From contig NZ_JALIQP010000001.1 in the NCBI RefSeq assembly GCF_023566055.1, positions 642,059-706,058 on the forward strand: a stretch of DNA of 64,000 nt, written 5' to 3'. Source of the stretch: Halosolutus amylolyticus. GTDB taxonomy: Archaea > Halobacteriota > Halobacteria > Halobacteriales > Natrialbaceae. Positions 1 to 64,000 of the stretch are shown here, piece by piece (the first letter of the stretch is position 1; the number at the start of each line of letters is the position of its first letter). The notes below the pieces were generated by a model, which saw only the letters and a program-made list of their open reading frames with translations, was not told the origin of the DNA and searched no databases. Position numbers and translations under genes: made by a program.

Positions 1-513
1 TTCGTGAATCTCACTGTACCTCATGTAGGCAATAGTGCCCATAGAGTTGCAGTCAATGCATTTTGCCCGGTACAGATTTTGGATTTCTTCCTTAACTGAA
101 TTCTCTACACGCTCGTAGGCATTATCTAGCGCATTGATATCGATTGGAGCAAGATTGTTCTTGGATATCCATGTAGCAGCTGGACTGACATCATTAAGAA
201 TAGTTTTCCGCCCACAAGATAGGGCTGCGACACCAGTCATACCACTACCACACATTGAATCAAGTACAACGTCACCTTCCTCCGTCAGTTGCTCAATGAA
301 ATACTGTATGGCCGGATAGGGTTTCTTGGTCCAGTAAGTATGAGAATATGCTATTGGATTTGTCCGATCTACTTCATCCTCAATTCCGACTGGAGGTTCC
401 GGATAGGAATCGTAATCGTCGTTAATCAGCGGAGACACGTCCCCATTCTCAAATGCCTCAAATGGTTCAGAGTGGAGATTGCCTTCGACTAGGTTATCTT
501 GTTTTCCAGTCAT
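1..513 (-). CDS. DNA methyltransferase (N-4/N-6 amino type), N-terminal part
   Basis: The reverse strand reads openly from an ATG at 513 to base 1 and continues off the left edge, giving the first 171 residues. Residues 83-94 read VLDSMCGSGMTG, an S-adenosylmethionine-binding motif I, followed by an acidic loop LNDVSP (106-111). Cys152 and Cys155 form a CxxC that may bind zinc. This pattern fits N-4/N-6 DNA methylases; the catalytic motif IV (D/NPPY) would lie beyond the edge and cannot be seen. No restriction endonuclease is adjacent inside the window, so it may be a solitary or defence-linked modification enzyme. It faces away from the HRAMP-like operon. Confidence 0.85.
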   Translation of the reverse strand, partial: MTGKQDNLVEGNLHSEPFEAFENGDVSPLINDDYDSYPEPPVGIEDEVDRTNPIAYSHTYWTKKPYPAIQYFIEQLTEEGDVVLDSMCGSGMTGVAALSCGRKTILNDVSPAATWISKNNLAPIDINALDNAYERVENSVKEEIQNLYRAKCIDCNSMGTIAYMRYSEIHE

Positions 514-767
514 ATTCTAAGGTGTCTCGTTGAGATGGTTAGGGGTTCACGGAAGGATGACTTAAAACCTGCCACAACTGCTGAGAGCACATATACAAAA
601 AACACTACCTTTGGGCGTTCTACAATACGGTTTCCGTGGCATAGCGAATTAGAATTAATATGATTATTTCTATATGCATGATTTTGGCCAACTATTAAAT
701 GTCAGGATAAGAATTTTATTGTTTTATTAGTATAATGTGGGGGTTAAAATGATGTATGATAGATATT

Positions 768-980
768 TCACTCAGAGTTCTTGCACACCACATCACGTAG
801 CTCCTCAAGAAGGTCCTCTCGATTCTCGGCTAGAATCTCGGTATCTTCGTCGATGTTTTCTATTTTCGTACGAATGCGACTGACGACTCGATACTGATAG
901 TTGTCAGAGACCTCTGCTTCCCCTCTTAGAATTTCTCGTTCACGCTCAGTAAGGAGTCCACGATACTGATCATCAACCAT
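768..980 (-). CDS. Small acidic haloarchaeal protein of unknown function
   Basis: A 70-residue reading frame beginning MVDDQYRGLLTERERE. It resembles a short haloarchaeal family, recurrent near mobile elements, that pairs an LTEREREIL(R)GE segment with a YRV.SRIR basic helix; I recognise the pattern but no function is assigned. It is mostly helical with a charged C-terminal half. The gene is divergent from the HRAMP-like operon, and the 210-base interval carries three palindromic operators, so the two units may share a regulator. The stretch 514-767 between this gene and the methyltransferase is AT-rich and holds no gene I can support. Confidence 0.75.
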   Translation of the reverse strand: MVDDQYRGLLTEREREILRGEAEVSDNYQYRVVSRIRTKIENIDEDTEILAENREDLLEELRDVVCKNSE

Positions 981-1015
981 ATCTCAGGATGGTCGGTCCA
1001 CTCCCATAGTACTTC

Positions 1016-1094
1016 TTACTGCCCTCAGTCACAAGATTATAATTTGGCACATGGGTTACTGCCTACAGTAATCTTAAGTGACTGCATGTAGTAA
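1016..1094 (+). promoter_or_regulatory. Promoter with three copies of a 16-bp palindromic operator
   Basis: Three related 16-bp sites lie at 1016-1031 (TTACTGCCCTCAGTCA), 1056-1071 (TTACTGCCTACAGTAA) and 1079-1094 (TGACTGCATGTAGTAA). Each is an inverted repeat around ACTG...CAGT or ACT...AGT. The first is just upstream and the others just downstream of a TATA-like TTATAATTT (1037-1045). A dimeric regulator bound here would cover the promoter of the operon starting at 1191 and could also affect the divergent gene at 768-980. That the sites are regulatory is inference from symmetry, repetition and placement. Confidence 0.55.
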
Positions 1095-1096
1095 TC

Positions 1097-1190
1097 AGAA
1101 TTGTGGAAGCTCGGCTCTATAGGGCGAGCCGGTCACAGCAAGTGCCCAGGTGGTAAGGACACCTGAGCCGGGCTCCCTGGAAGAGAACCC
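1097..1190 (+). ncRNA. Hairpin-rich leader / candidate structured RNA of the RAMP operon
   Basis: The interval between the promoter and the first ATG is GC-rich and dense in inverted repeats. A perfect hairpin CAGGTG-GTAAGGA-CACCTG spans 1147-1165. GGCTC (1113-1117) can pair with GAGCC at 1126-1130 or with the identical GAGCC at 1165-1169, and GAGCC at 1126-1130 can alternatively pair with GGCTC at 1171-1175, enclosing the central hairpin. GAGCCGG occurs exactly twice. Haloarchaeal mRNAs are usually leaderless, so a folded leader over 90 nt long is unusual. It may be a regulatory leader or a processed small RNA. No match to tRNA or another known RNA class was seen. Confidence 0.3.
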
Positions 1191-1631
1191 ATGAAAGAAT
1201 CAGAAATCCCTACTCAAGAAGCCATCGACAGGATACGGACTGAAGAGATAATACAATTACAACAAATTTCGCTCGGGGAAGGGGCCGCGACATGTTTGGT
1301 GTGCGTCACTTCTCTTTGTGAAGGAGATGAGGTTGTTGTGTACGTGTTTCGGCCGGCTGGAGAGGTGATGGTTCAGGTCGGGTACGTTCTGTGCGGTGAG
1401 GATCGGGACGGGTATCTGTCGGAGTTTACACTCGGCTTGCGAGAACTGCTCGTCAAGGGCCGTGTTGGTTGGTGCTCTGATGGGGCGATGCAGTCGTCGT
1501 GGCCGGTTCTGCTTGCTCCTGAAATATTGGGTGTGAGTGAGGCGGCGACGAAGTCGATTCGGTGGTGTGCGACTGCTGCCGACCAGGCTGAACCAGATGT
1601 ACCGAGTGCGGAAAGCGAGGTGGGGCGATGA
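1191..1631 (+). CDS. Unknown protein, first gene of the HRAMP-like operon
   Basis: A 146-residue protein beginning MKESEIPTQEAIDRIRTEEI. I do not recognise the family and see no catalytic motif. A beta-rich middle (GDEVVVYVFRPAG) is followed by a mixed region with several cysteines and tryptophans. Its stop codon overlaps the next start (ATGA at 1628-1631), so it is translationally coupled to the Cas7-like gene and is probably part of the same system. It follows the structured leader directly. Base use (G and T rich on the coding strand) matches the five genes downstream, which supports common ancestry of the whole cassette. Confidence 0.7.
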   Translation: MKESEIPTQEAIDRIRTEEIIQLQQISLGEGAATCLVCVTSLCEGDEVVVYVFRPAGEVMVQVGYVLCGEDRDGYLSEFTLGLRELLVKGRVGWCSDGAMQSSWPVLLAPEILGVSEAATKSIRWCATAADQAEPDVPSAESEVGR

Positions 1632-2599
1632 TGTCGAGTGACGAGCCAGAACTAGACGCGTCAGATCTCGATATCGAGCTGGAATTCCCACGGTCGCTCG
1701 ATGAGATGTTGCTGCCGGACGTGTACATTGGGCTCGAAATCGACCTGTTGTCACCTGGCGATGGGATCGTGACGGATCGACACCACGCCTCAGCAGATCG
1801 GTATGAGGCGGATGATCCGATGAATCAGATTGAGGGCCAGATTTCGCCGTTCACGTTGAGCGGTTGGCTGCGCCACGGGTGCGAGCAGGTGCTCCAGATT
1901 GCTGGTGCGTCGGCGTGTCATCCGGGTGAATCGGACGCGGATTATATGCGTGCGAACGTGTATGAGCGTGATCTGGAGTCCGGATACCATGAGAAGGGGA
2001 GTTGTCTCGACGATCACGATGATGGGTGTGTGGTATACGATTTGTTCGGTGGGTTCGGTGATCAGCCGGGGAAGTTGTTGCGTCGTCCGGTGTCGTTTTC
2101 GCCGATTCGGAGGAACGTAGATGTCCTGCAAGGTGAGGCGGAGGCTCATTACCGGCAAGTGTCGAATCAAGTCCGGTCGCGGAACGATGAGGACGGTGGG
2201 AAGCCGCTTCGGCAGGCGGATCGTGATGTGCTCGGGAACGTTGAGGGGACGTGGAAGTTGACGCTTCGGGAGTTGAAACCGGAGTTCGTCGGGTTGCTGC
2301 TGGAAGCCGTATCGTTCCTTGACTTGCATAGTGACGAGTTCGCGTTTCAGGTTGGTGGTGCACGGAATTTCGGCGCTGGGATCGCGGACGTGCGGGTTCT
2401 TAACCCGCTGTACTCTGAGCAGGAGGTGCGGCGCGTGTTCAACAGGGCGCAGGCGACGACATCGTCGATGGAGCAGAAGGATGCGGTGTGGGCGTCGGAG
2501 TGCCGACCTGAGTTTGTGCGGGCGTTGCAAGCGCGGACGGCGGCGCGTGATGGTGACTTACCGATGCCTGATGGTGGCTCGGGAGGTGAGTCGGCGTGA
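1628..2599 (+). CDS. Cas7-like RAMP-family protein (HRAMP-like system)
   Basis: A 323-residue protein with RAMP architecture. A first strand with YIGLEIDLLSPGDG (33-46) is followed by a helix GQISPFTLSGWLRHG (70-84), a variable insert (about 100-205), then GTWKLTLRELKPEFVGLLLEAV (207-228) and a glycine-rich loop VGGARNFGAG (242-251), the usual signature of RNA-binding Cas7/Csm3/Csc2-type ferredoxin-fold proteins. Such proteins polymerise along guide RNA in class 1 CRISPR effectors. No CRISPR array or cas1/cas2 lies nearby. With the Cas5-like gene at 3634 and nucleases downstream it fits the HRAMP arrangement described in haloarchaea. Start codon overlaps the previous stop; stop overlaps the next start (GTGA). 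Confidence 0.75.
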   Translation: MMSSDEPELDASDLDIELEFPRSLDEMLLPDVYIGLEIDLLSPGDGIVTDRHHASADRYEADDPMNQIEGQISPFTLSGWLRHGCEQVLQIAGASACHPGESDADYMRANVYERDLESGYHEKGSCLDDHDDGCVVYDLFGGFGDQPGKLLRRPVSFSPIRRNVDVLQGEAEAHYRQVSNQVRSRNDEDGGKPLRQADRDVLGNVEGTWKLTLRELKPEFVGLLLEAVSFLDLHSDEFAFQVGGARNFGAGIADVRVLNPLYSEQEVRRVFNRAQATTSSMEQKDAVWASECRPEFVRALQARTAARDGDLPMPDGGSGGESA

Positions 2600-2829
2600 C
2601 TGACGATCGTGATTCGACTTCGAATGCGGTGGATGAGCTAAACGAGTTAGCACCGGTGTCGTCGAAGTTACGGCCGGTGCAGGTTTCGGACCGTGACGGA
2701 GCGGTGTCTGAGCGTGGTGGAGACGTCGGGCAGTCGGAGTCTGGAGAGCTGAATGAGTTAGCGCTGGTGTCCACGGAGTTGCTTCCTGTTCAGGAGCAGT
2801 CGGAGGATGGTGGTGTTGATGAGCGATAG
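2596..2829 (+). CDS. Small acidic protein with an internal duplication
   Basis: A 77-residue product starting at GTG 2596, which overlaps the preceding stop as GTGA. It contains two copies of a segment, ELNELAPVSSKLRPVQ (about residues 14-29) and ELNELALVSTELLPVQ (about 51-66), separated by a Ser/Asp/Gly-rich linker. It is probably disordered apart from these two motifs, which suggests a bivalent peptide that binds two protomers of something, perhaps of the RAMP complex. No homologue is recognised. The gene overlaps the start of the next one. It is short and low in complexity, but its coupling on both sides supports it as real. Confidence 0.55.
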   Translation: MTDDRDSTSNAVDELNELAPVSSKLRPVQVSDRDGAVSERGGDVGQSESGELNELALVSTELLPVQEQSEDGGVDER

Positions 2830-3637
2830 TGGTGGGTCGTCGAGCGCGGGTGTGGATGACGTGGTTGGTGAAGTTGAGCCGATGGTGGCTACGTATCGGC
2901 ACGACGTTCACAAGGCCAGATCGCGGTCGCATGAGCATGCGGAGGATGTGTTTCGTGGTGTGCGGGTGAACGAGGACGTGCCGCTCGGCGCGGATCATGA
3001 TGCGGCGTTGTTGAGTCGGCCGCGCGGGAAGCCTGAGCGAACGCTGGATGCGCACGAGTCGTGGTTCCGCGTGTCGTTGCTGACTGGTGAAGTGGTGTCG
3101 ACGAGCGGGACAGTGGATGATGTCGATGTCGCATTACGTGAGGTGATCGAGAGTGATGATGCGGGCGCGTTGCACGAGGCGTGGTTGTCGAGTGATGTGC
3201 CGGCGATGTTCAACGAGTCGCCGTATTACCCGTACACGAGCCTGAAGTTCCACACGTTGCTCGTGGCGGCGTTGCTGGATAATTACCGGGCGGGGTTCGG
3301 GTTCGATGAGTTGTTCCTCGCGGTGTCGCTTCGTGACGCTGTCCCGGAAGTTGTGCCGCATCGGACGGTGTTGTCGACGGCAGGGTTCGCGTTGTACGTG
3401 ACTGGTGACCCAGCTGGGCGACCGGCGGCGCGGCTCGGTTCGCGGCCGGCACGGTCGTTCGCAGACGTGTGGTCTCGGCTTCCAGAGTTCCCGTTCGATG
3501 TGGATGCGTCGCGTCGGTGGCGCGTGTTGGATGCGCAGTTGCGGCGGATCCGGTCGTGGTCGGTCGCGTTGCAGTTCATCGAGGAGTACGTTGCGGCGCT
3601 AGGCCCGGCTGTTGAAGACGCGGAGGTGGTGGCATGA
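2819..3637 (+). CDS. Conserved uncharacterised component of the HRAMP-like operon
   Basis: A 272-residue protein counted from ATG 2819 (MSDSGGSSSAG); an alternative in-frame ATG lies at 2807, and both overlap the end of the preceding gene. After a disordered, low-complexity N-terminus (about 25 residues) the protein is predicted to be mainly helical, with conserved-looking aromatic patches such as FNESPYYPYTSLKFHTLLVAA. I see no nuclease or nucleotide-binding motif. Its place between Cas7-like and Cas5-like genes corresponds to the uncharacterised conserved protein reported for HRAMP loci; a large- or small-subunit-like role in a ribonucleoprotein is inference. Stop overlaps the next start (ATGA at 3634). 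Confidence 0.75.
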   Translation: MSDSGGSSSAGVDDVVGEVEPMVATYRHDVHKARSRSHEHAEDVFRGVRVNEDVPLGADHDAALLSRPRGKPERTLDAHESWFRVSLLTGEVVSTSGTVDDVDVALREVIESDDAGALHEAWLSSDVPAMFNESPYYPYTSLKFHTLLVAALLDNYRAGFGFDELFLAVSLRDAVPEVVPHRTVLSTAGFALYVTGDPAGRPAARLGSRPARSFADVWSRLPEFPFDVDASRRWRVLDAQLRRIRSWSVALQFIEEYVAALGPAVEDAEVVA

Positions 3638-4623
3638 CGGTGGTGCAGCAAGTGTTGTTCGAGTTGGAAGCGCAGTACTTCGGGCACCCATATGCTGTGT
3701 CGGGGAACGCGTTGTTCAACGCGATCGCGCGCCGAATGGATTCAGGGGACGCTCGAGCGTTACACGTGAGTCACGGCGTGTTCGTTCCGGGTGAGTACGG
3801 TGAGTTCCCGGCTGGTACGTCCCATGAGGGGTACGCGGGGAAACTCGGGCAGTCGCTTCCTGAGGTAGAATCGTGCGATGACTTGTTCATCCTTCGTGAC
3901 TCGGCGTACCGGTGGTTGTTGGATTCGCGGCCGCGAGATGCGCATAACGCGCACCCGTTACAGACGCATGGTGACCGGGTGGTGTTCGATTCGACGTGCT
4001 GGTTCGGTCGCCCGCCTGGCCAGCGGAATCGACGCAGATCCGTGTCGTGGTACGTACACTGCTACTTGCACGCTGATAGCGAGGATGTCCTTCCGTTATC
4101 CGAAGAAGTTCTTGACGAGTTGCGGGTCGGTGGTGGTCGGAATTACGGGTTCGGTGCGTTGTCGGTGGCTGATACGCAACTCGTGGATTTGGATGCGCTG
4201 GATTACTCGCGGGTTACGGAGGCTGCGGAGCTCGGTGAAGCGTTCTGGGTCGAACTCGTGTCGCCGTACGTGCTGGAGAGTGAGTTCCCGGGTGCTGACT
4301 CGCAGTCGGTGCCGTGGTGGTGGGACGTCGACATGGAGGCTCCCGGGACTGGCTCGTCCACTGAGACGATGGGTGGGCTACGTCGTCGGGAGACACGGTT
4401 CGTCGACGGCGCGGATTCACATGCCCTGGTGACGGTCGATCACGGGCAGGTTGTCGGCTACGCTGGTAGCGATCCGGTTGGGACGGCGAAAAACGGGGTG
4501 TTGCGTATCGGGACGCACTCCAGGTTCGGGTTCGGTGAGTTCCGGGTTCGCCCGGCGAGTGACGATCGTGTGCCTGAGCGTAGCCCTGTCGAAGGGGATG
4601 GTGTCGTTGAGGGTGATGCGTAA
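3634..4623 (+). CDS. Cas5-like RAMP-family protein (HRAMP-like system)
   Basis: A 329-residue protein with two RAMP-type glycine-rich loops: VGGGRNYGFG at 165-174 and IGTHSRFGFG at 292-301, each followed by a beta strand. The N-terminus VLFELEAQYFGHPYAVSGNALFNAIARRM resembles the first strand and helix of Cas5/Cas6 ferredoxin folds. Two such loops suggest two RAMP domains in one chain. A His-rich stretch (HNAHPLQTHGD, 104-114) could be functional but is not a recognised catalytic site. Cas5 proteins cap the 5' handle of guide RNA in class 1 complexes; whether this one processes or only binds RNA is open. Its ATG overlaps the preceding stop and its stop overlaps the exonuclease start (TAATG). 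Confidence 0.75.
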   Translation: MTVVQQVLFELEAQYFGHPYAVSGNALFNAIARRMDSGDARALHVSHGVFVPGEYGEFPAGTSHEGYAGKLGQSLPEVESCDDLFILRDSAYRWLLDSRPRDAHNAHPLQTHGDRVVFDSTCWFGRPPGQRNRRRSVSWYVHCYLHADSEDVLPLSEEVLDELRVGGGRNYGFGALSVADTQLVDLDALDYSRVTEAAELGEAFWVELVSPYVLESEFPGADSQSVPWWWDVDMEAPGTGSSTETMGGLRRRETRFVDGADSHALVTVDHGQVVGYAGSDPVGTAKNGVLRIGTHSRFGFGEFRVRPASDDRVPERSPVEGDGVVEGDA

Positions 4624-5288
4624 TGTCGGAGTTGACGCTGGTTGCGTTCGATATTGAGACGACTGGGTTCTCGGTGGATGATGAAGTGACGGTTGCAGGG
4701 TTCGCGTTCCCGCTGGGGGTTCGCGTGTTTGTCCAGACTGGTGGTCGGGACGCTGGTGGTGTTGCGGAGGTCGTGAAGGAGCGGGTGGAGTGTCACGTGC
4801 AATTGTCGACGCACGCGTCTGAGCGGGCGTTGTTGGAGGCGGTCGGGGAGTTCTCGCGTGACCGGTTGGCTGGTGATGACGTGTTGCTCGCGGCGTTTAA
4901 CGGGGAGACGTGGCGGTCTGGGTTCGATCTCCCGTTCTTGCGGACGCGGCTCACGCGGAACGATGTTGCGTGGCCGTTCGATGAGTTACCGTACACGGAT
5001 TTGCTGCCGCTCGTGTCGAAACGATTCAACACGACGGTTGGTGAGGATGAGTGCCGGGATCTCGTCGGCGTGTACGACACGTTGTGTGGCGGTTCGGCTG
5101 GCGAATTGGATCCGTTTGAGGAGTGCAGTGAGGCCGTCACAGCGTTCGAGAATAGTGAGTTCACACCGCTCGTGTTGCATAACGCGGCGGATGTCCTCAG
5201 GGCGCGAGAGTTAGGGTTGCTCGCGGAGCGGTACTGCTCGAAATCGGATTTTAAACTCAAGTCGTTGACTTCGACGAGGTATGGGTGA
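4623..5288 (+). CDS. DnaQ-like 3'-5' exonuclease (DEDD family)
   Basis: A 221-residue single-domain RNase H-fold exonuclease. Exo I is FDIETTGF (Asp10, Glu12), Exo II is FNGETWRSGFDLPFL (Asp102), and Exo III is HNAAD (His186, Asp190), so the DEDDh metal-binding set appears complete. Such enzymes trim DNA or RNA from the 3' end with two metal ions. The gene is coupled to the Cas5-like gene by a TAATG overlap, so it is likely a working part of the RAMP system: either target degradation or 3' trimming of a guide RNA. It lacks any polymerase domain. Confidence 0.85.
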   Translation: MSELTLVAFDIETTGFSVDDEVTVAGFAFPLGVRVFVQTGGRDAGGVAEVVKERVECHVQLSTHASERALLEAVGEFSRDRLAGDDVLLAAFNGETWRSGFDLPFLRTRLTRNDVAWPFDELPYTDLLPLVSKRFNTTVGEDECRDLVGVYDTLCGGSAGELDPFEECSEAVTAFENSEFTPLVLHNAADVLRARELGLLAERYCSKSDFKLKSLTSTRYG

Positions 5289-5414
5289 GGAACGGTCGTT
5301 GAGACTGTACTCGGGTGGTGTTGGGTTGTGAACTGCGAATTGAAGCGATACACCAGCAGGTAGTCATCGAGCGGTGTGGGACCGAACACGAATCGATAGA
5401 CGCAGTACGTAAGA

Positions 5415-6470
5415 ATGGAAGATACTGACCGACGATCTCACGACGAATCGAGTGACGAATCGACAACGAATGGGGACACCAGGGTGCTTGAGCCGGACGC
5501 GTGTCACGAAACGGTTGATCCGGAGACACGCGAGGCTGTGATGGAAGAGTACGGGCACAAGTGCCAGCTTTGTGGGCGGTGCGGGCCGGAGGAAAACGGG
5601 TTAGCAAAGTTGCACGCACATCACATTGAGCGGAATCCTGAGGACGTGGACGAGCACGACATGGAGAACCTCACGCTGATCTGCCGGGCGTGTCACAGTT
5701 GGCACCACCAACAATCGGAGCCGGAGGATGCCCCAGTGGACATTACTGAGGAGGATCTTACTGTTCTGTTACCGCAAGACATCGAGATCTTGCAAGTCCT
5801 CGCAGATGACGGGCCAGGACGGACGGGTGACATCGCGGGTGAATTGACGGCCGACTTGTCGGTCTCCGCGGTTCGAGAACGGTTGTGGGTGCTGATGGGG
5901 CTCGATAACCGTGTGGAATCACGTGACCGGCAAATCGTCGATAAAGACGTCGAGACGGGCGAGTGGGGGTTAACTGAGCAGGTCGAGAACTCGGCTCGCG
6001 GGCACATCCCGGACGATCAGCAACTGTTGTTGCAACGCATGGAGGATGAGCAGGTGCGGCGAGCGCTGGAGCGTGGATGTAACCGGAATGATGTGATCGA
6101 CGCATTCGGGATTACGCGCCGCACGACGTTCAACAAGATGAAGCGGGCGTACGCGTACGACTTCCCGCTGGATGCGTTCGGTCGCGGTGGGCGTCCATCT
6201 GAAGCAACTCGATCGGAACAGGATACACAGGTCACAGAGAGTGAGTCTGACGAGCAGCAACGACTTGATGACGTCACTGAGGAAGAAAGCAGTGATCTGG
6301 GAAGGACTGAAACGTGGGGCACGCCCGAACCAGACTCAGATGAACAAACAGCGCGAAATGGTGATCAACGAGACAAGCGATCAGTAGCGGAAGACAGCGT
6401 TAGTGAGGAACTGCGGACGCATCTTCAGCAAGCAATCAACTCGCTCCAAGAAATCAATTCAGCGCTCTAA
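5415..6470 (+). CDS. HNH endonuclease with helix-turn-helix-like region
   Basis: A 351-residue protein. Residues 47-95 form a zinc-supported HNH domain: Cys50/Cys53, LHAHH at 66-70, Asn85 and Cys90/Cys93-His94. The middle (about 110-190) looks like a winged-helix module; residues around 217-245 (GCNRNDVIDAFGITRRTTFNKM) read as a helix-turn-helix. The C-terminal 100 residues are acidic and probably disordered with a final coiled segment. It lies 126 bases after the exonuclease on the same strand, so it may be the DNA-cleaving nuclease of the HRAMP-like system, which is reported to use varied nucleases. Free-standing HNH genes are also common in haloarchaea, so membership is probable rather than proved. 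Confidence 0.85.
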   Translation: MEDTDRRSHDESSDESTTNGDTRVLEPDACHETVDPETREAVMEEYGHKCQLCGRCGPEENGLAKLHAHHIERNPEDVDEHDMENLTLICRACHSWHHQQSEPEDAPVDITEEDLTVLLPQDIEILQVLADDGPGRTGDIAGELTADLSVSAVRERLWVLMGLDNRVESRDRQIVDKDVETGEWGLTEQVENSARGHIPDDQQLLLQRMEDEQVRRALERGCNRNDVIDAFGITRRTTFNKMKRAYAYDFPLDAFGRGGRPSEATRSEQDTQVTESESDEQQRLDDVTEEESSDLGRTETWGTPEPDSDEQTARNGDQRDKRSVAEDSVSEELRTHLQQAINSLQEINSAL

Positions 6471-6504
6471 CTGAAGAACTGGAGCGAACAACTTAGTGAT
6501 TTTT

Positions 6505-6640
6505 GGGTCTGTTGAAAGCCTCAGCGGTTGATACAAATAGCCTGCTAAGTACAGAGGAGTATGCAGCAAGCGGTCGATATTCGCTTTTACGGCATCGATA
6601 TTGGGACGGCCAGTAAACAATCGAAGGTGTGAAATTGATC
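6505..6640 (+). mobile_element. Possible IS6-type insertion sequence end, relic
   Basis: GGGTCTGTTGAAAGCC (6505-6520) resembles the terminal repeat pattern of IS6-family elements (GG..CTGTTG.AAA). About 60 bases further a ribosome-site-like GAGGAG precedes an ATG at 6560 that opens a reading frame of only 23 codons before a stop. No matching right end or transposase body was found, so at most this is a one-ended remnant. It lies between the HNH gene and the HEPN gene and may mark an old rearrangement of the island. Confidence 0.25.
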
Positions 6641-6705
6641 GTAGATATTGTACCCATGACAGTCTTTGGGATACTCTTACTTGATGTAGTACCGATACTG
6701 GTTGT

Positions 6706-8040
6706 ATGACCCGTCTTGAGGAGGCTCTTGAGTGTCTAAGATACGACCTACAGGAAGAGGAGTACCGAGTTCAAGTCGGGATGGGGGCAAAGCTACAGAG
6801 AATCCTTAACGACTACATTGAGGAAGAGACAAACTTCGATTCTCAGAGGCACAAACTGACAAAACGAACATTGATTTCGGCTTTCCAAGACGCTGTTATT
6901 GAGGTAGCCGAGGAAACGCATGAAGAGGATGCTCCGAATTTAGACAGTCTATTTCAAGATAAAAAGGGGGAAGTGCTACGTGAAACTCTTGGACATAACC
7001 TGATCACATATACCATAGTCTTCCCGTTGAACCTGCGAGAAAGCAGTAAAATACCGGATTCGTTTTCTACACCCAACGCTGATTTTGAGCGGATCTCGGA
7101 GACTGAGTGGAGAGAAGAGTATGAGGAACCTGCACGGAATCAGGATGAGACGAGTCTGGTTGCATTTCTAGAGGAGTCACCAAACGACCTTTACGAGAGC
7201 GATGGTTTGGGTGGTGTCTTCACGTATTGGAAGACCGAGTACGATTCTCGTGACCACCACTACGCTTTGAGCCGGATTCCAGAGATTGTACGGCTTCTTT
7301 TGGGGAAGCTGAATTTTGTTTTGTGGGAACGCAGTGCCGATGTTCCGCAACCTGCGAGTAATGAGCGGCCACCGAATGCCCGGTGGTCTCAGTTGAAGGA
7401 ACCGTTCGTGTATCTGGTTTTCGATGGTGACGAGTATCTGAATTACTGGCCGTATGATTACGATCTGCGGCGGGGTTCTGAGGGCGGTCGCCGTGATACT
7501 GATAAGAGGATGGAGAAGTTCGGTGAGTTTCCCGATCTCTCCGCTGCCCGTGAAGACTTGAGCAGTGTGGACGAGTTCTTGGCGAACGCGATTTTAGCAT
7601 ATCAGGATGGTATAACCGAGTCTTCTGTTCATCAGTCCTTCTTCGCGTTTTGGCGGGGTATCGAGAACTTGGCTCAGGTCGAACGTGGCCAGGCTAAGGA
7701 GGTTGCGGTTGATAGAGCGTTGTTCGCATTGGAGAGTATGACTGAGAAGGGCGTGGTGCGAGAGGAGCTTCAGGAGGCTATCAAGGAAATCTATGGTAAG
7801 CGGAATGAGCTTGTGCATCAGGGACCTCACACCGGTATCTCTCGGTATCACCGGGCGGCTGCGAAGATTCTCCTTGATGTCCTGATTGAGCTGTATATCT
7901 ACTATTACGAGGAGGGATACTCTGCGGCAGACTACAGACGATTGCTTGAATACGGTACGAGGTCCGCTGAGGAAAGAGAAGAAACTATTCGGGTGATCAA
8001 TGAGATCAAAGAGCTCCTAGAGGAAAGTGAGGAGGACTAA
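6706..8040 (+). CDS. HEPN-domain protein, probable ribonuclease effector
   Basis: A 444-residue protein. The last 150 residues are helical and carry KRNELVH with Arg366 and His371, the R-x4-H signature of HEPN RNases, inside the context EIYGKRNELVHQGPH followed by a long helix. This resembles ApeA-like and other abortive-infection HEPN proteins. The first 290 residues form an alpha/beta region I do not recognise, possibly a sensor. HEPN proteins commonly cleave tRNA or mRNA in toxin-antitoxin and phage-defence systems. A small acidic gene follows after 46 bases and could be its antidote or partner. RNase function is inference from the motif. Confidence 0.65.
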   Translation: MTRLEEALECLRYDLQEEEYRVQVGMGAKLQRILNDYIEEETNFDSQRHKLTKRTLISAFQDAVIEVAEETHEEDAPNLDSLFQDKKGEVLRETLGHNLITYTIVFPLNLRESSKIPDSFSTPNADFERISETEWREEYEEPARNQDETSLVAFLEESPNDLYESDGLGGVFTYWKTEYDSRDHHYALSRIPEIVRLLLGKLNFVLWERSADVPQPASNERPPNARWSQLKEPFVYLVFDGDEYLNYWPYDYDLRRGSEGGRRDTDKRMEKFGEFPDLSAAREDLSSVDEFLANAILAYQDGITESSVHQSFFAFWRGIENLAQVERGQAKEVAVDRALFALESMTEKGVVREELQEAIKEIYGKRNELVHQGPHTGISRYHRAAAKILLDVLIELYIYYYEEGYSAADYRRLLEYGTRSAEEREETIRVINEIKELLEESEED

Positions 8041-8086
8041 CATTTCACAAATACCTTCTTTACAAGTCGGTCGGAACTTTTCGTCT

Positions 8087-8461
8087 ATGTCGGAAGCAGA
8101 AGCAGACAAGATAGAGCGATTCACAAGTCGTGTTGAGGAAGAGGCCGGTCACGAAATCTGGGTTGACCAAGAATTGGGTGACGATCTCGGCTGGTTTATG
8201 GTCGAGACCCAGATCGAACTCCAAGGTAGATCCTTTGATGCGGAAGTAGATTTTAACTTGTCTGAATCAGAGGTCTCTCTGCTGTACGCCGAGATCACTA
8301 TCGACCCAAGCGACGAAGAAGAGGAAACAGTACTCGATGAGGAAGCGGAACGTATTGACTGGGGTGACGACTACGTGTTGTACGAGCTTTACCCGACCGA
8401 GTCCAAGGTTAAAGAGGTTGTCGACGAGCTGCGTGCGGTGCACTCTGAGATCTTCTGCTGA
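8087..8461 (+). CDS. Small acidic protein, possible partner of the HEPN protein
   Basis: A 124-residue very acidic protein starting at ATG 8087 (MSEAEADKIERF); a longer in-frame start at 8027 would overlap the HEPN gene and adds an unlikely basic extension. It alternates helices and strands (WFMVETQIELQG, DAEVDFNLSESE) and ends in a helix KVKEVVDELRAVHSE. No family is recognised. Position directly behind a HEPN effector, same strand, suggests an immunity, antitoxin or accessory role, but nothing in the sequence proves that. Confidence 0.6.
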   Translation: MSEAEADKIERFTSRVEEEAGHEIWVDQELGDDLGWFMVETQIELQGRSFDAEVDFNLSESEVSLLYAEITIDPSDEEEETVLDEEAERIDWGDDYVLYELYPTESKVKEVVDELRAVHSEIFC

Positions 8462-8630
8462 GTTCGGGACGCTTACTGGGACTCGTGTTAAAATACAGCT
8501 ATGTTTTCAGCACATCGCTGGACCCCATCACTTCCAGAGGGGTTCGACAGGCCGTGCGAATACGTGATGGTGTTCTATACAGTTCAGTTTGGTGGCAAGG
8601 TTCATCAGGGAGGGGTTTGTCGTAGAACGC

Positions 8631-10028
8631 ATGTCTGTAACGACAGGGAAATTCGACTTGAATATGGAGGAGGTCCTTGAAGCGTGGGGACCGTCTGACG
8701 CGTTACGAGAGATCATTGCGAACGCTCTTGACGAAGCTAGCCTTACGGGTACAACTGAGCCTGATCTCTATGAAGATGACGAGGGTCGGTGGCACGTTCG
8801 GGACTATGGCCGCGGTCTCCAGTACGAGCATTTCACGCAATCCGAAAACGAAGAGAAGCTGGCCAAGCCTGATGAGGTGATCGGGAAATTTGGTGTTGGA
8901 CTCAAAGACGCTATTGCGACGTTCCACCGGCATGGAATTGACGTTACGATCCATTCGGCACACAATATTTTCACTGTTGAAGAGGCTCCTAAGCACGGGT
9001 TCGAGGAAATCGAAACGCTCCACGTTGATATTCAAGCTCCCGAGGAGGACATTGAGGGGACGGATGTTGTACTGGCAGGTATTAGCGAGGAGTCTGTGAA
9101 AGCAGCGAAGGAGAACTTCATTCGGTACACAGACGGTGAGTTACTGGAATCTACTCGCTTCGGGGATGTGTATCGCGTTCCGGAAGGGGAATCAGCGTCC
9201 GTATACGTTACTGGGCTTCGCGTCGCAACTGAGGAAAATTTCCTGTTCAGTTACGACATTACAGCGACTACGAAGAAAATTCGTGATGCCCTCAACCGGG
9301 AGCGTTCAAATGTCGGTCGAACTGCCTACACTTCCCGCGTGAAACAGATTCTACAGGCCTGTGAATCTGGTGAGGTAGCGCAACGCCTCGTTGATGACCT
9401 TCAACGGTTCACGTCGGGTGAGACACATGATGAGCTTGGGTGGAAGCCAATCCAGGTGCATGCTGTGAAGGTTCTTAACGCGAAGAAGGACGTGGTCTTG
9501 GCAACCACGGATGAACAAGCACGTCATCGAGACCTGTTGGATCACGCTGAGAACGATGGGTATCAAGTTGTGACGATTCCCGATCGTATTCAGCCAGATG
9601 TAGAATCGGAGACTGACACTGACGGAAACGAGATTCGGGGGGTCGATTTGTACTCAACTGAGTATGAGGAGAGTTTCTCGTTCGAGTTCGTGGATGAGGA
9701 CTCGATGACTGATCAGGAGTTAGCTGTCTGGGAGTTGCGGGAGCCGGTGTTCGATATTATTTCGTGCCCACCTGACTACTCAGTTCGTGTCTCAGAAACA
9801 CTTCGAGCAACAGATGGGGATAACACGATGGGCGTCCATCAACCGGCAGAGAAACAAATTGTGCTCCGACGATCAGTCCTTGACGATCCAGAGGAGTTCA
9901 TCGGAACGCTCCTTCACGAGCTTGCTCATACTCGCACACCGTTCCCTGATCAAACACGCGAATTCGAACGTGTCCTTAGCGATTTCCTCGGGACTGTTGG
10001 GTATGAGGCAGTCCATAGAACCAATTAA
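8631..10028 (+). CDS. GHKL-type ATPase fused to a zinc metalloprotease-like domain
   Basis: A 465-residue protein from ATG 8631; TTG/GTG codons at 8589 and 8592 are in frame but extend into poorly coding sequence. The N-terminus has a complete GHKL (Hsp90/gyrase/histidine-kinase type) ATP site: REIIANALDEA (N-box, Glu27 and Asn31), DYGRG (58-62) and GKFGVGL (85-91). The C-terminus carries LLHELAHTRT with His429, Glu430 and His433, a HExxH zincin motif, and an acidic third-ligand candidate at Glu444. A chaperone-like or sensor ATPase linked to a protease would fit a suicidal or target-specific defence effector; this is inference. It is a lone gene between the HEPN pair and a convergent nuclease operon. 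Confidence 0.8.
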   Translation: MSVTTGKFDLNMEEVLEAWGPSDALREIIANALDEASLTGTTEPDLYEDDEGRWHVRDYGRGLQYEHFTQSENEEKLAKPDEVIGKFGVGLKDAIATFHRHGIDVTIHSAHNIFTVEEAPKHGFEEIETLHVDIQAPEEDIEGTDVVLAGISEESVKAAKENFIRYTDGELLESTRFGDVYRVPEGESASVYVTGLRVATEENFLFSYDITATTKKIRDALNRERSNVGRTAYTSRVKQILQACESGEVAQRLVDDLQRFTSGETHDELGWKPIQVHAVKVLNAKKDVVLATTDEQARHRDLLDHAENDGYQVVTIPDRIQPDVESETDTDGNEIRGVDLYSTEYEESFSFEFVDEDSMTDQELAVWELREPVFDIISCPPDYSVRVSETLRATDGDNTMGVHQPAEKQIVLRRSVLDDPEEFIGTLLHELAHTRTPFPDQTREFERVLSDFLGTVGYEAVHRTN

Positions 10029-10053
10029 ACAGGAGCATTCCTCGACGGTCACT

Positions 10054-10632
10054 TCAGAGGTCTATTGATTGCTTGATTGCTGGGGCGTACACGTTGGTGA
10101 AGTGGTGTTGGAGTGTGGTGAAGTGTTCGTCGAGAGCTTCGGAGTCAGTGAGCGGGATAGCGACAATCCCGGGGGCGTGTTTTTGTGGGCTGTACCACTG
10201 GTCGTCGTAGAATCGAATGTCAGACCAACTGTCGTCGGCAGTAGTGGCGTTGCGGACGGTGTCGTACACGGTTTGGGAGCCGTTCTGGAGTTTGTACTGG
10301 ACGTACGCGTACGCGCCATCATCGGTTGGTGCGTCGTCGATCGTGTCCGGTGTGACCCATTCGACGCCGACGTTGAGTTTCGTGTTGGCGTCGGGGGCGG
10401 CGTCGTGTCTGATTGGGGCTTCGGTGCGGATCGTGGCGAGCGTCGCGGTGTATTCGGGGCCGAGTGCTTTGTCGCGGAAGGTGACGTCGGTGTCGTACCC
10501 GGCGCTGCGCAGCATTTCGCGGCCGGTCGTTTCGAGCGTGTCGAGGAGCGTGGTTTCGAAGTCGTGAGCGAGTTGCCGTGCTTTCAGGTACCGGTCGGTT
10601 TCGAGGCCGGTTGTGATGATGTCGTCACTCAT
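10054..10632 (-). CDS. Uncharacterised protein coupled to a PD-(D/E)xK protein
   Basis: A 192-residue protein starting at ATG 10632 (MSDDIITTGLETD); a longer in-frame extension to 10893 is only the antisense shadow of its neighbour. It has an N-terminal helix, then a mixed alpha/beta domain with NVGVEWVTPD and AYVQYKLQNG, and ends in a helix. I do not recognise the family. Its start overlaps the end of the upstream gene by 8 bases, so the two are co-translated and likely work together. It converges with the ATPase-protease gene 26 bases away. Confidence 0.7.
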   Translation of the reverse strand: MSDDIITTGLETDRYLKARQLAHDFETTLLDTLETTGREMLRSAGYDTDVTFRDKALGPEYTATLATIRTEAPIRHDAAPDANTKLNVGVEWVTPDTIDDAPTDDGAYAYVQYKLQNGSQTVYDTVRNATTADDSWSDIRFYDDQWYSPQKHAPGIVAIPLTDSEALDEHFTTLQHHFTNVYAPAIKQSIDL

Positions 10633-11479
10633 TGGTGTTGGTGGTGAGGTAGGCGTACTGGTCGGTGAGCGGTGTGTGCCGGAGCCGGGTTTGATCGGTG
10701 AACCCCGTGGTTCCGGACGTAGCGTTCGTGATGAGAGGGGCGGGTGCGAATTGGCAGAGAACGGTTTCGATAATGGTGATGAACGAGTACGCGCTCGCTT
10801 GCCAGTGCGGTGTTGCAGTCGTGTCTGTGAGGAGTGTCTGCCGGAGACTATGACTGATGTCACGCCAGTACAGGACGGTGACGTCCGGTTCATCAGGCTG
10901 CGTGCCTCGAAGGATCGAATGAGTCTCTCCGTCGTCGAGTTGCGATCCGGTGGTTGCCCGAAGCGCTTCGTGATTGGTTTTCGGGAGAAGCAAGTAGTGG
11001 TCCCAGGCTCGTCTCCGGTCGTGGTGTTCGATGAGTCGAGCAGTATCCGGGGTTTTCGCGTAGTTCTCGTCGTCGATCTTCACCTCGATCGAAATCCCGG
11101 TCTCGGGGTACTGAATGAGAACGTCGGCTCGACGGTCGTGCGTTGTATCCGAGCTGAGTGGGACATCACACTGGACACGAGTAGGTGATTCAGTTCCAGA
11201 GACGCCAAACAGATCGGTGGTGAAGCTCGGCGGTGCGGTATCACACAGGTGTGCGAGCCATTGTGACCAATTTTCTTCTTGTGCGGTGCGGAGTGGCCCG
11301 TCGTCACGCCACTCGGCGCACAGCGGGTCTCGATCGAAACACGTTGCACTGTCTCGCCATTGCTCGTTCAACGATTCGAACAAGGCTTCCAAGTTAGCGA
11401 TCGTCTCGGTATTGGTGACGCTGGCTTGTTCCCACCAGTCGTCGACGACATGCCACTGAGCCGCTTGATCAATCGGCAT
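10625..11479 (-). CDS. PD-(D/E)xK nuclease-like protein
   Basis: A 284-residue protein. Residues around 120-140 read ADVLIQYPETGISIEVKIDD: an aspartate, a strand and then E-V-K, the active-site layout of PD-(D/E)xK nucleases, followed by a helix and HYLLLPKTNHE. This fold is typical of restriction enzymes and defence nucleases and of nuclease-fold binding proteins. It is the first gene of a two-gene reverse-strand operon with the protein at 10054-10632. Family membership beyond the fold is not recognised. Confidence 0.65.
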   Translation of the reverse strand: MPIDQAAQWHVVDDWWEQASVTNTETIANLEALFESLNEQWRDSATCFDRDPLCAEWRDDGPLRTAQEENWSQWLAHLCDTAPPSFTTDLFGVSGTESPTRVQCDVPLSSDTTHDRRADVLIQYPETGISIEVKIDDENYAKTPDTARLIEHHDRRRAWDHYLLLPKTNHEALRATTGSQLDDGETHSILRGTQPDEPDVTVLYWRDISHSLRQTLLTDTTATPHWQASAYSFITIIETVLCQFAPAPLITNATSGTTGFTDQTRLRHTPLTDQYAYLTTNTNE

Positions 11480-11655
11480 CCCAGTCTCCTCGTTGTATTG
11501 CTAGCAGACTCATTCGTGCAACAGTATCCGTATGAGATGCCTTAACATTCCTGTTCAACAGGAGAGCTGATAGAATTTCGCCATAGGGTACTGCTCGTGC
11601 TGGCATTTCATTACAAACCAGAAAGTTATGTTTTACAAGGTTGTGAATTCGCTAT

Positions 11656-12270
11656 ATGTTCGACAAGATCACCAGTTTGTTCCAGTCAGGGTCCGCTGTG
11701 CCTGATTTGATTGCAGTGCTTAATCTGGAGGAGTGGTATCTGGATCTTTCTGATAAAGAACGTCAGAAAGTCCATCAGTATAGTACGGCGTTCGGGACCG
11801 GCGGTGAAGTCAACTTGCTTGAACAGAGTGTTTCAGACACATCTCAAACGGCGCAAGAGTATCTGAAAGGCGTGGGTTCGACTGCGGCGAGCGAGAACGA
11901 TTACGAGTTCGCGGAGCAGGTATTACAAACGGCGCTCAAGTTCGAAGACGGGTCGGCTACGAGCACGCACTTCACGTACACCGAACTGATCGACGTCTAC
12001 TATAAGCAACGCGACGAGTGGGATGACGCTATCGAAAAGTGTATCAAGTACTGTAAGAAGGACATCGAGATCGCTGATGAGTTTGTTGCTGAGTTCGGAG
12101 ACGTGCCACGAATTCCATCGTTCAAGCGACTCGCCATTATTTACGAGAAGCAAGACCAGTACGAGGAAGCACTCAACGTTTGTGATCAGGCGCTCGAAAT
12201 CGGGACGACAGACGGAACGAAAGGCGGGTTCGAAGGCCGGAAAGAACGGATACGGAAGAAGATGGACTAA
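11656..12270 (+). CDS. TPR-like repeat protein
   Basis: A 204-residue helical protein beginning MFDKITSLFQSGSAVPDLIAV. Helical hairpins such as YEFAEQVLQTALKFEDG, WDDAIEKCIKYCKKDIE and YEEALNVCDQALEIG are tetratricopeptide-type repeats, so it probably mediates protein contacts. The start follows a TATA-like GTTATGTTTTA by about 25-30 bases, giving a short or absent leader. Homologues of unknown role occur in haloarchaeal accessory regions. No enzymatic motif is visible and its partner is unknown. Confidence 0.7.
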   Translation: MFDKITSLFQSGSAVPDLIAVLNLEEWYLDLSDKERQKVHQYSTAFGTGGEVNLLEQSVSDTSQTAQEYLKGVGSTAASENDYEFAEQVLQTALKFEDGSATSTHFTYTELIDVYYKQRDEWDDAIEKCIKYCKKDIEIADEFVAEFGDVPRIPSFKRLAIIYEKQDQYEEALNVCDQALEIGTTDGTKGGFEGRKERIRKKMD

Positions 12271-12336
12271 CTCCAGGCTGTCTCTCGCCAATCAATTTCC
12301 GACTGTTACCCACGAACGTCTCGTCAGCAAATCAGA

Positions 12337-12522
12337 TTAGTTGTCATCTCCAGCGAGGAGAGAGCGAGTGGTCAATGAGAGGTCCGCTATCACGACGACT
12401 GTAGCGACGACAAGGACGATCCATAGCGCTGAGTCCGATAGAACTCCGACGAGGACAGCAGTAGCAACGATCGCCGTGATCCCGAGAACCAGTGTCGTGA
12501 GAAGCGAACGCACCACACCCAT
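12337..12522 (-). CDS. Small membrane protein with two transmembrane helices
   Basis: A 61-residue protein starting at ATG 12522 (MGVVRSLLTTLVLG); an upstream in-frame start at 12570 is less likely because it adds a charged, non-membrane segment. Two hydrophobic spans, LLTTLVLGITAIVATAVLVG and ALWIVLVVATVVVIADL, are separated by a short loop SDS. Function unknown; small two-helix proteins in defence islands can be membrane effectors, but nothing specific supports that here. Confidence 0.5.
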   Translation of the reverse strand: MGVVRSLLTTLVLGITAIVATAVLVGVLSDSALWIVLVVATVVVIADLSLTTRSLLAGDDN

Positions 12523-12667
12523 GCTTCTATTCTTGATGCGGAGTGACTTTATCTCTTCTGCGGCTAACACATGAGAGGCCAGGTATTGACGGTAAGCAAA
12601 TCTGAGAGGGAGCGACTTCCTGATTACTGGAAAACTTCGCGTTTCTGCGCGGAGAGGACGTCAAGCC

Positions 12668-13351
12668 TCAAGATGAATTAAAGGTGATTTGATCTATCTT
12701 CAGTGCTCGACCCTCAACGAAGTCATCAGGGAGTGCATCCCGATAGTCTTCCTCCGAGATCACTCCTGCTTTCTCAAGATCCCCAAGTAGGAAATTCAAT
12801 CTACCAACAGTGACATCGTCTGATGCTTCACAAAGAACTGCGAACTGCCGTAATCCGTGGATCCACATGTCTTCATCAGCTTTGAGCGGGTGAGGAAGGA
12901 GGACACCACGAGATTCGAGGACTTTCCGGTACTTTTTCACAGTTCGTGGATCGGTGCGACCGGCACTATGCACAGCTCGCTCGATATCAGAGTGGTCAAC
13001 TTCTCCTTCTGGAAGGCTAGCAAGGGTTTTTTCTATCCCTTTCCGAACTTGTGGTTCAAGATCAGTAAACGCACCCACATCAGTGCTGTGTGAGTGAGCA
13101 GCCTCATCGTGCGAGGAAAGGGACGCTGAATTGTTCATGAGTTCGAGCATTTTTTGCTGTCGTGAGTTCATTTGTTCCAGCTGCTCTTCGATACGCGCTG
13201 ATCGATCGCGGTTCATGTACTCTTTCATCGCTCGTTCGACGAGTCTCCCCATCTCTCCGTGTATTCTCCCTTTCGTTTCGAGGGTGAAGTTTCGAAACTG
13301 CTCCTGGACAGTTTCATCTACCCGTACGCATAGCGGTTCTCGCTCACCCAT
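12668..13351 (-). CDS. Ribbon-helix-helix-like DNA-binding protein with coiled coil
   Basis: A 227-residue protein. The N-terminus PLCVRVDETVQEQFRNFTLETKG followed by GEMGRLVERAMKEYM resembles the strand-helix-helix of CopG/Arc regulators. A coiled coil (IEEQLEQMNSRQQKMLELM) follows, then a C-terminal domain with two helical segments resembling winged-helix modules. Similar proteins are common in haloarchaeal plasmids and integrated elements. The upstream region holds repeated ACGATTAC and ATTAC motifs that would suit autoregulation. A role in plasmid maintenance or element control is inference. Confidence 0.7.
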   Translation of the reverse strand: MGEREPLCVRVDETVQEQFRNFTLETKGRIHGEMGRLVERAMKEYMNRDRSARIEEQLEQMNSRQQKMLELMNNSASLSSHDEAAHSHSTDVGAFTDLEPQVRKGIEKTLASLPEGEVDHSDIERAVHSAGRTDPRTVKKYRKVLESRGVLLPHPLKADEDMWIHGLRQFAVLCEASDDVTVGRLNFLLGDLEKAGVISEEDYRDALPDDFVEGRALKIDQITFNSS

Positions 13352-14110
13352 TCAAACCACCTCTTTCGAACGATGATTGAACTTGAACGATTACAGTACG
13401 ATTACGAAGTACACTGTTGCTAGTAGAATATATTACATTACAATTACGTACCAGTGCTATTCGTAGCCGGTTCCGCGAGTTGAGTTGCAAGATTCTCGCA
13501 CTTTTTGAGTCCTTTCCTCGCTCCCGTCTAGCGGTTTCACTAGAAGAGAAGGAAGTCTCCCCTCCTCTTTTTCGTGGAGCGACTACACACGCACACAGCT
13601 CGTGATGCACTTTGTAGAGCGAGTCTCTGATCTGCTCCTTTACGGAGAGTTGAGGGCTGCTATATTCGTTTGAGGTGCCAATGGACATCTGAATTGATCA
13701 GGCCTAACCGCGAGTTGTTTAAAAGGGTAAGGGTTCTACGGATAATTGGGCAAAAATCTCCTCAATCTTGAAGGACTGGCGTAGAATTTATCTAAATACA
13801 TATAATATTAACAAATCCTCTTGAGATAATACCGTATCTTATCAATAGATCCTCTCCCTGTCTATGGCTTCCGAATCTTTCGTTGCAATGCAAAGTCTCA
13901 GGTCGGATCCAGCAAATTAGACGATCCTATTGTCGGCTCGATTCTAAACGAGAATCGGAATAGAAGACTCAATATCGACTTCTTGATTTCGGTAGCCTGT
14001 ATTTGTATACTAGCATTAGAAGAAACCGAGATGTTCGCGTCTGGAAAGGTAGTTTTCGGTAAATCCACCCGGGCTAACCCTTTTGCTTGTCTGAGGACTA
14101 GTTCTTAGTA
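13352..14110. other. Gene-free AT-rich interval with operator-like repeats and a hairpin
   Basis: This 759-base stretch carries no gene I can support; the reverse reading frame over 13344-13688 has atypical composition and no recognisable features. Near the regulator gene it contains ACGATTAC repeats (13387-13405) and three ATTAC motifs (13431-13447). A perfect hairpin CGATTCT-AAACG-AGAATCG lies at 13939-13957. The part 13790-13860 is very AT-rich. It may combine promoters for the divergent genes at 12668-13351 and 14111-15355; an origin function cannot be excluded. Confidence 0.4.
13387..13447 (-). promoter_or_regulatory. Repeated operator-like sites upstream of the ribbon-helix-helix-like gene
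   Basis: ACGATTAC occurs at 13387-13394 and 13398-13405, eleven bases apart and so on one face of the helix. ATTAC recurs at 13432-13436, 13437-13441 and 13443-13447. On the gene strand these read GTAATCGT and GTAAT. They lie 36-96 bases ahead of the start codon around an AT-rich core that could be the TATA region. Short direct repeats at one helical turn are typical of ribbon-helix-helix autoregulation; binding is inferred. Confidence 0.4.
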
Positions 14111-15355
14111 ATGAAATTAAGCCCATTTGAAACCACTACGCGTAGAGATGAGTGGCTTCGGACCGCTCCTCTCTATGGTAAATCCAGCCACCCATACTCA
14201 GAGGACCGGTACGCGTTCGAGGTCTTCCCATCATATCCAGACGAGGATACAAGCGATTGGAAACGAGTTCCAAGAGACTCAGACGAATACGAAAAGCGTT
14301 CTTTTAAATTCAATATTGAGAAGGCGAACGTTTGGTCGGACTACATACTGGTGCTCAACACGTATAATCGACCAACGTTACGATGGTACTCATGTGAGGC
14401 CTTCAAAGACGAGTTCTTATACGATCCGTTAGACCCGCCCCGACCACAAGGAGTTGATCCACTCAAATGGAAAAAACTCGCTGAAAAACGTATCCGCGGT
14501 GGTATCGATCGAACCCCGATGCGTCTCGATACTGATAAACGAACATTCCTCCAGCGACTTGTAAAACTCTGGAACGGAGACGTCGTATGCGGTGTCCATC
14601 TCCTGTGGGATCAATGTCCAAGTATCCATCAGCTCACTAAAGATCTTGATGAGGATCGTCTCAACCGCCTCTACTACGATACCACTATCGACCGGGAAAT
14701 CCTTCTCACATACCGTGATGCATGTTGGTTCGACCTTGAGACCGAGTTTTTAAAACCAACCGCTCTGTTTCGAAAACGAGTCTGGTACGATCTCACTCAG
14801 AAATGCCGTCTCCTCATCAATGGTCGGTCAGAATTCCCTGACCTCAAGGGCGGTCCGCTTGAAGGATTAGTTCACCGAGTGACAGTCGGTCTCGTCGCTC
14901 TCAAAAACACCTTAGAAGGAAACGAAGTCCGGCCGTATTTGGACACTTCTGAATACGTCGTTGACCTCGTGAGTAGAGATCCTGAGGGGCAAGTCTACAC
15001 GTACGAGATCATGACCGATCACAACAACAGAGAACTCTATAGAAAGACGTATGAGAAATTGAAAGTGCTGGATCAACACGGTAAGAAAACGATCGCTGTC
15101 TTTGACTCGCGGGAAACTGCTTACAAGGTATTCAATTACTGGCACAACCAGGGTCTCGGTGTCCTTCCTAACGGGCCATTCAAATCAGATTATAGTGTTG
15201 AGAACGGCCGAAACCAAATACAGGATGCATACGAGAGCGAGACTCATGAGTGGGCAGTAGCTGACTGGACAACGACGTGGAAACTCAAACAACAAACACT
15301 CAGCTCAAACAGCATAGATCTCAACCGAGAACAAGTATTATCACTAGATTGGTAG
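14111..15355 (+). CDS. Uncharacterised island protein, possible nuclease-fold C-terminus
   Basis: A 414-residue protein beginning MKLSPFETTTRRDEW. The N-terminal 200 residues are rich in aromatic and basic residues and unlike anything I recognise. The C-terminal part (about 285-360) reads YVVDLVSRDPEGQVYTYEIMTD, then NNRELYRKTYEKLKVLDQHGKKTIAVFDSRETAYKVFNYW. This D...YE.(M)T. strand-strand-helix pattern resembles PD-(D/E)xK-like domains found in replication-relaxation and mobilisation proteins of haloarchaeal elements, but the E-x-K lysine is replaced. It may bind element DNA. It is followed by a long repeat-rich intergenic stretch. Confidence 0.6.
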   Translation: MKLSPFETTTRRDEWLRTAPLYGKSSHPYSEDRYAFEVFPSYPDEDTSDWKRVPRDSDEYEKRSFKFNIEKANVWSDYILVLNTYNRPTLRWYSCEAFKDEFLYDPLDPPRPQGVDPLKWKKLAEKRIRGGIDRTPMRLDTDKRTFLQRLVKLWNGDVVCGVHLLWDQCPSIHQLTKDLDEDRLNRLYYDTTIDREILLTYRDACWFDLETEFLKPTALFRKRVWYDLTQKCRLLINGRSEFPDLKGGPLEGLVHRVTVGLVALKNTLEGNEVRPYLDTSEYVVDLVSRDPEGQVYTYEIMTDHNNRELYRKTYEKLKVLDQHGKKTIAVFDSRETAYKVFNYWHNQGLGVLPNGPFKSDYSVENGRNQIQDAYESETHEWAVADWTTTWKLKQQTLSSNSIDLNREQVLSLDW

Positions 15356-15463
15356 ATTATTGTTCCGGAGGTGTTTGTCTAACTTCTCTAAATGGGGTAC
15401 GGTACACTAGTTATACTGGTTTTTTCTCAAGGGGTAATTCTATCGTTTTCTGGGCTTAGACCC

Positions 15464-15493
15464 GATTCCGGAGTGGAATTCCCCTCCGGAATC
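15464..15493. repeat. 30-bp nearly perfect palindrome
   Basis: GATTCCGGAG (15464-15473) is perfectly repeated in inverse as CTCCGGAATC (15484-15493), and the ten bases between contain their own palindrome GGAATTCC. Fourteen of fifteen pairs match across the whole 30 bases. It lies 110 bases after the 414-residue gene, so it could end that transcript, form a cruciform, or be a protein-binding site. No run of T follows it. Confidence 0.6.
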
Positions 15494-15530
15494 AAATCAG
15501 CGAGAATTGCCTATGATAGAATAGAGATAA

Positions 15531-15968
15531 ATTGAATTCCACAATGCGTTATGCGAAATCGATAGGCAGGACGGCGGAGCGGTGCAATTGAATATCACTA
15601 TGATCTCTTCGAAAGTCACAACCGGCAGTTAGCAATCGTGCTCGTATCCACGCGGAAAAATACGACGCTAAATTAATGAATAATAGGGTGGTCTATTGAT
15701 ATTGACAATGAAATCTTCGAAACCGCTAGCTACCTCCATCAATTGAAATCCACAATGGAGAATTCGAATTCAATAGCTGTCGCTACAATCGTGCACGAGA
15801 CTGGTTCCTACGAACTCTATGACATCAACCATCCGAAATCTCGGTGATAGTACCGCTGGCTACTACTTCCGGAGGTTCCGTATCAGTGACTACGTTGTTC
15901 CACCGGTGAATTGCTGGAGATAACCCCAATTGATCGACGCAACGAAATCTTCGAAATCAATAGCATGC
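15531..15968 (+). repeat. Five degenerate direct repeats of about 40 bp in a gene-free interval
   Basis: Copies start at 15531, 15587, 15695, 15742 and 15929. Each opens with ATTGA, has (C/G)AC(A/T)ATG or similar ten bases on, then TCTTCGAAA or a variant. Copies 1 and 4 share ATTGAATTCCACAATG and ATTGAAATCCACAATG; copies 3 and 5 share AAATCTTCGAAA and TAGC. Spacing is irregular (56, 108, 47, 187). All copies can be read in one register as I-(E/D)-x-x-N-x-x-F/C-E, which hints that they derive from a repeated coding segment now broken by stops. The rest of 15356-16076 shows no gene. Confidence 0.45.
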
Positions 15969-16076
15969 ACTCTATTCGGCGCTGAATCCGTAAGATTCTG
16001 GAACTCAGGGAAATAGATCCGAACTCCTCTCAGGGCAGAGTTTTAAATACACCCCGATCAGAAAAAGTGTGAACCG

Positions 16077-16445
16077 ATGACAAAACCAACTCAAGCGACA
16101 GACGACTCTCATACAGGGTCCGTCCGTTCCGTACGCGATCTCCCACCCTGGAATGGACCCTTCGTACTTAGTCAAAACATCAAGATCGGAGAACAATTTA
16201 TAGTGGAAGCCCTCTACCGCGATCCAGATCCAACCCCACCTGAACTACACGATCCGGAAATAAATTGGGAGGCAGTCAACATCATCATCGAGACCGAAAC
16301 GAGTGAGATCCCTGCAATCATGATGACAGGCTACGTCCGGTACCCACTCCGTTTCGAACCCGGTGATAAAATCGAGCAAATGAAAGTCGAATGGACTGGT
16401 CGTCGTTGGAAAAAGCGGTTCGAAAAGACAGCAGGACGGAGGTAG
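16077..16445 (+). CDS. Uncharacterised haloarchaeal island protein
   Basis: A 122-residue protein. After a polar N-terminus it contains an extended beta-rich region (KIGEQFIVEALYRDPDP, NIIIETETSEIPAIMMTGYVRYPLRF) and a basic C-terminal tail (GRRWKKRFEKTAGRR) that could contact nucleic acid. No family is recognised. It lies ten bases ahead of the next gene, so the two are probably one operon. It is the first gene after the repeat-rich gap and precedes the recombinase module. Confidence 0.6.
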   Translation: MTKPTQATDDSHTGSVRSVRDLPPWNGPFVLSQNIKIGEQFIVEALYRDPDPTPPELHDPEINWEAVNIIIETETSEIPAIMMTGYVRYPLRFEPGDKIEQMKVEWTGRRWKKRFEKTAGRR

Positions 16446-16454
16446 TGTACAGTC

Positions 16455-16742
16455 ATGTCCACACATGTAGACGTGTCCATCAAGGAAGACGAAAAATCAG
16501 TGGATGAGTTCTGGAAAGCCGGAGAGCGAGTGGATGACTCACGGGAGGTCGAGAAGTCCCTGGATGAGTTACGGACAGCCAAAATCACTCGAACAGAGGA
16601 ACAGGGGGTCATTGGTGTCCCTGTCTTCTTTACACTAGAACATCTCGAACGCCAGGGCATTGACCCTACCGAAACCGACCACATCGTCGTTCGAATCGAG
16701 AAGGGCTTCATTCTCTTTGAACCGCTTGATAGAGACGACTGA
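16455..16742 (+). CDS. Small protein with an AbrB/MazE-like C-terminal segment
   Basis: A 95-residue protein. The N-terminal 45 residues are acidic and helical. The C-terminal half reads GVPVFFTLEHLERQGIDP, then HIVVRIEKGFILFEPL, a swapped-hairpin layout that recalls SpoVT/AbrB or MazE DNA-binding domains (IP..L...G...GD.V.......I...). If correct it is a transcription regulator or antitoxin of the operon 16077-16742. The match is weak and based on pattern only. No toxin gene is evident beside it. Confidence 0.55.
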   Translation: MSTHVDVSIKEDEKSVDEFWKAGERVDDSREVEKSLDELRTAKITRTEEQGVIGVPVFFTLEHLERQGIDPTETDHIVVRIEKGFILFEPLDRDD

Positions 16743-16810
16743 CGATGGCGGGGTAACTTTCCAAGCGTTTAATATAGTGACCAATAGCGAGTGTGGTGAC
16801 CATCCGTTCC

Positions 16811-17260
16811 ATGCCCGGGAACAGTAGCCAAACGCAGCCAACGATGACGTACCCTACCAAGGAGCAACACGCCCGTTGGAAAGAGGAAGCCAAGCAGATG
16901 GACATGTCGCTTTCGGGGTTCATCCAAGCGATGACGGAAGCTGGGCTGAAGAAGTTCGATGTTGATGTCGAACCGGATGAGTCAGTTAGTGAGTTGCGCC
17001 GCCAGCGAAACGATTTGAAGCACGAATTAGATCGCACTCGGGATCGGGTTGCGAAATTAGAACACCAGTTACAGACGCGAGAACGGGAGGCGATCAAGGC
17101 ATTCGTTCAGGAGAATCCCGGCGTAGAACTCGGTGACATCATCCAGGAAATGATTGAAACGACATCTGACCGAGTCCCAAAACAAGTTGAAGGACTGGTG
17201 ACTGTTGGAGAACTCCAGTATGAAGACGGAGAGTACTATTTCAATGACGAAATCAAGTGA
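16811..17260 (+). CDS. DNA-binding-like coiled-coil protein upstream of the recombinase
   Basis: A 149-residue protein from ATG 16811; a GTG at 16793 is also in frame, but a TATA-like TTTAATATAG at 16768-16777 puts the likely transcript start near 16798. TMTYPTKEQHARWKEEAKQMDMSLSGFIQAMTEAGLKK looks like a ribbon-helix-helix or short helix-turn-helix segment. A coiled coil follows (ELRRQRNDLKHELDRTRDRV), then a small winged-helix-like end. It overlaps the next gene by 17 bases and heads a three-gene operon ending in the tyrosine recombinase, so it probably controls or assists recombination. Confidence 0.65.
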   Translation: MPGNSSQTQPTMTYPTKEQHARWKEEAKQMDMSLSGFIQAMTEAGLKKFDVDVEPDESVSELRRQRNDLKHELDRTRDRVAKLEHQLQTREREAIKAFVQENPGVELGDIIQEMIETTSDRVPKQVEGLVTVGELQYEDGEYYFNDEIK

Positions 17261-17699
17261 TCCCCTCCACCGTATCGGCGTGTACAAGACGCTTGAGCAG
17301 GTGCCGGATCATTCTCGTCTGTACAATTCTGCGACAGCCTTCGAGGGACGAGATGTGTGGGCGGAGTACGTTGAGCATGAACTCTCGAATCCTGCACAGA
17401 CTGTTCAGTACGAGACGGAACTCGTTGAGGAGTCGTGGAAAGAGCATATGCGTCAGCGCGGTCGTCATCCAGCGCTTGCCCGTCCTGACGATGTCGAGTC
17501 GTGGTTTACTGGCTTAATCGATAGGATGCAGACGAAGCGAGCGTACAATCCGTACTGGGTACGGTTAGAGGATTTCTACACGTATCTGCTGTGGCATACT
17601 GAGTACCCGCATTCGCACCATCCGCCTCGAATGGCGGCCGTACAAGGTGGTGTGACACGCGAGGTCTGGGAATACAAAGTTAGTGAGTGGTCAATATGA
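17244..17699 (+). CDS. Stand-alone core-binding-domain-like protein paired with the recombinase
   Basis: A 151-residue protein from ATG 17244, which overlaps the upstream gene. Its middle reads HMRQRGRHPALARPDDVESWF, very like VTQQGRHPACANPTLVNGF in the N-terminal domain of the recombinase encoded next door, and the following helices fit a SAM-like core-binding fold. It lacks any catalytic recombinase domain. So it seems to be a duplicated or split-off core-binding domain, perhaps an accessory that competes for core sites or sets directionality. Its stop overlaps the recombinase start (ATGA at 17696). Confidence 0.6.
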   Translation: MTKSSDPLHRIGVYKTLEQVPDHSRLYNSATAFEGRDVWAEYVEHELSNPAQTVQYETELVEESWKEHMRQRGRHPALARPDDVESWFTGLIDRMQTKRAYNPYWVRLEDFYTYLLWHTEYPHSHHPPRMAAVQGGVTREVWEYKVSEWSI

Positions 17700-18814
17700 G
17701 CAAAGAAAAACAATCGGTAGACGATCAGCGAGAACGGATCGGGGAAGAGTTCAATCGATCAGTAGACCCGTTGAAGCAGTACGATGAGAGTTTCGTCCAG
17801 ATGCAGGAAGACGGTGTTGAGCCGTTTGAGATGTTTCTCGATGATGTTGTTCGGGACAGCAATCGAAGGGACAGTACTGTTGACGAATACGAACGATCGA
17901 TACGGCATTTCAAAGAGTATGTGACGCAGCAAGGACGACACCCGGCGTGCGCGAACCCCACGCTCGTTAACGGATTCGCAGAGTACGAATTCCAACAACG
18001 AGACAACGGGAAGGAAACGGTCAAAACGAAACTCAACTACGTCAATAAGGCGTACAAGTACTTTCAAAACGAGAACGTATTCCCGCACACAGAGGAGTAC
18101 AACCCTGTGGATAACGCCTGGGAGAAAATCACGTGGCCAGAAGAGGAGGAGAAGGATTACCCAAAGGTCACGCGAGAAGAAATGCGTGAAGTGTTAGCTG
18201 ACATCACGCACGTGTTTAAACTCGCGGTGATACTGATGGGACTCAAATTGGGGATGCGACAGGGAGAAATCCGGAACGTGAAGTTAGAAGATATTCACAT
18301 CGAGAACGCGGAGTTGCAAGACCATTACCCTGAATTAGGAAGTCACCATCGTCTCGCCGGTCAGAAAAACGCGATCTTCATCCCTACAAAATACCATCGA
18401 CCGGGGAACAAGTCGCGGTACCCCCGAATCCTGCCGCTCGACGAGGAGATGCGTAGCGTGCTGACGCAATACTTGCTGATCCGCCCTGACTGCGGTGAAC
18501 CGTGGGTGTTTCTCTCACAGACACATCACGACCGAATCAAAGATAAAGACGGGATCAACAGGCACTGGAAAGAACAGGTCCGTTCACACATCTCGGCTGA
18601 AGCGTACGAGAAGGAACTAACGAGCCACTTCGGCCGGCACTGGTTCTCCACGTTTTGGAAGATGGAGAATCCGATCGAAAAGGAATACGTCCAGTACATG
18701 CGTGGGGACAAGATCGGTGACGGCCGGGAAGGTGAACCGATTGACGAGTACCTTCACGGGTACTATTCGGATATCGAAGACCAGTACCGGAACGAAATCT
18801 ATAAACTGCTATAG
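17696..18814 (+). CDS. Tyrosine recombinase / integrase
   Basis: A 372-residue protein from ATG 17696. An N-terminal SAM-like core-binding domain (about 45-140) precedes a catalytic domain with LKLGMRQGEIRN (Arg188), SHFGRHWF (His311-x-x-Arg314, His315) and EYLHGYYSDIE with the candidate nucleophile at Tyr356 or Tyr357. The set R...HxxR...Y is complete. It would catalyse strand exchange for integration or excision of the island. The gene ends a three-gene operon. No tRNA or clear attachment site flanks it, so the site it acts on is not identified; an XerC-like role in an element's dimer resolution is an alternative. Confidence 0.85.
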   Translation: MSKEKQSVDDQRERIGEEFNRSVDPLKQYDESFVQMQEDGVEPFEMFLDDVVRDSNRRDSTVDEYERSIRHFKEYVTQQGRHPACANPTLVNGFAEYEFQQRDNGKETVKTKLNYVNKAYKYFQNENVFPHTEEYNPVDNAWEKITWPEEEEKDYPKVTREEMREVLADITHVFKLAVILMGLKLGMRQGEIRNVKLEDIHIENAELQDHYPELGSHHRLAGQKNAIFIPTKYHRPGNKSRYPRILPLDEEMRSVLTQYLLIRPDCGEPWVFLSQTHHDRIKDKDGINRHWKEQVRSHISAEAYEKELTSHFGRHWFSTFWKMENPIEKEYVQYMRGDKIGDGREGEPIDEYLHGYYSDIEDQYRNEIYKLL

Positions 18815-18986
18815 TTTAGGTGCCATAGAACGGCTCTTATACCTACTATGCAGGCATCGTGATTCGATAAGTACAGGAGAACAAGTTATCGCGTATTGAC
18901 GCCAATATTGGCCACAAACGAGATCCATACAGATGAATAACCAGCTTTTTGGTCCAAAACTCAGGTTTCAATACGGCTGATGGACC

Positions 18987-21074
18987 TTACGCGACCTCTG
19001 TCTCATAATCTCCAATGTAGTCCTTTACCGACTGTGGCGGAAAGAGGACCCCTTCAGCTGCCTCTCGCAACCTTTCGTGGATGAACCAGTGAGGATCTCT
19101 ACGTGTAGCAATCGAGCGGGATTCGTTTAACTTATCGACACTACGAGACAGGCATTCTTTCGCCTCCTGTCTTCGAGATGTTTTCTCGACACCGTCGTCA
19201 GTTTGGTCAACTGTAGCTATATGCAACAACCCGTTGATGATAGACCGGTAGGCCGCGAGTTCTATACGGGCAATACTTCGAATACGCTCCAGCAATTCCT
19301 CGTTCTGTTGAAGGCCCTCTGCTCGAATAGATAAGAGCCTGAGCGCGTCTTCATACTCTCCTTTCGCAACTGGAATTGCAGTCAGAGCCAATATTTCGTG
19401 GACGACTGCATCCATCCATCGTTCTGGTTCCTCCTCGATGTCAATTCTCTCTACAATAGAGGTGAAGGTCAGGAGAGCCTCATGAAACTCACCCCGCTGC
19501 ATTTGTTCGTTCCCTATCTCAAACGCTTCCTCAACAGAACCAGCGGATTCTGGAACGACATACCTCTCAAACGATGTCTCTACGAATCCCTCCTCAAATC
19601 CGATCGGCCGCGCTTCAATAGTGACACCTGGTACATAGCGGGCCCCACGAACCCGAATAGGTACCCCGTTCGATTGTATGAAGAGACCTTCAGAGGTCCA
19701 CTCTTGGCTTGAAGATGAAATGGTTTCTTCGGAGCCAAACACCCCCAATTTGCTCAGTTCTTCTGCGGAAACCTGAACGGCATCTGAATTGATCTTGGTG
19801 ACCGGTAAACAAATCCGTATTTCGTCATCAAGCGGGATTTCAGGGAGTACAACCGGAATATGGCTATATTCTTCGATGATACCCTCACAAACAGTAACGA
19901 ATTCCTGTTCAGAGGGTCGCCTGGATTCGTCTAACGCTTTCAGCGTTCCGGTGACGTATTCTTCGCAGCTCTCCGTGATTGCTACCGAGATTTTGTCTGG
20001 TACTGTACTGGTATCTCGGGGTACCGTCACTAGGGTACCGTCCTTTGAACCGACGAGTAGATTCTGTCCTATCTTACTAACTTCTATGTCTACGCGGTCA
20101 CCAACAGCAAGTTGACTTTCATCTCGCGGTCGCCGTGGTGTCGCAATTGCAACGTTTCCGTATACGGATTCAATCGCTACGTTCACCCATTGGTTTGCTG
20201 CGACAAGTTCGCTGTCGATAATGATTGTCCACTCGCCGTGATATGCGACTCCGAGACCGTGGCCGGCAAACGCAACAAATACCTCTATTTCTGAATCGTG
20301 CAGGTTGTGGTTGTATTGCCGCGACTCGATATTCAATATCTTCTGGAGGCCTGTCAATCCTGTAAGATTTTCCAACTTCTCGATATAGTTCCGGGCGTCT
20401 GACCGGTACCCCGAACTCCAAACTTGGGGGGTCAAACACATTGTCCAGTGCCCCCTGTATTCCACGCCAACTGTCCATTCGCCAACGACCGCCTTTGGGA
20501 GGCTACCCAGATTTATCTCCTTGCCTGCTGCACTGTCTAGAATTGCGTTGCCGTTGTTGCTCAATCTGTCCACTCGACCGAGATGGAACGGATCTGGAAG
20601 TAGAGTTCGACCATCGGACGTATCTCGGATGTTACGAGCCTCTGGTTTGAGGAGTGGCTGGGGGATGTCCACTTCATTCTCCGCCTGAGATGATCCTGGG
20701 AGTTCCCTGTCTAATCCTTCGCGGAGACCACCGATGAACGATGGGTGAGCTTCGACATATGACCGAAGTTCATCTAGCTCCTCCTCTGAGACGGATGGTG
20801 ACTCGTAGTATTTCTGCCCGGGCGGTTTTCCAAGTTCTAGGTCATCCTGTGATGAGGATTCAAAGTAGAGATCGCCCAGAAGCCGAAGTGGTCGACAGAG
20901 CTGGTGGGGAATCGTAGCTTCATCACCTGGTGATGGAACTGAGTATCCCAACTTATCAAAGAAAGACCGTGCCCGAGGTGTAACCTGATATGTACTCGGC
21001 CTCGGATGCTTGGGGTGGGGTTTCCAGCGAACAATAAGTCCCTTGTCTGTAGTCTTATTGCGAAGGGTTGGCAT
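18987..21074 (-). CDS. Large multidomain protein of unknown function
   Basis: A 695-residue protein. The N-terminus (GLIVRWKPHPKHPRPSTY, then VTPRARSFFDKLGY) may be a winged helix. The middle is beta-rich and includes two segments that look like small beta barrels (WVNVAIESVYGNVAIATPRR; LAVGDRVDIEVSKIGQNLLV), reminiscent of TRAM or OB folds. The C-terminal 190 residues are helical and TPR-like (AFEIGNEQMQRGEFHEALLT). I do not recognise the family. It is convergent with the recombinase and divergent from the helicase at 21343, so it may be element-borne defence or replication cargo. Confidence 0.7.
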   Translation of the reverse strand: MPTLRNKTTDKGLIVRWKPHPKHPRPSTYQVTPRARSFFDKLGYSVPSPGDEATIPHQLCRPLRLLGDLYFESSSQDDLELGKPPGQKYYESPSVSEEELDELRSYVEAHPSFIGGLREGLDRELPGSSQAENEVDIPQPLLKPEARNIRDTSDGRTLLPDPFHLGRVDRLSNNGNAILDSAAGKEINLGSLPKAVVGEWTVGVEYRGHWTMCLTPQVWSSGYRSDARNYIEKLENLTGLTGLQKILNIESRQYNHNLHDSEIEVFVAFAGHGLGVAYHGEWTIIIDSELVAANQWVNVAIESVYGNVAIATPRRPRDESQLAVGDRVDIEVSKIGQNLLVGSKDGTLVTVPRDTSTVPDKISVAITESCEEYVTGTLKALDESRRPSEQEFVTVCEGIIEEYSHIPVVLPEIPLDDEIRICLPVTKINSDAVQVSAEELSKLGVFGSEETISSSSQEWTSEGLFIQSNGVPIRVRGARYVPGVTIEARPIGFEEGFVETSFERYVVPESAGSVEEAFEIGNEQMQRGEFHEALLTFTSIVERIDIEEEPERWMDAVVHEILALTAIPVAKGEYEDALRLLSIRAEGLQQNEELLERIRSIARIELAAYRSIINGLLHIATVDQTDDGVEKTSRRQEAKECLSRSVDKLNESRSIATRRDPHWFIHERLREAAEGVLFPPQSVKDYIGDYETEVA

Positions 21075-21342
21075 AGAGATCTAATGCTCAGACGGAATTA
21101 TGAGATTACCGGTATTTCTCCCCTTCTTTGTTGTATCTAACTGTGATCAGTGACACAAACCGAGGAACAGCCACCCAATTACGCTGTTAGGCCGGATCGC
21201 TATTCGGGAGCAAGGTTGGTGATTCACCTGTGTTCAACTCTTTTTGCTAGAAGAGCAGAGGAACACAGACGGCGATCTCGCCGAGACCAGTCAGTGAGTG
21301 GAAACGGTTTTTAGTCTATCGCGCTGCACATACTACTATCCC

Positions 21343-23745
21343 GTGTCTGAGACCTCTGAGGTAAATTGGGAGACCTATTTCGGCTTTAGCGACCCGTACG
21401 AAAATCAAAACGACGTCATCGAGAATATCATCGACACAGCCCAGGACTCTGGATACCTGGCAATGGAAGGCCCGTGCGGAACGGGGAAAACGATGGCCTC
21501 GCTTACTGCAGCCAGCTATCTCATCCGAGAGACCGACCAGTTCAACAACGCTATCGTCGTCACCCCGGTGAAACAACAGCGCCAACAATTCGTCGAGGAT
21601 CTCCGAGTCATCAACAGCCAGTTAGAGGAACCGCTTGCCGGCGTCGCACTCGTCGGAAAACGAGATCTGTGTCCGTACGGACGCGAAGACGTGTTCCCTG
21701 ACGGGAGCAGCGTTCAGGAACGATGTGATGACCTTAGAGAGGCAACTGCTGACCTCGTTAGCGAAGACAGCAACCTCAAAGTCCAACAGCAATTCGAAAC
21801 GGACGCGACGCCGGACTCATCACCGATTCCTGAGGAAGAGAAATGGTGGGATCCAGCGAAAGGCCGGGTACTCGTTGAGAACGCGCAACGAGACCCGATG
21901 GACGAGGATGCTGCACCACTCCATACCGCTGGCAAGACTGCGCCGTACGCTCGAACACAACCATCGACGACCCCGGAAATGACGGAATCAGGGAACCGCC
22001 AACTGTACTGCCCGTTCGAGGCGGACTGGTACGGCCGTGACAAAGGCTCCCCGGTAACGTTCGAATCAGGGGACAACCACGTTGTCACGACCGAGGAACT
22101 CCTTCCGAATGCCGTCGAAATCGGGACTTGCCCTCACCGCGCGATGACCGTGCTCATGAAGAACGCGGACATCGTGGTCGGAAATTACAACCATCTCTTC
22201 GACAACGCTAGCCGCCATCTCACCGCCCCAATACTCGATGAGCAGACGCTCGTCATCATCGACGAGGCCCACCGGATGGAGGAACGCGTCCGAGACCTTC
22301 TCACGGACACGATCGGGTATTACACAGTCAAACGCGCCAAGAACGATCTTGAACAGGTTCTTCGGCCGGCGCGTCAAGGACCACAAAACAAACGCGAAAT
22401 CAAGGCGCGGCTTGCGGCACATGACGTCCCGTTCGAGGCCGTCGAAACTGCTGAGGCGTTCTACGACGACGTGATGGAGTGGTTCGAGACTCAGGTAGAC
22501 GACGAGCTCCGGGACCAATTTGAGCAGTATGGAACTGGCTTGTCGTGGAACTCGCTACCGGACAATGATATCGAGGTACCGCTCCGGGATCCAGATGAAC
22601 CTGAACCGGACGAGTTCACGCGCTGGGCCGAACAGGCAGGGTACGGTGGAGACACGTTCCGGATGCTAAGCAAGGTCGGACTCGCCGTCGAACAAGCATT
22701 AGAGCAAGAAGACATCGACCGGGACTGCGTCTGCACCGCTATCGGAGCGCTGTTCGGGCAGTGGTGGGAACGCGACCACGTCGACTACTTCAGAGAAATC
22801 GAATTGGAGTATTCGAAGAAGGACGATCGAGACGTCGAAAAGCCGTGGATGAATTACTACAACGCGTCGCTCGTCATGTACAACTGCATGCCGTCGGAGA
22901 AAATCAAGGAAATACTTGACGAGTTCGGCGGCGGCGTCCTCATGAGCGCGACTCTCGAACCGCTCTCGATCTTTGAGGAAGTAACCGGCTTAGAAGAGTT
23001 GGCGACTGATGATGAGGAACCGCGAATCGTCTCCTCACGCACGTACGATTTGACATTCCCCGAGGAAAACCGCGCCAGCTGGATCGTCGACGTCGAAGCG
23101 TTCAAAAAGCGAAACCGAGGCGAACCCGCGCTTGAAAATAAAAACAGTACACGAGAGCGCTACGCCTACGTCGCACGAGAAATCGCACGCAGCCATGGAA
23201 ACATCCTTCTTGCGTGGCCAAACTATTCCGAAGCCGAATGGGCGGCGAACCGCCTTCGAGAGGAGATTGAGAAACCAGTCCTGCTTGACCAGTCATCGAG
23301 TCACGAGGAGACTAGGGAACTGAAACGCGAATTCGTTCGTGGCGAGCCGAAAGTTCTCGTAACGAGTACTCGCGGCACGTTAACTGAAGGCGTCGATTAC
23401 GAAGGTGATGAGCTGCACACGTGCGCTGTGTTTGGTATCCCGTTGGTGAATATCGGTTCACCCAGAGTCCGAGCCGTCCAATACGCGTACGGTGACCGAT
23501 TCGGAACAGAGAACTCCTTCACGTACGCACTGACGATCCCCGCAGTCCGACAAATTCGCCAAGCATTTGGACGAGTCATTCGTGGACCGGACGAACGCGG
23601 TGTGCGAATTGTCGTCGGGAAGCGATTCGTTCCTGATGCTCTACACTCTGTTTACGAGTATTTCCCAGAGAATGAGCGGGAAGAGTTTGTGCGGATGAAA
23701 CCTGATTTCCTGGCCTCACTGTTTAGGGATTTCTGGGAGAACTGA
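21343..23745 (+). CDS. XPD/DinG-type (Rad3-like) DNA helicase, island copy
   Basis: An 800-residue superfamily 2 helicase from GTG 21343; another GTG at 21298 adds 15 residues. Numbered from 21298, Walker A is GPCGTGKT (58-65) and the DEAH box is IIDEAHRM (Asp322). Four cysteines in between (CPYG, CDDL, CPFE, CPHR) match the iron-sulphur cluster domain of XPD/DinG. Motifs GGGVLMSATLEP and TSTRGTLTEGVDYEG mark the second motor domain, and RQAFGRVIRGPDERG is motif VI. It unwinds DNA 5'-3'. It is a full-length paralogue of the truncated chromosomal gene at 31491-33053. Confidence 0.9.
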   Translation: MSETSEVNWETYFGFSDPYENQNDVIENIIDTAQDSGYLAMEGPCGTGKTMASLTAASYLIRETDQFNNAIVVTPVKQQRQQFVEDLRVINSQLEEPLAGVALVGKRDLCPYGREDVFPDGSSVQERCDDLREATADLVSEDSNLKVQQQFETDATPDSSPIPEEEKWWDPAKGRVLVENAQRDPMDEDAAPLHTAGKTAPYARTQPSTTPEMTESGNRQLYCPFEADWYGRDKGSPVTFESGDNHVVTTEELLPNAVEIGTCPHRAMTVLMKNADIVVGNYNHLFDNASRHLTAPILDEQTLVIIDEAHRMEERVRDLLTDTIGYYTVKRAKNDLEQVLRPARQGPQNKREIKARLAAHDVPFEAVETAEAFYDDVMEWFETQVDDELRDQFEQYGTGLSWNSLPDNDIEVPLRDPDEPEPDEFTRWAEQAGYGGDTFRMLSKVGLAVEQALEQEDIDRDCVCTAIGALFGQWWERDHVDYFREIELEYSKKDDRDVEKPWMNYYNASLVMYNCMPSEKIKEILDEFGGGVLMSATLEPLSIFEEVTGLEELATDDEEPRIVSSRTYDLTFPEENRASWIVDVEAFKKRNRGEPALENKNSTRERYAYVAREIARSHGNILLAWPNYSEAEWAANRLREEIEKPVLLDQSSSHEETRELKREFVRGEPKVLVTSTRGTLTEGVDYEGDELHTCAVFGIPLVNIGSPRVRAVQYAYGDRFGTENSFTYALTIPAVRQIRQAFGRVIRGPDERGVRIVVGKRFVPDALHSVYEYFPENEREEFVRMKPDFLASLFRDFWEN

Positions 23746-23863
23746 ACGGGTCTCAATTCGATCCTAGACATTACTCTCGACGGTGCTAGACCCGTGTGTC
23801 CAGATCAACTGGTGACTCAGTCCTGTACCGAGATAATGTGTCCTAAAACTATAACGACTACTA

Positions 23864-23967
23864 GTATCGGGATATCGTACCATCCGAGAGTACCACGTCA
23901 GCAAACCATAGCACTGTACCACGATACAGTACCACATTTCTGTACCACGTCTATGCTCCACGAACCA
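23864..23967. repeat. 13-bp phased repeat array (iteron-like)
   Basis: GTACCA(C/T) recurs at exact 13-base steps: GTACCATC at 23877, GTACCACG at 23890, a weaker AAACCATA at 23903, then GTACCACG at 23916, GTACCACA at 23929 and GTACCACG at 23942, with decayed flanking units at 23864 and 23955. The array lies in the 298-base interval between the helicase gene and the convergent zinc-ribbon gene; nothing else is visible there. Directly repeated protein-sized sites at a fixed period resemble replication iterons or a partition site. Confidence 0.65.
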
Positions 23968-24043
23968 GGTACACAGTTGTGTTCCGTGAATGAATTCGGG
24001 AGCGATGAACCCGATCTCTTATACACAGAAAATAACTGGGGAG

Positions 24044-24586
24044 CTACGATGCAGGGTCGGAGAGTCCTTGCTCTTCGTCGTCTGGTTCTACTGTTATTGA
24101 AACGTCGATATCATCGGAAGGATTGAGTCCCTCTGCGAATGTAGCCCCCATTCTAATACTCAATTCAAGTCCTGCTGGTTGGAACGCTTCATAGAAGAAT
24201 GCTGCAATCCGCGCCCAGAGAATAAAATCTTCCATAGCCTCATCTGTGGGGTTTTCCTCGAACATCTCTTCCTGAAAGAAGAGCCCAGGGATAGGTTCCT
24301 TATCAAACCAGTTCCACCGCTGGAGGATTGCGAGATCGGTGAGTGCCTCCTTCACACCTTCTTCGAGATACCACTGGTAGGCCTCTGTTGGGGGTTCTTG
24401 TTCGCCATTCATAGAATCAAGAATCGACTGGACATCAAACCCGTCTAAGAAACCACTCCACTCATCTTGCGCTAATTTTCTAATCTCCGCTTCACTCGGA
24501 TCATCGAGAATGGGGAACCCACAGTTCCCGCAGTAATTCGCTTCTGGCATCGAGAGGTCGTCTCGACAGCGGATACACGTTCCCAT
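24044..24586 (-). CDS. Zinc-ribbon protein of unknown function
   Basis: A 180-residue protein from ATG 24586 (MGTCIRCRDDLSM); a longer in-frame start at 24649 adds a hydrophobic stretch that seems to be promoter sequence. Two CxxC pairs, CIRC (4-7) and CGNC (about 19-22), form an N-terminal zinc ribbon. The rest is acidic and mostly helical (WSGFLDGFDVQSILDSM; DFILWARIAAFFYEAF) without recognised motifs. It converges on the 13-bp repeat array and is divergent from the giant ATPase gene at 24694. A nucleic-acid or protein-binding role is likely but unspecified. Confidence 0.7.
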   Translation of the reverse strand: MGTCIRCRDDLSMPEANYCGNCGFPILDDPSEAEIRKLAQDEWSGFLDGFDVQSILDSMNGEQEPPTEAYQWYLEEGVKEALTDLAILQRWNWFDKEPIPGLFFQEEMFEENPTDEAMEDFILWARIAAFFYEAFQPAGLELSIRMGATFAEGLNPSDDIDVSITVEPDDEEQGLSDPAS

Positions 24587-24693
24587 ACCGGTTCTTAACC
24601 GATATAGGGCATAAATTAAGACCCCAAGCTCCAATAGTGGCAATTCCATGACTATTGCTGAACTACATAACCATAGCGTAGGAAGAGGAGTTC

Positions 24694-27600
24694 ATGGCTG
24701 ATCCGGTTCCCTATCGCACAGTTGGCGCAGTCCCAACTGATCTCGACACAATTGCGGATGTCTTCCAGAACCACTACTCATATTATCAATCCCTCGACGG
24801 GGAAGTCGCTCACCAGCAGCAGACTGGTGAAACCCAGATCCGCCGCGAATACTCCGGCCGAGTGGTATTCGAACTGCTACAAAATGCGCTCGATCGTGCC
24901 GATGAAACCGTTGTAGTCCGGCTCGCAGAATCTTCGCGTGATGACGGTGCTTACGAGTTACTCGTAGCGAACGATGGCGATGGTATCCGTGTTGACCCAT
25001 CGTACGACTATGAGAATCCGCCTGACGCCGGCGGATCTGATCGCCGTCGTCCGGATTTCAACGCACTCTGTTCGCTGCACACGTCGAACAAATCCCCGGA
25101 CGAAAGCATTGGCACCAAAGGTATCGGATTCCGCTCTGTCTTCGCCCTTGGAACGCATGTTCGTGTCTGGAGTAACCTCGACACCACGTCAGACTCTGCG
25201 TGGTGGGGGCTGGAAATGCACTCACCGCTTGACCAAACCACGTGGATCAATCGCAGCGAGACGCCCGCTGTCGATCGAGGCCAGGACCGGTTCCTCAATG
25301 GCACGGTACCGCGTCTCGATGACGCAGAACCACGGCCGAGCTACCACTTCCCACTTCCGCTCTACACCGACACCCAACCAGAACCGGTCGAGAATGCCAA
25401 GGAACTTTCGACGGCTATCGTCGTCCCAATCCCTGAAGCACAGTACTCGACGCTGCGTGATCGCGTCGCGGAATTCAAGTCCCACCACCTGCACTTCGTT
25501 GGTCTTGACCCTGACCGACGTGATATCACCGTTTCTTTTGAAACGCCGAGCGACGACCCACCGTCATTTCAGCGTACTACCTGGCCCTCGACAGTCACCT
25601 CCGAAATCACCCCGCAACGGCGCACAATCGCCGCGTACACCTCCTCAGCATTAGCTGGCGATGCCGAGAAAGCCGATCACGACGTCAAAGAACCAGGAGC
25701 TGCGATCGCCTGGCCTCCAACCCCGACGCGTGGTGGCGACGGCACTGGCAGCGACAACGACACGTCAGCCAGTATCTACGGATACCTCCCGACGTTGATC
25801 GACGCCCCGTTTGGTGTTGATATTCACGGTGACTTCCAACTCAGCATCGACCGGACAAACATCAGGCTTGACGACGACCAAATGGGGCCATACAATCGGA
25901 AGCTCCTAGAAATCGCTGCCGAGCTGCACCTCCTCCGAGTAATCCGAACCGTCGATGCTGATCTAGAACACGCCATCGAATGGACATGGATCCAGCCCTC
26001 TACAGTCACCGAAACCACCCCTGCAGCGACGAGCCAGCAGCGTCGTGACTTTTGGCAGTTTCTCAACCCAACCCAAGGTGACTCCGACGCCGCCGCACAC
26101 GTCATTAGCCATCTCAAAACCCTGCTGTTCCCTGGTGGAAGCAAAGACACCGAAACGTACACCCATTGGGCAACCCTTGCGGACGCCTATTTCGAAGCCC
26201 AAGACGAGTGGCCGATCGAAACGTTCGAACAGTTCTGGGCCGCTTCGATAGCCTGGATCGACCAGCTTTGCTCGACAAAATACCGGCGAAAAAACTGGCG
26301 TCGAACCGCGCTCGCCCTCTGTAACGCCCTCCGCGAACACCACGCTACCGTCGCCCCAGTCATCCTCACCAACGAGTCGAATGAAACAGACAGCTCAACG
26401 GCAGTGTCAGCTGTGCCGCTTCCAGACCGCGCTGACAGCGATCACCCTACCGGACACCAACAGCGTCATGACCGGAAACTGTTCCTACAAAGCACCGATG
26501 CCTCAAGTCTCACCCTTCCGACGGCACTGACAGCCGACGACCGCGCCGTCACCACGTTCGATTTCGCGTCCGATCTGTACTCCCAGTCCCCAAATGCACT
26601 CAACACCACCCCGTTCAACCGATGGGAAGTCCTCCGAGAACTCCGACAACTTCCGAACGCCTCCGTCGCAAACTGGTCCGGATCGCCACTCGCAGGAACT
26701 ACTGACGAAGCCGTCGCCCGCCAGCAAGAACTCATCTCATTCGCCGCAGAGCTCTATCTCCTCGACACCGGGACTAGCCACGACACCCCCACCAGCCTCA
26801 CCCAGAACGGCCCTGGCTGGCGTGCACTCCCAGCCCCAAGCGACGCCGCCCGTCGCGCCGGCCGTGCCATCGCAACACTGTACCTCCCAACAACAGACGA
26901 GAAATGGGCACCCGCCCGTCAACTTACCCAAGCCGACGTTGATGAGGATCGTCTCGGTGAACTCCCGGAGGAACTCTCATTAGACGATTTCCTCACGTTC
27001 CTCGGCGTTGCCCCCGCACCACCTCATGAAGACGCACCTGCAATCACACTTGTTGAAGGCGGTTCCGAAAACGGCGTTGTCCCTCGTAGAGACGCACCAC
27101 CGGCACTCACCGCCCCCGGGCCCGGGACAAGGGACCTCACGCTCGGCGAACTCCCTCTGGACCACAGCACCGACACACCGGAGTCGTGGTACGATGCGAT
27201 CACGGCAGCCGAGCCGTGGCTACAACCGCTGTTGGACGCCGAACACGACGCAACTCAGACCGGCGAGGAAAACGCTGAAGACGATGACGTCATTCCGGAT
27301 CGAATCGATCTGTTAGACCCACTCGGCGAACGGGCATGGTACCCGGTAGATGACACTACCCGCGTCTACGCGTCCCCACCAGCAACCACCGAGAACGTAA
27401 CCGGAGTCCCACCGCGAGACCTGACGTTGCTATCCGCCTACCAACCCTATCTCGCTGAACTACTGTGGTCCGTCGATCAAGCCGCAGTCAACGACGAACT
27501 ATTGATTACGCTCGGTGCTATCGATGGCACGGCACGCGAAGACCTCGCTGCTGCAAACGCAGCCCCAGCTGTCCGACTGTTAACGCAACTCCGTACGCAC

Positions 27601-29754
27601 ACTGATCCAACTGCGTTCGCCGATACACCGAGTATCCGCGATGCGTACACGAGCCTCTTCGAACGAATCCTCGACGCAATCGTTCGGAATGGTCCTTCCC
27701 AGCCCACCAGTGACGACCTTGCAGTTCTAACGTACCGACCGGCCGGTGAACAACGGGCACTCTCGACACGCCGACTCGAATGGCGGTCCCTTGACGACCT
27801 TGCTGCAGACCCAGCCTGGGTCGCCGCCTCCCCCGCCGATCAAGAAACTATGCGGCGATGCTTCCCGGACGAACGCCTCGTTAGCGCCACCATAGGCCCG
27901 GAACTCCTCGATGACTATCAACCGCTGTCTGACTACGGCGTCACCATCGAGCAAACCGTGCAATTCGACGCCTTTGACGAACCGGACCACGATCCTGACG
28001 TCGCCGGTGAAGACGTGGCGTCGACGATCGCCGATGAACTCGCCGAAATCGTGCCGAGTCTATTAGCACTCGCCGACGCCGATCAACACCTTACTGTCAA
28101 TCTCACCGACGACGTTGAACAATGGAGCCCCAACATATTCACCCCGGTCGCCAACGTCTGGCTCGAATATACCGCGACCTTCGGCACCGAAACCACCCGA
28201 ACCACGACGAAACACAAAAACGACGACGGAATCGCCCTGCTCAACGCTGATTCCGCTAATGGTGAAGAACCAGTGACAAGACGCATCATTTTCGACGTAA
28301 CCAGTGACGGCAGCCGCCCACCGTTGGCCGCGTTCGGCCGACCGTTGGCCGAGCTCCTGCTTGAGGACCACCACTCGCAGGCCGCCTCACTCTTCGAACG
28401 CGCACTCCAAACCTACGAAACTGATCCCGAAGACCTCGACCAACTCCTTGACCGCCGTGACGCGACACCACTCGTTGAAACATACGAACACCGAATCAAC
28501 CCCCTCGACACCGACCAACGAGATGTGCTGCTCACCAAAACCGAGCAGGCACTCAACACGTTCAACATCGAACTCCAGACTACTGCTGTCACACGCCTCC
28601 GAACACTCACCCCTGCAGACCTCCAACCGACGCCAGAAACCCCACGGGATTTGTCTGAGGCAACAATCAACGAAGAATTCGGTCAAATCGAGCTATCCAC
28701 CCAACAAGAACCATTCCGACCCGCGGTCCACTGTCGAACGGAGAACCAGCGCCGCTGGAACGAGTGGTTTGACACGTACCAGGAACACCTCGTTCCATAC
28801 CTCCTTGACCTCCTCCAGTCTACCGTCTTGGAAGACATTGAGGAAGACACCCTCACCGACCGACTCCACGAGTATATCACAACGACAGAACTTCAGCAGC
28901 TGCAGTTCCACCCTGACGCAGCTGTCCAGCACTGGCTCACCAAGGAAGGTGTCCCTGACGCTGACATCCCTGATGACCTTATTGAGGAAGCCCGTCAGTT
29001 CATCCCGGAGTACAAACGTGTCACAACCGTAACGAACGCAACTGATATCGATAGTAGCTGGTCACGTCATTCTCTCTCCGACCCGGAACCCTCCATGCGG
29101 GAAACAGGGACCGTTGATCAATCCGACGTGTTCGACCGTATGCGGAGCCAGAAAACCGTCGGGACGAACGCCGAACACGCCGCCCTCGAAACCATCACTG
29201 AACAAACGCACAACATTCTCGACGAGACTCGTGACCAATCCACGGTCGAAACGATTCACGGCCCCGTACAGGACGCATGGGATGTCCTGTACTGGCCCAT
29301 CCCGGACGGCGGCGTCACTGCCAGTAACCTCACCTCCGCACAACAAACCTATGAAGAAACCCGGAACCGCGACGATCTCAAAGCAGGGCTGCACCTTGCC
29401 AACGTCTGGGACGGCGCTGGCTACGACCTTCTCGGCCTCGAACGCGACTCAGAAAACCGCGTCCAACCAGTCCGATACGAAATCAAAGCAATCTCCGCAA
29501 CTCGCCCAGTCGTCGGCCTACACCTGACGAGCAAGCAACTCGCCGTCTACGAAACCGTCCGTGATGACGAGAACGACGATCTAAGATATGCTGGTGACTG
29601 GCAACTCTGGGGCGTTGAAGACGACGGCACCGCGACTGAATTCACCGACACCCTGGACGAACTCCCCAACGACGCCCTTGACAAACTTCGGACCGAAGGC
29701 TTCGAACACGACGGTCTTATCCTCCGTGTCACCCGCACCGAACCCACGGATTGA
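24694..29754 (+). CDS. Giant sacsin-type GHKL ATPase with C-terminal nuclease-like domain
   Basis: A 1686-residue protein. The N-terminus has a GHKL ATP site: FELLQNALDRAD (Glu60, Asn64), NDGDGI (93-98) and SIGTKGIGFRSVF (138-150), as in sacsin and related bacterial defence proteins. The C-terminus has GYDLLGLE and YEIKA (Asp1578, Glu1596, Lys1598), a DUF3883-like PD-(D/E)xK arrangement. About 1400 residues between are acidic alpha/beta sequence I do not recognise. Combination of a Hsp90-type ATPase with a nuclease fold suggests an ATP-gated anti-invader enzyme. Coding strand is rich in C and A, unlike the HRAMP-like operon, so it probably came from a separate source. Confidence 0.8.
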   Translation: MADPVPYRTVGAVPTDLDTIADVFQNHYSYYQSLDGEVAHQQQTGETQIRREYSGRVVFELLQNALDRADETVVVRLAESSRDDGAYELLVANDGDGIRVDPSYDYENPPDAGGSDRRRPDFNALCSLHTSNKSPDESIGTKGIGFRSVFALGTHVRVWSNLDTTSDSAWWGLEMHSPLDQTTWINRSETPAVDRGQDRFLNGTVPRLDDAEPRPSYHFPLPLYTDTQPEPVENAKELSTAIVVPIPEAQYSTLRDRVAEFKSHHLHFVGLDPDRRDITVSFETPSDDPPSFQRTTWPSTVTSEITPQRRTIAAYTSSALAGDAEKADHDVKEPGAAIAWPPTPTRGGDGTGSDNDTSASIYGYLPTLIDAPFGVDIHGDFQLSIDRTNIRLDDDQMGPYNRKLLEIAAELHLLRVIRTVDADLEHAIEWTWIQPSTVTETTPAATSQQRRDFWQFLNPTQGDSDAAAHVISHLKTLLFPGGSKDTETYTHWATLADAYFEAQDEWPIETFEQFWAASIAWIDQLCSTKYRRKNWRRTALALCNALREHHATVAPVILTNESNETDSSTAVSAVPLPDRADSDHPTGHQQRHDRKLFLQSTDASSLTLPTALTADDRAVTTFDFASDLYSQSPNALNTTPFNRWEVLRELRQLPNASVANWSGSPLAGTTDEAVARQQELISFAAELYLLDTGTSHDTPTSLTQNGPGWRALPAPSDAARRAGRAIATLYLPTTDEKWAPARQLTQADVDEDRLGELPEELSLDDFLTFLGVAPAPPHEDAPAITLVEGGSENGVVPRRDAPPALTAPGPGTRDLTLGELPLDHSTDTPESWYDAITAAEPWLQPLLDAEHDATQTGEENAEDDDVIPDRIDLLDPLGERAWYPVDDTTRVYASPPATTENVTGVPPRDLTLLSAYQPYLAELLWSVDQAAVNDELLITLGAIDGTAREDLAAANAAPAVRLLTQLRTHTDPTAFADTPSIRDAYTSLFERILDAIVRNGPSQPTSDDLAVLTYRPAGEQRALSTRRLEWRSLDDLAADPAWVAASPADQETMRRCFPDERLVSATIGPELLDDYQPLSDYGVTIEQTVQFDAFDEPDHDPDVAGEDVASTIADELAEIVPSLLALADADQHLTVNLTDDVEQWSPNIFTPVANVWLEYTATFGTETTRTTTKHKNDDGIALLNADSANGEEPVTRRIIFDVTSDGSRPPLAAFGRPLAELLLEDHHSQAASLFERALQTYETDPEDLDQLLDRRDATPLVETYEHRINPLDTDQRDVLLTKTEQALNTFNIELQTTAVTRLRTLTPADLQPTPETPRDLSEATINEEFGQIELSTQQEPFRPAVHCRTENQRRWNEWFDTYQEHLVPYLLDLLQSTVLEDIEEDTLTDRLHEYITTTELQQLQFHPDAAVQHWLTKEGVPDADIPDDLIEEARQFIPEYKRVTTVTNATDIDSSWSRHSLSDPEPSMRETGTVDQSDVFDRMRSQKTVGTNAEHAALETITEQTHNILDETRDQSTVETIHGPVQDAWDVLYWPIPDGGVTASNLTSAQQTYEETRNRDDLKAGLHLANVWDGAGYDLLGLERDSENRVQPVRYEIKAISATRPVVGLHLTSKQLAVYETVRDDENDDLRYAGDWQLWGVEDDGTATEFTDTLDELPNDALDKLRTEGFEHDGLILRVTRTEPTD

Positions 29755-29912
29755 CGAGGCAGTTACCAGGCAATCCCTATTGATTCGCCATGAAGATGGC
29801 TGATTAACCGAAAATCACCGACTACGCATAGAATTTACAGAACAGTTTCTGGACAGAGTATATGGTGCCCAGTGGAGTTATTATGTAATAGAAACATATC
29901 TGAGTTGACTTC

Positions 29913-30515
29913 ATGGGTGACCACTCAACGCAACCATCGGCTGGGGAGGGAAAGGAAACAGTCGCGGACATGATGCAGCATTTAGATGCGGCGAAGGAAT
30001 TAGATCGATCAACCCTTGATCGCAATCAACGCCAGCCCAAGACAAAACTACAGCGTGAATTCACGAGCCGCACTGATGTCGCGGTGTTAGCGAAAAATTA
30101 TGAGACGCGGTTAGAAGAGACTGTGGAGTTTGAAGCGGTCACCCATCGGTCGAATAGTGTCTGGAAGACAGTTGCTATGGGTGTTGAGGCCCACGGCCGA
30201 CTTCCTCTCTATTATCGATTAGGAGAGATGGTCGCATACAAAGGATACATTACAGATGTCATAATCGAGCCAGACCCGACATCTGAAAAAGCGGAGAAAT
30301 TCATAGACTACGTAACTGAAGACGACACCTTTGCAGAGTCAAATGACATCCTCGGAAAGATGGCATATATTGTCCGAGGTGGAGAACGCATTGAGGAACC
30401 GTTCCCGCAGACAGAACTGGTGAAAGTAACCAACGATGAGAATATCGCCGAGGGTTATCGATACCAGCCAGCGCACGTCTACCAACGTGATGGCGATTTT
30501 CCTGACTTTCCGTAG
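29913..30515 (+). CDS. Uncharacterised island protein
   Basis: A 200-residue protein. The first 60 residues are polar and basic (DRSTLDRNQRQPKTKLQREF). The rest is a compact alpha/beta domain with a hydrophobic strand-helix core (LPLYYRLGEMVAYKGYITDV) and a terminal YRYQPAHVYQRDGDFPDF. I do not recognise it and see no catalytic motif. It is a single gene with a likely promoter in the AT-rich 150 bases ahead of it. It follows the giant ATPase gene on the same strand after 158 bases, so co-function is possible. Confidence 0.6.
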   Translation: MGDHSTQPSAGEGKETVADMMQHLDAAKELDRSTLDRNQRQPKTKLQREFTSRTDVAVLAKNYETRLEETVEFEAVTHRSNSVWKTVAMGVEAHGRLPLYYRLGEMVAYKGYITDVIIEPDPTSEKAEKFIDYVTEDDTFAESNDILGKMAYIVRGGERIEEPFPQTELVKVTNDENIAEGYRYQPAHVYQRDGDFPDFP

Positions 30516-30676
30516 CAGTAGATAGTAGCGCGTTTTCTTTATTCAGTCTCTCGCCTAAATCTGAAACTGCCAGATCGTGTCGGGGTATCTCCGTTGCTTG
30601 TTACGCATCTATAGTCTGCTCTACCCGATCAACAATCCGCTTCTCAAGATATAATATTTATTAGGATAAGTAGTGT

Positions 30677-31114
30677 TTATGAGCTAGCACTTCTATACAT
30701 CACATCAATATCTTCATCAGAAGTGTCCAATTCATTTACTATTTCCTCCATAACTTCCTTGTCGCCTTCGAATTCAACGGGTATAGGCCCTTCATCGTAA
30801 GATATCCCAGTTAATTCTTTTTCTATCAATTCGGCAGCCATCTCACATCCAGTTGTTTTTACAGGCCTTTCCGAAATTTCACAATCATATGCTTCCAGAC
30901 TTGCCCCTTCTTCAAAAATACGTCCTACTAAAACAGCGTCACCTGCATTAATGGAAACAATTGGGATATGAATTACACGTGGGCGTCTCATCCCTGAGCC
31001 CCAGCTAGCGGGATCTGGACCTACGTGCGCAACTGTTTGCTGGTCAGAATCGAGTTGCTCATGTAAAGTCATCATGATCGCGGGTGAAATTTCTGTGTAT
31101 TTCTCCATACTCAC
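30677..31114 (-). CDS. Uncharacterised small acidic island protein
   Basis: A 145-residue protein (an alternative ATG at 31108 removes two residues). It alternates strands and helices (RVIHIPIVSINAGDAVLVGRIF; IEKELTGISYDEGPIPVEFEG) and ends acidic. No family or motif is recognised. AT-rich codon use sets it apart from the GC-rich chromosome that begins 380 bases to the right. It is the last gene of the island before the truncated helicase and has no close partner. Confidence 0.6.
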   Translation of the reverse strand: MSMEKYTEISPAIMMTLHEQLDSDQQTVAHVGPDPASWGSGMRRPRVIHIPIVSINAGDAVLVGRIFEEGASLEAYDCEISERPVKTTGCEMAAELIEKELTGISYDEGPIPVEFEGDKEVMEEIVNELDTSDEDIDVMYRSASS

Positions 31115-31490
31115 TATCCATCTTGTTTGACCAAATAGTTCACACGCACATAGAAGATTTTACACTTTTGCTACAGGGATTGTCTAGTTCACCATCTCCG
31201 CGACAGACGTCCAACCATATAGTAATCAGAGTGGTCAATCAACTACCTGTACTGAACGCGAATTTCACGGCGTCCACTGGATAAAGAAATCGCACTACCA
31301 ACTACTTATAGTAGTGAACTGGTCGGACACTCACTGAAGAGAGTGCTCAATAGGACTCACCTGCCCTTGGAAAGGTAATAGTGTACAAGATAGACCCGCA
31401 GAAGGCAACGGGTTCGAAGTACTGTGACAGAGCTTGAAATCTGGTTCTGTATTGAAAGTCCAGTTAGCTACTAGTAGATCAGAGTCACGC
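31115..31490. other. Right junction of the accessory island
   Basis: This 376-base stretch holds no gene. It has the low-GC texture of the island up to about 31485, where sequence changes abruptly to GC-rich helicase coding sequence at TACCACGCGTTCG (from 31491). ACTACTTATAGTAGT at 31300-31314 is a near-perfect palindrome. No tRNA end, IS end or obvious direct repeat of another in-window site was found, so the attachment mechanism is undetermined. Confidence 0.6.
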
Positions 31491-33053
31491 TACCACGCGT
31501 TCGATCCGACCACGACCACGGCGTTTACCGGCGCGTTGCTCGACGACTCGACGTTCGTCGTCTGCGACGAGGCCCACATGCTCGAACCGCGCGTGCGCGA
31601 CCTCGTCAGCGACGGGGTCGCCGACGCCACGCTTCGAGACGCCGAGACCGAACTCTCGCGGGTCATCCAGCCGATCAGGTTCGAACGTGAGGGTCGCCGG
31701 GCCGAGGGCGGGTCGAAGACCGCCAACGCGGACCTCGTCCGGGCGGAACTGAACGACAGCGACGTCTCGTACGACGAACTCGAGCGCACCCTCGAGTTCG
31801 TCCGGGACCTCCGGGCCGAACTCGATCGGCGGGTGACGGCCTATCTGGATCGACACTATCGCGGCTGGGAGTCGGACCTCACCGACCTTGACGACGAGGA
31901 GATCCCGCTCCGCGACCCGGGAGAACCCGCGGAAGACGAGATCACGGAGTGGGCGCGCGGAGCCGGCTACGGCGACGTCGACTGGGTCCGCGTCGAGGCC
32001 GTCGGGGCCGTCGTCGCGCGGATCCTGAACGAGGCCGAAGACGAGGAGCGCACCCGCGCCGCGCCGACCGTCGGCCGCGTCCTCGGCGAGTGGTACCGCT
32101 GCGGTCACACCGATTACTTCCGGGAGATCGACCTCGAACGCACGTGGGACGAGACCGAACCGCCGGACTCGTGGCGGCGGGCCTACACCGCCAGGCTCGC
32201 CCTGCACAACTGCGTCCCCAGCGACGCGATCGGCGATCGACTCGGCCAGTTCGGCGGCGGGATCCTGATGAGCGCGACGCTCGAACCGATCGAGGCCTTC
32301 ACCGAGGTGACGGGACTCCAGTACCTCGCGAGCGAGGAGGACAGGCCGGTCGTCGAACGCCGCTACGGCCTGCACTTCCCCGCAGAAAACCGCGAGAGCT
32401 TCGCCGTCGCCGCGCCAAAATTCACCTACGACAATCGCGGCAGTCCGGAGGAGACGAACCCGACCCGAACCCACTACGCCGACGCCATCGCGAAGGTCGC
32501 TCGCGTCCCCGGGAACGTCCTCGTCGGGATGCCCAGCTACGCGGAGGCGGAGTGGGCCGCAGGCGTGCTCGAGGACCGCGTCGACAAACCCGTCCTCCTC
32601 GACGCCGCCAGCGACGACGAGACGACCCAGTCGCTCAAGGCCGAATTCTTCGCCGGCGACGGCAAGGTGCTCGTGACCAGCCTCCGGGGAACCCTGACGG
32701 AGGGTGTCGACTACAGCGGCGATCGACTCGCGGCCGCGGTCGTCTGCGGCGTCCCGATCGTCAACACCTCGAGCCCCCGAACGAAGGCCGTCCGCCGGGC
32801 CTACGACGACGAGTTCGGCGACGGATTCGTCTACGCGCTGACGATCCCCGCAGTACGAAAAGCGCGCCAGGCGATCGGACGAGTCATCCGATCGCCGGAG
32901 GACGTGGGCGTCCGGGTCCTGCTCGACGAGCGCTACGCCCGCGATAGCTGGGACTCCGTTCGACCCTATCTCCCCGACGACGGCGAGTTCCAGGCCGTGA
33001 GTCCCGACATGCTCGAGCACGGCCTCGATCGATTCCGATCGCGACGCTCCTGA
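31491..33053 (+). pseudogene. 5'-truncated chromosomal XPD/DinG-type helicase
   Basis: From 31491 the frame reads YHAFDPTTTTAFTGALLDD and then CDEAHMLEPRVRDL, matching the island helicase from about its residue 297 to the end: GGGILMSATLEP, TSLRGTLTEGVDYSG and RQAIGRVIRSPEDVG correspond motif for motif. Missing are about 300 residues with Walker A and most of the iron-sulphur ligands, so the product cannot be a helicase. An ATG at 31434 keeps the frame open but its first 19 codons are island sequence. GC content and codon use match the core chromosome, so this is the resident gene cut by island arrival, not a copy brought in. Confidence 0.8.
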
Positions 33054-33093
33054 TCGCCGTCGCTCGCCGTTTCGGTCCTCGATCCGCTCGTCG

Positions 33094-33555
33094 TTAGTCG
33101 TCGCTTTGCATCGCCGGCATCCGTTCCCGCCGATTCCGGATCCGCTCTTTGATCGCACTGCTCGAGAGAATCTCGCCGTCCGCGGGCTCCTTCGCGCTCG
33201 CTCGTTCGACCCGGCAGTCGATCCCCCACGAGTCGAGCATTCCCGCGACTTCGTCCTCGCCGTGGTGCTGGTCGTGGCCGAGCACGAGCACGTCGGGATC
33301 GATCGCCCGGATCGGGACCGAGAAGTCTTCCTGGTGGCCGACGCGGGCGTGATCGACGGCCTCGAGCGCCGCGACGACGTCCCGCCGTTGCTCGTCCGGG
33401 ACGATCGGGGGCGATTTGTGCGTGACGGTCGCCGAGTTCGCGACGACGACGTGGAGTTCGTCGCCCATCGACGCCGCCTCCTCGAGGTAGTGGACGTGGC
33501 CGGGGTGGAGGAGGTCGAAGGTACCCATCGCGACGACGCGGGTCCGGTCGGTCAT
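33094..33555 (-). CDS. ribL: Archaeal FAD synthetase (cytidylyltransferase-like)
   Basis: A 153-residue protein from ATG 33555; the much longer open frame upstream is antisense shadow. [21 protein letters not shown] gives the nucleotidyltransferase HxGH motif, and [15 protein letters not shown] is the second substrate motif. This matches archaeal RibL, which adenylates FMN to FAD with ATP, an enzyme distinct from bacterial RibF. The start overlaps the end of the upstream membrane-protein gene (ATGA), so both are one transcript. Glycerol-phosphate cytidylyltransferase is the nearest alternative; the archaeal context favours FAD synthetase. Confidence 0.85.
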
Positions 33556-33863
33556 CCCGACCACCGGACCGAGATGGTCTCCGTGGTCGATCGATCGACG
33601 AACAGCGAGTACAGCAGGACCCCGAACCCGCCCGCGGTCGCCGAACTCTGGGCGGCGACGCCGAGGCCCACGTTCCCGCCGAGCAAGTGGATGGCACCGC
33701 CGACGACCGAGCCGAGGACGATGCAGGCGAAACCGAGAGCGAGCGCGCGAAGCGCGGGTGAACCGGTTCGCCGGAAGGCCCGGTAGGCGAGCGTCGCGAC
33801 GGCCCCGCCGGTGACGAGCGTCGCCGTGTTCCCTGCCGCGATGAGGAGCGTGTATTCGTTCAT
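33552..33863 (-). CDS. Four-helix haloarchaeal membrane protein (DUF7521-like)
   Basis: A 103-residue hydrophobic protein beginning [20 protein letters not shown]. Hydrophobic spans occur at about 5-25, 36-60 and 68-88, with small-residue-rich helices ([20 protein letters not shown]). This is the pattern of small DUF7521-type haloarchaeal membrane proteins of unknown function. The stop overlaps the ribL start, so the two are translated together; a link to flavin metabolism is not evident. The 249 bases between this gene and 34113 contain nothing I can support. Confidence 0.75.
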
Positions 33864-34112
33864 GGATCGTCGTTCCGCCGGCCGCTCGCTGGTCGGCCGC
33901 CGCCGTCGCAGTCTCGTTGCCGGCGGTGGCCGATGCCAGCGTCGCGATCGCGTTACTGGCTAGGCCTCCCTCGCCGTACTTTAGTACCGTTCCGATTTCC
34001 CACGGCAACGGAATTGTCCCGAACAGGTTCGGGTGGCTATGTGAAAACGACCCTGTGGCGCCGACGGGGCCGGTTCCGGTCCCGTCCCGAGTGCCGATCG
34101 CGCCCCGAGCGG

Positions 34113-34424
34113 TTACCGCGCGCCGACCCGCCGACGGGGCCGGAGCGACGCTTCGTTCGGCACGACCCGGACGAGCGTCGAGACCGGATCGTACGCCACG
34201 CGATCGGTCGGCGCTTTCGCCGCGGTGAGCTTCCAGAAGCCGGGCGAATCGAACCGGAGTCGGCACAGCCCCCGGTCGTCCGTCCGCGCCGACTTCGTCT
34301 CGGTGTCGACGAGCGCGTTCTCGATCGGCCGACCCTGCGCATCGCGGACGCGAATCGTGATCGGCGTTCCGGCCGCTATCTCTCTCCGTTCGACCTCGAG
34401 CCGGAGCTGACGGGTAACGTGCAT
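34113..34424 (-). CDS. Small carboxypeptidase-regulatory-like beta-domain protein
   Basis: A 103-residue protein from ATG 34424 ([16 protein letters not shown]); an ATG at 34445 adds seven hydrophobic residues and is less likely. [21 protein letters not shown] followed by [11 protein letters not shown] is a small Ig-like beta sandwich of the carboxypeptidase-regulatory or big-domain type. No signal peptide is visible, so it is probably cytoplasmic. Similar short proteins of unknown role are widespread in haloarchaea. It is a single gene downstream of the thiamine-type ABC operon on the same strand. Confidence 0.65.
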
Positions 34425-34547
34425 GTGGGTTGCTACCACGACCACGTGGAAAAGGCACCGCCTGCAGGTTCCGTGTTCGATCGCGTCGGCGCGAGGATCT
34501 GCCGATCCAGCCCCGCACTGATTCGATCCGGCCCTGCAGGCGATCGC

Positions 34548-35618
34548 TCACGCCAGGTCGACGACGTGGGCGTCCTCGGGTTCGAACCCGACCCTCAGTT
34601 CGTCGCTTTCGGGTACCGCGGGCAACTGGAGGACGATCGGGGTGCCGTTCCACCGGCCGTTGACCCGGACCGTCTCCCCGAGGAATTCGCTGGTCTCGAC
34701 GGTGACGGCGAACCGATTGCGATCGGCCGACCGCGAGAGCGCGCCCGGGCGCACGCAGAACGTCGCCCGATCGGTCCCTGCGGGGAGGGCTGGCAGCGTG
34801 AACGTCTCGTCGCCGACGGCGACCCGCGCGTGGTCCCCGTCCCGACCCTGTCCGTCGCCACCGTGGTCCCGAACCGTGCCGTCGAAGACGTTGTTGTCCC
34901 CGACGAACTCGGCGACGAACCGCGTCGCGGGTTCGCGATAGAGGGTCTGCGGCGTCGCGACCTGTTCGACACGGCCGTCGTTCATCACGGCGACCCGATC
35001 GGAGATCGCCAGCGCCTCCGCCTGGTCGTGGGTGACGTAGACGGTGGTGATCCCGAGTTCGGACTGGATCCGGACGATCTGGCGGCGAAGCGACTCCCGG
35101 AGTTGCGCGTCGAGCGCGCTCATCGGCTCGTCGAGCAAGAGTAGATCGGGGGCCGGCGCGAGCGCGCGGGCGAGCGCGACCCGCTGGCGCTGCCCGCCCG
35201 AGAGCTGATCCGGGCTCCGATCGCCCATCCCCGCGAGATCGACCAGGTCGAGCAACTCGGCGACGCGCTCGTCGACGGTCGTTCCCGCGGGCGGCTCCCG
35301 GAAGCGCAGGCCGTAGCCCACGTTCTCGGCGACGCTCATGTGCGGGAAGAGCGCGTAGCTCTGGAAGACGACGCCGACGTCGCGATCCTCGGGCGGGACG
35401 CCGGTCATCTCCTCGCCGTCGAACCGGATGCGCCCGGTCGTGGGCGCCTCGAACCCGGCGATCGTCCGGAGGGTCGTCGTCTTCCCGCAGCCGGAGGGGC
35501 CGACGAGGGTGAAAAACTCCCCGTCGCGGACGGTGAGATCGACGTCCCGGAGCGCGACGGTCTCGCCCGTGCCCGTCCCGTACCGCTTCGAGACGCCCGC
35601 GAGACGGAGTTCGGTCAC
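34548..35618 (-). CDS. ABC importer ATP-binding subunit (thiamine/iron type)
   Basis: A 356-residue ATPase. Walker A is GPSGCGKTT (about 38-46), the signature is [15 protein letters not shown], and Walker B is [12 protein letters not shown]. The last 110 residues are a TOBE-type beta domain ([14 protein letters not shown]), as in PotA/MalK-like importer ATPases. It energises uptake through the permease encoded immediately upstream, with which it overlaps by four bases. Together with the solute-binding lipoprotein the set resembles ThiBPQ; iron or another anion cannot be excluded from this subunit alone. Confidence 0.9.
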
Positions 35619-37498
35619 CGTTCGAACCTCCCGCCGACCCGATCGACGACGACGAAACTCGCGGCGGTGACGACGAGCAGGACGGTCCCCATGGCGATCG
35701 CGGGGCCCGATCGGCGTCCCAGATAGCGTTCGACGGCCACCGGCATCGTGTAGGAATCGGTCCCGCTGGCCAAAATCACCGTCGAAGAGAACTCCCCGAT
35801 CGAGATGGCGAAGGCGAAGGCGGCGCCGGCGACGATCCCGCTGGCGACGAGCGGGAGTTCGACGTCCAGCAGCGCCCGGTAGCGCGAGGCGCCGAGCGCC
35901 CGCGCGGACTCGACCATCGCGGGGTCGAGGGACGCGAGCAGCGGCGAGACGTTCCGCGTGACGAAGGGGTAGGCCGCGACGGCGTGGGCGGCGACGATGG
36001 CGACCGCGCCGGTCACCTGGAGCCGCCAGCCGCCGGGCAGGGGGATGCCGAAGACCAGCCCCTGCAGGAGGCCGATCCCGAAGACGATCCCGCTGACTGC
36101 GAGCGGAACCATCGCGAGGGTGTCGACGATCGTCCCGGTCCGACCCGCACGCGCGGTCAGCACCGAGATCACGACCCCCATCGGGACGGCGATCGCGAGC
36201 GTTCCCAGCCCGAACAGCAGCGAGTTCCGGATAGCCGGCAGCGGCTTGGTCTGGAACGATTCACCCTCGAACTGGCGTTCGAGCAGGAACCCGAAGTGAC
36301 GAAGTGTGAACCCGCTCCCGTCCGTGACGCTCCCGATCACGAGACTCGCCATCGGACCGACGAAGACGACCAGGGCGACGAGTCCGTAGCCGACGATCGC
36401 GAGACGGCGGGGGGAAAGCGCGGATCGAACGGTCGGGAAGAGCGGCTCCCGATCCGGCGGCGACGCGGCCCTGGCCAGCCCGGACTGGGCGGACTCGTAC
36501 CGGAGGTAGGCGTAAGTCAGGGCGAGCGAGAGGATCGTCTCGAGGACCGCGAGCGTCGCGGCCTCGGTGTAGGCCAGCCGCTGGACCCGATCGTAGATCC
36601 AGACCTCGACGGTCGCGAGCTGAAGGCCGCCCAGCGCGAGCACGATCGGGAACGTCATGAACGTGAAGATGAACGTGAGCAACGCGCCGGTGAGGACGGC
36701 CGGCCGGAGCTGCGGGACGACCACGTCGAGGAACGCGCGGCGCTCGCTCGCCCCGAGGCTGCGGGCGGTTTCGACCGTTCGGACGTCGACGGACTCCCAG
36801 GCGGCGACCGTGACCCGGGCGACAAGCGGCGCGTTGTAGAAGGCGTGGGCGACGATCACGATCGCCAGCGGGTTCCACTCGATGATGGGAATCGGGCCGA
36901 TCCCCCCGAGTCCGAGCAGGGTGTTGAGCGTTCCCGTGCGGCCGAACATCGCGTAGAAGCCGACCGCGACCATGATTCCGGGAAGGACAAAGGGGAGGAT
37001 CGTCAGCGATCGGAGGGTCCGCCGGCCGCGGAACTCGTAGTTCGCGAGCACGTAGGCGGCGGGCAGTCCGAGCGCGACGCTCGCGATCGTCGAGAGCGCC
37101 GCCTGGTAGGCTGTAAAGCCGAACAGCCCCATGCGGACGCCGGGCGTGTCGATCGTCGGCCACGGGACCGGGAGCCCGACGCCGGGGATCGGGGACGCGA
37201 TCGAGAGCGAGACGGAGAAGGTGCCGAGCCAGCCCACGAGCGCGCCGAGGTGACTCCCGATCGCGAGCGGGTCGGCGAAGACGTCGGCGAGAACGCCGAC
37301 GTAGAACGGATCGGTTAGTACGTCGTGGAACGCCGCGAGCGTCGGCACTCCGTCGTCGACGACGGCGTCGACGAAGACGACGCCGACGGGGAGATACAGC
37401 ATGACACCGAGGACGCCCGCCGTCGCGAGCGCCGTCAGCGAGAGCGCGTGGCGTGCGAGCCAGTCGCGGCCCCCGTCGAGTCGACCCGATCGGAACAC
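35615..37498 (-). CDS. ABC importer permease, two fused membrane domains (ThiP-like)
   Basis: A 627-residue integral membrane protein with about twelve helices in two halves. Each half has a permease EAA loop: [20 protein letters not shown] (first) and [20 protein letters not shown] (second), the sites that dock the ATPase. Fusion of both permease halves is typical of thiamine and iron importers of the ThiP/FbpB type. The gene starts four bases after the binding-protein gene and overlaps the ATPase gene, so the three form one operon. No riboswitch was recognised ahead of the operon. Confidence 0.9.
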
Positions 37499-37502
37499 GG
37501 CG

Positions 37503-38633
37503 CTACTGGCTGGCGAACTCCCGCGCCCAGTCGTCGACCCATCCGTCGAGGTTGCCCCGCAGTTGGTCGTAGCCGACGGTCACCGCTTCCGGCGGCTCGT
37601 GGGCGTACTGGTCGAACGATTCGTCGAGGTCGACGAACTCGTCCGCGACGGCGGGGAACTGGACGTTTCGCTGGGCGATCTCGGCCTGGGCGTCGTTCGA
37701 GAGGACGAAATCGAGGAACGCGTAGCCGAGATCGACCTCCGAGGCGCGCTCGAAGATCCCCATCGTCTCGGGGTTGGCGTACCCCTGATCGTTCAGGAAC
37801 GCGATCTGGTGGCGGCTCATGTCGTAGCCCTCGTCCGCGGCGAACACCTGGTCGGTCGAGTAGGAGACGACCATCGGCCGTTCTTCCTGCATGTAGGCCC
37901 CGTAGTAGGATTCGCTCCAGTCGTCGATGATGCGGACGCCGTTGTCCACGAGGTCCCGCCAGTAGTCGAGGTAGCCGTCCGCGCCGTAGGCGTCGATCGT
38001 CCACAGCAGGAACGCCTGGCCGGGATCGGAGGTCTGGGCGTTCTGGGCGATCAGGGCGTCCGCGTACTCGGGGTCGGTCAGGTCGTCGAACGATCCCGGT
38101 TCGTCGACCACGCTCTCGTCGTACACGAGGCTGATGTACCCCGTGTCGTAGGTCAGTACGCGGCCGTGCGGATCCCCCACGTCGAGCCCGTCGCGGATGC
38201 GGTCCGATCGATCGATGCGATCGAGGTTGAGTTCGCGAAAGAGGCCGCCGTCCGAGAGGTTGTCGTCGATCCGCGCGAGGTCGTCGACGTTGATCCCGAA
38301 GTAGACGTCGGCGTCGAGGTCCGCCTCCTGCTCTTCGCGCCGGATGTATTGGTTGATCCCCGAGTTGGGGAGGGTCCACTTGAGTTCGGCGTCGGGATAC
38401 TCCGCCTCGAACTGCTCTTTGAGCCACGGGCCGGCGGGGTTCTCGCCGTCGACCATCGACTCGTAGGTTGCCACCGTCACAGTCCCCTCGAGGTCGGGGT
38501 CGTCTGGCTCCGGATCCCCGTCTTCCGTGTCGTTGGCCGGTCGTTCCTCGTCCTCGCCGTCGCGCGTGAGACAGCCGGCGACGCCTGCGATCGCTCCGCC
38601 GCCGACCGATCCGATAAACGCTCGCCGTCTCAT
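37503..38633 (-). CDS. Thiamine-type ABC solute-binding lipoprotein
   Basis: A 376-residue protein from ATG 38633; an ATG at 38648 adds five residues. The signal MRRRAFIGSVGGGAIAGVAGC has a twin-arginine motif and a lipobox with a lipidated cysteine, so it is exported folded and anchored outside. An acidic linker precedes the binding domain. YDTGYISLVYDE, DPGQAFLLWTIDAYG and DDWSESYYGAYMQEERPMVVSYSTD match thiamine-binding TbpA-type proteins. It delivers substrate to the permease encoded downstream. Related proteins bind thiamine phosphates or iron, so the ligand is probable, not certain. Confidence 0.88.
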   Translation of the reverse strand: MRRRAFIGSVGGGAIAGVAGCLTRDGEDEERPANDTEDGDPEPDDPDLEGTVTVATYESMVDGENPAGPWLKEQFEAEYPDAELKWTLPNSGINQYIRREEQEADLDADVYFGINVDDLARIDDNLSDGGLFRELNLDRIDRSDRIRDGLDVGDPHGRVLTYDTGYISLVYDESVVDEPGSFDDLTDPEYADALIAQNAQTSDPGQAFLLWTIDAYGADGYLDYWRDLVDNGVRIIDDWSESYYGAYMQEERPMVVSYSTDQVFAADEGYDMSRHQIAFLNDQGYANPETMGIFERASEVDLGYAFLDFVLSNDAQAEIAQRNVQFPAVADEFVDLDESFDQYAHEPPEAVTVGYDQLRGNLDGWVDDWAREFASQ

Positions 38634-38777
38634 TACTCGGTTGTTCAACTGTGTGATCTTAAGCGTCGTGGTCGGCCGTCGCCGTTCCGGCCGAGCGAAC
38701 GACGGTCGCCGTTTGTCACTCGACCTGACGGGTCACGGAGTCCGAAGGGTTTTACGCTCCGACTGAGATCCACCGTT

Positions 38778-39932
38778 GTGACCGCGAGTCCGATCGATCC
38801 TCCGGGCGGCGATTCCGATTCTGGGGCCGGCGACGCACCTGCCGATGCGACCCGCCGGTACGTCCTGGCGGGCGTCGTCGTGGGACTCGGACTCGTCACC
38901 GGAGCGATCCTCCTCGAGGTGCTCGGGACGATCCTGTTCGCGCTGACCGTCGCGTACGTCCTCATGCCGGTTCACGGTTGGCTCGTCAGGCGCGGGCTTA
39001 CCGAGTGGACGGCCGCTCTGGCGGCCACGCTGGTCGGGTTCATCGGCGTCGTTGCCGTCTTCTCGCCGATCGTCGCGACGCTGTACTTCCGAATCGACGA
39101 GATCATCGCCGTCGTCGACGATCTCCCGCGGGAACTCCCGATCACGGTCCTCGACGTGACCTACACGGTCGAGGCCGGTGCGGTGCAGGCGCTCGCGATC
39201 GACTACCTGCGCGGGGCTGCGGTGTCTCTCGCGTCGGCACTGCCGGTCCTCGCGATCAAGCTCGCGCTGTTCGTCATCCTGCTGTTCGCGCTCCTGCTGA
39301 AGGGCGACGCCGCCGGTCGGGCCGCCGTCGCGCCGGTTCCCCGCGGCTATCGTGACATCGTCTACGCGCTGGCGACGCGCGCCCGGGAGACGCTGTACGC
39401 GATCTACGTCCTCCAGCTCGCGTCGTCGGTCGCGACGTTCGCCGTCGGCTACCCGTTCTTCCTCGTCCTCGGCTACGACATGGCGTTTACCCTCGCGCTC
39501 ATCGGCGCGATCATGCAGTTCGTCCCGATCGTCGGGCCGAGCGTCCTGATCGCTCCGATCGCGATCTATCACGTCACCGCGGGCGACCCCGTCGCGGCGG
39601 CGCTCGTCGGCGTCCTCGGTCTCGTGATCGTCGGCTGGCTCCCCGACGTCGCCGTCCGGCCCCGGCTCGCCCGCCGCTCGGCCGGCCTCCCGGGAAGCCT
39701 CTACTTTATCGGCTTCACCGGCGGCCTGTTCACGCTCGGCGCGATCGGGGTCGTCGTCGGCCCGCTGATCGTCGCCGTCTTTGTCGAAGCGGTCGACCTG
39801 CTCGCCGCCGAGGTCAACGGCAAGGTGACGTTCACGGAACTCGCCGAATCCGGGGCCGGCGATCCGCCGAGCGACGCCGACGAGTCGTCTCCCGCGACCC
39901 AGGCCGAGGAGTCCGGCTTCGCCGACGACTGA
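38778..39932 (+). CDS. AI-2E family transporter (PerM-like)
   Basis: A 384-residue membrane protein using GTG 38778 (reads VTASPIDPPGGDSDSG); the longer open frame back to 37401 is antisense to the binding-protein gene. About eight hydrophobic spans include YVLAGVVVGLGLVTGAILLE and the conserved later block GAIMQFVPIVGPSVL, typical of the AI-2E/PerM exporter family, some of which are sodium-linked. It is divergent from the thiamine-type operon. Its TGA is immediately followed by a palindromic element that may terminate the transcript. Substrate unknown. Confidence 0.85.
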   Translation: MTASPIDPPGGDSDSGAGDAPADATRRYVLAGVVVGLGLVTGAILLEVLGTILFALTVAYVLMPVHGWLVRRGLTEWTAALAATLVGFIGVVAVFSPIVATLYFRIDEIIAVVDDLPRELPITVLDVTYTVEAGAVQALAIDYLRGAAVSLASALPVLAIKLALFVILLFALLLKGDAAGRAAVAPVPRGYRDIVYALATRARETLYAIYVLQLASSVATFAVGYPFFLVLGYDMAFTLALIGAIMQFVPIVGPSVLIAPIAIYHVTAGDPVAAALVGVLGLVIVGWLPDVAVRPRLARRSAGLPGSLYFIGFTGGLFTLGAIGVVVGPLIVAVFVEAVDLLAAEVNGKVTFTELAESGAGDPPSDADESSPATQAEESGFADD

Positions 39933-40011
39933 TACGGTCTGTTGTGATCCGTTTCCGGTGATCGCCCGACCGGAGCGGCGATCACCGGGAACACGTTACA
40001 ACGATCCGTAT
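39932..40011. repeat. Stop-anchored composite palindrome, copy A
   Basis: Outer arms ATACGGTCTGTTGT (39932-39945) and ACAACGATCCGTAT (39998-40011) are inverted repeats. Inside is a perfect 12-bp stem CCGGTGATCGCC (39955-39966) and GGCGATCACCGG (39977-39988) with a 10-base loop. The left arm begins on the A of the TGA that ends the preceding gene. It is one of four related elements in the window and could act as a terminator. Confidence 0.7.
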
Positions 40012-40127
40012 GACTCGCTCGACCCCTTCCAAGTCCGACCGCCGGGTTCTCCGGACCCGTGGATACGGCCGGTCTCGAACCTGTGAAGCCACCGTTACTT
40101 TTCACGCTGCCCGTCGTTTCGTCCACT

Positions 40128-40697
40128 ATGACCACCGAACGAACCGTCATCAACGCGATCATCGGTGCCGTCATTGGCGTCGTGCTTTCGTTTATCCCCT
40201 TCTCGACCGTCGTCGGCGGAGCCGTCGCGGGCTTTCTCGAGGGACCGAATCCCCGCGAGGGTGCGATCGTCGGCGCGCTCGCCGGCGTCATCACGTTCCT
40301 CCCGATCGCCGGCATCGCGGTCATCGCGCTCGGCGTGCTCGGGTTCGGGATGGGCGTGGCGGCCGCCCCGATCGAAGGCTTCGCGGTCGCGACGGTCGTC
40401 GTCCTCGTGTTCGCGTCCATCGTGTTCCTCTACACCGTCGGGCTGTCGCTGCTGGGCGGCTACCTGGGCGCGTACCTCGCGATGGAGTACCCCGACCAGC
40501 GCACGCGAACCCGGGACACGATCGGGCTCTCGCGGACCGATCGCTCGAGGCGGGATCGATCGGGACCGATCGATCCGACGCGCCCGCCCGGACCGGCCGG
40601 GGACGGGTCACTGGATCGCGATCGCGAGGAGGACCAGCCACAGGAGACCGACGCCGCGTTCGACGCCGATCGCGATACCGAGCGGGAACGGTCCTGA
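40128..40697 (+). CDS. DUF5518-type haloarchaeal membrane protein
   Basis: A 189-residue protein from ATG 40128. Four hydrophobic, glycine-rich spans (VINAIIGAVIGVVLSFIPF; GGAVAGFLEG; GALAGVITFLPIAGIAVIAL; SIVFLYTVGLSLLGGYLGAY) match the DUF5518 pattern, with the GGAVAGFLEG motif between helices one and two. The C-terminal 60 residues are charged and probably disordered. Function is unknown. It is a single gene on the plus strand following the first stop-anchored palindrome. Confidence 0.75.
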   Translation: MTTERTVINAIIGAVIGVVLSFIPFSTVVGGAVAGFLEGPNPREGAIVGALAGVITFLPIAGIAVIALGVLGFGMGVAAAPIEGFAVATVVVLVFASIVFLYTVGLSLLGGYLGAYLAMEYPDQRTRTRDTIGLSRTDRSRRDRSGPIDPTRPPGPAGDGSLDRDREEDQPQETDAAFDADRDTERERS

Positions 40698-40795
40698 CGA
40701 GTCCGGACGCGTCGTCGATCCCTACGCAGTTTGGGAGCACTCGTTTCTCCGCTGAAGCGCTACGAGAGGGTGCGGCAGCGCACCACAGCACAGGT

Positions 40796-40829
40796 CACGC
40801 GACCCCCACATCATCACCTGCGTCGCGTG
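40796..40829. repeat. Hairpin in a gene-free interval
   Basis: CACGCGAC (40796-40803) and GTCGCGTG (40822-40829) form a perfect 8-bp stem with an 18-base loop. It lies in the 260-base interval 40698-40957 between two genes on opposite strands that converge, so it could help end either transcript. I see no gene in that interval; open frames there look like remnants without recognisable features. Confidence 0.45.
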
Positions 40830-40957
40830 GTGCCTGCCAGGTACCCCTTCTCTGCGGTCGAAATTGCCGGCCAGCGCTCTCGCCGTGACGCCGTCGCTCT
40901 GTGACTGATATTGCCAGAAACGAGACGTCGCTCGATCGGTTCGTACCGGAATCCGTC

Positions 40958-41317
40958 TCAGTGACCGGTGGACTGCTCGTCCGAACTGTACAGGTCTGCC
41001 ACGGGCCGACCGGATCGCCGCCGCCCAAGGACCCGCTTCGCGTTGCGAACGAACAGCGACGGACTGTCGGCCGGGAAGAGTCGCGCGGGGGACCGGAACG
41101 TCGCGATCAGCGTCCACATCGACCCAGCGGCGAGCGCGCCGGCGGCGGAGAAGGTCATCCCGAGCGTGAAGAACGTGGCCGCGTAGACGAACCCGATCGC
41201 CATCGACGGGAGACTCGTTCCCAGCGGGACGTTCGCGTTCGCGTCGCGCAGCGTCGGCGCGAGAAAGACGATCGACAGGCTGCTTCCGATCATGAAGACG
41301 AGATCTTGCCACATCAT
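40958..41317 (-). CDS. Haloarchaeal membrane protein of unknown function
   Basis: A 119-residue protein, possibly starting at the second methionine. It has hydrophobic spans DLVFMIGSSLSIVFLAPTL, MAIGFVYAATFFTLGMTFSA and AAGALAAGSMWTLIATF, then a cytoplasmic polar tail (SSDEQSTGH). The arrangement resembles small haloarchaeal membrane proteins near transport genes; no function is known. It lies 85 bases downstream of the MacB-type permease gene on the same strand and may share its transcript only partly. Confidence 0.65.
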   Translation of the reverse strand: MMWQDLVFMIGSSLSIVFLAPTLRDANANVPLGTSLPSMAIGFVYAATFFTLGMTFSAAGALAAGSMWTLIATFRSPARLFPADSPSLFVRNAKRVLGRRRSGRPVADLYSSDEQSTGH

Positions 41318-41402
41318 CAGAACTGCTTACTCGATCACGAGTAAATAACTTCCTCGGTATCACAAACGGTCGGCCGTCCGGACGGTCACGGGGCGGAGAC
41401 CG

Positions 41403-42770
41403 TCACTCGTATCGGAGTGCGTCGATCGGATCCGTACGCGCCGCGCGCCAGGCCGGGTACAGTCCGGAGAGCACGCCGACGAGGATCCCGACGACGATCG
41501 CGAGGACGACGTACTCGTAGGGGTAGACCAGCGGCAGGCCGATGTACCACGCGCCGACGTATCCCCCGACGAGTCCGAGCGCGGTCCCGAGGATCGCCCC
41601 GACCACGCCGAGGATCACCGCCTCCGAGAGGAAGAGGCCGAGAACGGCCCGGTTCTGCGCGCCCACGGCTTTCATGATGCCGATCTCGCGGGTGCGTTCC
41701 GTGACGCTCACGAGCATGATGTTCGCGATGCCGATCGAACCGACCAGCAGGGAGATGGCCGCGATGCCGACGATGAAGTTCTGGAGCAGGTCGAGCACGT
41801 CCTGGAGTTGCTGGAGCAGTTCCGCGCTCGTCTGGAGGGTCGCTTCGAGTCCGGCCTCGTCCATCAGCGTCCCCGCGTCGGACTCCTCGCTCTCGAGGTA
41901 GGCGGTCGCGCTGTCGCGGGCCCGTTCGACGTCCGCGCTGTCGGCCGACTCGGCCTCGACGACGATCGCGAGGAACAGCGCGTCGTCGCCGGTACCGGGT
42001 GTCGTAGTGGACCCGTTCGTTCCCGGTTCCGCGGTGGACTCGTTCGTCCCGGTACCCGGCCCGAATCCGGGTCCGAGTCCGTCTCCCGCTCCGTCGTCCG
42101 ATCCCGGCATCGCACCGACCGCCTGCTCGGTGTAGAACGGGTCCGTCGGCACGTAGACCCGCGGCGAGGGTTCGAACCCCTCGAACGGACTCAGTCCCTC
42201 GGAGGTGTCGGTGATCCCGACGACGGTGACGGTCGTCCGCTGGCCGCCCTGCAGGACGACCGTGAGTTCGTCGCCCACGGAGACGTTCTCCTCGAACTGG
42301 TTCGCCACGGCGGGGTTGATCACCGCCTCGCGTTCGCCCATCTCGAACTGCCGGCCCTCGTCGAGCGAGTCGCTCCTGATGTAGGAGGGGCCGGCCGCGA
42401 CCAGCGCCTCGCTCTGGGGCGAGAGTTCCCCCTCGTACACCAGCGCCTGCGTCGACAGCGGCATGTAGCCGTAGGCGGCCTCGACGCCGTCGCGCTCCTC
42501 CAGGGCGTCGAGATCGTCCTGGCTGAACACCGGCTGAGCCCCGGCGAGCGGCCCGCCCTCGGTACCGGGTTCGGACGCCCAGCCGTAGACGTTGCGCTGG
42601 TCGTCGGGACTGATGTCGCCGATGACCCCCGCCTGGAGGCTCGCACCCAGCGTCACGAAGGCGATCACCGCCGCGATCCCGATCACGATCCCGAGCGTCG
42701 TCAGCGACGATCGGAGTTTGTGACCGCGGATCGATCGCCACGAGAGCCGGAGACTCTCGATCGGGTTCAT
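41403..42770 (-). CDS. MacB/FtsX-type ABC exporter permease
   Basis: A 455-residue protein. The first helix follows [23 protein letters not shown], a large extracytoplasmic domain of about 270 residues comes next, and three C-terminal helices ([20 protein letters not shown] onward) complete the FtsX topology. [17 protein letters not shown] is the coupling loop that contacts the ATPase. The external domain contains a low-complexity Gly/Thr/Pro insert. It overlaps the ATPase gene by four bases. Such systems drive export or mechanotransmission of lipids, peptides or drugs; the cargo is unknown. Confidence 0.88.
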
Positions 42771-43585
42771 CCGTCTCCTCCGCGGCGATCGCCCGTTCGC
42801 TCACCGGCCGGACCGCCGCCGCTCTCTTCGCCGTCGACCGTCGGCGCCCTGTCGTCGCCGATCGCCGGGTCTCCGTCGTCGTCCGGCCCCACCGATCCCA
42901 GTTCCTCGATCCGTTCGATTCGCCCGTCGAGCAGGTGGACGATCCGCTCGGCCCGCTCGGCGACGTGGCGTTCGTGCGTGACGACGACCATCGTCGTCCC
43001 TGCGTCGTGGAACTCGGCGAAGAGGTCGAGGATCTCCCCCTCGGTGTCGGTGTCCAGGTTGCCCGACGGTTCGTCGGCCAGCACGATCGCGGGGTCGTTC
43101 ACCAGCGCCCGGGCGAGCGCGACCCGCTGGCGCTGGCCGCCCGAGAGTTCGTTCGGCATGTGATCGACGCGGTCCCCGAGGCCGACCCGTTCGAGCAGTT
43201 CGCGGGCCCGATCGCGGCGATCGTCCCGACTCACGCCCTGGAACAGCTGCGGGAGCGCGACGTTTTCCAGTGCGTTCAGCCGGGGCATGAGGTTGAACGT
43301 CTGGAAGACGAACCCGACTTCGGTCCCGCGGAGGCTGGTCCGCTCGCGATCGCTGAGCCCGCTCACGTCGCGACCGTCGACGACGACCTCGCCCTCGGTC
43401 GGGGTGTCGAGACAGCCCACGAGGTTCATCAGCGTCGACTTGCCGGAGCCGCTCGGCCCCATGATCGCGGTGTAGGAGCCGCGCGGAATCTCGAGACTGA
43501 TCCCGTCGAGGGCGTGAACCGGCTGGCCGACCTGGTAGGTCTTGCGGACGTTCGACAGCGAGACCGCCGTCTCCGAACTCGCCAT
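42767..43585 (-). CDS. MacB-type ABC exporter ATP-binding subunit
   Basis: A 272-residue ATPase from ATG 43585; the open frame extending to 44044 is antisense to rpiA. Walker [10 protein letters not shown], signature [15 protein letters not shown] and Walker [13 protein letters not shown] are complete, and the spacing is that of the LolD/MacB group. The C-terminal 45 residues are an acidic, low-complexity tail common in haloarchaeal homologues. It pairs with the permease gene that overlaps its 3' end. It is divergent from rpiA. Confidence 0.9.
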
Positions 43586-43675
43586 GGAGGGTGGGACCAC
43601 AACCGGATGGAAAAAGGTTCTTCCAACGCCCGTTTCGCGAGACGCGATCGGCCGCGGGCGAACGCGGAGGTACAA

Positions 43676-43684
43676 GTTTTTATC
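43676..43684 (+). promoter_or_regulatory. TATA box of rpiA
   Basis: GTTTTTATC lies 26 bases before the rpiA ATG at 43707, the distance expected for a leaderless haloarchaeal transcript beginning at or near the start codon. This supports ATG 43707 over longer in-frame alternatives. Confidence 0.5.
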
Positions 43685-43706
43685 GTCGCCGCTCGCTCGT
43701 CGAAGC

Positions 43707-44414
43707 ATGAAGACGGACGGCGGAACGGACGCGGCGAAGCGCCGCGCCGGCGAACGGGCGGCTGAGGACGTCGAGGACGGCTTCGTCGTCGGGCTCGGGA
43801 CTGGATCGACGACCGCGTACGCGATCGAGGCGATCGGCCGCCGGGTCGGGGATGGCCTCGCAGTCCAGGGAATCCCCACCTCGTTCCAGTCCCGCAAACT
43901 CGCCCTCGAGGTGGGCATTCCCCTGACGAGCCTCGATGCAGTCGCGTCGATCGATCTCGCGATCGACGGCGCGGACGCGGTCGTCGACGCACCCGGTTCG
44001 GACGCCCACGGCACGCTCGTCAAAGGCGGGGGCGCGGCCCACACTCGCGAGAAACTCGTCGATTCGGCGGCCGATCGGTTCGTCGTCGTCGCCGACCCGT
44101 CGAAACTGACCGATCGGCTCGAGCGGTCGGTACCGCTCGAAGTGCTCCCCGCGGCTCACACCGTCGTGGCCGATCGAATCCGCGACCTCGGCGGTGAGCC
44201 GTCGCTCCGGGCGGCCGAACGCAAGGACGGGCCGGTCGTCACCGACAACGGGAACCTGGTGCTCGACTGTACGTTCGGCGAAATCGAGGAGCCTGCGACA
44301 CTCGCCGATCGCCTGTCGGCGCTCCCGGGCGTCGTCGATCACGGCCTGTTCGTCGGGCTGGCGGACGCGACCTACGTGGGGACCGACGGCGGGGTCGAGG
44401 TTCGGCAGTACTGA
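43707..44414 (+). CDS. rpiA: Ribose-5-phosphate isomerase A
   Basis: A 235-residue enzyme from ATG 43707. GFVVGLGTGSTTAYAIEAIG is the phosphate-binding N-terminus, DLAIDGADAV carries the catalytic-site aspartates, and TLVKGGGAAHTREKLV contains the conserved lysine and glutamate region of RpiA. It interconverts ribose-5-phosphate and ribulose-5-phosphate, which in haloarchaea feeds nucleotide and aromatic synthesis. Length is normal for the family. It is a single gene with a TATA box 26 bases upstream, and its TGA begins a stop-anchored palindrome. Confidence 0.93.
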   Translation: MKTDGGTDAAKRRAGERAAEDVEDGFVVGLGTGSTTAYAIEAIGRRVGDGLAVQGIPTSFQSRKLALEVGIPLTSLDAVASIDLAIDGADAVVDAPGSDAHGTLVKGGGAAHTREKLVDSAADRFVVVADPSKLTDRLERSVPLEVLPAAHTVVADRIRDLGGEPSLRAAERKDGPVVTDNGNLVLDCTFGEIEEPATLADRLSALPGVVDHGLFVGLADATYVGTDGGVEVRQY

Positions 44415-44494
44415 TACGGTCTACTGTACCGATGTCCCGGTGCAACTGCAGGACGAACGCGAGTACACCGGAACTGACGGACAGCAGTCCGTAC
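44414..44494. repeat. Stop-anchored composite palindrome, copy B
   Basis: Arms ATACGGTCTACTGT (44414-44427) and ACAGCAGTCCGTAC (44481-44494) are inverted repeats of the same family as copies A, C and D. The inner part is more decayed here. The left arm starts on the last base of the rpiA TGA. Confidence 0.65.
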
Positions 44495-44502
44495 GAGGCC
44501 TC

Positions 44503-44751
44503 TCAGAGCGATTCCATGAAACCGCACGCCGGACAGGAGAGGCACCCGTTCTTGACGATCGTGTAGCTCCCGTGACAGCGCACACAGGGAGAGCCGATCG
44601 AAACTCCTGCCTCGCGACTTATGGCGTGAAGCGTCCGTTTCAGCTGTTGCTGTTGTCGCTCGAGCGCGTCGATCCGATCGGCCAGCGCGGCGACCTCCGC
44701 GAGCACGGACTGGTTGCGTCGCTTGGGACCCAGGGTGGAACGTGGAGACAT
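44503..44751 (-). CDS. Small zinc-finger protein with coiled coil
   Basis: An 82-residue protein from ATG 44751 (MSPRSTLGPKRRNQS); the in-frame extension to 44871 is Arg-rich shadow sequence. A helix LAEVAALADRIDALERQQQQ likely dimerises, and CVRC and CPAC pairs near the C-terminus form a single zinc ribbon. It resembles small haloarchaeal zinc-finger proteins, many of which affect stress response or biofilm traits, but the specific role is unknown. It converges with rpiA. Confidence 0.7.
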   Translation of the reverse strand: MSPRSTLGPKRRNQSVLAEVAALADRIDALERQQQQLKRTLHAISREAGVSIGSPCVRCHGSYTIVKNGCLSCPACGFMESL

Positions 44752-44848
44752 ACGGAGGGTACGCCGGCGGCGGTCATAACCGTCTCTGTCCGGGGGCTGT
44801 CGTGACAGGCGACTCGATTCTCGGGAACGCAGTGGTCTCGGCCTCCGC

Positions 44849-45271
44849 TCACCGGGTCGATCGATTCGCACGGTCCGCGTCTTCGGGTGCGTCGGCGCGC
44901 CGAGAGAGGGCGACGACGGTCAGGTAAAGCACGCCGAGCAACCGGGCGGCGGGCTCGATCCACGGTTTCAACTCGAGGTCGTCGGTGTTCTCGTAGACGA
45001 GGTGCTGACTGAGCGTGATGATCGGGCGCGGCACGAGTGCGAGCACGATCCCGGCGAGGCCGAGCAGGACGCCCACGACCGTCGAACCCTGCCGACCGCG
45101 GGCGAGCAGCCAGACGAACACGACTCCTTCCAGACGGGCGCCCCAGAGCGCCCACGGGCGCAACTGTGCGTCGGACGGGTTCGCGAGCCCGACCCGCTCG
45201 CAGGCGTCGATGACCGGCCGCGGCTTGACGATTTCGACGAGGCCGAACGCGAGCAGCAGTTTCCGGAGCAT
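44849..45271 (-). CDS. Haloarchaeal membrane protein of unknown function
   Basis: A 140-residue protein from ATG 45271 (MLRKLLLAFGLVEIVKPRP). Hydrophobic spans include LEGVVFVWLLARG, STVVGVLLGLAGIVLALVP and LLGVLYLTVVALS, with the conserved-looking VIDACERVGLANPSD in between. Function unknown. The upstream extension to 45655 is antisense to the IPP isomerase gene and was dropped. It is divergent from that gene, with about 120 bases between. Confidence 0.7.
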   Translation of the reverse strand: MLRKLLLAFGLVEIVKPRPVIDACERVGLANPSDAQLRPWALWGARLEGVVFVWLLARGRQGSTVVGVLLGLAGIVLALVPRPIITLSQHLVYENTDDLELKPWIEPAARLLGVLYLTVVALSRRADAPEDADRANRSTR

Positions 45272-45392
45272 ACGCGGGCTACACCGTCGATCGGCAAAAA
45301 CGCGGTCCTCGGTTTCAGCGATCGCCTCCCCGGCCAGTTCGAATGAACACCTTTTCAACGGATTCTGCCCTCCGTTCCGGTAGAGCGATTCG

Positions 45393-46451
45393 ATGCCCGA
45401 GACAGCCGATCGCAAAGACGACCACGTTCGCATCATCGAAGAAGAAGACGTCGAGACGTCGGGGACCGGGTTCGCCGATATCGACCTCGTCCACGAGGCC
45501 CTGCCCGAGATCCACCGCGACGAGATCGACACGACGACCACGCTGTTCGGCCACGAACTGGCCGCGCCGATCGTCATCGAGAGCATGACCGGCGGCCACC
45601 CCAGCACGACGAAACTCAACCGTGCGCTCGCCGAAGCCGCCCAGCGGACCGGCATCGCGATGGGCGTCGGGAGCCAGCGGGCCGGCCTCGAACTGGACGA
45701 CGAGGACCTCGTCGAGTCCTACACGATCGTCCGGGACGTCGCCCCCGACGCCTTTCTGTACGGCAACGTCGGTGCGGCCCAGCTCGTAGAGTACGACGTC
45801 GCCGACGTCGAGGAGGCGGTCGAGATGATCGAGGCCGACGCGATGGCGATCCACCTGAACTTCCTGCAGGAAGCGGTCCAGCCGGAGGGCGACGTCGACG
45901 CTCGCGGCTGTCTCGACGCGATCGAGCGGGTCGCCGACGCCCTCTCGGTGCCGGTGATCGTCAAGGAGACCGGCAACGGCATCTCGCGATCGACGGCCAC
46001 GCGACTCGCCGACGCCGGCGTCGACGCGATCGACGTCGCCGGCAAGGGCGGGACGACGTGGTCCGGGATCGAGTCCTACCGGGCGGCCGCCGTCGGCGCG
46101 GACAGACAGGAGCAGGTCGGCAAGCGATTCCGCGCGTGGGGAATCCCGACCGCGGTCAGTACCGTTGAGGCGGCGGCGGTCCACAACTGCGTCGTCGCGA
46201 GCGGCGGGGTTCGATCCGGTCTCGACGTCGCGAAGGCGATCGCGCTCGGTGCCCGTGCCGGCGGACTCGCGAAGCCGTTTCTCGGCCCGGCGGGGCAGGG
46301 CACCGACGCCGTCGTCGACCTGATCGAGACGCTCGCGCTGGAACTCCGGACTGCCATGTTCGTCACGGGAGCGGCGTCGATCGCGGAGCTTCGGGAAACG
46401 GAGTACGTCGTCCTCGGGCGGACGAAGGAGTACCTGGCCGAGCGGCGCTGA
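45393..46451 (+). CDS. fni: Type 2 isopentenyl-diphosphate delta-isomerase
   Basis: A 352-residue FMN-dependent TIM-barrel enzyme. Motifs include [60 protein letters not shown] and [11 protein letters not shown], which line the FMN and substrate sites. It interconverts isopentenyl and dimethylallyl diphosphate for archaeal lipid, carotenoid and quinone synthesis. Length is typical. It is transcribed alone; the 45-base gap to the MITE-like element at 46496 means that element lies in its 3' flank. Confidence 0.93.
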
Positions 46452-46495
46452 CTGCGGTTTTCACTCACGGATATTCGTAGGGAGTGCTCGCGATC

Positions 46496-46613
46496 CGATA
46501 GTAGCCGCTGAAACGAGTTACACACTGATCGCACTGTCCGCGATTCTCGCTCGCTCCGAATCGCGCTCCCGCCCTGCGATCGGGTGTGCATTGACTTTCA
46601 GCGGCTACTATCG
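46496..46613. mobile_element. 118-bp MITE-like element
   Basis: CGATAGTAGCCGCTGAAA (46496-46513) is repeated perfectly in inverse at 46596-46613, and the similarity continues inwards (CACAC then GATCGC on both arms). The 118 bp between contain no reading frame. Such a non-coding unit with long terminal inverted repeats is typical of a miniature element moved by a transposase encoded elsewhere. No clear target duplication was seen. It sits between the IPP isomerase and DUF1931 genes. Confidence 0.6.
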
Positions 46614-46703
46614 CCGTCGGTACCCGTCGTCGACGCGCCAGTGACCGCCGAGCCGTCGGCTGGCCGTCGTGGGTCCGATAAAAATGTGTTCGAGTGGCGA
46701 ACC

Positions 46704-46871
46704 TTACAGGTCGCGGGGCTGGACCGTCTTCCGGTCGTTCGCTTCCGCACGTCGGGCGGCGTCTTCGAGCAGCTCGTCGACTTCCTCGTCGAGTGCGTCG
46801 TAGAAGTCCGAGGCGACGTTCTTGTCATCGAGCGCTTCCTTCACAGCGGCTTTGACGATAAGGTCTGCCAT
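46704..46871 (-). CDS. DUF1931 histone-fold protein
   Basis: A 55-residue protein read from ATG 46871: MADLIVKAAVKEALDDKNVA, then FYDALDEEVDELLEDAARRA and ending RKTVQPRDL. The alternating helix pattern and the ending TVQPRDL recall the histone-fold DUF1931 family that is conserved in haloarchaea. It may bind DNA or another histone-fold partner; its role is not established. It has its own promoter immediately upstream. Confidence 0.85.
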   Translation of the reverse strand: MADLIVKAAVKEALDDKNVASDFYDALDEEVDELLEDAARRAEANDRKTVQPRDL

Positions 46872-46888
46872 ACGATGTATCCGTTTCC

Positions 46889-46910
46889 CTTACCCCTATA
46901 TAAAAACTTT
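46889..46910 (-). promoter_or_regulatory. TATA box of the DUF1931 gene
   Basis: On the gene strand AAAGTTTTTATATAGGGG lies about 25-35 bases before the ATG at 46871. This is a strong archaeal TATA element in an otherwise GC-rich region and implies a short or absent leader. Confidence 0.6.
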
Positions 46911-47149
46911 GGTTACACACTGAAATACGGGGGTTCCAGCCCCCAATTCGACCGTTTCGTGATCTGGAATCACCGGAAAGTATATTGCGGATGAGTTTCT
47001 GACCGCGCGATCGGCCCGGCGATCGGGGCAAATCTGGCTCGCGCGCGGTCCTACGGTCGGTCCCGCGCAGTTCGGTTGCACAGTTCGCGCGGCTCGAAAC
47101 CGGCCCGCCGGGTCGACGGATTCGAGTACGTGGGCTTCCGACGAGGGAT

Positions 47150-47908
47150 ATGCGCGAACTCCTCGAGGCCGTCGCCGACGGCTCGCTGTCGCCGGCCGAG
47201 GCCGAAGCCGAACTCAAGGGGTACGTCACCGGTGATGCGGGCCGATTCGACGCGGCTCGACAGCAACGTCGGGGCATTCCCGAAGGGATCTTCGCCGCGG
47301 GGAAGTCGGCCGAACAGGTCGTCGCCCTCGTCGAGACCGCACTCGAGACGACCGGGCGAGCGCTCGTCACTCGCGTCACCGATCGACAGGTCGCCGCGCT
47401 CGAGTCGGCGCTCGACGATTCGTTCCCGAACGCCACCGTCGATCGGCGAAGTTCGACCGTTCACGTTCGGACGCCGGCGTTCGAACCGCCGTCGCTCGAC
47501 GCGACGATCGGGATCGCCACGGGCGGGACCGTCGACGGACCGGTCGCGGACGAGGCCGAACTCGTCTGCGAGGACGCCGGCGCGACCGTCGATCGGGTCG
47601 ACGACGTCGGCGTCGCCGCGCTCGACCGGATTCTGGACCAGCTCGATCGGCTCCGGGACGCGGACGTGCTGGTGGTCTGTGCCGGCCGCGAGGGAGCCTT
47701 GCCGACGGTCGTCGCCGGTCTCGTCGATACGCCCGTTATCGGCGTTCCCGTCTCGAGCGGCTACGGGTTCGGGAGCGACGGTGAGGCGGCACTGGCCGGG
47801 ATGCTCCAGTCGTGTACGGTGCTGTCGGTGGTCAACGTCGACGCCGGCTTCGTCGCGGGCTCCCAGGCGGTCCTGATCGCGCGGGCGATCGACGACGCAC
47901 GGGACTGA
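47150..47908 (+). CDS. larB: Nickel-pincer cofactor biosynthesis protein LarB
   Basis: A 252-residue protein. After an N-terminal helical segment, the C-terminal domain resembles PurE: TIGIATGGTVDGPVADEAE, VVCAGREGALPTVVAGLVD and VPVSSGYGFGSDGEAALAGM. LarB carboxylates and hydrolyses nicotinic acid adenine dinucleotide as the first step in making the nickel-pincer cofactor of lactate racemase and related enzymes. LarC and LarE are not in the window. It is a single gene, and its TGA starts the third stop-anchored palindrome. The 280 bases ahead of it show no gene. Confidence 0.88.
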   Translation: MRELLEAVADGSLSPAEAEAELKGYVTGDAGRFDAARQQRRGIPEGIFAAGKSAEQVVALVETALETTGRALVTRVTDRQVAALESALDDSFPNATVDRRSSTVHVRTPAFEPPSLDATIGIATGGTVDGPVADEAELVCEDAGATVDRVDDVGVAALDRILDQLDRLRDADVLVVCAGREGALPTVVAGLVDTPVIGVPVSSGYGFGSDGEAALAGMLQSCTVLSVVNVDAGFVAGSQAVLIARAIDDARD

Positions 47909-47993
47909 GACGGTCTGCTGGAACGATTTACCGACACAACCGCAGGGCGGTCGCGGTTGCACCGGAACTGACGTACCGTACAGGAGTCCGTAC
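47908..47993. repeat. Stop-anchored composite palindrome, copy C
   Basis: Arms AGACGGTCTGCTG (47908-47920) and CAGGAGTCCGTAC (47981-47993) belong to the family of copies A, B and D. An inner hairpin CAACCGC-AGGGCGGTC-GCGGTTG lies between them. The left arm begins on the final base of the larB TGA. Confidence 0.65.
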
Positions 47994-48110
47994 GGTGGAT
48001 GCGGAGAGCGGAAAGATATTCTTGCGGTAGGAAAAATCCAAACGGCGTTTGGGAAAGACTTTTTAAATTCGTGCCGGGTAGGTACGATTGCCGGCCCGTG
48101 CCGGTGTACC

Positions 48111-48260
48111 ATGCCCACATGTGACCACTGCGGCGCGCACGTTTCCGAACGGTTCGCCCGCGTCTTCGCCGACGAACGCGGGAACATTCTCGCGTGTACG
48201 AGTTGCTCGGCCAATGCGGGGATCGCGGAAGTCGCCAAAGAGCGCGCACGCGGAACCTGA
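48111..48260 (+). CDS. Small zinc-binding protein (DUF7563-like)
   Basis: A 49-residue protein from ATG 48111: [20 protein letters not shown], then [13 protein letters not shown] and a basic end. Two CxxC pairs (Cys4/Cys7 and Cys29/Cys32) form a compact zinc ribbon. This matches the very small DUF7563-type proteins of haloarchaea. A TATA-like TTTTTAAAT lies about 45-50 bases upstream. Function unknown; nucleic acid binding is plausible. Confidence 0.8.
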
Positions 48261-48343
48261 ATCGCCGTCGAACCGCCTCCAACCACCACGCGCCCCCATC
48301 GCAGACGAGCCGCTTTTTGCTCCCTCGTCCGTACCGACGGTCG

Positions 48344-48616
48344 ATGGCAGACCGCTCGGCCGACGGCGACCACGTCCTTTACGTCCTCGAGTGTGCCGAT
48401 GGCACCTTCTACACCGGCTACACGACCGACCTCGATCGGCGACTCGCCGAGCACAACGACGGCGCAGGTGCGAAGTACACCCGCGGTCGGACGCCGGTCG
48501 AACTCCGGTACTGCGAGGCCTACGGGACGCGATCGGCGGCCATGTCCCGCGAGTACGAGATCAAACAGTTGACGCGGGCGGCGAAAGAACGGCTGGTCGA
48601 CGGCGACGATCGGTAA
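48344..48616 (+). CDS. GIY-YIG nuclease-domain protein
   Basis: A 90-residue single-domain protein from ATG 48344 ([20 protein letters not shown]); the extension to 48194 is unlikely. [17 protein letters not shown] gives the GIY-YIG pair of strands, [18 protein letters not shown] follows with conserved Arg and His, and the Glu in [10 protein letters not shown] is the metal-binding residue. It belongs to the UPF0213/YhbQ-like group of small GIY-YIG proteins thought to act in DNA repair. It lies 80 bases before the phosphohexomutase gene on the same strand. Confidence 0.88.
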
Positions 48617-48696
48617 CTCGGTGGGTCGATCCGACACACGACTCCACAGGTGGACGTCAGCGCCGCTTTTTTCGCCACTGCCATTGACGTCCGTGT

Positions 48697-50085
48697 ATGG
48701 ACGTGATCTCGTTCGGTACCGACGGCTGGCGGGCACCCCTCGAGCAGTTCACCACTCCGCGCGTGCGCATGGTCGGGCAAGCAGTCGCCTCGTACCTCCA
48801 CGACGAAGGTCTCGCGGGCCCGGTGGCGATCGGGTACGACGCCCGCGAGAGTTCCCGCGGCTTCGCGGAGGAACTGACCCGCGTGCTCTGTGCGAACGGG
48901 TTCGACGTGCTCCTCCCCGAGCGCGATCGCCCGACGCCGCTGTTCGCCCACGCGATCGTCGAGCGGGACCTGGCCGGTGCGCTCGTGATCACCGCTTCGC
49001 ACAATCCGCCCGAGTACAACGGCGTGAAGTTCATCCCCGACGACGGCGCGCCGGCGCTGCCCGACGTGACCGACGCGATCGCCGATCGCCTCGCCGATCC
49101 CGACCCGCTCCCCGCGGACGAGCACGGGACGGCGCGGGAAGTCGACGTCGTCACGCCACACGCCGACGCCGCGATCGACCTCGTCGCGGACCTCACGGGC
49201 GACACCGATCTCACCGGCCTGGCGATCGCCTACGACGCGATGCACGGAAGCGGGCGGGGAACCACGGATCCACTGCTCGAGCGCGCGGGCGCGACCATCG
49301 AGCGGGTACGCTGCGAGCGGGACCCCGACTTCGGCGGCGGCGCACCCGAACCCGCCCCCGAGAACCTGGAGACCCTCGTCGAACGGGTCACCGTCGGCGA
49401 CGCCGATCTCGGCATCGCCAACGATGGCGACGCCGACCGGATCGCCGTCGTCACGCCCGAGCGGGGCTCCCTCGACGAGAACCTCTTTTTCGCCGCGCTG
49501 TACGACTACCTGCTCGAGAGCGAGGCCGGTCCTGCGGTGCGATCGGTCTCGACGACGTACCTGATCGATCGGGTCGCCGAGGCCCACGACGAGGCCGTCC
49601 ACGAGGTACCGGTCGGCTTCAAGTGGGTCGCACAGGCGATGGCCGACCACGACGCACTGATCGGCGGCGAGGAGTCGGGCGGGTTCACCGTCCGGGGCCA
49701 CGTCCGCGAGAAGGACGGCGTCCTGCTCGCCCTGCTCGCGGCGGCGATGCACGCCGACGACCCGATCGACGACCGGGTCGATCGGCTCCTCGCGGAGCAC
49801 GGGACCGTCGTCCAGGACAAGGTCAGCGTCGACTGCCCCGACGATCGGAAAGAACGGGTGCTCGCCGATCTCGAGGACGAGATTCCCGGGACCGTGGCGG
49901 GCACCGACGTCGAGGACGTGAACACGGCCGACGGGTTCAAACTCCTGCTCGCGGACGGTTCGTGGGTGCTGGTCCGACCCAGCGGCACCGAACCCGTGTT
50001 GCGGGTCTACGCGGAGGCGACCGACGAGGAACGGGTCCGGCAGTTGCTCGACGCGGGCGCGGACCTGGTCGACCCGCTGGTCTGA
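48697..50085 (+). CDS. Phosphoglucomutase / phosphomannomutase
   Basis: A 462-residue alpha-D-phosphohexomutase. The phosphoserine loop is ITASHNPPEYNGVKF, the magnesium loop is NDGDADRIAVV, the sugar-recognition loop is GGEESGGFTV and the phosphate loop is RPSGTEPVLRVYAEA. All four catalytic elements are intact. It interconverts hexose 1- and 6-phosphates for glycan or glycogen-type metabolism; glucose versus mannose specificity cannot be read from sequence. Its last codons lie inside a 29-bp tandem repeat that continues downstream. Confidence 0.92.
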   Translation: MDVISFGTDGWRAPLEQFTTPRVRMVGQAVASYLHDEGLAGPVAIGYDARESSRGFAEELTRVLCANGFDVLLPERDRPTPLFAHAIVERDLAGALVITASHNPPEYNGVKFIPDDGAPALPDVTDAIADRLADPDPLPADEHGTAREVDVVTPHADAAIDLVADLTGDTDLTGLAIAYDAMHGSGRGTTDPLLERAGATIERVRCERDPDFGGGAPEPAPENLETLVERVTVGDADLGIANDGDADRIAVVTPERGSLDENLFFAALYDYLLESEAGPAVRSVSTTYLIDRVAEAHDEAVHEVPVGFKWVAQAMADHDALIGGEESGGFTVRGHVREKDGVLLALLAAAMHADDPIDDRVDRLLAEHGTVVQDKVSVDCPDDRKERVLADLEDEIPGTVAGTDVEDVNTADGFKLLLADGSWVLVRPSGTEPVLRVYAEATDEERVRQLLDAGADLVDPLV

Positions 50086-50175
50086 CTGGTATCCCGGCCG
50101 ATCCGCTGGTCTGACTGGTATCCCGGCCGATCCGCTGGTCTGACTGGTATCCCGGCCGATCCGCTGGTCTGACTG
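50074..50175 (+). repeat. 29-bp tandem repeat, 3.5 copies, overlapping a stop codon
   Basis: The unit CCGCTGGTCTGACTGGTATC followed by CCGGCCGAT is repeated at 50074, 50103 and 50132 with a half copy at 50161-50175. The first copy contains the end of the phosphohexomutase gene (PLV-stop), so the coding end PLV-stop is present four times in a row. The copies are nearly identical, which points to recent slippage or duplication. Confidence 0.85.
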
Positions 50176-50261
50176 CTGTACAGATCGATCGTTCCGCTAC
50201 CCAGTCGCGGGTTGCGTACTCCGGGCCCCCCTTTACCCGCGTCGGTCCCGAGTATCCGGCC

Positions 50262-50630
50262 ATGAGTGGACGGAACGAGGACGCGGCCTACACCGAACTG
50301 ACGCCCGACTCGTGGCACCAGAACGACGAGGGAACGTACTACATCGACTGCCCGGAGTGTGGCTCCGCGGCCACGCTGATGAACGTCGTCAAACACGGCC
50401 GCTGTAACGCCTACCTCGATCAGCAGGCGGACGAAACAGAACTCGACGAGGCGGCGATGGACTGCACGGCGAAACTCTGGTTCGAACTCGGGTACGTCTC
50501 CGATCCGGACCCCGGAGCGACGTCGTCGGACGCCGAACAGTCCGCAGAGAGCGTCACGACGGGCGAGGGCGTCCCCGCCGAGGGGTCGCCATCGGGCACC
50601 GACGGCACGGTGAGCGAGGAACAGCAGTAG
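50262..50630 (+). CDS. Small haloarchaeal protein with CxxC pair
   Basis: A 122-residue protein. The N-terminal 80 residues form a compact domain with YYIDCPECGSAATLMNVVKH and a later HGRCNAYL, giving three cysteines that may bind zinc; the following helix includes MDCTAKLWFELGY. The C-terminal 45 residues are acidic and disordered. Homologues of unknown function are common in haloarchaea. It lies alone between the tandem repeat and the convergent cysE gene. Confidence 0.75.
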   Translation: MSGRNEDAAYTELTPDSWHQNDEGTYYIDCPECGSAATLMNVVKHGRCNAYLDQQADETELDEAAMDCTAKLWFELGYVSDPDPGATSSDAEQSAESVTTGEGVPAEGSPSGTDGTVSEEQQ

Positions 50631-50666
50631 TCCGGGCACCGTCGACTCCCCACGTGCCTCCGCTTC

Positions 50667-51176
50667 TCAATCGACCCGCTTCGCTGGCACGCCGGCGACG
50701 ATCGCTCCGGCCTCGACGTCCGACCTGACGACCGATCCCGCACCGACGGTCGCGTCTTCGCCGATCGTGATGTCGCCGAGCAGCGTCGCGTTCGCGCCGA
50801 TCCGGACGCCGTCCTCGATCGTGGGGTGGCGCTTGACCGGTTCGTTCGCGTCGCCGCCGAGCGTGACGCCGTGGTACATGTGGACGTCGTCGCCGATCTC
50901 GGCCGTCTCGCCGATCACGACGCCCATCCCGTGATCGATCGTCACGCGCCGACCGATCGACGCGGCGGGGTGGATCTCGACGCCGGTGAGCCAGCGGACG
51001 ACGTGGGAAAGCAGTCGCGCGGCGAGTCGGTAGTCGTGGTTCCAGAGTCGATGGATCCCGCGGTGGCTCCAGACGGCGTGGAGGCCAGGGTACGACAGCA
51101 GCACCTCGAGCCACCCCTTCGCGGCGGGGTCCCGTTCGAGCATCGCCGCAATATCCTCGCGAAGCCGCCCGATCAT
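50667..51176 (-). CDS. cysE: Serine O-acetyltransferase
   Basis: A 169-residue enzyme from ATG 51176; the open frame further upstream is shadow. A helical N-terminus ([20 protein letters not shown]) is followed by a left-handed beta helix of hexapeptide repeats: [38 protein letters not shown], and the final [23 protein letters not shown]. It acetylates serine with acetyl-CoA for cysteine synthesis. This is the short form typical of archaea and some bacteria. No cysK is adjacent. Confidence 0.9.
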
Positions 51177-51358
51177 CGGTGATCGTGGCTCTCCGCCGGT
51201 GCTCGATCGGTCCGCGCAACTGCGATCGACCGCCGATCCAGCGTCGGCGGGCAACAGCCGGCCACTGCGCGGCGGGAGCGATTCGTATCGGTGCACGCGG
51301 GATGGCCGGGTCGTCCCATAGCCGACAGTATCAGTTCGGATACCATAAAAGGGGCCGC

Positions 51359-52024
51359 CTACTCCCCGCGGGCGAGTCGGCTCCCGATCCGATCGGGCAG
51401 GCCAGCCTCGGCGACGGCCGCCTGGACGGCGTCGACGTCGTACTCGACGCGGTGCGTCTCGACGGTCAGGCCGTCGAGGTCGACGACGGCGTAGGCCGCC
51501 CGCGGATCGCCGTCGCGCGGCTGGCCGACGCTCCCGGGATTGACCACGATCCCGTCGGCGTACCGTTCGACGTGCTGGACGTGGGTGTGGCCGAGCACGA
51601 GGACGTCCTCGTCGCCGAGCAAGCGGGCCGAGAACTCGTGCGGTCGGGTGTAGCGCATGTACCGATCGGGATCGTCGGGGTGGCCGTGGACGACTTTGAG
51701 CCGCCCACCGTACTCGCGACGCTCGACGGGCAGGTCGGCGAGCCACGCGCGCTGGTCGTCCGAGAGTTGCTCCCGTGCGTGTTCGACCCCCGCCTGGGCC
51801 ATCCGGTTGAAGCGGAACGCGGACCCCTCGATGGCGGCGTCGTGGTTTCCCATCACCGTCGGCACCGCCCGATCGCGGAGTTCGTCGACGCAGTCGGCAG
51901 GCCAGGGGTTGTAGCCGACGACGTCGCCCGCACAGACGAGTCCGCCCACCGGCGGCATGTCGTCGAGGACGGTCTCGAGGGCGACCCGGTTCCCGTGAAC
52001 GTCGGAGATGAGCCCGATCTGCAT
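51359..52024 (-). CDS. Metallophosphoesterase (YfcE/calcineurin-like)
   Basis: A 221-residue enzyme. The metal ligands are in LISDVHGN (Asp8, His10), [24 protein letters not shown] and GHTHVQH, the full dinuclear set of calcineurin-type phosphoesterases. Size and layout resemble MJ0936/YfcE phosphodiesterases, which act on cyclic or bis-nitrophenyl phosphate substrates in vitro. The physiological substrate is unknown. It is divergent from the YbjQ-like gene at 52153. Confidence 0.88.
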
Positions 52025-52152
52025 ACGCGCAGGTAACAGGTGCCAGCGGTATGTAGGTTGGGCGGCGATCGCTCTCCCGCTGCGTCCCGGAGTTACCGAG
52101 TCTGCAACTCCGACTCCACGTTTATGTTCCCCCCGTGCGCACGGTCACCTGC

Positions 52153-52482
52153 ATGTCGGATATCACCATCACGACGACGGACGGCCTCGACGGACGGGAG
52201 GTCACCGAATACCTCGGCGTCGTCTCCGGCGAAGCGGTCATGGGCGCGAACGTCGTCAGCGACATCGCGGCTGGCATTCGCGACGTCGTCGGCGGACGAA
52301 GCGGTTCGTACGAGAAGAAAATCGAGACGGGACGCCAGGAAGCGATCGACGACATCCGCGCGGAGGCCCGCGAACTCGGGGCCGACGCCGTCGTCGGCGC
52401 CTCGTTCGACTACGAGGAGATGGCCGAGGGGATGCTCTGGGTCAACCTCTCGGGCACCGCGGTGAAGACGCGGCGGGAGTAA
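52153..52482 (+). CDS. UPF0145 / YbjQ-family protein
   Basis: A 109-residue protein from ATG 52153 (MSDITITTTDGLDG); an ATG at 52135 adds six residues. Conserved blocks EYLGVVSGEAVMGANVVSDI, GGRSGSYEKKIETGRQEAI and LGADAVVGASFDYE fit the UPF0145 family, which assembles as pentamers. It has been linked to heavy-metal binding by annotation only, so the function should be considered unknown. It stands alone and converges with purO. Confidence 0.88.
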   Translation: MSDITITTTDGLDGREVTEYLGVVSGEAVMGANVVSDIAAGIRDVVGGRSGSYEKKIETGRQEAIDDIRAEARELGADAVVGASFDYEEMAEGMLWVNLSGTAVKTRRE

Positions 52483-52517
52483 CCGCACCGCGGTCGAGAC
52501 CGGATGCCCGTCGGCGA

Positions 52518-53108
52518 TCAGTCGCCGTTCTCGATCGCCGTCTCGAAGCCGTCGTCGGTCCGCGCGACGCCGGCGGCACAGACCGCGTGCTCGAACTCGT
52601 GAGCGTAGGCCTCGCTGGCGGCCTCGGAGGCACTCTCTGCCCCGAATTCGATCGCCTCGGGCGCGTTCGTTTCGTAGGTCGCCACGAGCGTCGGTTCGTC
52701 GACGGTCTCGACCAGTAGCGCGTCCTTGCGAACGGTGCCGATCAACGCCTCGCCGTCGGCACCGATCGTCGCCGCGATCCGCGGCGTGTCGTAGTCGTCC
52801 TTCTCGTAGTCGAGCGCCAGCAGGCTCTCCGCGAGCGCGTCCCGGGCCGGATAGCCCAGCTCGAGTTTCTCCGCGATCGGATCGACGTGCGAGCCGTTGC
52901 CGAAGGCGGCCGTCTCGCCCGTCGGGGTGTCGACGACGCGCAGGCAGTTGTAGGAGACGTAGGGATTGTCCGTCTCCGGGGCGTCCGCGGTGGGACCGAC
53001 GGTGAGCGCCTCCTCGCGGGCGGTGATTTTTCGGTTCGGGAACGATCGCGACGACACCCGGTAGGCGCCGACGTCGGGACCGACGACGACGAAGCGTCCA
53101 ACGTACAT
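52518..53108 (-). CDS. purO: Archaeal IMP cyclohydrolase PurO
   Basis: A 196-residue enzyme beginning [20 protein letters not shown]. The sequence [22 protein letters not shown] and [13 protein letters not shown] are characteristic of PurO, the archaeal enzyme that closes FAICAR to IMP in the last step of purine synthesis, and not related to the bacterial PurH domain. Length is typical. It is a single gene divergent from the HNH gene at 53219. Confidence 0.92.
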
Positions 53109-53188
53109 ACTCGGGGGTGCGCGGGAGAGGGGAAAAGGGATGTCGGTTCGCCGCGGGCCGCGATCGATCCCAGCAGAGGCGCCGCGAC

Positions 53189-53196
53189 TTTATATA
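53189..53196 (+). promoter_or_regulatory. TATA box of the twin-HNH gene
   Basis: TTTATATA sits 23-30 bases ahead of the GTG at 53219, which supports a leaderless transcript and decides that start over the longer open frame from 53117, which overlaps purO. Confidence 0.6.
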
Positions 53197-53218
53197 CGAT
53201 ACCGCGGCGAACGGGGGT

Positions 53219-54004
53219 GTGACCACCGAAGCGGACTGTCTCGATGCGTTACGGGAGGCGGCCGATCGGCTCGGCGAGTCGCCCACGAAAGCACAGTACG
53301 AGGAACTCGGATTGCAGCCAGCGTCCGCGACGATAATCAGGACGATGGGAGGATGGAACGATGCGAAAGAACGGGCAGGGCTGGAAACCTCGTATTCGAG
53401 AGGGTCCAGAGTTGGACCGAAACCGGACGATGTCGAACTGCCTGCGGAAACCTCGTGGGACGACCTTTCTGTCGACCAGCGGTGGCACTATCGAAACGCC
53501 GAATGGAACGCGAAGCGGTCTCTACGCCGTCGTTCCCGGCTTCGTTCGTGGCTCAACGATCGGAAGCGTGAACGTGGATGCTCACGGTGTGGCATCGATA
53601 CTGCCGCATGTCTCGACTTTCATCACGCTGATGGAGAAAGCAAAAAGATGGCAGTCGGACGAATGGTTACGTTCGGCTACGGGAAAGACGCACTTCGCGA
53701 CGAGATTGCAAAATGTGACGTTCTGTGTGCCAATTGCCACCGGATGGTGCACTACACACCACCGAAAGAAGAGCGCAGGCAGTGGGTTCACGATCGCAAA
53801 CGTGACGCTGGATGCGATCGATGTGATAAGTCAAATCCCGCCTATCTGGATTATCATCACGTGGGTGATGAAAAAGAAGCGACTGTCGCGGAGTTGACTG
53901 CGAATGGCCGATCGAAAGAGCGTATCCGTACCGAAATTGAACGGTGTCTCGTTCTCTGTGCGAACTGCCACCGAAAAGAGCACTACGACCTGTCATCCCC
54001 GTGA
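53219..54004 (+). CDS. Twin-HNH endonuclease with homing-endonuclease-associated repeat
   Basis: A 261-residue protein using GTG 53219. Residues about 10-48 (RLGESPTKAQYEELG then MGGWNDAKERAGL) are a homing-endonuclease-associated repeat that binds DNA. Two successive zinc-HNH domains follow: CSRCGIDTAACLDFHHAD ending VLCANCHRMVHY, and CDRCDKSNPAYLDYHHVG ending VLCANCHRKEHY. Each carries CxxC, an HH pair and CxxCH. The gene has lower GC than its neighbours and lies just before tRNA-Gln, both signs of a mobile gene. Whether it is a homing enzyme or a restriction-type defence nuclease is open. Confidence 0.85.
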   Translation: MTTEADCLDALREAADRLGESPTKAQYEELGLQPASATIIRTMGGWNDAKERAGLETSYSRGSRVGPKPDDVELPAETSWDDLSVDQRWHYRNAEWNAKRSLRRRSRLRSWLNDRKRERGCSRCGIDTAACLDFHHADGESKKMAVGRMVTFGYGKDALRDEIAKCDVLCANCHRMVHYTPPKEERRQWVHDRKRDAGCDRCDKSNPAYLDYHHVGDEKEATVAELTANGRSKERIRTEIERCLVLCANCHRKEHYDLSSP

Positions 54005-54138
54005 AGAGGGATCTGTACTTCGTGTCTCTCCTGGCTGTCTGATCGTTCCGACTCCTCGGTCCAGTTCGTAACACTCTAATATGGACACCCACTACAGACT
54101 GGTACGTCGTCGGTAATCGAGACCGGCGAAACATGTCA

Positions 54139-54211
54139 AGTCCATTAGGGTAGCGGCCAATCCTCCGAGCTTCTGGGGCTCGGGACGCTGGTTCGAATCC
54201 AGCATGGACTA
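54139..54211 (+). tRNA. tRNA-Gln (anticodon CTG)
   Basis: A 73-base cloverleaf. Acceptor arms AGTCCAT (54139-54145) and ATGGACT (54204-54210) pair fully and the discriminator is A. The anticodon stem CGAGC/GCTCG encloses the loop TTCTGGG with anticodon CTG; the T arm is GCTGG-TTCGAAT-CCAGC. The D arm GGGT/ATCC closes with one wobble. No intron is present and CCA is not encoded. It reads CAG codons. Confidence 0.92.
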
Positions 54212-54341
54212 CTCCTCAGCTTCTTTCGTCTGGAACATCTTCTCAGTCTCGGCCATCGATCTCCAGTCGAAACGAAGGGGTTTCCGACTGATCGGTCCCG
54301 CACCAGAAACCATATTTTCCCATCGATACTACCGATCACGT

Positions 54342-55085
54342 ATGAATCGACGGACGTTCCTGGCGATCGGCGGGGCGGCGACACTCGGCGGCGTCGCTGG
54401 CTGTCTCGGGAGCGACGACAGCGACCCCGACGGCTACGGCCCGGAACCGGAGACGGTCCCCGAAGAGCGATCGATCGACACCGGGAGCTACCAGACGCAG
54501 ACGTTCGAGGGGGTCACGGTTCCGCTCGCGCCGATCGACGACGTCTTCTACTGGTACCAGCGACAGGAGGCAAGGATCGCCGATGCGCGCGGGTCGGACC
54601 AGTACGAGCAGGCCCACATCGTCGGGGCGCCGCTGAGTCCTGCACCAGACGGCGAGGGGGGCGATTCGCTCGACGACTGGGACACGGACGACCGGATCGT
54701 CACCTACTGTGGCTGTCCGCATCACCTCTCGGGGTTGCGCGCCGCGTGGTTGATCGACGAGGGTTACGAAGAGGTGTACGCGCTCGACGAGGGATTCGGC
54801 GCGTGGATCGACCGCGGCTATCCGCTCGCGGGGTCGGCGGTCTCGGCGGAGCGGGAGACGTACGAGATTCAGGGCTGGTCCGACCCCGCCTACGCCGGCG
54901 AGATGGTCATGTTAGAGCAGGTCGACGCGGATCGGCTCGAGGCGGCACCGATCGCCGACGACGGCTCGTACACCCTTCAGCTTCACTACGGCGGGTCCAC
55001 CGACTCCCGGTTCCGGGTCGAAGCGCCCGATTACACCGTCGAGGGGACGCTCGCGGCCCTCACGAGCGACGTCGTCACGGGCTAA
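54342..55085 (+). CDS. Rhodanese-like domain lipoprotein
   Basis: A 247-residue protein from ATG 54342; the frame back to 54204 starts inside tRNA-Gln. MNRRTFLAIGGAATLGGVAGC is a twin-arginine signal with lipobox, so the protein is exported and lipid-anchored. The domain at about 50-170 is rhodanese-like (ARIADARGSDQYEQAHIVGA, then the loop TYCGCPHHLSGLRAAWL and LDEGFGAWIDRGYPLAG). The active-site loop holds Cys in CGCPHHL, so persulphide chemistry is possible. The rest is a beta-rich extension. The role is unknown. Confidence 0.85.
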   Translation: MNRRTFLAIGGAATLGGVAGCLGSDDSDPDGYGPEPETVPEERSIDTGSYQTQTFEGVTVPLAPIDDVFYWYQRQEARIADARGSDQYEQAHIVGAPLSPAPDGEGGDSLDDWDTDDRIVTYCGCPHHLSGLRAAWLIDEGYEEVYALDEGFGAWIDRGYPLAGSAVSAERETYEIQGWSDPAYAGEMVMLEQVDADRLEAAPIADDGSYTLQLHYGGSTDSRFRVEAPDYTVEGTLAALTSDVVTG

Positions 55086-55114
55086 TCCCCGTCGAGTCGG
55101 TCACGTCCGAGTCG

Positions 55115-56485
55115 CTACAGTTCGGCCGACTCGTAGGCCCCGTTTTGCTCGAGTTCGCCGCGCTTCCGGAGTACGTCCGGCGTTCGGCAGATTCCCGGCG
55201 CGCCGGTCACCTGCGGCACCGTGCAGTTGTTACAGTTCTCACAGAGCACCCGCGTCGCCCCGTTGTCCGTGTCGAGTAATCGCGCTCCCAGTCGGGGCTC
55301 GGCGTAGAACGGCCGGGCCATCCCGACTGCGTCGCAGACAGGTGCCGAGCCGTTCCCGCCGCCCGCACCAGCCTCGTCCGTCACGCCGTCGCCGAGCAGT
55401 CGATCGATCTGCCCTCGTTCGCGAATCCCGCCTTCGGCGAGGACCGGGATCGACACCCGCTCGTACACCCGGCGACAGAAGTCCGCGTTCCACGCGGGGT
55501 CGAAGTCGTACTGGAGCGACTGCACGCGATTTCCGAGGGCGACGAGTCGTTTCCGGGCCGGCCCGCCGAACGCCGCGTCGTACCCCTCCTGGAGCGCCTC
55601 GTTCGCCCAGGCCCGATCGGGGTACTCGCCGCGGACGATGCTCATGTCCCAGGCGACCGACGTCTGCACGGGGACCACCGCGTCGTAGCCGATCCGCTCG
55701 AGTCGCCGGGCGATCTCGACGCCGTCGTCGAGCGAGAGCTTGCGGCGGACGATCGGTGCGGGCGGCGCGGGCGTCTCCGCGGGCACCTTCGTTATCAGGG
55801 GGACGTCGCCGGCCCGATCGCGGATCTCGTCGTGGACGAGCGCGAGAAACTCGAGTCGGGCCTCGGGCGAGCCGCCGAACTCGTCGCCGCGACGGTTGTA
55901 GAACGGCGACAGGAACTGCTGGACGATGCCCATGTTCGCCCCCGCGAGGTGGATCCCGTCGTAACCCGCGTCGACGGCGCGGCCGGCCGCCCGGCCGAAA
56001 TCCGCGGCGAGGTCGTACACCTCGTTCGTCGAGAGGACGTGGGGATCGTACGAGAGGAAGCCGAGCCGATCGAGGGCCCGTAACTGCCACGGCGGTCGCG
56101 ACACCGCGAGTTGTTCGAGGTCCGGATGCTCCCGGCGGTACTCGGCGTGCCACGTCTCCATGCTCCGGAGGCCGCCGTGTTCGAGCTGGACGAAGATCCG
56201 GCTCCCGTGGTCGTGGATCCGATCGGTCAGCCGCGACAGTCGCGAGACGAAGTCGGGGTCGTGGATGCGGGTCATCCCCGGTGCGGCACACCCGCCCTCG
56301 CCGCGGACGATCGTCGCGCCCTGACAGATGAGGCCGACGCCCGATTCCGCGGCGGGTTCGAGGTCGTCAATCAGGGTATCGACGGCGTCGGGGCCGTTGC
56401 CCGCACACTCGAGCAACGGCGCGCGGTAGAGTCGGTTGGGAACCGTCAGCCCGCCGATTTCGATCGGATCCTCGAGGCTGGCCAT
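55115..56485 (-). CDS. NADH:flavin oxidoreductase (old yellow enzyme family)
   Basis: A 456-residue FMN-binding TIM barrel. GLICQGATIVRGEGGC, HDHGSRIFVQLEHGG, AGYDGIHLAGANMGIVQQFL and VLAEGGIRERGQIDRLL mark the flavin and substrate sites. The end has CENCNNC and GICRTP, cysteines like those that ligate the iron-sulphur cluster in 2,4-dienoyl-CoA reductase-type members, but the FAD/NAD domain is absent. It probably reduces an activated alkene. It is convergent with the rhodanese lipoprotein gene. Confidence 0.85.
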   Translation of the reverse strand: MASLEDPIEIGGLTVPNRLYRAPLLECAGNGPDAVDTLIDDLEPAAESGVGLICQGATIVRGEGGCAAPGMTRIHDPDFVSRLSRLTDRIHDHGSRIFVQLEHGGLRSMETWHAEYRREHPDLEQLAVSRPPWQLRALDRLGFLSYDPHVLSTNEVYDLAADFGRAAGRAVDAGYDGIHLAGANMGIVQQFLSPFYNRRGDEFGGSPEARLEFLALVHDEIRDRAGDVPLITKVPAETPAPPAPIVRRKLSLDDGVEIARRLERIGYDAVVPVQTSVAWDMSIVRGEYPDRAWANEALQEGYDAAFGGPARKRLVALGNRVQSLQYDFDPAWNADFCRRVYERVSIPVLAEGGIRERGQIDRLLGDGVTDEAGAGGGNGSAPVCDAVGMARPFYAEPRLGARLLDTDNGATRVLCENCNNCTVPQVTGAPGICRTPDVLRKRGELEQNGAYESAEL

Positions 56486-56614
56486 GGCCGGGCTTCGACG
56501 GGTGCGTACAAGAGCGTGGTGGCGATCGCGCGCCGGGAAGTCTCCTTTCGGACTGTTTCTGATCGTCCAGTAAGGGCCTAATAGAAGTATTTATATGATT
56601 GGTATATGATGTGA

Positions 56615-56953
56615 ATGGTGATGTCTGGAGATTCAACTGTCAGTGATCGATCGGCGTTCGAACGAGGATCGCTCGGCATCCAGATCATGCTAGCGATCGT
56701 CACGCTCGGGTTCTACACGCTCTACTGGACGTACAGCACCGCCCGACAACTGGACGACGGGACGGACGCGAGTCTGACACCGATCCTGGCGTTCGTTCCG
56801 CTCCTGAACGTCATCGCGCTCTGGCAGATCTCCGACGCCGCCGAGGCCGTCACCGACCAGAGCAAGATCGTCCTGTTCGTCCTGTTTCTCTTCGTGCCGC
56901 CGCTGTCCTGGTACTGGGTCCAGTCCGGGATGAACGACGTCACGGCGAACTGA
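56615..56953 (+). CDS. DUF4234-type small membrane protein
   Basis: A 112-residue protein (ATG 56615 or 56621). LGIQIMLAIVTLGFYTLYWTYSTARQLD is the DUF4234 hallmark, followed by hydrophobic LTPILAFVPLLNVIALWQISDAAE and VLFVLFLFVPPLSWYWVQSGMN. A TATA-like TATTTATATG lies at 56588-56597. These proteins are widespread in prokaryotes with unknown role, probably sensing or organising the membrane. The TGA starts the fourth stop-anchored palindrome. Confidence 0.85.
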   Translation: MVMSGDSTVSDRSAFERGSLGIQIMLAIVTLGFYTLYWTYSTARQLDDGTDASLTPILAFVPLLNVIALWQISDAAEAVTDQSKIVLFVLFLFVPPLSWYWVQSGMNDVTAN

Positions 56954-56988
56954 TACGGATCGTTGTAACGAATCACAATAGACCGTAT
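56953..56988. repeat. Stop-anchored palindrome, copy D (short form)
   Basis: Arms ATACGGATCGTTGT (56953-56966) and ACAATAGACCGTAT (56975-56988) are separated by only eight bases, so this copy lacks the inner hairpin seen in the 80-bp forms. The left arm begins on the last base of the TGA of the DUF4234 gene. Confidence 0.65.
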
Positions 56989-57032
56989 GAAACCACCGTC
57001 GGCGAACGAACTCCGACGAGCCGTCGCCGGAG

Positions 57033-58076
57033 TCAGGGCGGCAACACGACCGCGCGGCCCTCGATCTCGTTGTGTTCGAGCCGTTCCGCGACCGTGTTGA
57101 TCTCGTCGAGATCGTGTCGTTCGGTGTGCAACTCGACCGCGCCGCGATCGACGAGCGAGACGAGTTCCTGGAGTTCGGCGTACTTGCCGACCAGGGTCCC
57201 TCTGAAGGCGAACTCGCCGTTGACCAGCGCCTGACTGGGTTCGTGGATGTGGCCGCCGTAGCCGACGATGTGGTGGTCGCCGCCGGCGGCGACGATCTCG
57301 GGTGCCAGTGCGGTCGTCTCGTCCCGGCCGACGAAGTCGACGACCTGCTGGGCCCCCGCGTCGTCGGTCAGGTCCGCGACGACGTCGGCGAGGTCCTCCT
57401 CGGCGGAGTTGACCGTGTGGCGAGCGCCCAACTCGTCGGCGAGTTCGAGCGCCTCGTCCTTGATGTCGACGGCGACGATGTCCGCGGCGCTCATCGCGTC
57501 GAGACACTGGATGCCGATGTGGCCCAGGCCGCCGACGCCGATGACGACGCTGGTGTCGCCGGGGTTCAGTTCGTCGACCGCCTTCTTCACGGCGTGGTAG
57601 GCCGTGATCCCCGCGTCCGCGTGGGGCGCGATCTCCGTCGGGTCGACACCGTCGGGGAGCGGGATCACCGCTCGCTCGTTCGTCCGGAGGTACTCGGCGA
57701 AGCCGCCGTCGGTCGTGAGGCCGTTGAACGCGCTGTTCTCGCAGTACATGTCCTCGCCGAGGCGGCAGGGCCGACAGATGCCACAGGTCTGGACGGGGTG
57801 ACAGATCACCGGATCGCCCTCCTCGACGAGCGTTACTTCGTCGCCCGTTTCGGCGACGATGCCGGCGTTCTCGTGGCCGAGCGTCATCGGCAGGTCCTGG
57901 GGCGCGTACTCCTCCCACATCCCCTCGATGATGTGGTTGTCCGTCTGGCACCAGCCCGCGCCCTCGACCTCGACGAGGACGCCGTCCGATCGATCGATCT
58001 CCGGGCGATCGACGTCGTCGATCGACAGTGCCTCGCTCATGTCGTCGGTGTACTCGTGGAGTCTGGCTGCTTGCAT
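57033..58076 (-). CDS. Zinc-dependent alcohol dehydrogenase
   Basis: A 347-residue protein from ATG 58076 (MQAARLHEYTDDMSEALSID); an ATG at 58094 adds six residues. GWCQTDNHIIEGMW and LGHENAGIVAETG hold catalytic zinc ligands, and CGICRPCRLGEDMYC is the structural zinc loop. GVGGLGHIGIQ is the NAD(P) Rossmann motif. It oxidises alcohols or reduces aldehydes; the substrate cannot be told from the sequence. Single gene, convergent with the DUF4234 gene across the short palindrome. Confidence 0.9.
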   Translation of the reverse strand: MQAARLHEYTDDMSEALSIDDVDRPEIDRSDGVLVEVEGAGWCQTDNHIIEGMWEEYAPQDLPMTLGHENAGIVAETGDEVTLVEEGDPVICHPVQTCGICRPCRLGEDMYCENSAFNGLTTDGGFAEYLRTNERAVIPLPDGVDPTEIAPHADAGITAYHAVKKAVDELNPGDTSVVIGVGGLGHIGIQCLDAMSAADIVAVDIKDEALELADELGARHTVNSAEEDLADVVADLTDDAGAQQVVDFVGRDETTALAPEIVAAGGDHHIVGYGGHIHEPSQALVNGEFAFRGTLVGKYAELQELVSLVDRGAVELHTERHDLDEINTVAERLEHNEIEGRAVVLPP

Positions 58077-58225
58077 AGTGGCACCGGATGACACACCGTA
58101 CTACGATAAAAATCCCCGCGGCGAACCCGGCGCTCGCTGACGGCGATCGACGGTTCGACGGAACCGTCGCACGGAACGTAGCTGACCCCTGTTATTGATG
58201 TGTGCGTCGGTGGTGATCGTGGAAC

Positions 58226-59086
58226 ATGGTACCGGGGATACGCCGGGCAGTCTCCGAAATCCGCGAGAACTACGACTCAATCGACTGGTGGCGCAATCGC
58301 GTCTTCGTGCCGTACGTGGTCGGCACGCTGACCCGACTCCACCCCGCGTATCCGGGCTACGACGAGGCGGTCCGGGTCATGGACGAGGACTGGGACACGC
58401 TCGTCGTGCTCGATGCCTGCCGCGCCGATTTCTTCGAAACGGTCGCCGACGTCGAGATGTTCGACGAGTACAGGCGCGTCGTGAGCCTCGGGAGCCATTC
58501 CAGCGAGTGGATGCGGCGAAACTTCGGAGAGCGGGAGTTCGGAGATACGGTGTACGTCTCGGCGAATCCGCACACGGCGCTCGTCGCCGGCGATTGCTTT
58601 CACGAAGTCGTCGAACTCTGGGAGAGGGAGTTCGACGACGAGGCCGGCGTCGTCCTCCCCGAAACCGTCGTCGACGCCGCGATCGCGGCGAACGAGGAGT
58701 ACCCGCACAAACGACTCATCGTTCACTTCATGCAACCGCACGGTCCCTTCGTCGGAAGCGACGTCGATGACCCCTCCGAGAACGAAGCCGCGCACTGGCG
58801 AGCGTACACCGAGAATCTCGAATACGGGCTCTCGTACGCCCTCGATCTCTCACGGACGCTCCCCGGCCGATCGGTGATTACGGCGGACCACGGTCGGCTG
58901 TACTCGACCGGGCTCAAGCGATCGCTCGGCCTCTATGCACACAAGGCCCGGCTCCGGTTTCCGGAACTGGTCGTCGTCCCCTGGGCGGCGATCGACGGGG
59001 AGCGGCGAACGATCAGCACGGGCGAGACGTCGGAGGCGACCGGAGTCCGGGTCGAAGAGCGGTTGCGTCAGCTGGGGTACCGGTGA
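58226..59086 (+). CDS. Alkaline-phosphatase-superfamily (sulfatase-like) protein
   Basis: A 286-residue protein. DTLVVLDACRADFFETV is the metal and nucleophile region of the sulfatase/alkaline-phosphatase fold, with HFMQPHGPFVG and VITADHGRLYS giving further metal ligands. There is no signal peptide. Such haloarchaeal genes often lie among glycosylation or sulphation genes, but none is adjacent here. Reaction unknown; a phosphoesterase or phosphotransferase activity is most likely. Confidence 0.82.
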   Translation: MVPGIRRAVSEIRENYDSIDWWRNRVFVPYVVGTLTRLHPAYPGYDEAVRVMDEDWDTLVVLDACRADFFETVADVEMFDEYRRVVSLGSHSSEWMRRNFGEREFGDTVYVSANPHTALVAGDCFHEVVELWEREFDDEAGVVLPETVVDAAIAANEEYPHKRLIVHFMQPHGPFVGSDVDDPSENEAAHWRAYTENLEYGLSYALDLSRTLPGRSVITADHGRLYSTGLKRSLGLYAHKARLRFPELVVVPWAAIDGERRTISTGETSEATGVRVEERLRQLGYR

Positions 59087-59208
59087 TCGACTCGGACTGG
59101 GGGGTCTCTCGACGCATCGTCTCGTTCCCGTCCGAAGGCCGGTCGGTACCTCGAACCAACCGATTCAGTCATCCTCGAATATAGTCTCCCCGAAACGTAA
59201 AAAAGAAA

Positions 59209-60303
59209 ATGATCCCTGGTACCGTGTATCACGGTACGATGTACCAACACGACGGTGAGGACGTGTTCGTCATCGACGCGCACGTCCACCTGTGGGATGC
59301 CAGGGAGGACAACATCGTCCACGAGGGTGGCGAGGAGTTCATCCAGTGCTTCTACGACTACCACACGACGTTCACGCCGGAGGAGCGCCAGTGGGATATG
59401 TCGGAGTATCGTCACTACGGGGCCGATCGGATGGTCGAGGACCTGTTCGGCAACGCCGCCGCCGACATGGGAATCTTCCAGCCGACGTACCTGACCGACT
59501 TCTACGACGAGGGGTTCAACACGACCCACCAGAACGCCGAACTGGCGACCGAGTACCCCGAACGGTTCGTCCTCAACGGGACGTTCGACCCCCGGGACGG
59601 CGACGACGGGATCGAGTATCTCGAAGAACTTCACGAGACGTACGACATTCCGGGCGTCAAACTCTACACTGCCGAGTGGCGCGGCGACTCGAAGGGGTGG
59701 CGACTCGACGACGAGGAGGCGTTCCGGTTCTTGGAGAAGTGCCAGGAACTCGGTATCGAGAACATACACCCGCACAAGGGGCCGACGATTCGGCCGCTCA
59801 ATCGCGACGCCTTCGACGTGAAAGACGTCGACGACGCTGCGTCGTCGTTCCCCGAACTGAATTTCGTCGTCGAACACGTCGGCCTCCCCCGACTCGACGA
59901 CTTCTGCTGGATCGCCGCCCAGGAGCCGAACGTTTACGGCGGACTCGCAGTCGCCGCCCCGTTCGCCCAGAACCGCCCCGGCAAGTTCTCCGAGATCCTC
60001 TCGGAACTGCTCTGGTGGCTCGGCGAGGACCGTGTGCTGTTCGGCTCGGATTACGCGATCTGGAACCCCGACTGGCTCGTCGAGGAGGTCATGGAGGCCG
60101 AACTCACCCCGGAACACCGCGCGGAGTACGGCGTCGAGTGGGATCTCGAGACGAAACGGAAAGTGATGGGCGAGAACGCCGCCGAACTGTACGATATCGA
60201 CATCGAGGAGAAACGCCGGACGTTCCAGGACGACGAGATCAGCCAGCAGTTCGATCTCGGTGACCACTACGCGAGCGAAGAACCGGCGGCGGCCGACGAC
60301 TGA
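59209..60303 (+). CDS. Amidohydrolase-family TIM-barrel enzyme
   Basis: A 364-residue protein starting at ATG 59209, about 30 bases after a TATA-like GAATATAG; an internal ATG at 59239 is also possible. VIDAHVHLWDARED gives the metal-binding HxH of the amidohydrolase superfamily, HPHKGPTIRPL and FGSDYAIWNPDW give later ligands. It resembles metal-dependent hydrolases and decarboxylases of the amidohydrolase-2 group. Its stop overlaps the start of a MIP18-type gene (TGATG). The same gene pair accompanies some monooxygenase gene clusters in other organisms; no monooxygenase is present here. Confidence 0.85.
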   Translation: MIPGTVYHGTMYQHDGEDVFVIDAHVHLWDAREDNIVHEGGEEFIQCFYDYHTTFTPEERQWDMSEYRHYGADRMVEDLFGNAAADMGIFQPTYLTDFYDEGFNTTHQNAELATEYPERFVLNGTFDPRDGDDGIEYLEELHETYDIPGVKLYTAEWRGDSKGWRLDDEEAFRFLEKCQELGIENIHPHKGPTIRPLNRDAFDVKDVDDAASSFPELNFVVEHVGLPRLDDFCWIAAQEPNVYGGLAVAAPFAQNRPGKFSEILSELLWWLGEDRVLFGSDYAIWNPDWLVEEVMEAELTPEHRAEYGVEWDLETKRKVMGENAAELYDIDIEEKRRTFQDDEISQQFDLGDHYASEEPAAADD

Positions 60304-61121
60304 TGTCGACACCCGAACCGACCGACGGTGCGGGCTCCGAGGGCCCCGATCGGGCCGCCGTCCGCGATCGACTCGATCGCGTCACGGATCCCGAACTCGA
60401 CCGGTCGATCGTCGAACTCGAGTACGTCGACGCGATCGAGGTCGACGGCGACCGCGTCACCGTCCGGTTCACCTTGCCGACGGCGTGGTGTTCGCCCGCC
60501 TTCGCGTGGATGATGGCGATCGACGCCCGCGACGAGGTCGAAACCCTGCCGAACGTCGCGGACGCGCGGATCGTCCTGCGAGAGCACATGCACGAGCGCG
60601 AGATCACTCGCGGCGTCAACCAGCGGCTTTCCTTCGCGGAGGCCTTCCCGGACGCCGACGGCGACGTCGCCGCTGTCCGGGTGGAACTCGACCGGAAGGC
60701 TCGCATCGCACGCCAGTACGACGCGATCGAGGCGTTGCTCGAGGCCGGACTCGGTCCCGGGACGATCGTCGACCTCACCGTCGCGGATCTCGACCGACCG
60801 GCCGATCGTGCCGCCGTCTCCGCGGCCGACGACGACGCCGAGAGGATCCCGATTGCCGTTCAGGGCGAGGCAGTCGTCGTCCCGGTTCCGGCGGTCCCGC
60901 TCGATCGCTACCTCGAGAAGGCACGGACGACGGGCGTCGTCTCGGACTCCGACGACGTCCTGTTCCGGACGCCCGAGGGGGATCCGATCGACGCCGGGTC
61001 GTTCGACCTCGTCCACCGGCGCGGACGGCTCGCGAAAGTCAACATGTCGAGCCAGGGCGGGATCTGCGACGGATTGCGCGAGGCCAGGGAACGGCGGTTC
61101 GAGGAGGCCGGAGACGACTGA
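60303..61121 (+). CDS. MIP18-family iron-sulphur assembly-type protein with C-terminal extension
   Basis: A 272-residue protein. RLDRVTDPELDRSIVELEYV starts the MIP18/DUF59 domain; RFTLPTAWCSPAFAWMMAID has the conserved cysteine that delivers iron-sulphur clusters in SufT/MIP18-type proteins. After about residue 120 an additional domain follows, rich in short beta segments, ending in NMSSQGGICDGLREARE with another cysteine. The gene is translationally coupled to the amidohydrolase, so it probably matures that enzyme or a partner. The extension is not recognised. Confidence 0.82.
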   Translation: MSTPEPTDGAGSEGPDRAAVRDRLDRVTDPELDRSIVELEYVDAIEVDGDRVTVRFTLPTAWCSPAFAWMMAIDARDEVETLPNVADARIVLREHMHEREITRGVNQRLSFAEAFPDADGDVAAVRVELDRKARIARQYDAIEALLEAGLGPGTIVDLTVADLDRPADRAAVSAADDDAERIPIAVQGEAVVVPVPAVPLDRYLEKARTTGVVSDSDDVLFRTPEGDPIDAGSFDLVHRRGRLAKVNMSSQGGICDGLREARERRFEEAGDD

Positions 61122-61154
61122 GCCGATCGGTCGCTCGACCGCGTTTCGGGCCGC

Positions 61155-61700
61155 CTACTTTTGGACCTCGAGCAGCGCGACTCGCTCCCGGACTAGCGCC
61201 CCGAGCGAGGCGTCGGTCGCCGATCGCTCGGCGTCGGTGATCGAGAAGAAGGTGTGGATCGTCTCCCGATCGACGGCGTCGAGCGTGGGCTCGATTCCGA
61301 CGACTGCGTCGAGGTCCCCCAGTGTCTCGATCGTCGCCGCCTCGGCGTCGGCCGCCGCCGTTTCCTCGGTCTCGTTTTTGTCCTCGTTCTCGCCCGTGCC
61401 GTCCACGAGTATCACCGCCGGTCCCCCTCCCTCGTCGACCCCCATCTCGAGGGCGCGATCGATCTGGCGGCGGCCGGCGGCGTACAGCAGGATCTCGACC
61501 GCCCGATCGCGGGCGACGTTCTCGCCGCGTTCGATCGCCCGATCGGCAAGTTCGACGGCCCGTTCGAGGTGGGCGCGATCGGCGACGTACCGCGCGTCGA
61601 ACGCCTGGACCGTCGTCCCGTGGCGATCGCCGATCGCGCCGAGGTCGGCGACGAACGAATCGAGGTCGTCGATCGCGAGTCTGCATTCCAGCAGGTCCAT
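61155..61700 (-). CDS. cgi121: KEOPS complex subunit Cgi121
   Basis: A 181-residue protein beginning [60 protein letters not shown] and TIHTFFSITDAERS match archaeal Cgi121, which binds tRNA 3' ends and Bud32 in the KEOPS complex that makes threonylcarbamoyladenosine. The Gly/Glu/Asn-rich loop (about 98-120) is a haloarchaeal insert. Its ATG overlaps the Hel308 gene end by one base, a linkage also seen in other haloarchaea. Confidence 0.88.
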   Translation of the reverse strand: MDLLECRLAIDDLDSFVADLGAIGDRHGTTVQAFDARYVADRAHLERAVELADRAIERGENVARDRAVEILLYAAGRRQIDRALEMGVDEGGGPAVILVDGTGENEDKNETEETAAADAEAATIETLGDLDAVVGIEPTLDAVDRETIHTFFSITDAERSATDASLGALVRERVALLEVQK

Positions 61701-64000
61701 CAGAAATCACCCAGGCTAGACTGGCTCTCGTCCGCGTCGTCGCTCGCTTCCTGTGCCGGGTCGGCGCGACCGGTGCCCTCGCCGCCGTCGGTCCGGTCGT
61801 CGTTCGAGCCACCGCTCCTCGTGCCGGCCGTCGGCGTGGCTGGTTCGACCCCGTCCATCGAAGGGTCCTCGCGGCCGGCGTTCTCGAGGATGGTCTCGGC
61901 CGTCTTCTCGCCTTTCAGCGCGCCGAGGACGACGCCCTTGTCGGCGGTTCGCAGATCGGCGGGCTCCTCGATCCCGCGCTCATAGAGCCGGCGGGCGCGT
62001 TTGCGGCCGACGCCGCCGACCGAGACGAGTTCGAGCAGTTCGTCGCCGACGCCGTGTTCGACGCGGGCGCGCGCCTCGCGGACGGCGACGGTCCACTCGC
62101 TACCGATCTCGTTCGCCAGCGACTCGGCCGCGCCGAGCAGCCACTCCGCGGTGTCGACTTTCCCGCGGAGGTCGCCAGGCCCGATCTTGTACCGCTCCGT
62201 GATCGTGTCTTCGTCGTCCTCTTCCGCCCAGTCCTCGAGCAGTTTCCCCGTCTTGAGGGCCGACAGCCAGTCCTCGAAGCGCTCGTCCTCGAACTCGCTC
62301 GGCGGGTCGCCCAGCAGTTCGGCCTCTCGCTCGTAGAACAGTTCGCCGTACTGCTCGTCCTCGCCCGATCGGAGGTAGAGTTCGTACATGTCGGGCGTGC
62401 GCGAGACGAGTTGGTAGAGTCCGAGCGCGGTCGGTCGATCGTCGGCCGACTCCAGCCCGTGGACGATCTCGGCGGCGCTCATCGGATCGAGGTAGAGCCG
62501 GGAGACGGTGTGGCCGAGGCTGGTGGCTTCGAGGTCGACCTCCTCGTCCTGACCGGCCATCTCGGCCGCGGAGGTGAAGCCGTCGGCGGCCGCCTGCTCC
62601 CCCGCGTTGCCGCCGTCGCGCTCGATGAAGTCGTTTCGCTCGAGGTAGCTGAGGACGTCGTCCGCCACCCGCTCGAGTCGACCTGGTTCCGTCGATTGAC
62701 TCGCGTACAGGGTCTCTTCGAGAAAGTCCAGTAGGCCCCCGCGGGTCCGGGCGAAGCCGGAGGCGATCGTCGCGAGCACGTGCGTTCGCAGGGCGGGTTC
62801 GGCGGCGAGTTTCGATCGCACGGGTTCGGGATCGGCCCAGACGTAGCGATCGAACAGTTCCTCGCTCTCGTCGTGGCTCTTGGCGAGCAGGACGGCCTCG
62901 CCGTAGGGGTCGAGCCCGGGGCGTCCCGCCCGGCCCATCATCTGGTGGACCTCGAGGACGTCGAGCGGGGCCATCCCGCCCGCGGTGGGGTTGAAGCGCC
63001 GCCAGTCGCGGACGACGACCCGGCGTGCGGGGGTGTTCACCCCGGCCGCGAGCGTCGGCGTGGCCGAGATCACCTTCAGGAGCCGATCGCGGAAGGCGTC
63101 CTCGACGAGCGATCGGTGTTCGCTCGCCAGGCCCGCGTGGTGGAACGCCGACCCCCGTTCGACGCACTCCGCGAGTTCCTCGCTGGTCTCCGTGTCACTG
63201 ACGTCCCGGATCTCCGCGGCGAGATCGGCCAGCTTCGACCGCTCGTCGTCGGTCAGTTCGTGGGTCGCGACCCCCCCGAGACGACGGCCAGCGGCCTCCG
63301 CGTTCCGCCGGGAGTTGACGAACACGAGCGAGGAGCCACCCTCCTGGAGGATGTCGCGGACGAGTGCGGCCTCCTGCTTTTCCGAGCCTTCGACGGGCAC
63401 CTCCCGCGTCGAGCCGTCGTCGAAGTTGAGGGCGTTGCCGTAGTGGACCCCCATCCGGAGATCGATCGGCCGCCAGTCGGTATCGACGAGCGCGGCGTCG
63501 AGCCAGTCGGCGATCTCGTCGGCGTTGCCGACCGTCGCCGAGAGCGCGACGACCTGCAACGCGGGATTCAGTTGCCGGAGTTTGGCGAGGGTGACCTCGA
63601 GCGTCGGGCCGCGGTTGGCGTCGTCGATGAGGTGAACCTCGTCGCTGACGACGCAGGTGAGATCGGCGAGCCAGTCGGCCCCGTTGCGCACGAGCGAGTC
63701 GACCTTCTCGCTGGTCGCCACGATGATGTCCTTCGTCGCGAGCCACTCGTCCGTGCTCTCGTAGTTGCCCGTCGTGACGCCGACCGTCACGCCGAACCCC
63801 TCGTAGGCCTCGAACTCGGCCTTTTTCTCGCTGGCGAGCGCTCGCAGGGGGACGATGTAGAGCGCTTTCCCGCCCCGTTCGACGGCCGACAGCATCGAGA
63901 GCGCGGCGATCATGGTCTTCCCGCTGGCGGTGGGGACGGCGGCGACGAGGTTCTCGCCCTCGGTCGCACCGGCTTCGACCGCCTCTGCCTGTGGCGGGTA
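61700..64000 (-). CDS. hel308: ATP-dependent DNA helicase Hel308, N-terminus cut by the window
   Basis: The frame is open from 61700 to the right edge (767 codons), so the true start lies outside. Visible near the edge are [11 protein letters not shown] and VPTASGKT (Walker A), then [11 protein letters not shown] (DExH box), [14 protein letters not shown], the SF2 motif [14 protein letters not shown] and a C-terminal helix-hairpin-helix region ([20 protein letters not shown]). Hel308 unwinds lagging strands at stalled forks and aids recombinational repair in archaea. The C-terminal tail ends QSSLGDF, resembling a PCNA-interacting peptide. Confidence 0.93.

What the first reader, a model, noticed from the sequence alone, without database searches (positions are those of the whole stretch)
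1097..1190. Structured leader upstream of the RAMP operon as candidate guide or regulatory RNA
The leader holds a perfect 6-bp hairpin (1147-1165) and a set of mutually exclusive pairings using GGCTC (1113, 1171) and GAGCC (1126, 1165). GAGCCGG occurs twice exactly. Haloarchaeal genes usually lack leaders, and this system has no array, so an RNA encoded at the operon head is a natural candidate for the missing guide, or for a switch that controls it.
Basis: partly seen in the sequence, partly recalled or inferred. Interest (0 to 1): 0.78.

Follow-up and report, generated by a model that had tools for sequence, protein, structure and literature searches.

The report
Switch-like mRNA leader widespread in haloarchaea
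The stretch before this CRISPR-derived operon is a real, strongly conserved RNA structure that ends exactly at the start codon and can refold to cover it; the same element precedes many unrelated genes in salt-loving archaea, so it looks like a widespread gene-control RNA and not a guide RNA.

Summary
Comparison settles it. Aligned leaders of HRAMP-type operons share a three-way junction (P1, P2, P3) with heavy covariation: 21 of 22 pairs change on both sides, score 0.483 against 0.199 shuffled. The 3' strand of P1 can instead pair with a segment that ends 0-1 nt before the AUG (P4). P1 and P4 cannot coexist, and P4 covaries across about 20 stem sequences. The element is not HRAMP-specific: the model matches 237 of 392 haloarchaeal genomes, 160 of them without the operon's marker gene. 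The 60 extra copies inspected mostly precede unrelated small genes, SWIM zinc-finger genes most often. Two HRAMP genomes showed no copy. No segment is hypervariable as a spacer would be. A guide role is therefore unlikely; a cis-acting switch at translation initiation fits best. The TATA-like box puts the transcript start at P1. Rfam 15 has no match. Expression, trigger and direction of switching are untested, and P4 is weak in the window's own copy.

The parts
1055..1072 (.). operator-like dyad GTTACTG-CCTA-CAGTAAT upstream of the TATA-like box
   Evidence: read from sequence; similar TTACT/AGTAA dyads in several other leaders' promoters; role inferred
1074..1079 (+). TATA-like box TTAAGT, about 28 nt before P1
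   Evidence: over 155 leaders an A+T peak lies 28-32 nt before P1
1105..1117 (+). strand a: 5' strand of P1, predicted to lie at the transcript 5' end
   Evidence: fold; covariation helix 1
1122..1147 (+). P2 hairpin (1122-1126 with 1143-1147); the purine-rich 3' part of its loop is conserved in the family
   Evidence: fold; helix 2; loop count
1147..1165 (+). P3 hairpin with 7-nt loop, the best conserved part of the element
   Evidence: 98.5% of cells paired; 0.002 substitutions per stem site
1165..1177 (+). strand b: 3' strand of P1, also 5' strand of the alternative hairpin P4
1185..1190 (+). strand c (GAACCC): 3' strand of P4, touching the start codon
   Evidence: P4 is weak in this copy (-4.0 kcal/mol)
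1191..1235 (+). start codon and about 15-codon conserved N-terminal tag; codons 4 (TCA) and 9 (CAA) constrained at nucleotide level in the family
1191..1631 (+). first gene of the operon (146 aa); its family is replaced by unrelated ORFs at many other loci
1628..6470 (+). rest of the HRAMP-type operon: conserved 323-aa protein (1628-2599), 276 aa (2807-3637), Cmr3/Cas7-like 329 aa (3634-4623), DEDDh-like 221 aa (4623-5288), HNH 351 aa (5415-6470)

Best explanation
Window 1103-1190 is the 5' untranslated leader of the operon mRNA and one copy of a haloarchaeal cis-regulatory RNA family. Shown by comparison: strands a and b close a three-way junction (P1, P2, P3) that starts where the TATA-like box predicts the transcript start; strand b can pair instead with strand c, which ends 0-1 nt before the AUG (P4); both helices are kept by compensatory change across unrelated downstream genes. 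Inferred: the nascent RNA first folds as the junction, leaving c and the AUG open (translation on). When P1 is opened, by a bound protein or ligand, an RNA that takes strand a, or cleavage, b takes c and buries the start region (off). The conserved P2 and P3 loops would be the sensing surface. The trigger and the direction are unknown.
For: 40 HRAMP leaders aligned by sequence alone: 12 of 17 predicted pairs have two-sided changes. 77 diverse copies: 21 of 22 junction pairs with two-sided changes, 90.9% of cells paired, score 0.483 against 0.199 shuffled, and at most 0.094 when slid. P4: score 0.229 against 0.115 shuffled; over 155 leaders own b:c pairing score 15.6 against 11.2 permuted, maximum 11.9 of 300, with about 20 stem sequences such as GGGTTC/GAACCC, GCTTCG/CGAAGC, GGTCTTC/GAAGACC, GGTTGTC/GACAACC. 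With strand a blocked, c is paired in 147 of 155, against 56 of 155 with shuffled c and 36 of 155 in the unconstrained fold. c ends at the AUG. G-U exceeds A-C in the P1 and P3 pairs (94 against 38), as expected for RNA of this strand. Found before unrelated ORFs. All listed matches in a phylum-wide sample lie in the same order. No hypervariable segment.
Against: No expression, probing or reporter data. The junction is about 6 kcal/mol more stable than the alternative (median), so switching needs an unidentified trigger. P4 in the window's own copy is weak (-4.0 kcal/mol, probability near 0). The downstream genes share no obvious theme that would name a ligand. Permutation controls keep column make-up but not relatedness.
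Confidence: 0.68

Rival explanations
1. Guide RNA of HRAMP: the leader is cut out of the mRNA and loaded into the Cas5/Cas7-like complex as its missing guide.
For: Sits at the operon head in nearly all group-1 HRAMP loci; HRAMP-positive genomes carry it more often (77 of 93) than negative ones (160 of 299).
Against: 160 genomes have the RNA without the marker gene, many in several copies; two HRAMP genomes and one further HRAMP locus show none; no spacer-like variable segment; c and the AUG are conserved, which a guide does not need.
Confidence: 0.04
2. Stand-alone structural small RNA: the junction is released from the mRNA and acts in trans as a protein-binding RNA; P4 is a by-product.
For: P3 and both loops are very conserved across unrelated contexts; some copies precede very short ORFs.
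Against: Spacing to the AUG is fixed at 0-1 nt and b:c covaries independently; on the sense strand of the following ORF in the loci inspected.
Confidence: 0.1
3. Passive mRNA element: P1-P3 protect the 5' end from decay and P4 only keeps the AUG region free of other structure; nothing switches.
For: The junction is strongly favoured thermodynamically and begins at the predicted 5' end.
Against: Does not explain why strand c changes along with b over about 20 stem sequences.
Confidence: 0.13
4. Mobile promoter-leader-tag cassette spread by recombination in front of passenger genes, with structure kept for its own spread.
For: Multi-copy (up to 10 matches per genome); leader plus tag conserved before unrelated ORFs; one copy lies next to TnpA/TnpB-like ORFs (L182; named from the sequence by eye).
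Against: Terminal repeats and target duplications were not sought; G-U over A-C argues for RNA rather than DNA function.
Confidence: 0.05

Closest known systems
Translational riboswitches and autoregulatory leader RNAs (kind), e.g. the fluoride riboswitch of Thermococcus kodakarensis
   Same: 5' leader, conserved junction with conserved loops, a second helix that excludes the first and covers the translation start
   Different: No Rfam 15 match; P4 touches the AUG itself; the element runs on into a conserved coding tag; many unrelated genes; ligand unknown. Per PMC8241225 (2021) the fluoride riboswitch was the only archaeal one shown experimentally
HRAMP, array-less CRISPR-derived system of haloarchaea (Makarova et al. 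2019; described in PMC8730458 and PMC12669027)
   Same: This operon has the described make-up: Cmr3/Cas7-like protein, HNH and exonuclease-like genes, no recognised Cas3 or Cas10
   Different: The leader RNA is not part of the descriptions read here and is not limited to the system; the original 2019 paper could not be read
CRISPR RNA or other CRISPR-associated guide RNA
   Same: Encoded beside CRISPR-derived genes, carries hairpins
   Different: No spacer-like segment, one strong copy in this genome, frequent without the genes

Membership tests
Cis-regulatory 5' leader RNA (riboswitch-like kind) | Conserved secondary structure with compensatory changes | tested here: met
Cis-regulatory 5' leader RNA (riboswitch-like kind) | Fixed position in the 5' UTR relative to the start codon | tested here: met
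   c ends 0-1 nt before the AUG at protein-anchored HRAMP loci and other loci
Cis-regulatory 5' leader RNA (riboswitch-like kind) | Mutually exclusive second helix, conserved | tested here: met
   weak in the window's own copy
Cis-regulatory 5' leader RNA (riboswitch-like kind) | Identified ligand or binding protein | not testable with these tools
   needs binding experiments
Cis-regulatory 5' leader RNA (riboswitch-like kind) | Changes expression of the downstream gene | not testable with these tools
   needs reporters
Known Rfam family, including self-cleaving ribozymes in Rfam | Covariance model match | tested here: not met
   no match at E up to 5 in window 500-2000 or at E up to 1 in eight other loci
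HRAMP guide RNA | Occurs only with the effector genes | tested here: not met
   160 of 237 positive genomes lack the Cas7-like gene
HRAMP guide RNA | Present wherever the effector is | tested here: not met
   absent from G173 and G196 by all three models and from the second HRAMP locus of this genome
HRAMP guide RNA | Variable targeting segment | tested here: not met
   no leader segment varies clearly more than third codon positions
HRAMP guide RNA | Bound by the complex | not testable with these tools
   needs pull-down
HRAMP operon (protein side) | Diverged Cas7/Cas5 homologues with HNH nuclease | tested here: inconclusive
   3634-4623 weakly Cmr3/Cas7-III-D (1e-4), HNH clear; 1628-2599 has no family or PDB match and its structure model was too poor to use

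The most novel reading that the evidence does not exclude
A previously undescribed class of native RNA switch, present in most haloarchaeal genomes, in which a three-way-junction sensor and the start codon compete for one strand. It would control a CRISPR-derived defence operon and a scattered set of zinc-finger and other small genes through one common signal.
Probability: 0.4. Interest if true: 0.9.

Novelty: new variant of a known kind. Interest (0 to 1): 0.74.

Why it matters
Haloarchaeal mRNAs are mostly leaderless and structured leaders have been called untypical there (PMC4983044), while only one archaeal riboswitch had been shown by experiment as of PMC8241225. A covarying leader family in 237 of 392 genomes would show that RNA-based control of translation start is common in this group, give a tractable archaeal system for it (a copy lies on pNRC200 of Halobacterium salinarum NRC-1), and say how some HRAMP defence operons are kept in check. 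It also removes the leader as the obvious candidate for the missing HRAMP guide.

Tried and rejected
Guide RNA: rejected on distribution and lack of a variable segment. DNA palindrome or recombination site: disfavoured because G-U exceeds A-C in the pairs. Known RNA families: none. tRNA: none at this site. A further hairpin P5 inside the coding tag: supported in part of the HRAMP group-2 leaders (own 12.6, permuted 10.6, maximum 11.5) but not in group 1, to which the window belongs, so not claimed here. Shine-Dalgarno: only weak enrichment (mean -4.5 against -3.2 shuffled). HRAMP marker in viral contigs: none found. AlphaFold model of the 1628-2599 protein: mean pLDDT 39.5, not used. The original HRAMP paper and a 2017 survey of candidate structured RNAs were not held, so a description of this RNA there cannot be excluded.

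Full report
Observation. The single-sequence fold of 1097-1190 is -36.8 kcal/mol, z -1.66, with 11 of 200 shuffles as good. Taken alone it would not be convincing.

Context. The operon 1191-6470 has an HNH protein (PF01844), a DEDDh/RNase H-like protein and a protein weakly similar to Cmr3 and Cas7 of type III-D, as described for HRAMP, the array-less CRISPR derivative of haloarchaea (PMC8730458, PMC12669027). The conserved 323-aa protein at 1628-2599 was used as marker. It was found in 20 named genomes, 32 of 125 genomes of the family and 93 of 392 of the order.

The leader is conserved as a structure. Upstream regions anchored on the first protein end in a strikingly similar stretch, although promoters and first genes differ. 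A plain sequence alignment of 40 leaders gives a consensus fold with P1 and P3, and 12 of 17 pairs with two-sided changes. A covariance model then found the element at more diverged HRAMP loci. On 77 diverse copies the three-way junction has 21 of 22 pairs with two-sided change, 90.9% of cells paired, and a covariation score of 0.483 against 0.199 in shuffles and at most 0.094 when slid. That alignment was fitted to the model and leans towards it; one search is free of this.

A second helix. Strand b, the 3' strand of P1, is complementary to strand c, which ends 0-1 nt before the AUG. In HRAMP group 1 this is mostly GGGTTC with GAACCC; in group 2 often GCTTC with GAAGC; elsewhere GGTCTTC with GAAGACC, GGTTGTC with GACAACC, GGTTTGT with ACAAACC and others. 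Strand c was unpaired in the model, so its pairing was not imposed. Over 155 leaders, own b:c pairing scores 15.6 against 11.2 when c is swapped among leaders (maximum 11.9 of 300); the column test gives 0.229 against 0.115. Strand a must also match b, so the three strands change together. When a is blocked in the folding program, c becomes paired in 147 of 155 leaders, against 56 with shuffled c; in the free fold it is paired in 36. The junction is the more stable state by a median of 6 kcal/mol. In the window's own copy P4 is reduced to GGG/CCC plus a short extension, -4.0 kcal/mol, so this copy may switch poorly or be a weak member.

Start of transcription. Over 155 leaders an A+T peak lies 28-32 nt before P1. 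At the usual archaeal spacing (established knowledge) transcripts would begin within a few nt of P1. This is inference; no transcript data were available.

Not specific to HRAMP. The model matches 237 of 392 genomes of the order at E up to 0.01, with up to 10 matches per genome. 77 of these have the marker gene and 160 do not; 16 genomes have the marker but no match to this model. Some of the 16 carry the GAAGC-type leader found by the second model; G173 and G196 showed nothing with any model. This genome's second HRAMP locus has no recognisable leader. I read 60 copies found by the model in detail. The ORF after the AUG is a SWIM-like zinc-finger protein in about a dozen by motif (Pfam PF04434 confirmed for the one submitted whole enough), and otherwise other small zinc-binding, Tat-signal or unclassified proteins; a few are degraded HRAMP first genes, and a few copies have lost the AUG or the ORF. 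A phylum-wide sample gave hits only within the same order. E-values come from a shortened calibration and are rough, and weak matches below about 40 bits were not all verified.

The tag. The first 10-16 codons after the AUG are similar across otherwise unrelated ORFs. In group 1, codon 4 is TCA in 38 of 56, while TCA is 33 of 420 serine codons later in the same genes, and codon 9 is CAA in 47 of 56. This points to constraint on the RNA as well as on the peptide. A hairpin there is supported for part of the family only.

Guide test. Among 44 pairs of close relatives no leader segment stands out as variable: P2 loop 0.161, P4 loop 0.151 and the P1-P2 joiner 0.231 substitutions per site, against 0.227 at third codon positions; P3 stem 0.002, c 0.027, b 0.031. 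A spacer would be expected to exceed the neutral-like level. With the distribution above, a guide role is unlikely, though binding by the complex was not tested.

Mechanism. The best-supported reading is a cis-acting switch at translation initiation: junction formed, c and AUG free (on); junction opened, P4 formed, start buried (off). The two helices, their exclusion and their position are shown by comparison. The on/off assignment, the trigger and any role of the loops are inferred. Published work stresses that 72% of Haloferax volcanii transcripts are leaderless and that structured leaders seem untypical (PMC4983044), which is why a family of this size is unexpected. A copy exists in Halobacterium salinarum NRC-1, pNRC200 219771-219867 minus strand, directly before annotated VNG_RS11530, and in strain 91-R6 at the head of its HRAMP operon, so public transcript data could test the claim at once.

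Noticed in passing
window 2596-2829: Small GTG-started ORF (77 aa) between the 323-aa and 276-aa genes holds the motif ELNELAxVSxxLxPVQ twice; acidic, looks disordered.
   Followed up: no
window 5415-6470: The HNH domain of the operon's last protein matches the IscB HNH region (NF040563, E 3e-8, far below the cut-off).
   Followed up: no
G000:C3:97873-98709 (L232): This genome has a second, diverged HRAMP locus that starts directly with the marker gene and has no recognisable leader.
   Followed up: partly
L206, L210, L214-L218, L220, L222, L224, L226: A second sub-family of the element with another coding tag (M-x-x-Y-x-P-x-R-H-K-R-L-A-R) and a hairpin CGAGAC-AUAAAC-GUCUCG inside it, changed to CGGGAU..GUCCCG in L224; the ORFs diverge after about 17 codons.
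   Followed up: partly
window 1055-1072; similar dyads before several other leaders: Dyad TTACTG-4-CAGTAA just upstream of the TATA-like box; other leaders carry other dyads around the promoter, as if different repressors act on the same kind of operon.
   Followed up: no
L102, L113, L181, L204: In several copies the conserved tag runs into a twin-arginine-like signal (RRQFLGAAAA), so the element can precede exported proteins.
   Followed up: no

Follow-up and report, generated by a model that had tools for sequence, protein, structure and literature searches.

The window analysed here is the whole stretch of 64,000 nucleotides at C1:642059-706058 of genome G000 (4.59 Mb, 9 contigs), and the question that it raises is why a genomic island should carry a complete XPD/DinG-type helicase gene when its own right border lies inside a truncated gene of the same kind. 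The sequence-only reading of this stretch had proposed that an element uses the resident helicase gene as its landing site and brings a replacement. The features that bear on the split gene and on the borders are as follows.

Window 1..31489, no strand: right-hand 31.5 kb of the element, the remainder of which lies at C1:597011-642058
Window 21343..23745, + strand: full-length helicase carried by the element, of the other type; 800 aa, XPD/DinG-type, with Helicase_C_2 and DEAD_2
Window 31469..31488, - strand: right arm GTGACTCTGATCTACTAGTA, 20 bp, the inverted counterpart of the left arm (C1:597012-597031)
Window 31490..31496, + strand: attR core CTACCAC, second copy of a 7-bp direct repeat (first copy at C1:597004-597010, outside the window)
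Window 31490..33053, + strand: resident XPD/DinG-type helicase gene, 3' part only (codon ~284 onward), with DEAH and the C-terminal helicase domain

The split helicase gene and the borders of the element

Searched with the island protein, the resident gene at the right border matched the island copy from residue 284 onward only (45% identity), as expected of the truncation that had been proposed. Its missing 5' part, to be looked for left of the island, was found by genome search at the other island border (C1:596192-597013, outside the window), where it matched residues 4-285 of the island protein and lay 76,544 bp upstream of the 3' part. The break had been set at the equivalent of residue 297, which holds in the numbering of an 815-aa product (alternative start 21298); in the 800-aa numbering the split is at residues 282-284. 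The description of the island copy as a full-length paralogue of 800 residues agreed with the two domains found in it. An intact resident helicase elsewhere would have spoken against the proposal, and no second intact resident-type copy was found in the G000 genome with the island protein as query; the other matches were a 739-aa paralogue and a further Helicase_C_2 gene. Island-free relatives of the same genus (G001, 877 aa, 93% identity; G002, 904 aa, 90%) had the resident gene whole and in one frame, and their flanks matched both island borders. The split leaves Walker A (residues 43-50) on one side, together with four invariant cysteines (110, 128, 223, 263) that we take to be the Fe-S cluster ligands of the XPD/DinG family, and DEAH (307) on the other, so that a working helicase is not expected from either half. 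The island copy keeps all invariant motifs (Walker A, the four conserved Cys, DEAH and the C-terminal motifs).

Comparison with the uninterrupted G001 and G002 genes placed both junctions in the same 7 bases (left junction AACTACTACCAC-TGTGACTCGGATCTACTAGTA, right junction TACTAGTAGATCAGAGTCACG-CTACCACGCGTTCGA), and the core was likewise uninterrupted in the relative L043. The right border had been put at about 31485-31491, correctly inside the helicase gene; its exact position is 31490-31496. The element sequences adjoining the core are inverted copies of each other (GTGACTCNGATCTACTAGTA), and the element measures 76,544 bp from core to core (C1:597004 to C1:673548). GC content inside the island was mostly 0.43-0.62, and ~0.66-0.71 over window positions 32000 to 46000. 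Core repeats with inverted arms are the expected anatomy of a tyrosine-recombinase site; here the insertion is precise, the core repeats are identical and the site is empty in relatives. By this anatomy the island would be classed as a tyrosine-recombinase element, with its activity predicted. A crossover sequence common to both helicase copies had also been anticipated: the 7-bp core with its inverted arms links the two halves and the resident type, but the island copy lacks the core.

Content, recurrence and movement of the element

Within the window the following further genes were assigned to the element.

Window 17687..18814, + strand: tyrosine recombinase, likely the integrase (85% identical in G136, against 46% at best elsewhere among 392 order genomes)
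Window 24044..24649, - strand: 201-aa protein between helicase and TmtA, common to G136
Window 24694..29754, + strand: TmtA-like protein, 1686 aa, cargo common to the G136 element
Window 29913..30515, + strand: 200-aa protein at the right end, common to G136 (95.5%)

The island yielded 64 called ORFs, from which 48 proteins were chosen for family searches. Its defence-type genes encode a HerA-like ATPase, NurA, and Mre11- and Rad50-like proteins, together with an McrB-like protein with EVE, GmrSD, PglX/PglZ/BrxC-like and HEC-06-like proteins, TmtA and others. For the 48 proteins, no capsid or portal family occurred among the 25 PHROG families listed of 46, and no DDE transposase among the 25 other families listed of 41; terminase-like PHROG matches among island proteins were single. 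A PADLOC type IV DinG match had suggested a type IV CRISPR link of the helicase with RAMP-like genes (window 1191-5288). This was ruled out, as the PADLOC model PDLC01439 matched the housekeeping resident gene equally well (3.7e-100), and an identification of the helicase as Csf4 was ruled out by its TIGR03117 score (38.1 bits vs. a cut-off of 400). No array-like repeats that could be a CRISPR array were present in window 1-31600. The idea that helicase and TmtA form one defence system was weakened by the presence of TmtA in G015 with no such helicase adjoining.

The arm pattern was searched in 125 genomes of the family (≤2 mismatches; Natronorubrum halalkaliphilum, Natrialbaceae, is in the sample) and was present in 4, with 0 matches in the table for a control pattern read backwards. 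Three of the genomes, from three genera (G000, G136 and G080), had arms at two sites, in each case abutting both halves of the helicase gene, and the integration site therefore recurs. Their junctions agreed in core, design and orientation and fell at the same base, which upholds the view of the helicase gene as landing site. The fourth genome (G087) had a single arm site with 2 mismatches and unrelated flanks, and viral contigs contained no arm pattern. A core-plus-arm search across the order (≤2 mismatches) matched 30 of 392 genomes. Twenty loci were read: 17 belong to a single conserved chromosomal gene with the motif FRYHCDS, 3 (L199, L201, L206) lie elsewhere, and these 20 are taken as chance; the other 10 matching genomes, G000 and G136 included, had no locus in that search. 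Two more resident genes were interrupted with no arms present, in G117 (halves at contig ends) and in G139 (two frames), and are broken or misassembled.

Two of the three integrants (G000 and G136) have an element with the island helicase, the proteins being 97% identical, and the integrase was common to these two only among the 392 order genomes. The parts of the G136 element lie on contigs C60, C63, C4 and C33. In common with G000 it has the left-end genes, the integrase (85% DNA identity), the helicase, the gene for the 201-aa protein, TmtA and the gene for the 200-aa protein at the right end. A stretch of 57 kb in G000 (C1:602628-659629) corresponds in G136 to ~1.3 kb that contains an IS transposase; should the contigs adjoin one another as they do in G000, the G136 element would be ~23 kb long. 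For G080, a metagenome bin 77% complete, neither the integrase nor an island-type helicase was found; just inside its left arm, the first bases agree with the beginning of the common left-end gene region, and the terminal 130 bp at the right are unlike the other elements beyond the arm. The integrants number only three and the two with a helicase are so alike that they may go back to one acquisition.

The element helicases of G000 and G136 were 94.8% identical at the DNA level, compared with 82% for the resident halves, so the element moved horizontally between genera. Silent and replacement codon changes were 19/2 in the left half of G000 (sister 14/6) and 42/6 in its right half (sister 37/15), 34/8 in the left half of G136 (sister 22/6), and 8/0 (sister 12/2) and 42/10 (sister 41/12) in the right pieces of G136. 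The split halves of both genomes were free of stops, of relaxed selection and of any sign of decay; the insertion is therefore young, or reversible, or the halves still matter. No excised form of the element was found in the contigs searched.

Two mutually exclusive helicase types

When the island protein was the query and no more than 8 candidates were scored in each genome, 124 of the 125 family genomes had a match at E ≤ 1e-100, and a second such match was seen only in G000, G136 and G131. In a sample of 392 genomes from across the order, where scoring was limited to the top two candidates of each, 359 gave a match at E ≤ 1e-110, 7 of these had two, and 33 lacked a strong match. The helicase family is near-universal and normally single-copy. 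The island and resident types share 41-50% identity (mean 45%), and in a tree of 38 selected proteins, built by a quick method, the element copies and genes of other genera grouped together in a clade of 10 members that had full support. Seven further genomes with a high-scoring island-type gene were tested (G175, G177, G317, G276, G346, G048 and G272), and in none of them was a resident-type gene found; a 53%-complete bin (G032/G151) had one copy only. The two types are mutually exclusive across haloarchaea. Full-length relatives were found in 3 of 72,556 plasmid records (36-38% identity) and in none of the phages or viral contigs.

Downstream of its island-type gene, G177 has the neighbours that lie behind the resident-type gene in G058, a member of the same genus, and upstream of its own island-type gene G175 has neighbours found in G040; in both pairs the other side of the gene was not collinear. 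G317 and G040 have one 3' neighbour in common. Judged from this gene order, one type seems to have taken the place of the other at least twice at the native locus. An apparent exchange in situ on at least two occasions suggests that both types do the same job, and, with mutual exclusion and a shared locus in sister species of two genera, they look interchangeable. The earlier claim that the element brings a replacement gains support here, its role being deduced from the replacement of the resident type by the element-borne type elsewhere in the order.

The types differ at the core itself. At resident loci the encoded peptide is GNYYHAFD; of the 58 examined, which include 6 genomes twice, 3 could not be read and 54 of the other 55 contain CTACCAC. 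At island-type loci the peptide is GNYNHLFD or GNYNHVFD, and the core was present in 0 of 32; asparagine in place of tyrosine changes at least one core base in each. Recombination by tyrosine recombinases is generally blocked by mismatches in the crossover region. As the core is absent from the island type, the replacement helicase is, on its codons, probably immune to the integrase of the element.

Proposed mechanism and comparison with known systems

The reading that we hold with good confidence is that an integrative element splits the resident helicase and supplies a core-less replacement of the other type. Such an element would use a conserved stretch of the resident XPD/DinG-like gene (the GNYYHAFD codons) as its attachment site, where the tyrosine recombinase probably recombines the CTACCAC core, flanked by inverted 20-bp arms in the element, with the core of the gene. 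Insertion would split the gene between Walker A/Fe-S and DEAH, with no working half expected, and the element would compensate with a complete helicase of the alternative type standing in for the resident one; the GNYNHLFD codons of the replacement, lacking the core, presumably could not serve as a landing site. Integrase activity, excision, functional replacement, immunity and a cost of gene loss are what we infer from the sequence. A stronger form is put forward tentatively, at a little under even chances: a one-way allele swap, in which the integrase destroys the CTACCAC-bearing helicase and the element supplies the only type that it cannot read, by virtue of the Y-to-N codon. Were this so, host fitness would depend on the element, superinfection at the site would be blocked, and the replacement type could become the sole helicase of its host, as at the native loci of other haloarchaea.

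Three other explanations were weighed. The helicase gene may be the target by coincidence and the island helicase mere defence or DNA-processing cargo with no compensating role, as might be thought of an island rich in defence-type genes whose helicase adjoins a TmtA-like gene and is matched by the PADLOC type IV DinG model. That model fits an ordinary chromosomal gene just as well, however, TmtA occurs in G015 without the helicase, full-length relatives are nearly absent from plasmids, phages and viral contigs, and elsewhere the island type stands alone on the chromosome, at the resident locus; we regard coincidence as unlikely. The intact cores and arms at both ends, and halves that are undamaged and under no relaxed selection, would also suit a reversible switch (active lysogeny), in which excision restores the resident gene under some condition, as for SpyCI in mutL, and switching rather than replacement is the point. 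An element that brings its own helicase, though, need not leave a null in the integrated state, and no excised form turned up in the contigs searched. As the whole explanation a switch appears very unlikely, and it is compatible with the replacement reading rather than exclusive of it. Inverted repeats at the ends and a short direct repeat as core could further be read as the 20-bp terminal inverted repeats and 7-bp target duplication of a targeted transposon. Against this stand the same base, core and orientation in three genera and the tyrosine recombinase common to the G000 and G136 elements, and the sole transposase noted belongs to the inner IS of G136, which makes a transposon highly improbable.

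Known archaeal integrated elements also have short att repeats, tyrosine recombinases and protein-gene targets; in excerpts of the sources, 14 thaumarchaeal elements sit in the 3'-distal parts of genes, as against the mid-gene cut here (PMC6563490, PMC8371274). SpyCI in streptococcal mutL is similar in its site-specific insertion into a DNA-repair gene, but it lies at the gene's 5' end and confers a mutator phenotype, and the excerpted account mentions no replacement gene (PMC4129442). Halorubrum homeoalleles and homeocassettes are likewise mutually exclusive, strongly divergent gene versions at equivalent haloarchaeal positions; in the excerpted description they have no tie, unlike the types here, to an integrase by which one version is destroyed and the other brought in (PMC11078007).

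By analogy, the island is best filed as working like the tmk islands of Pseudomonas. These carry a dNMP kinase (PP_1964) for an essential function, with complementation proven by genetics, according to excerpts of the report (PMC10653934). As described there, a large island (65 kb in their case) splits a conserved gene mid-way and carries a divergent complete gene of the same activity; the backbone, which includes a recombinase, is conserved while the cargo varies, and the islands occur in several genera, likewise here; and some strains have the replacement only, in the place of the original, to which G177/G058 and G175/G040, collinear on one side, would correspond (PMC10653934). The tmk islands concern a bacterial nucleotide kinase (PMC10653934), whereas here the target is an archaeal DNA helicase and the putative replacement a homologue of the same family; core and arms are here mapped in three genera and the putative replacement lacks the core. 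No archaeal or helicase counterpart was found in the open-licence PMC literature, and as far as that literature shows this would be the first mobile element from archaea to destroy a near-universal gene and supply a substitute for it. A substitute without the target sequence suggests how such elements could turn addictive and drive core-gene replacement, and the exact core and arms, the relative of ~23 kb and the two apparently interchangeable types make the parallel with the tmk islands directly testable in genetically tractable haloarchaea.

Left end of the element

In G000, the genome of Halosolutus amylolyticus, the 2.2 kb between the left border of the element and an internal arm copy (C1:599203) were missing at the left ends of the elements in G136 and G080, two other genomes with the insertion at the same site. 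This extra stretch looks as if it were a second unit added there. The left arm copy inside the element (L040:9204-9241) was degenerate, with 3 mismatches.

Resident helicase genes broken in other genomes

The resident helicase gene was interrupted at contig ends in G117 (L106, L115) and broken by a frame change in G139 (L110); neither genome had att arms at the break or a second copy of the gene.

Gene content of the element

HerA/NurA/Mre11/Rad50-like and BREX-like PglX/PglZ/BrxC clusters (L041:2388-10236, L042:1-12572, window 1-513) both fell within the 57-kb block missing from the G136 contigs. A G-rich operon (window 1191-5288) encoded RAMP-like proteins with weak Cmr3/Cas7 matches, and an RNase H-like protein; it was without a CRISPR array and is possibly an unusual type III/IV-like effector. 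Between integrase and helicase, a 695-aa protein (window 18987-21074) matched no Pfam or PADLOC family, and was unmatched in those G136 contigs that were read. A TmtA-like gene in G015 (L250:5184-10238, DNA identity 89%) did not have this helicase beside it.

Island helicase and the typeIV_DinG model

PADLOC model PDLC01439 (typeIV_DinG) matched the island helicase (window 21343-23745). The ordinary chromosomal helicase of haloarchaea was also matched (E 3.7e-100), and the model would therefore mislabel genomes.
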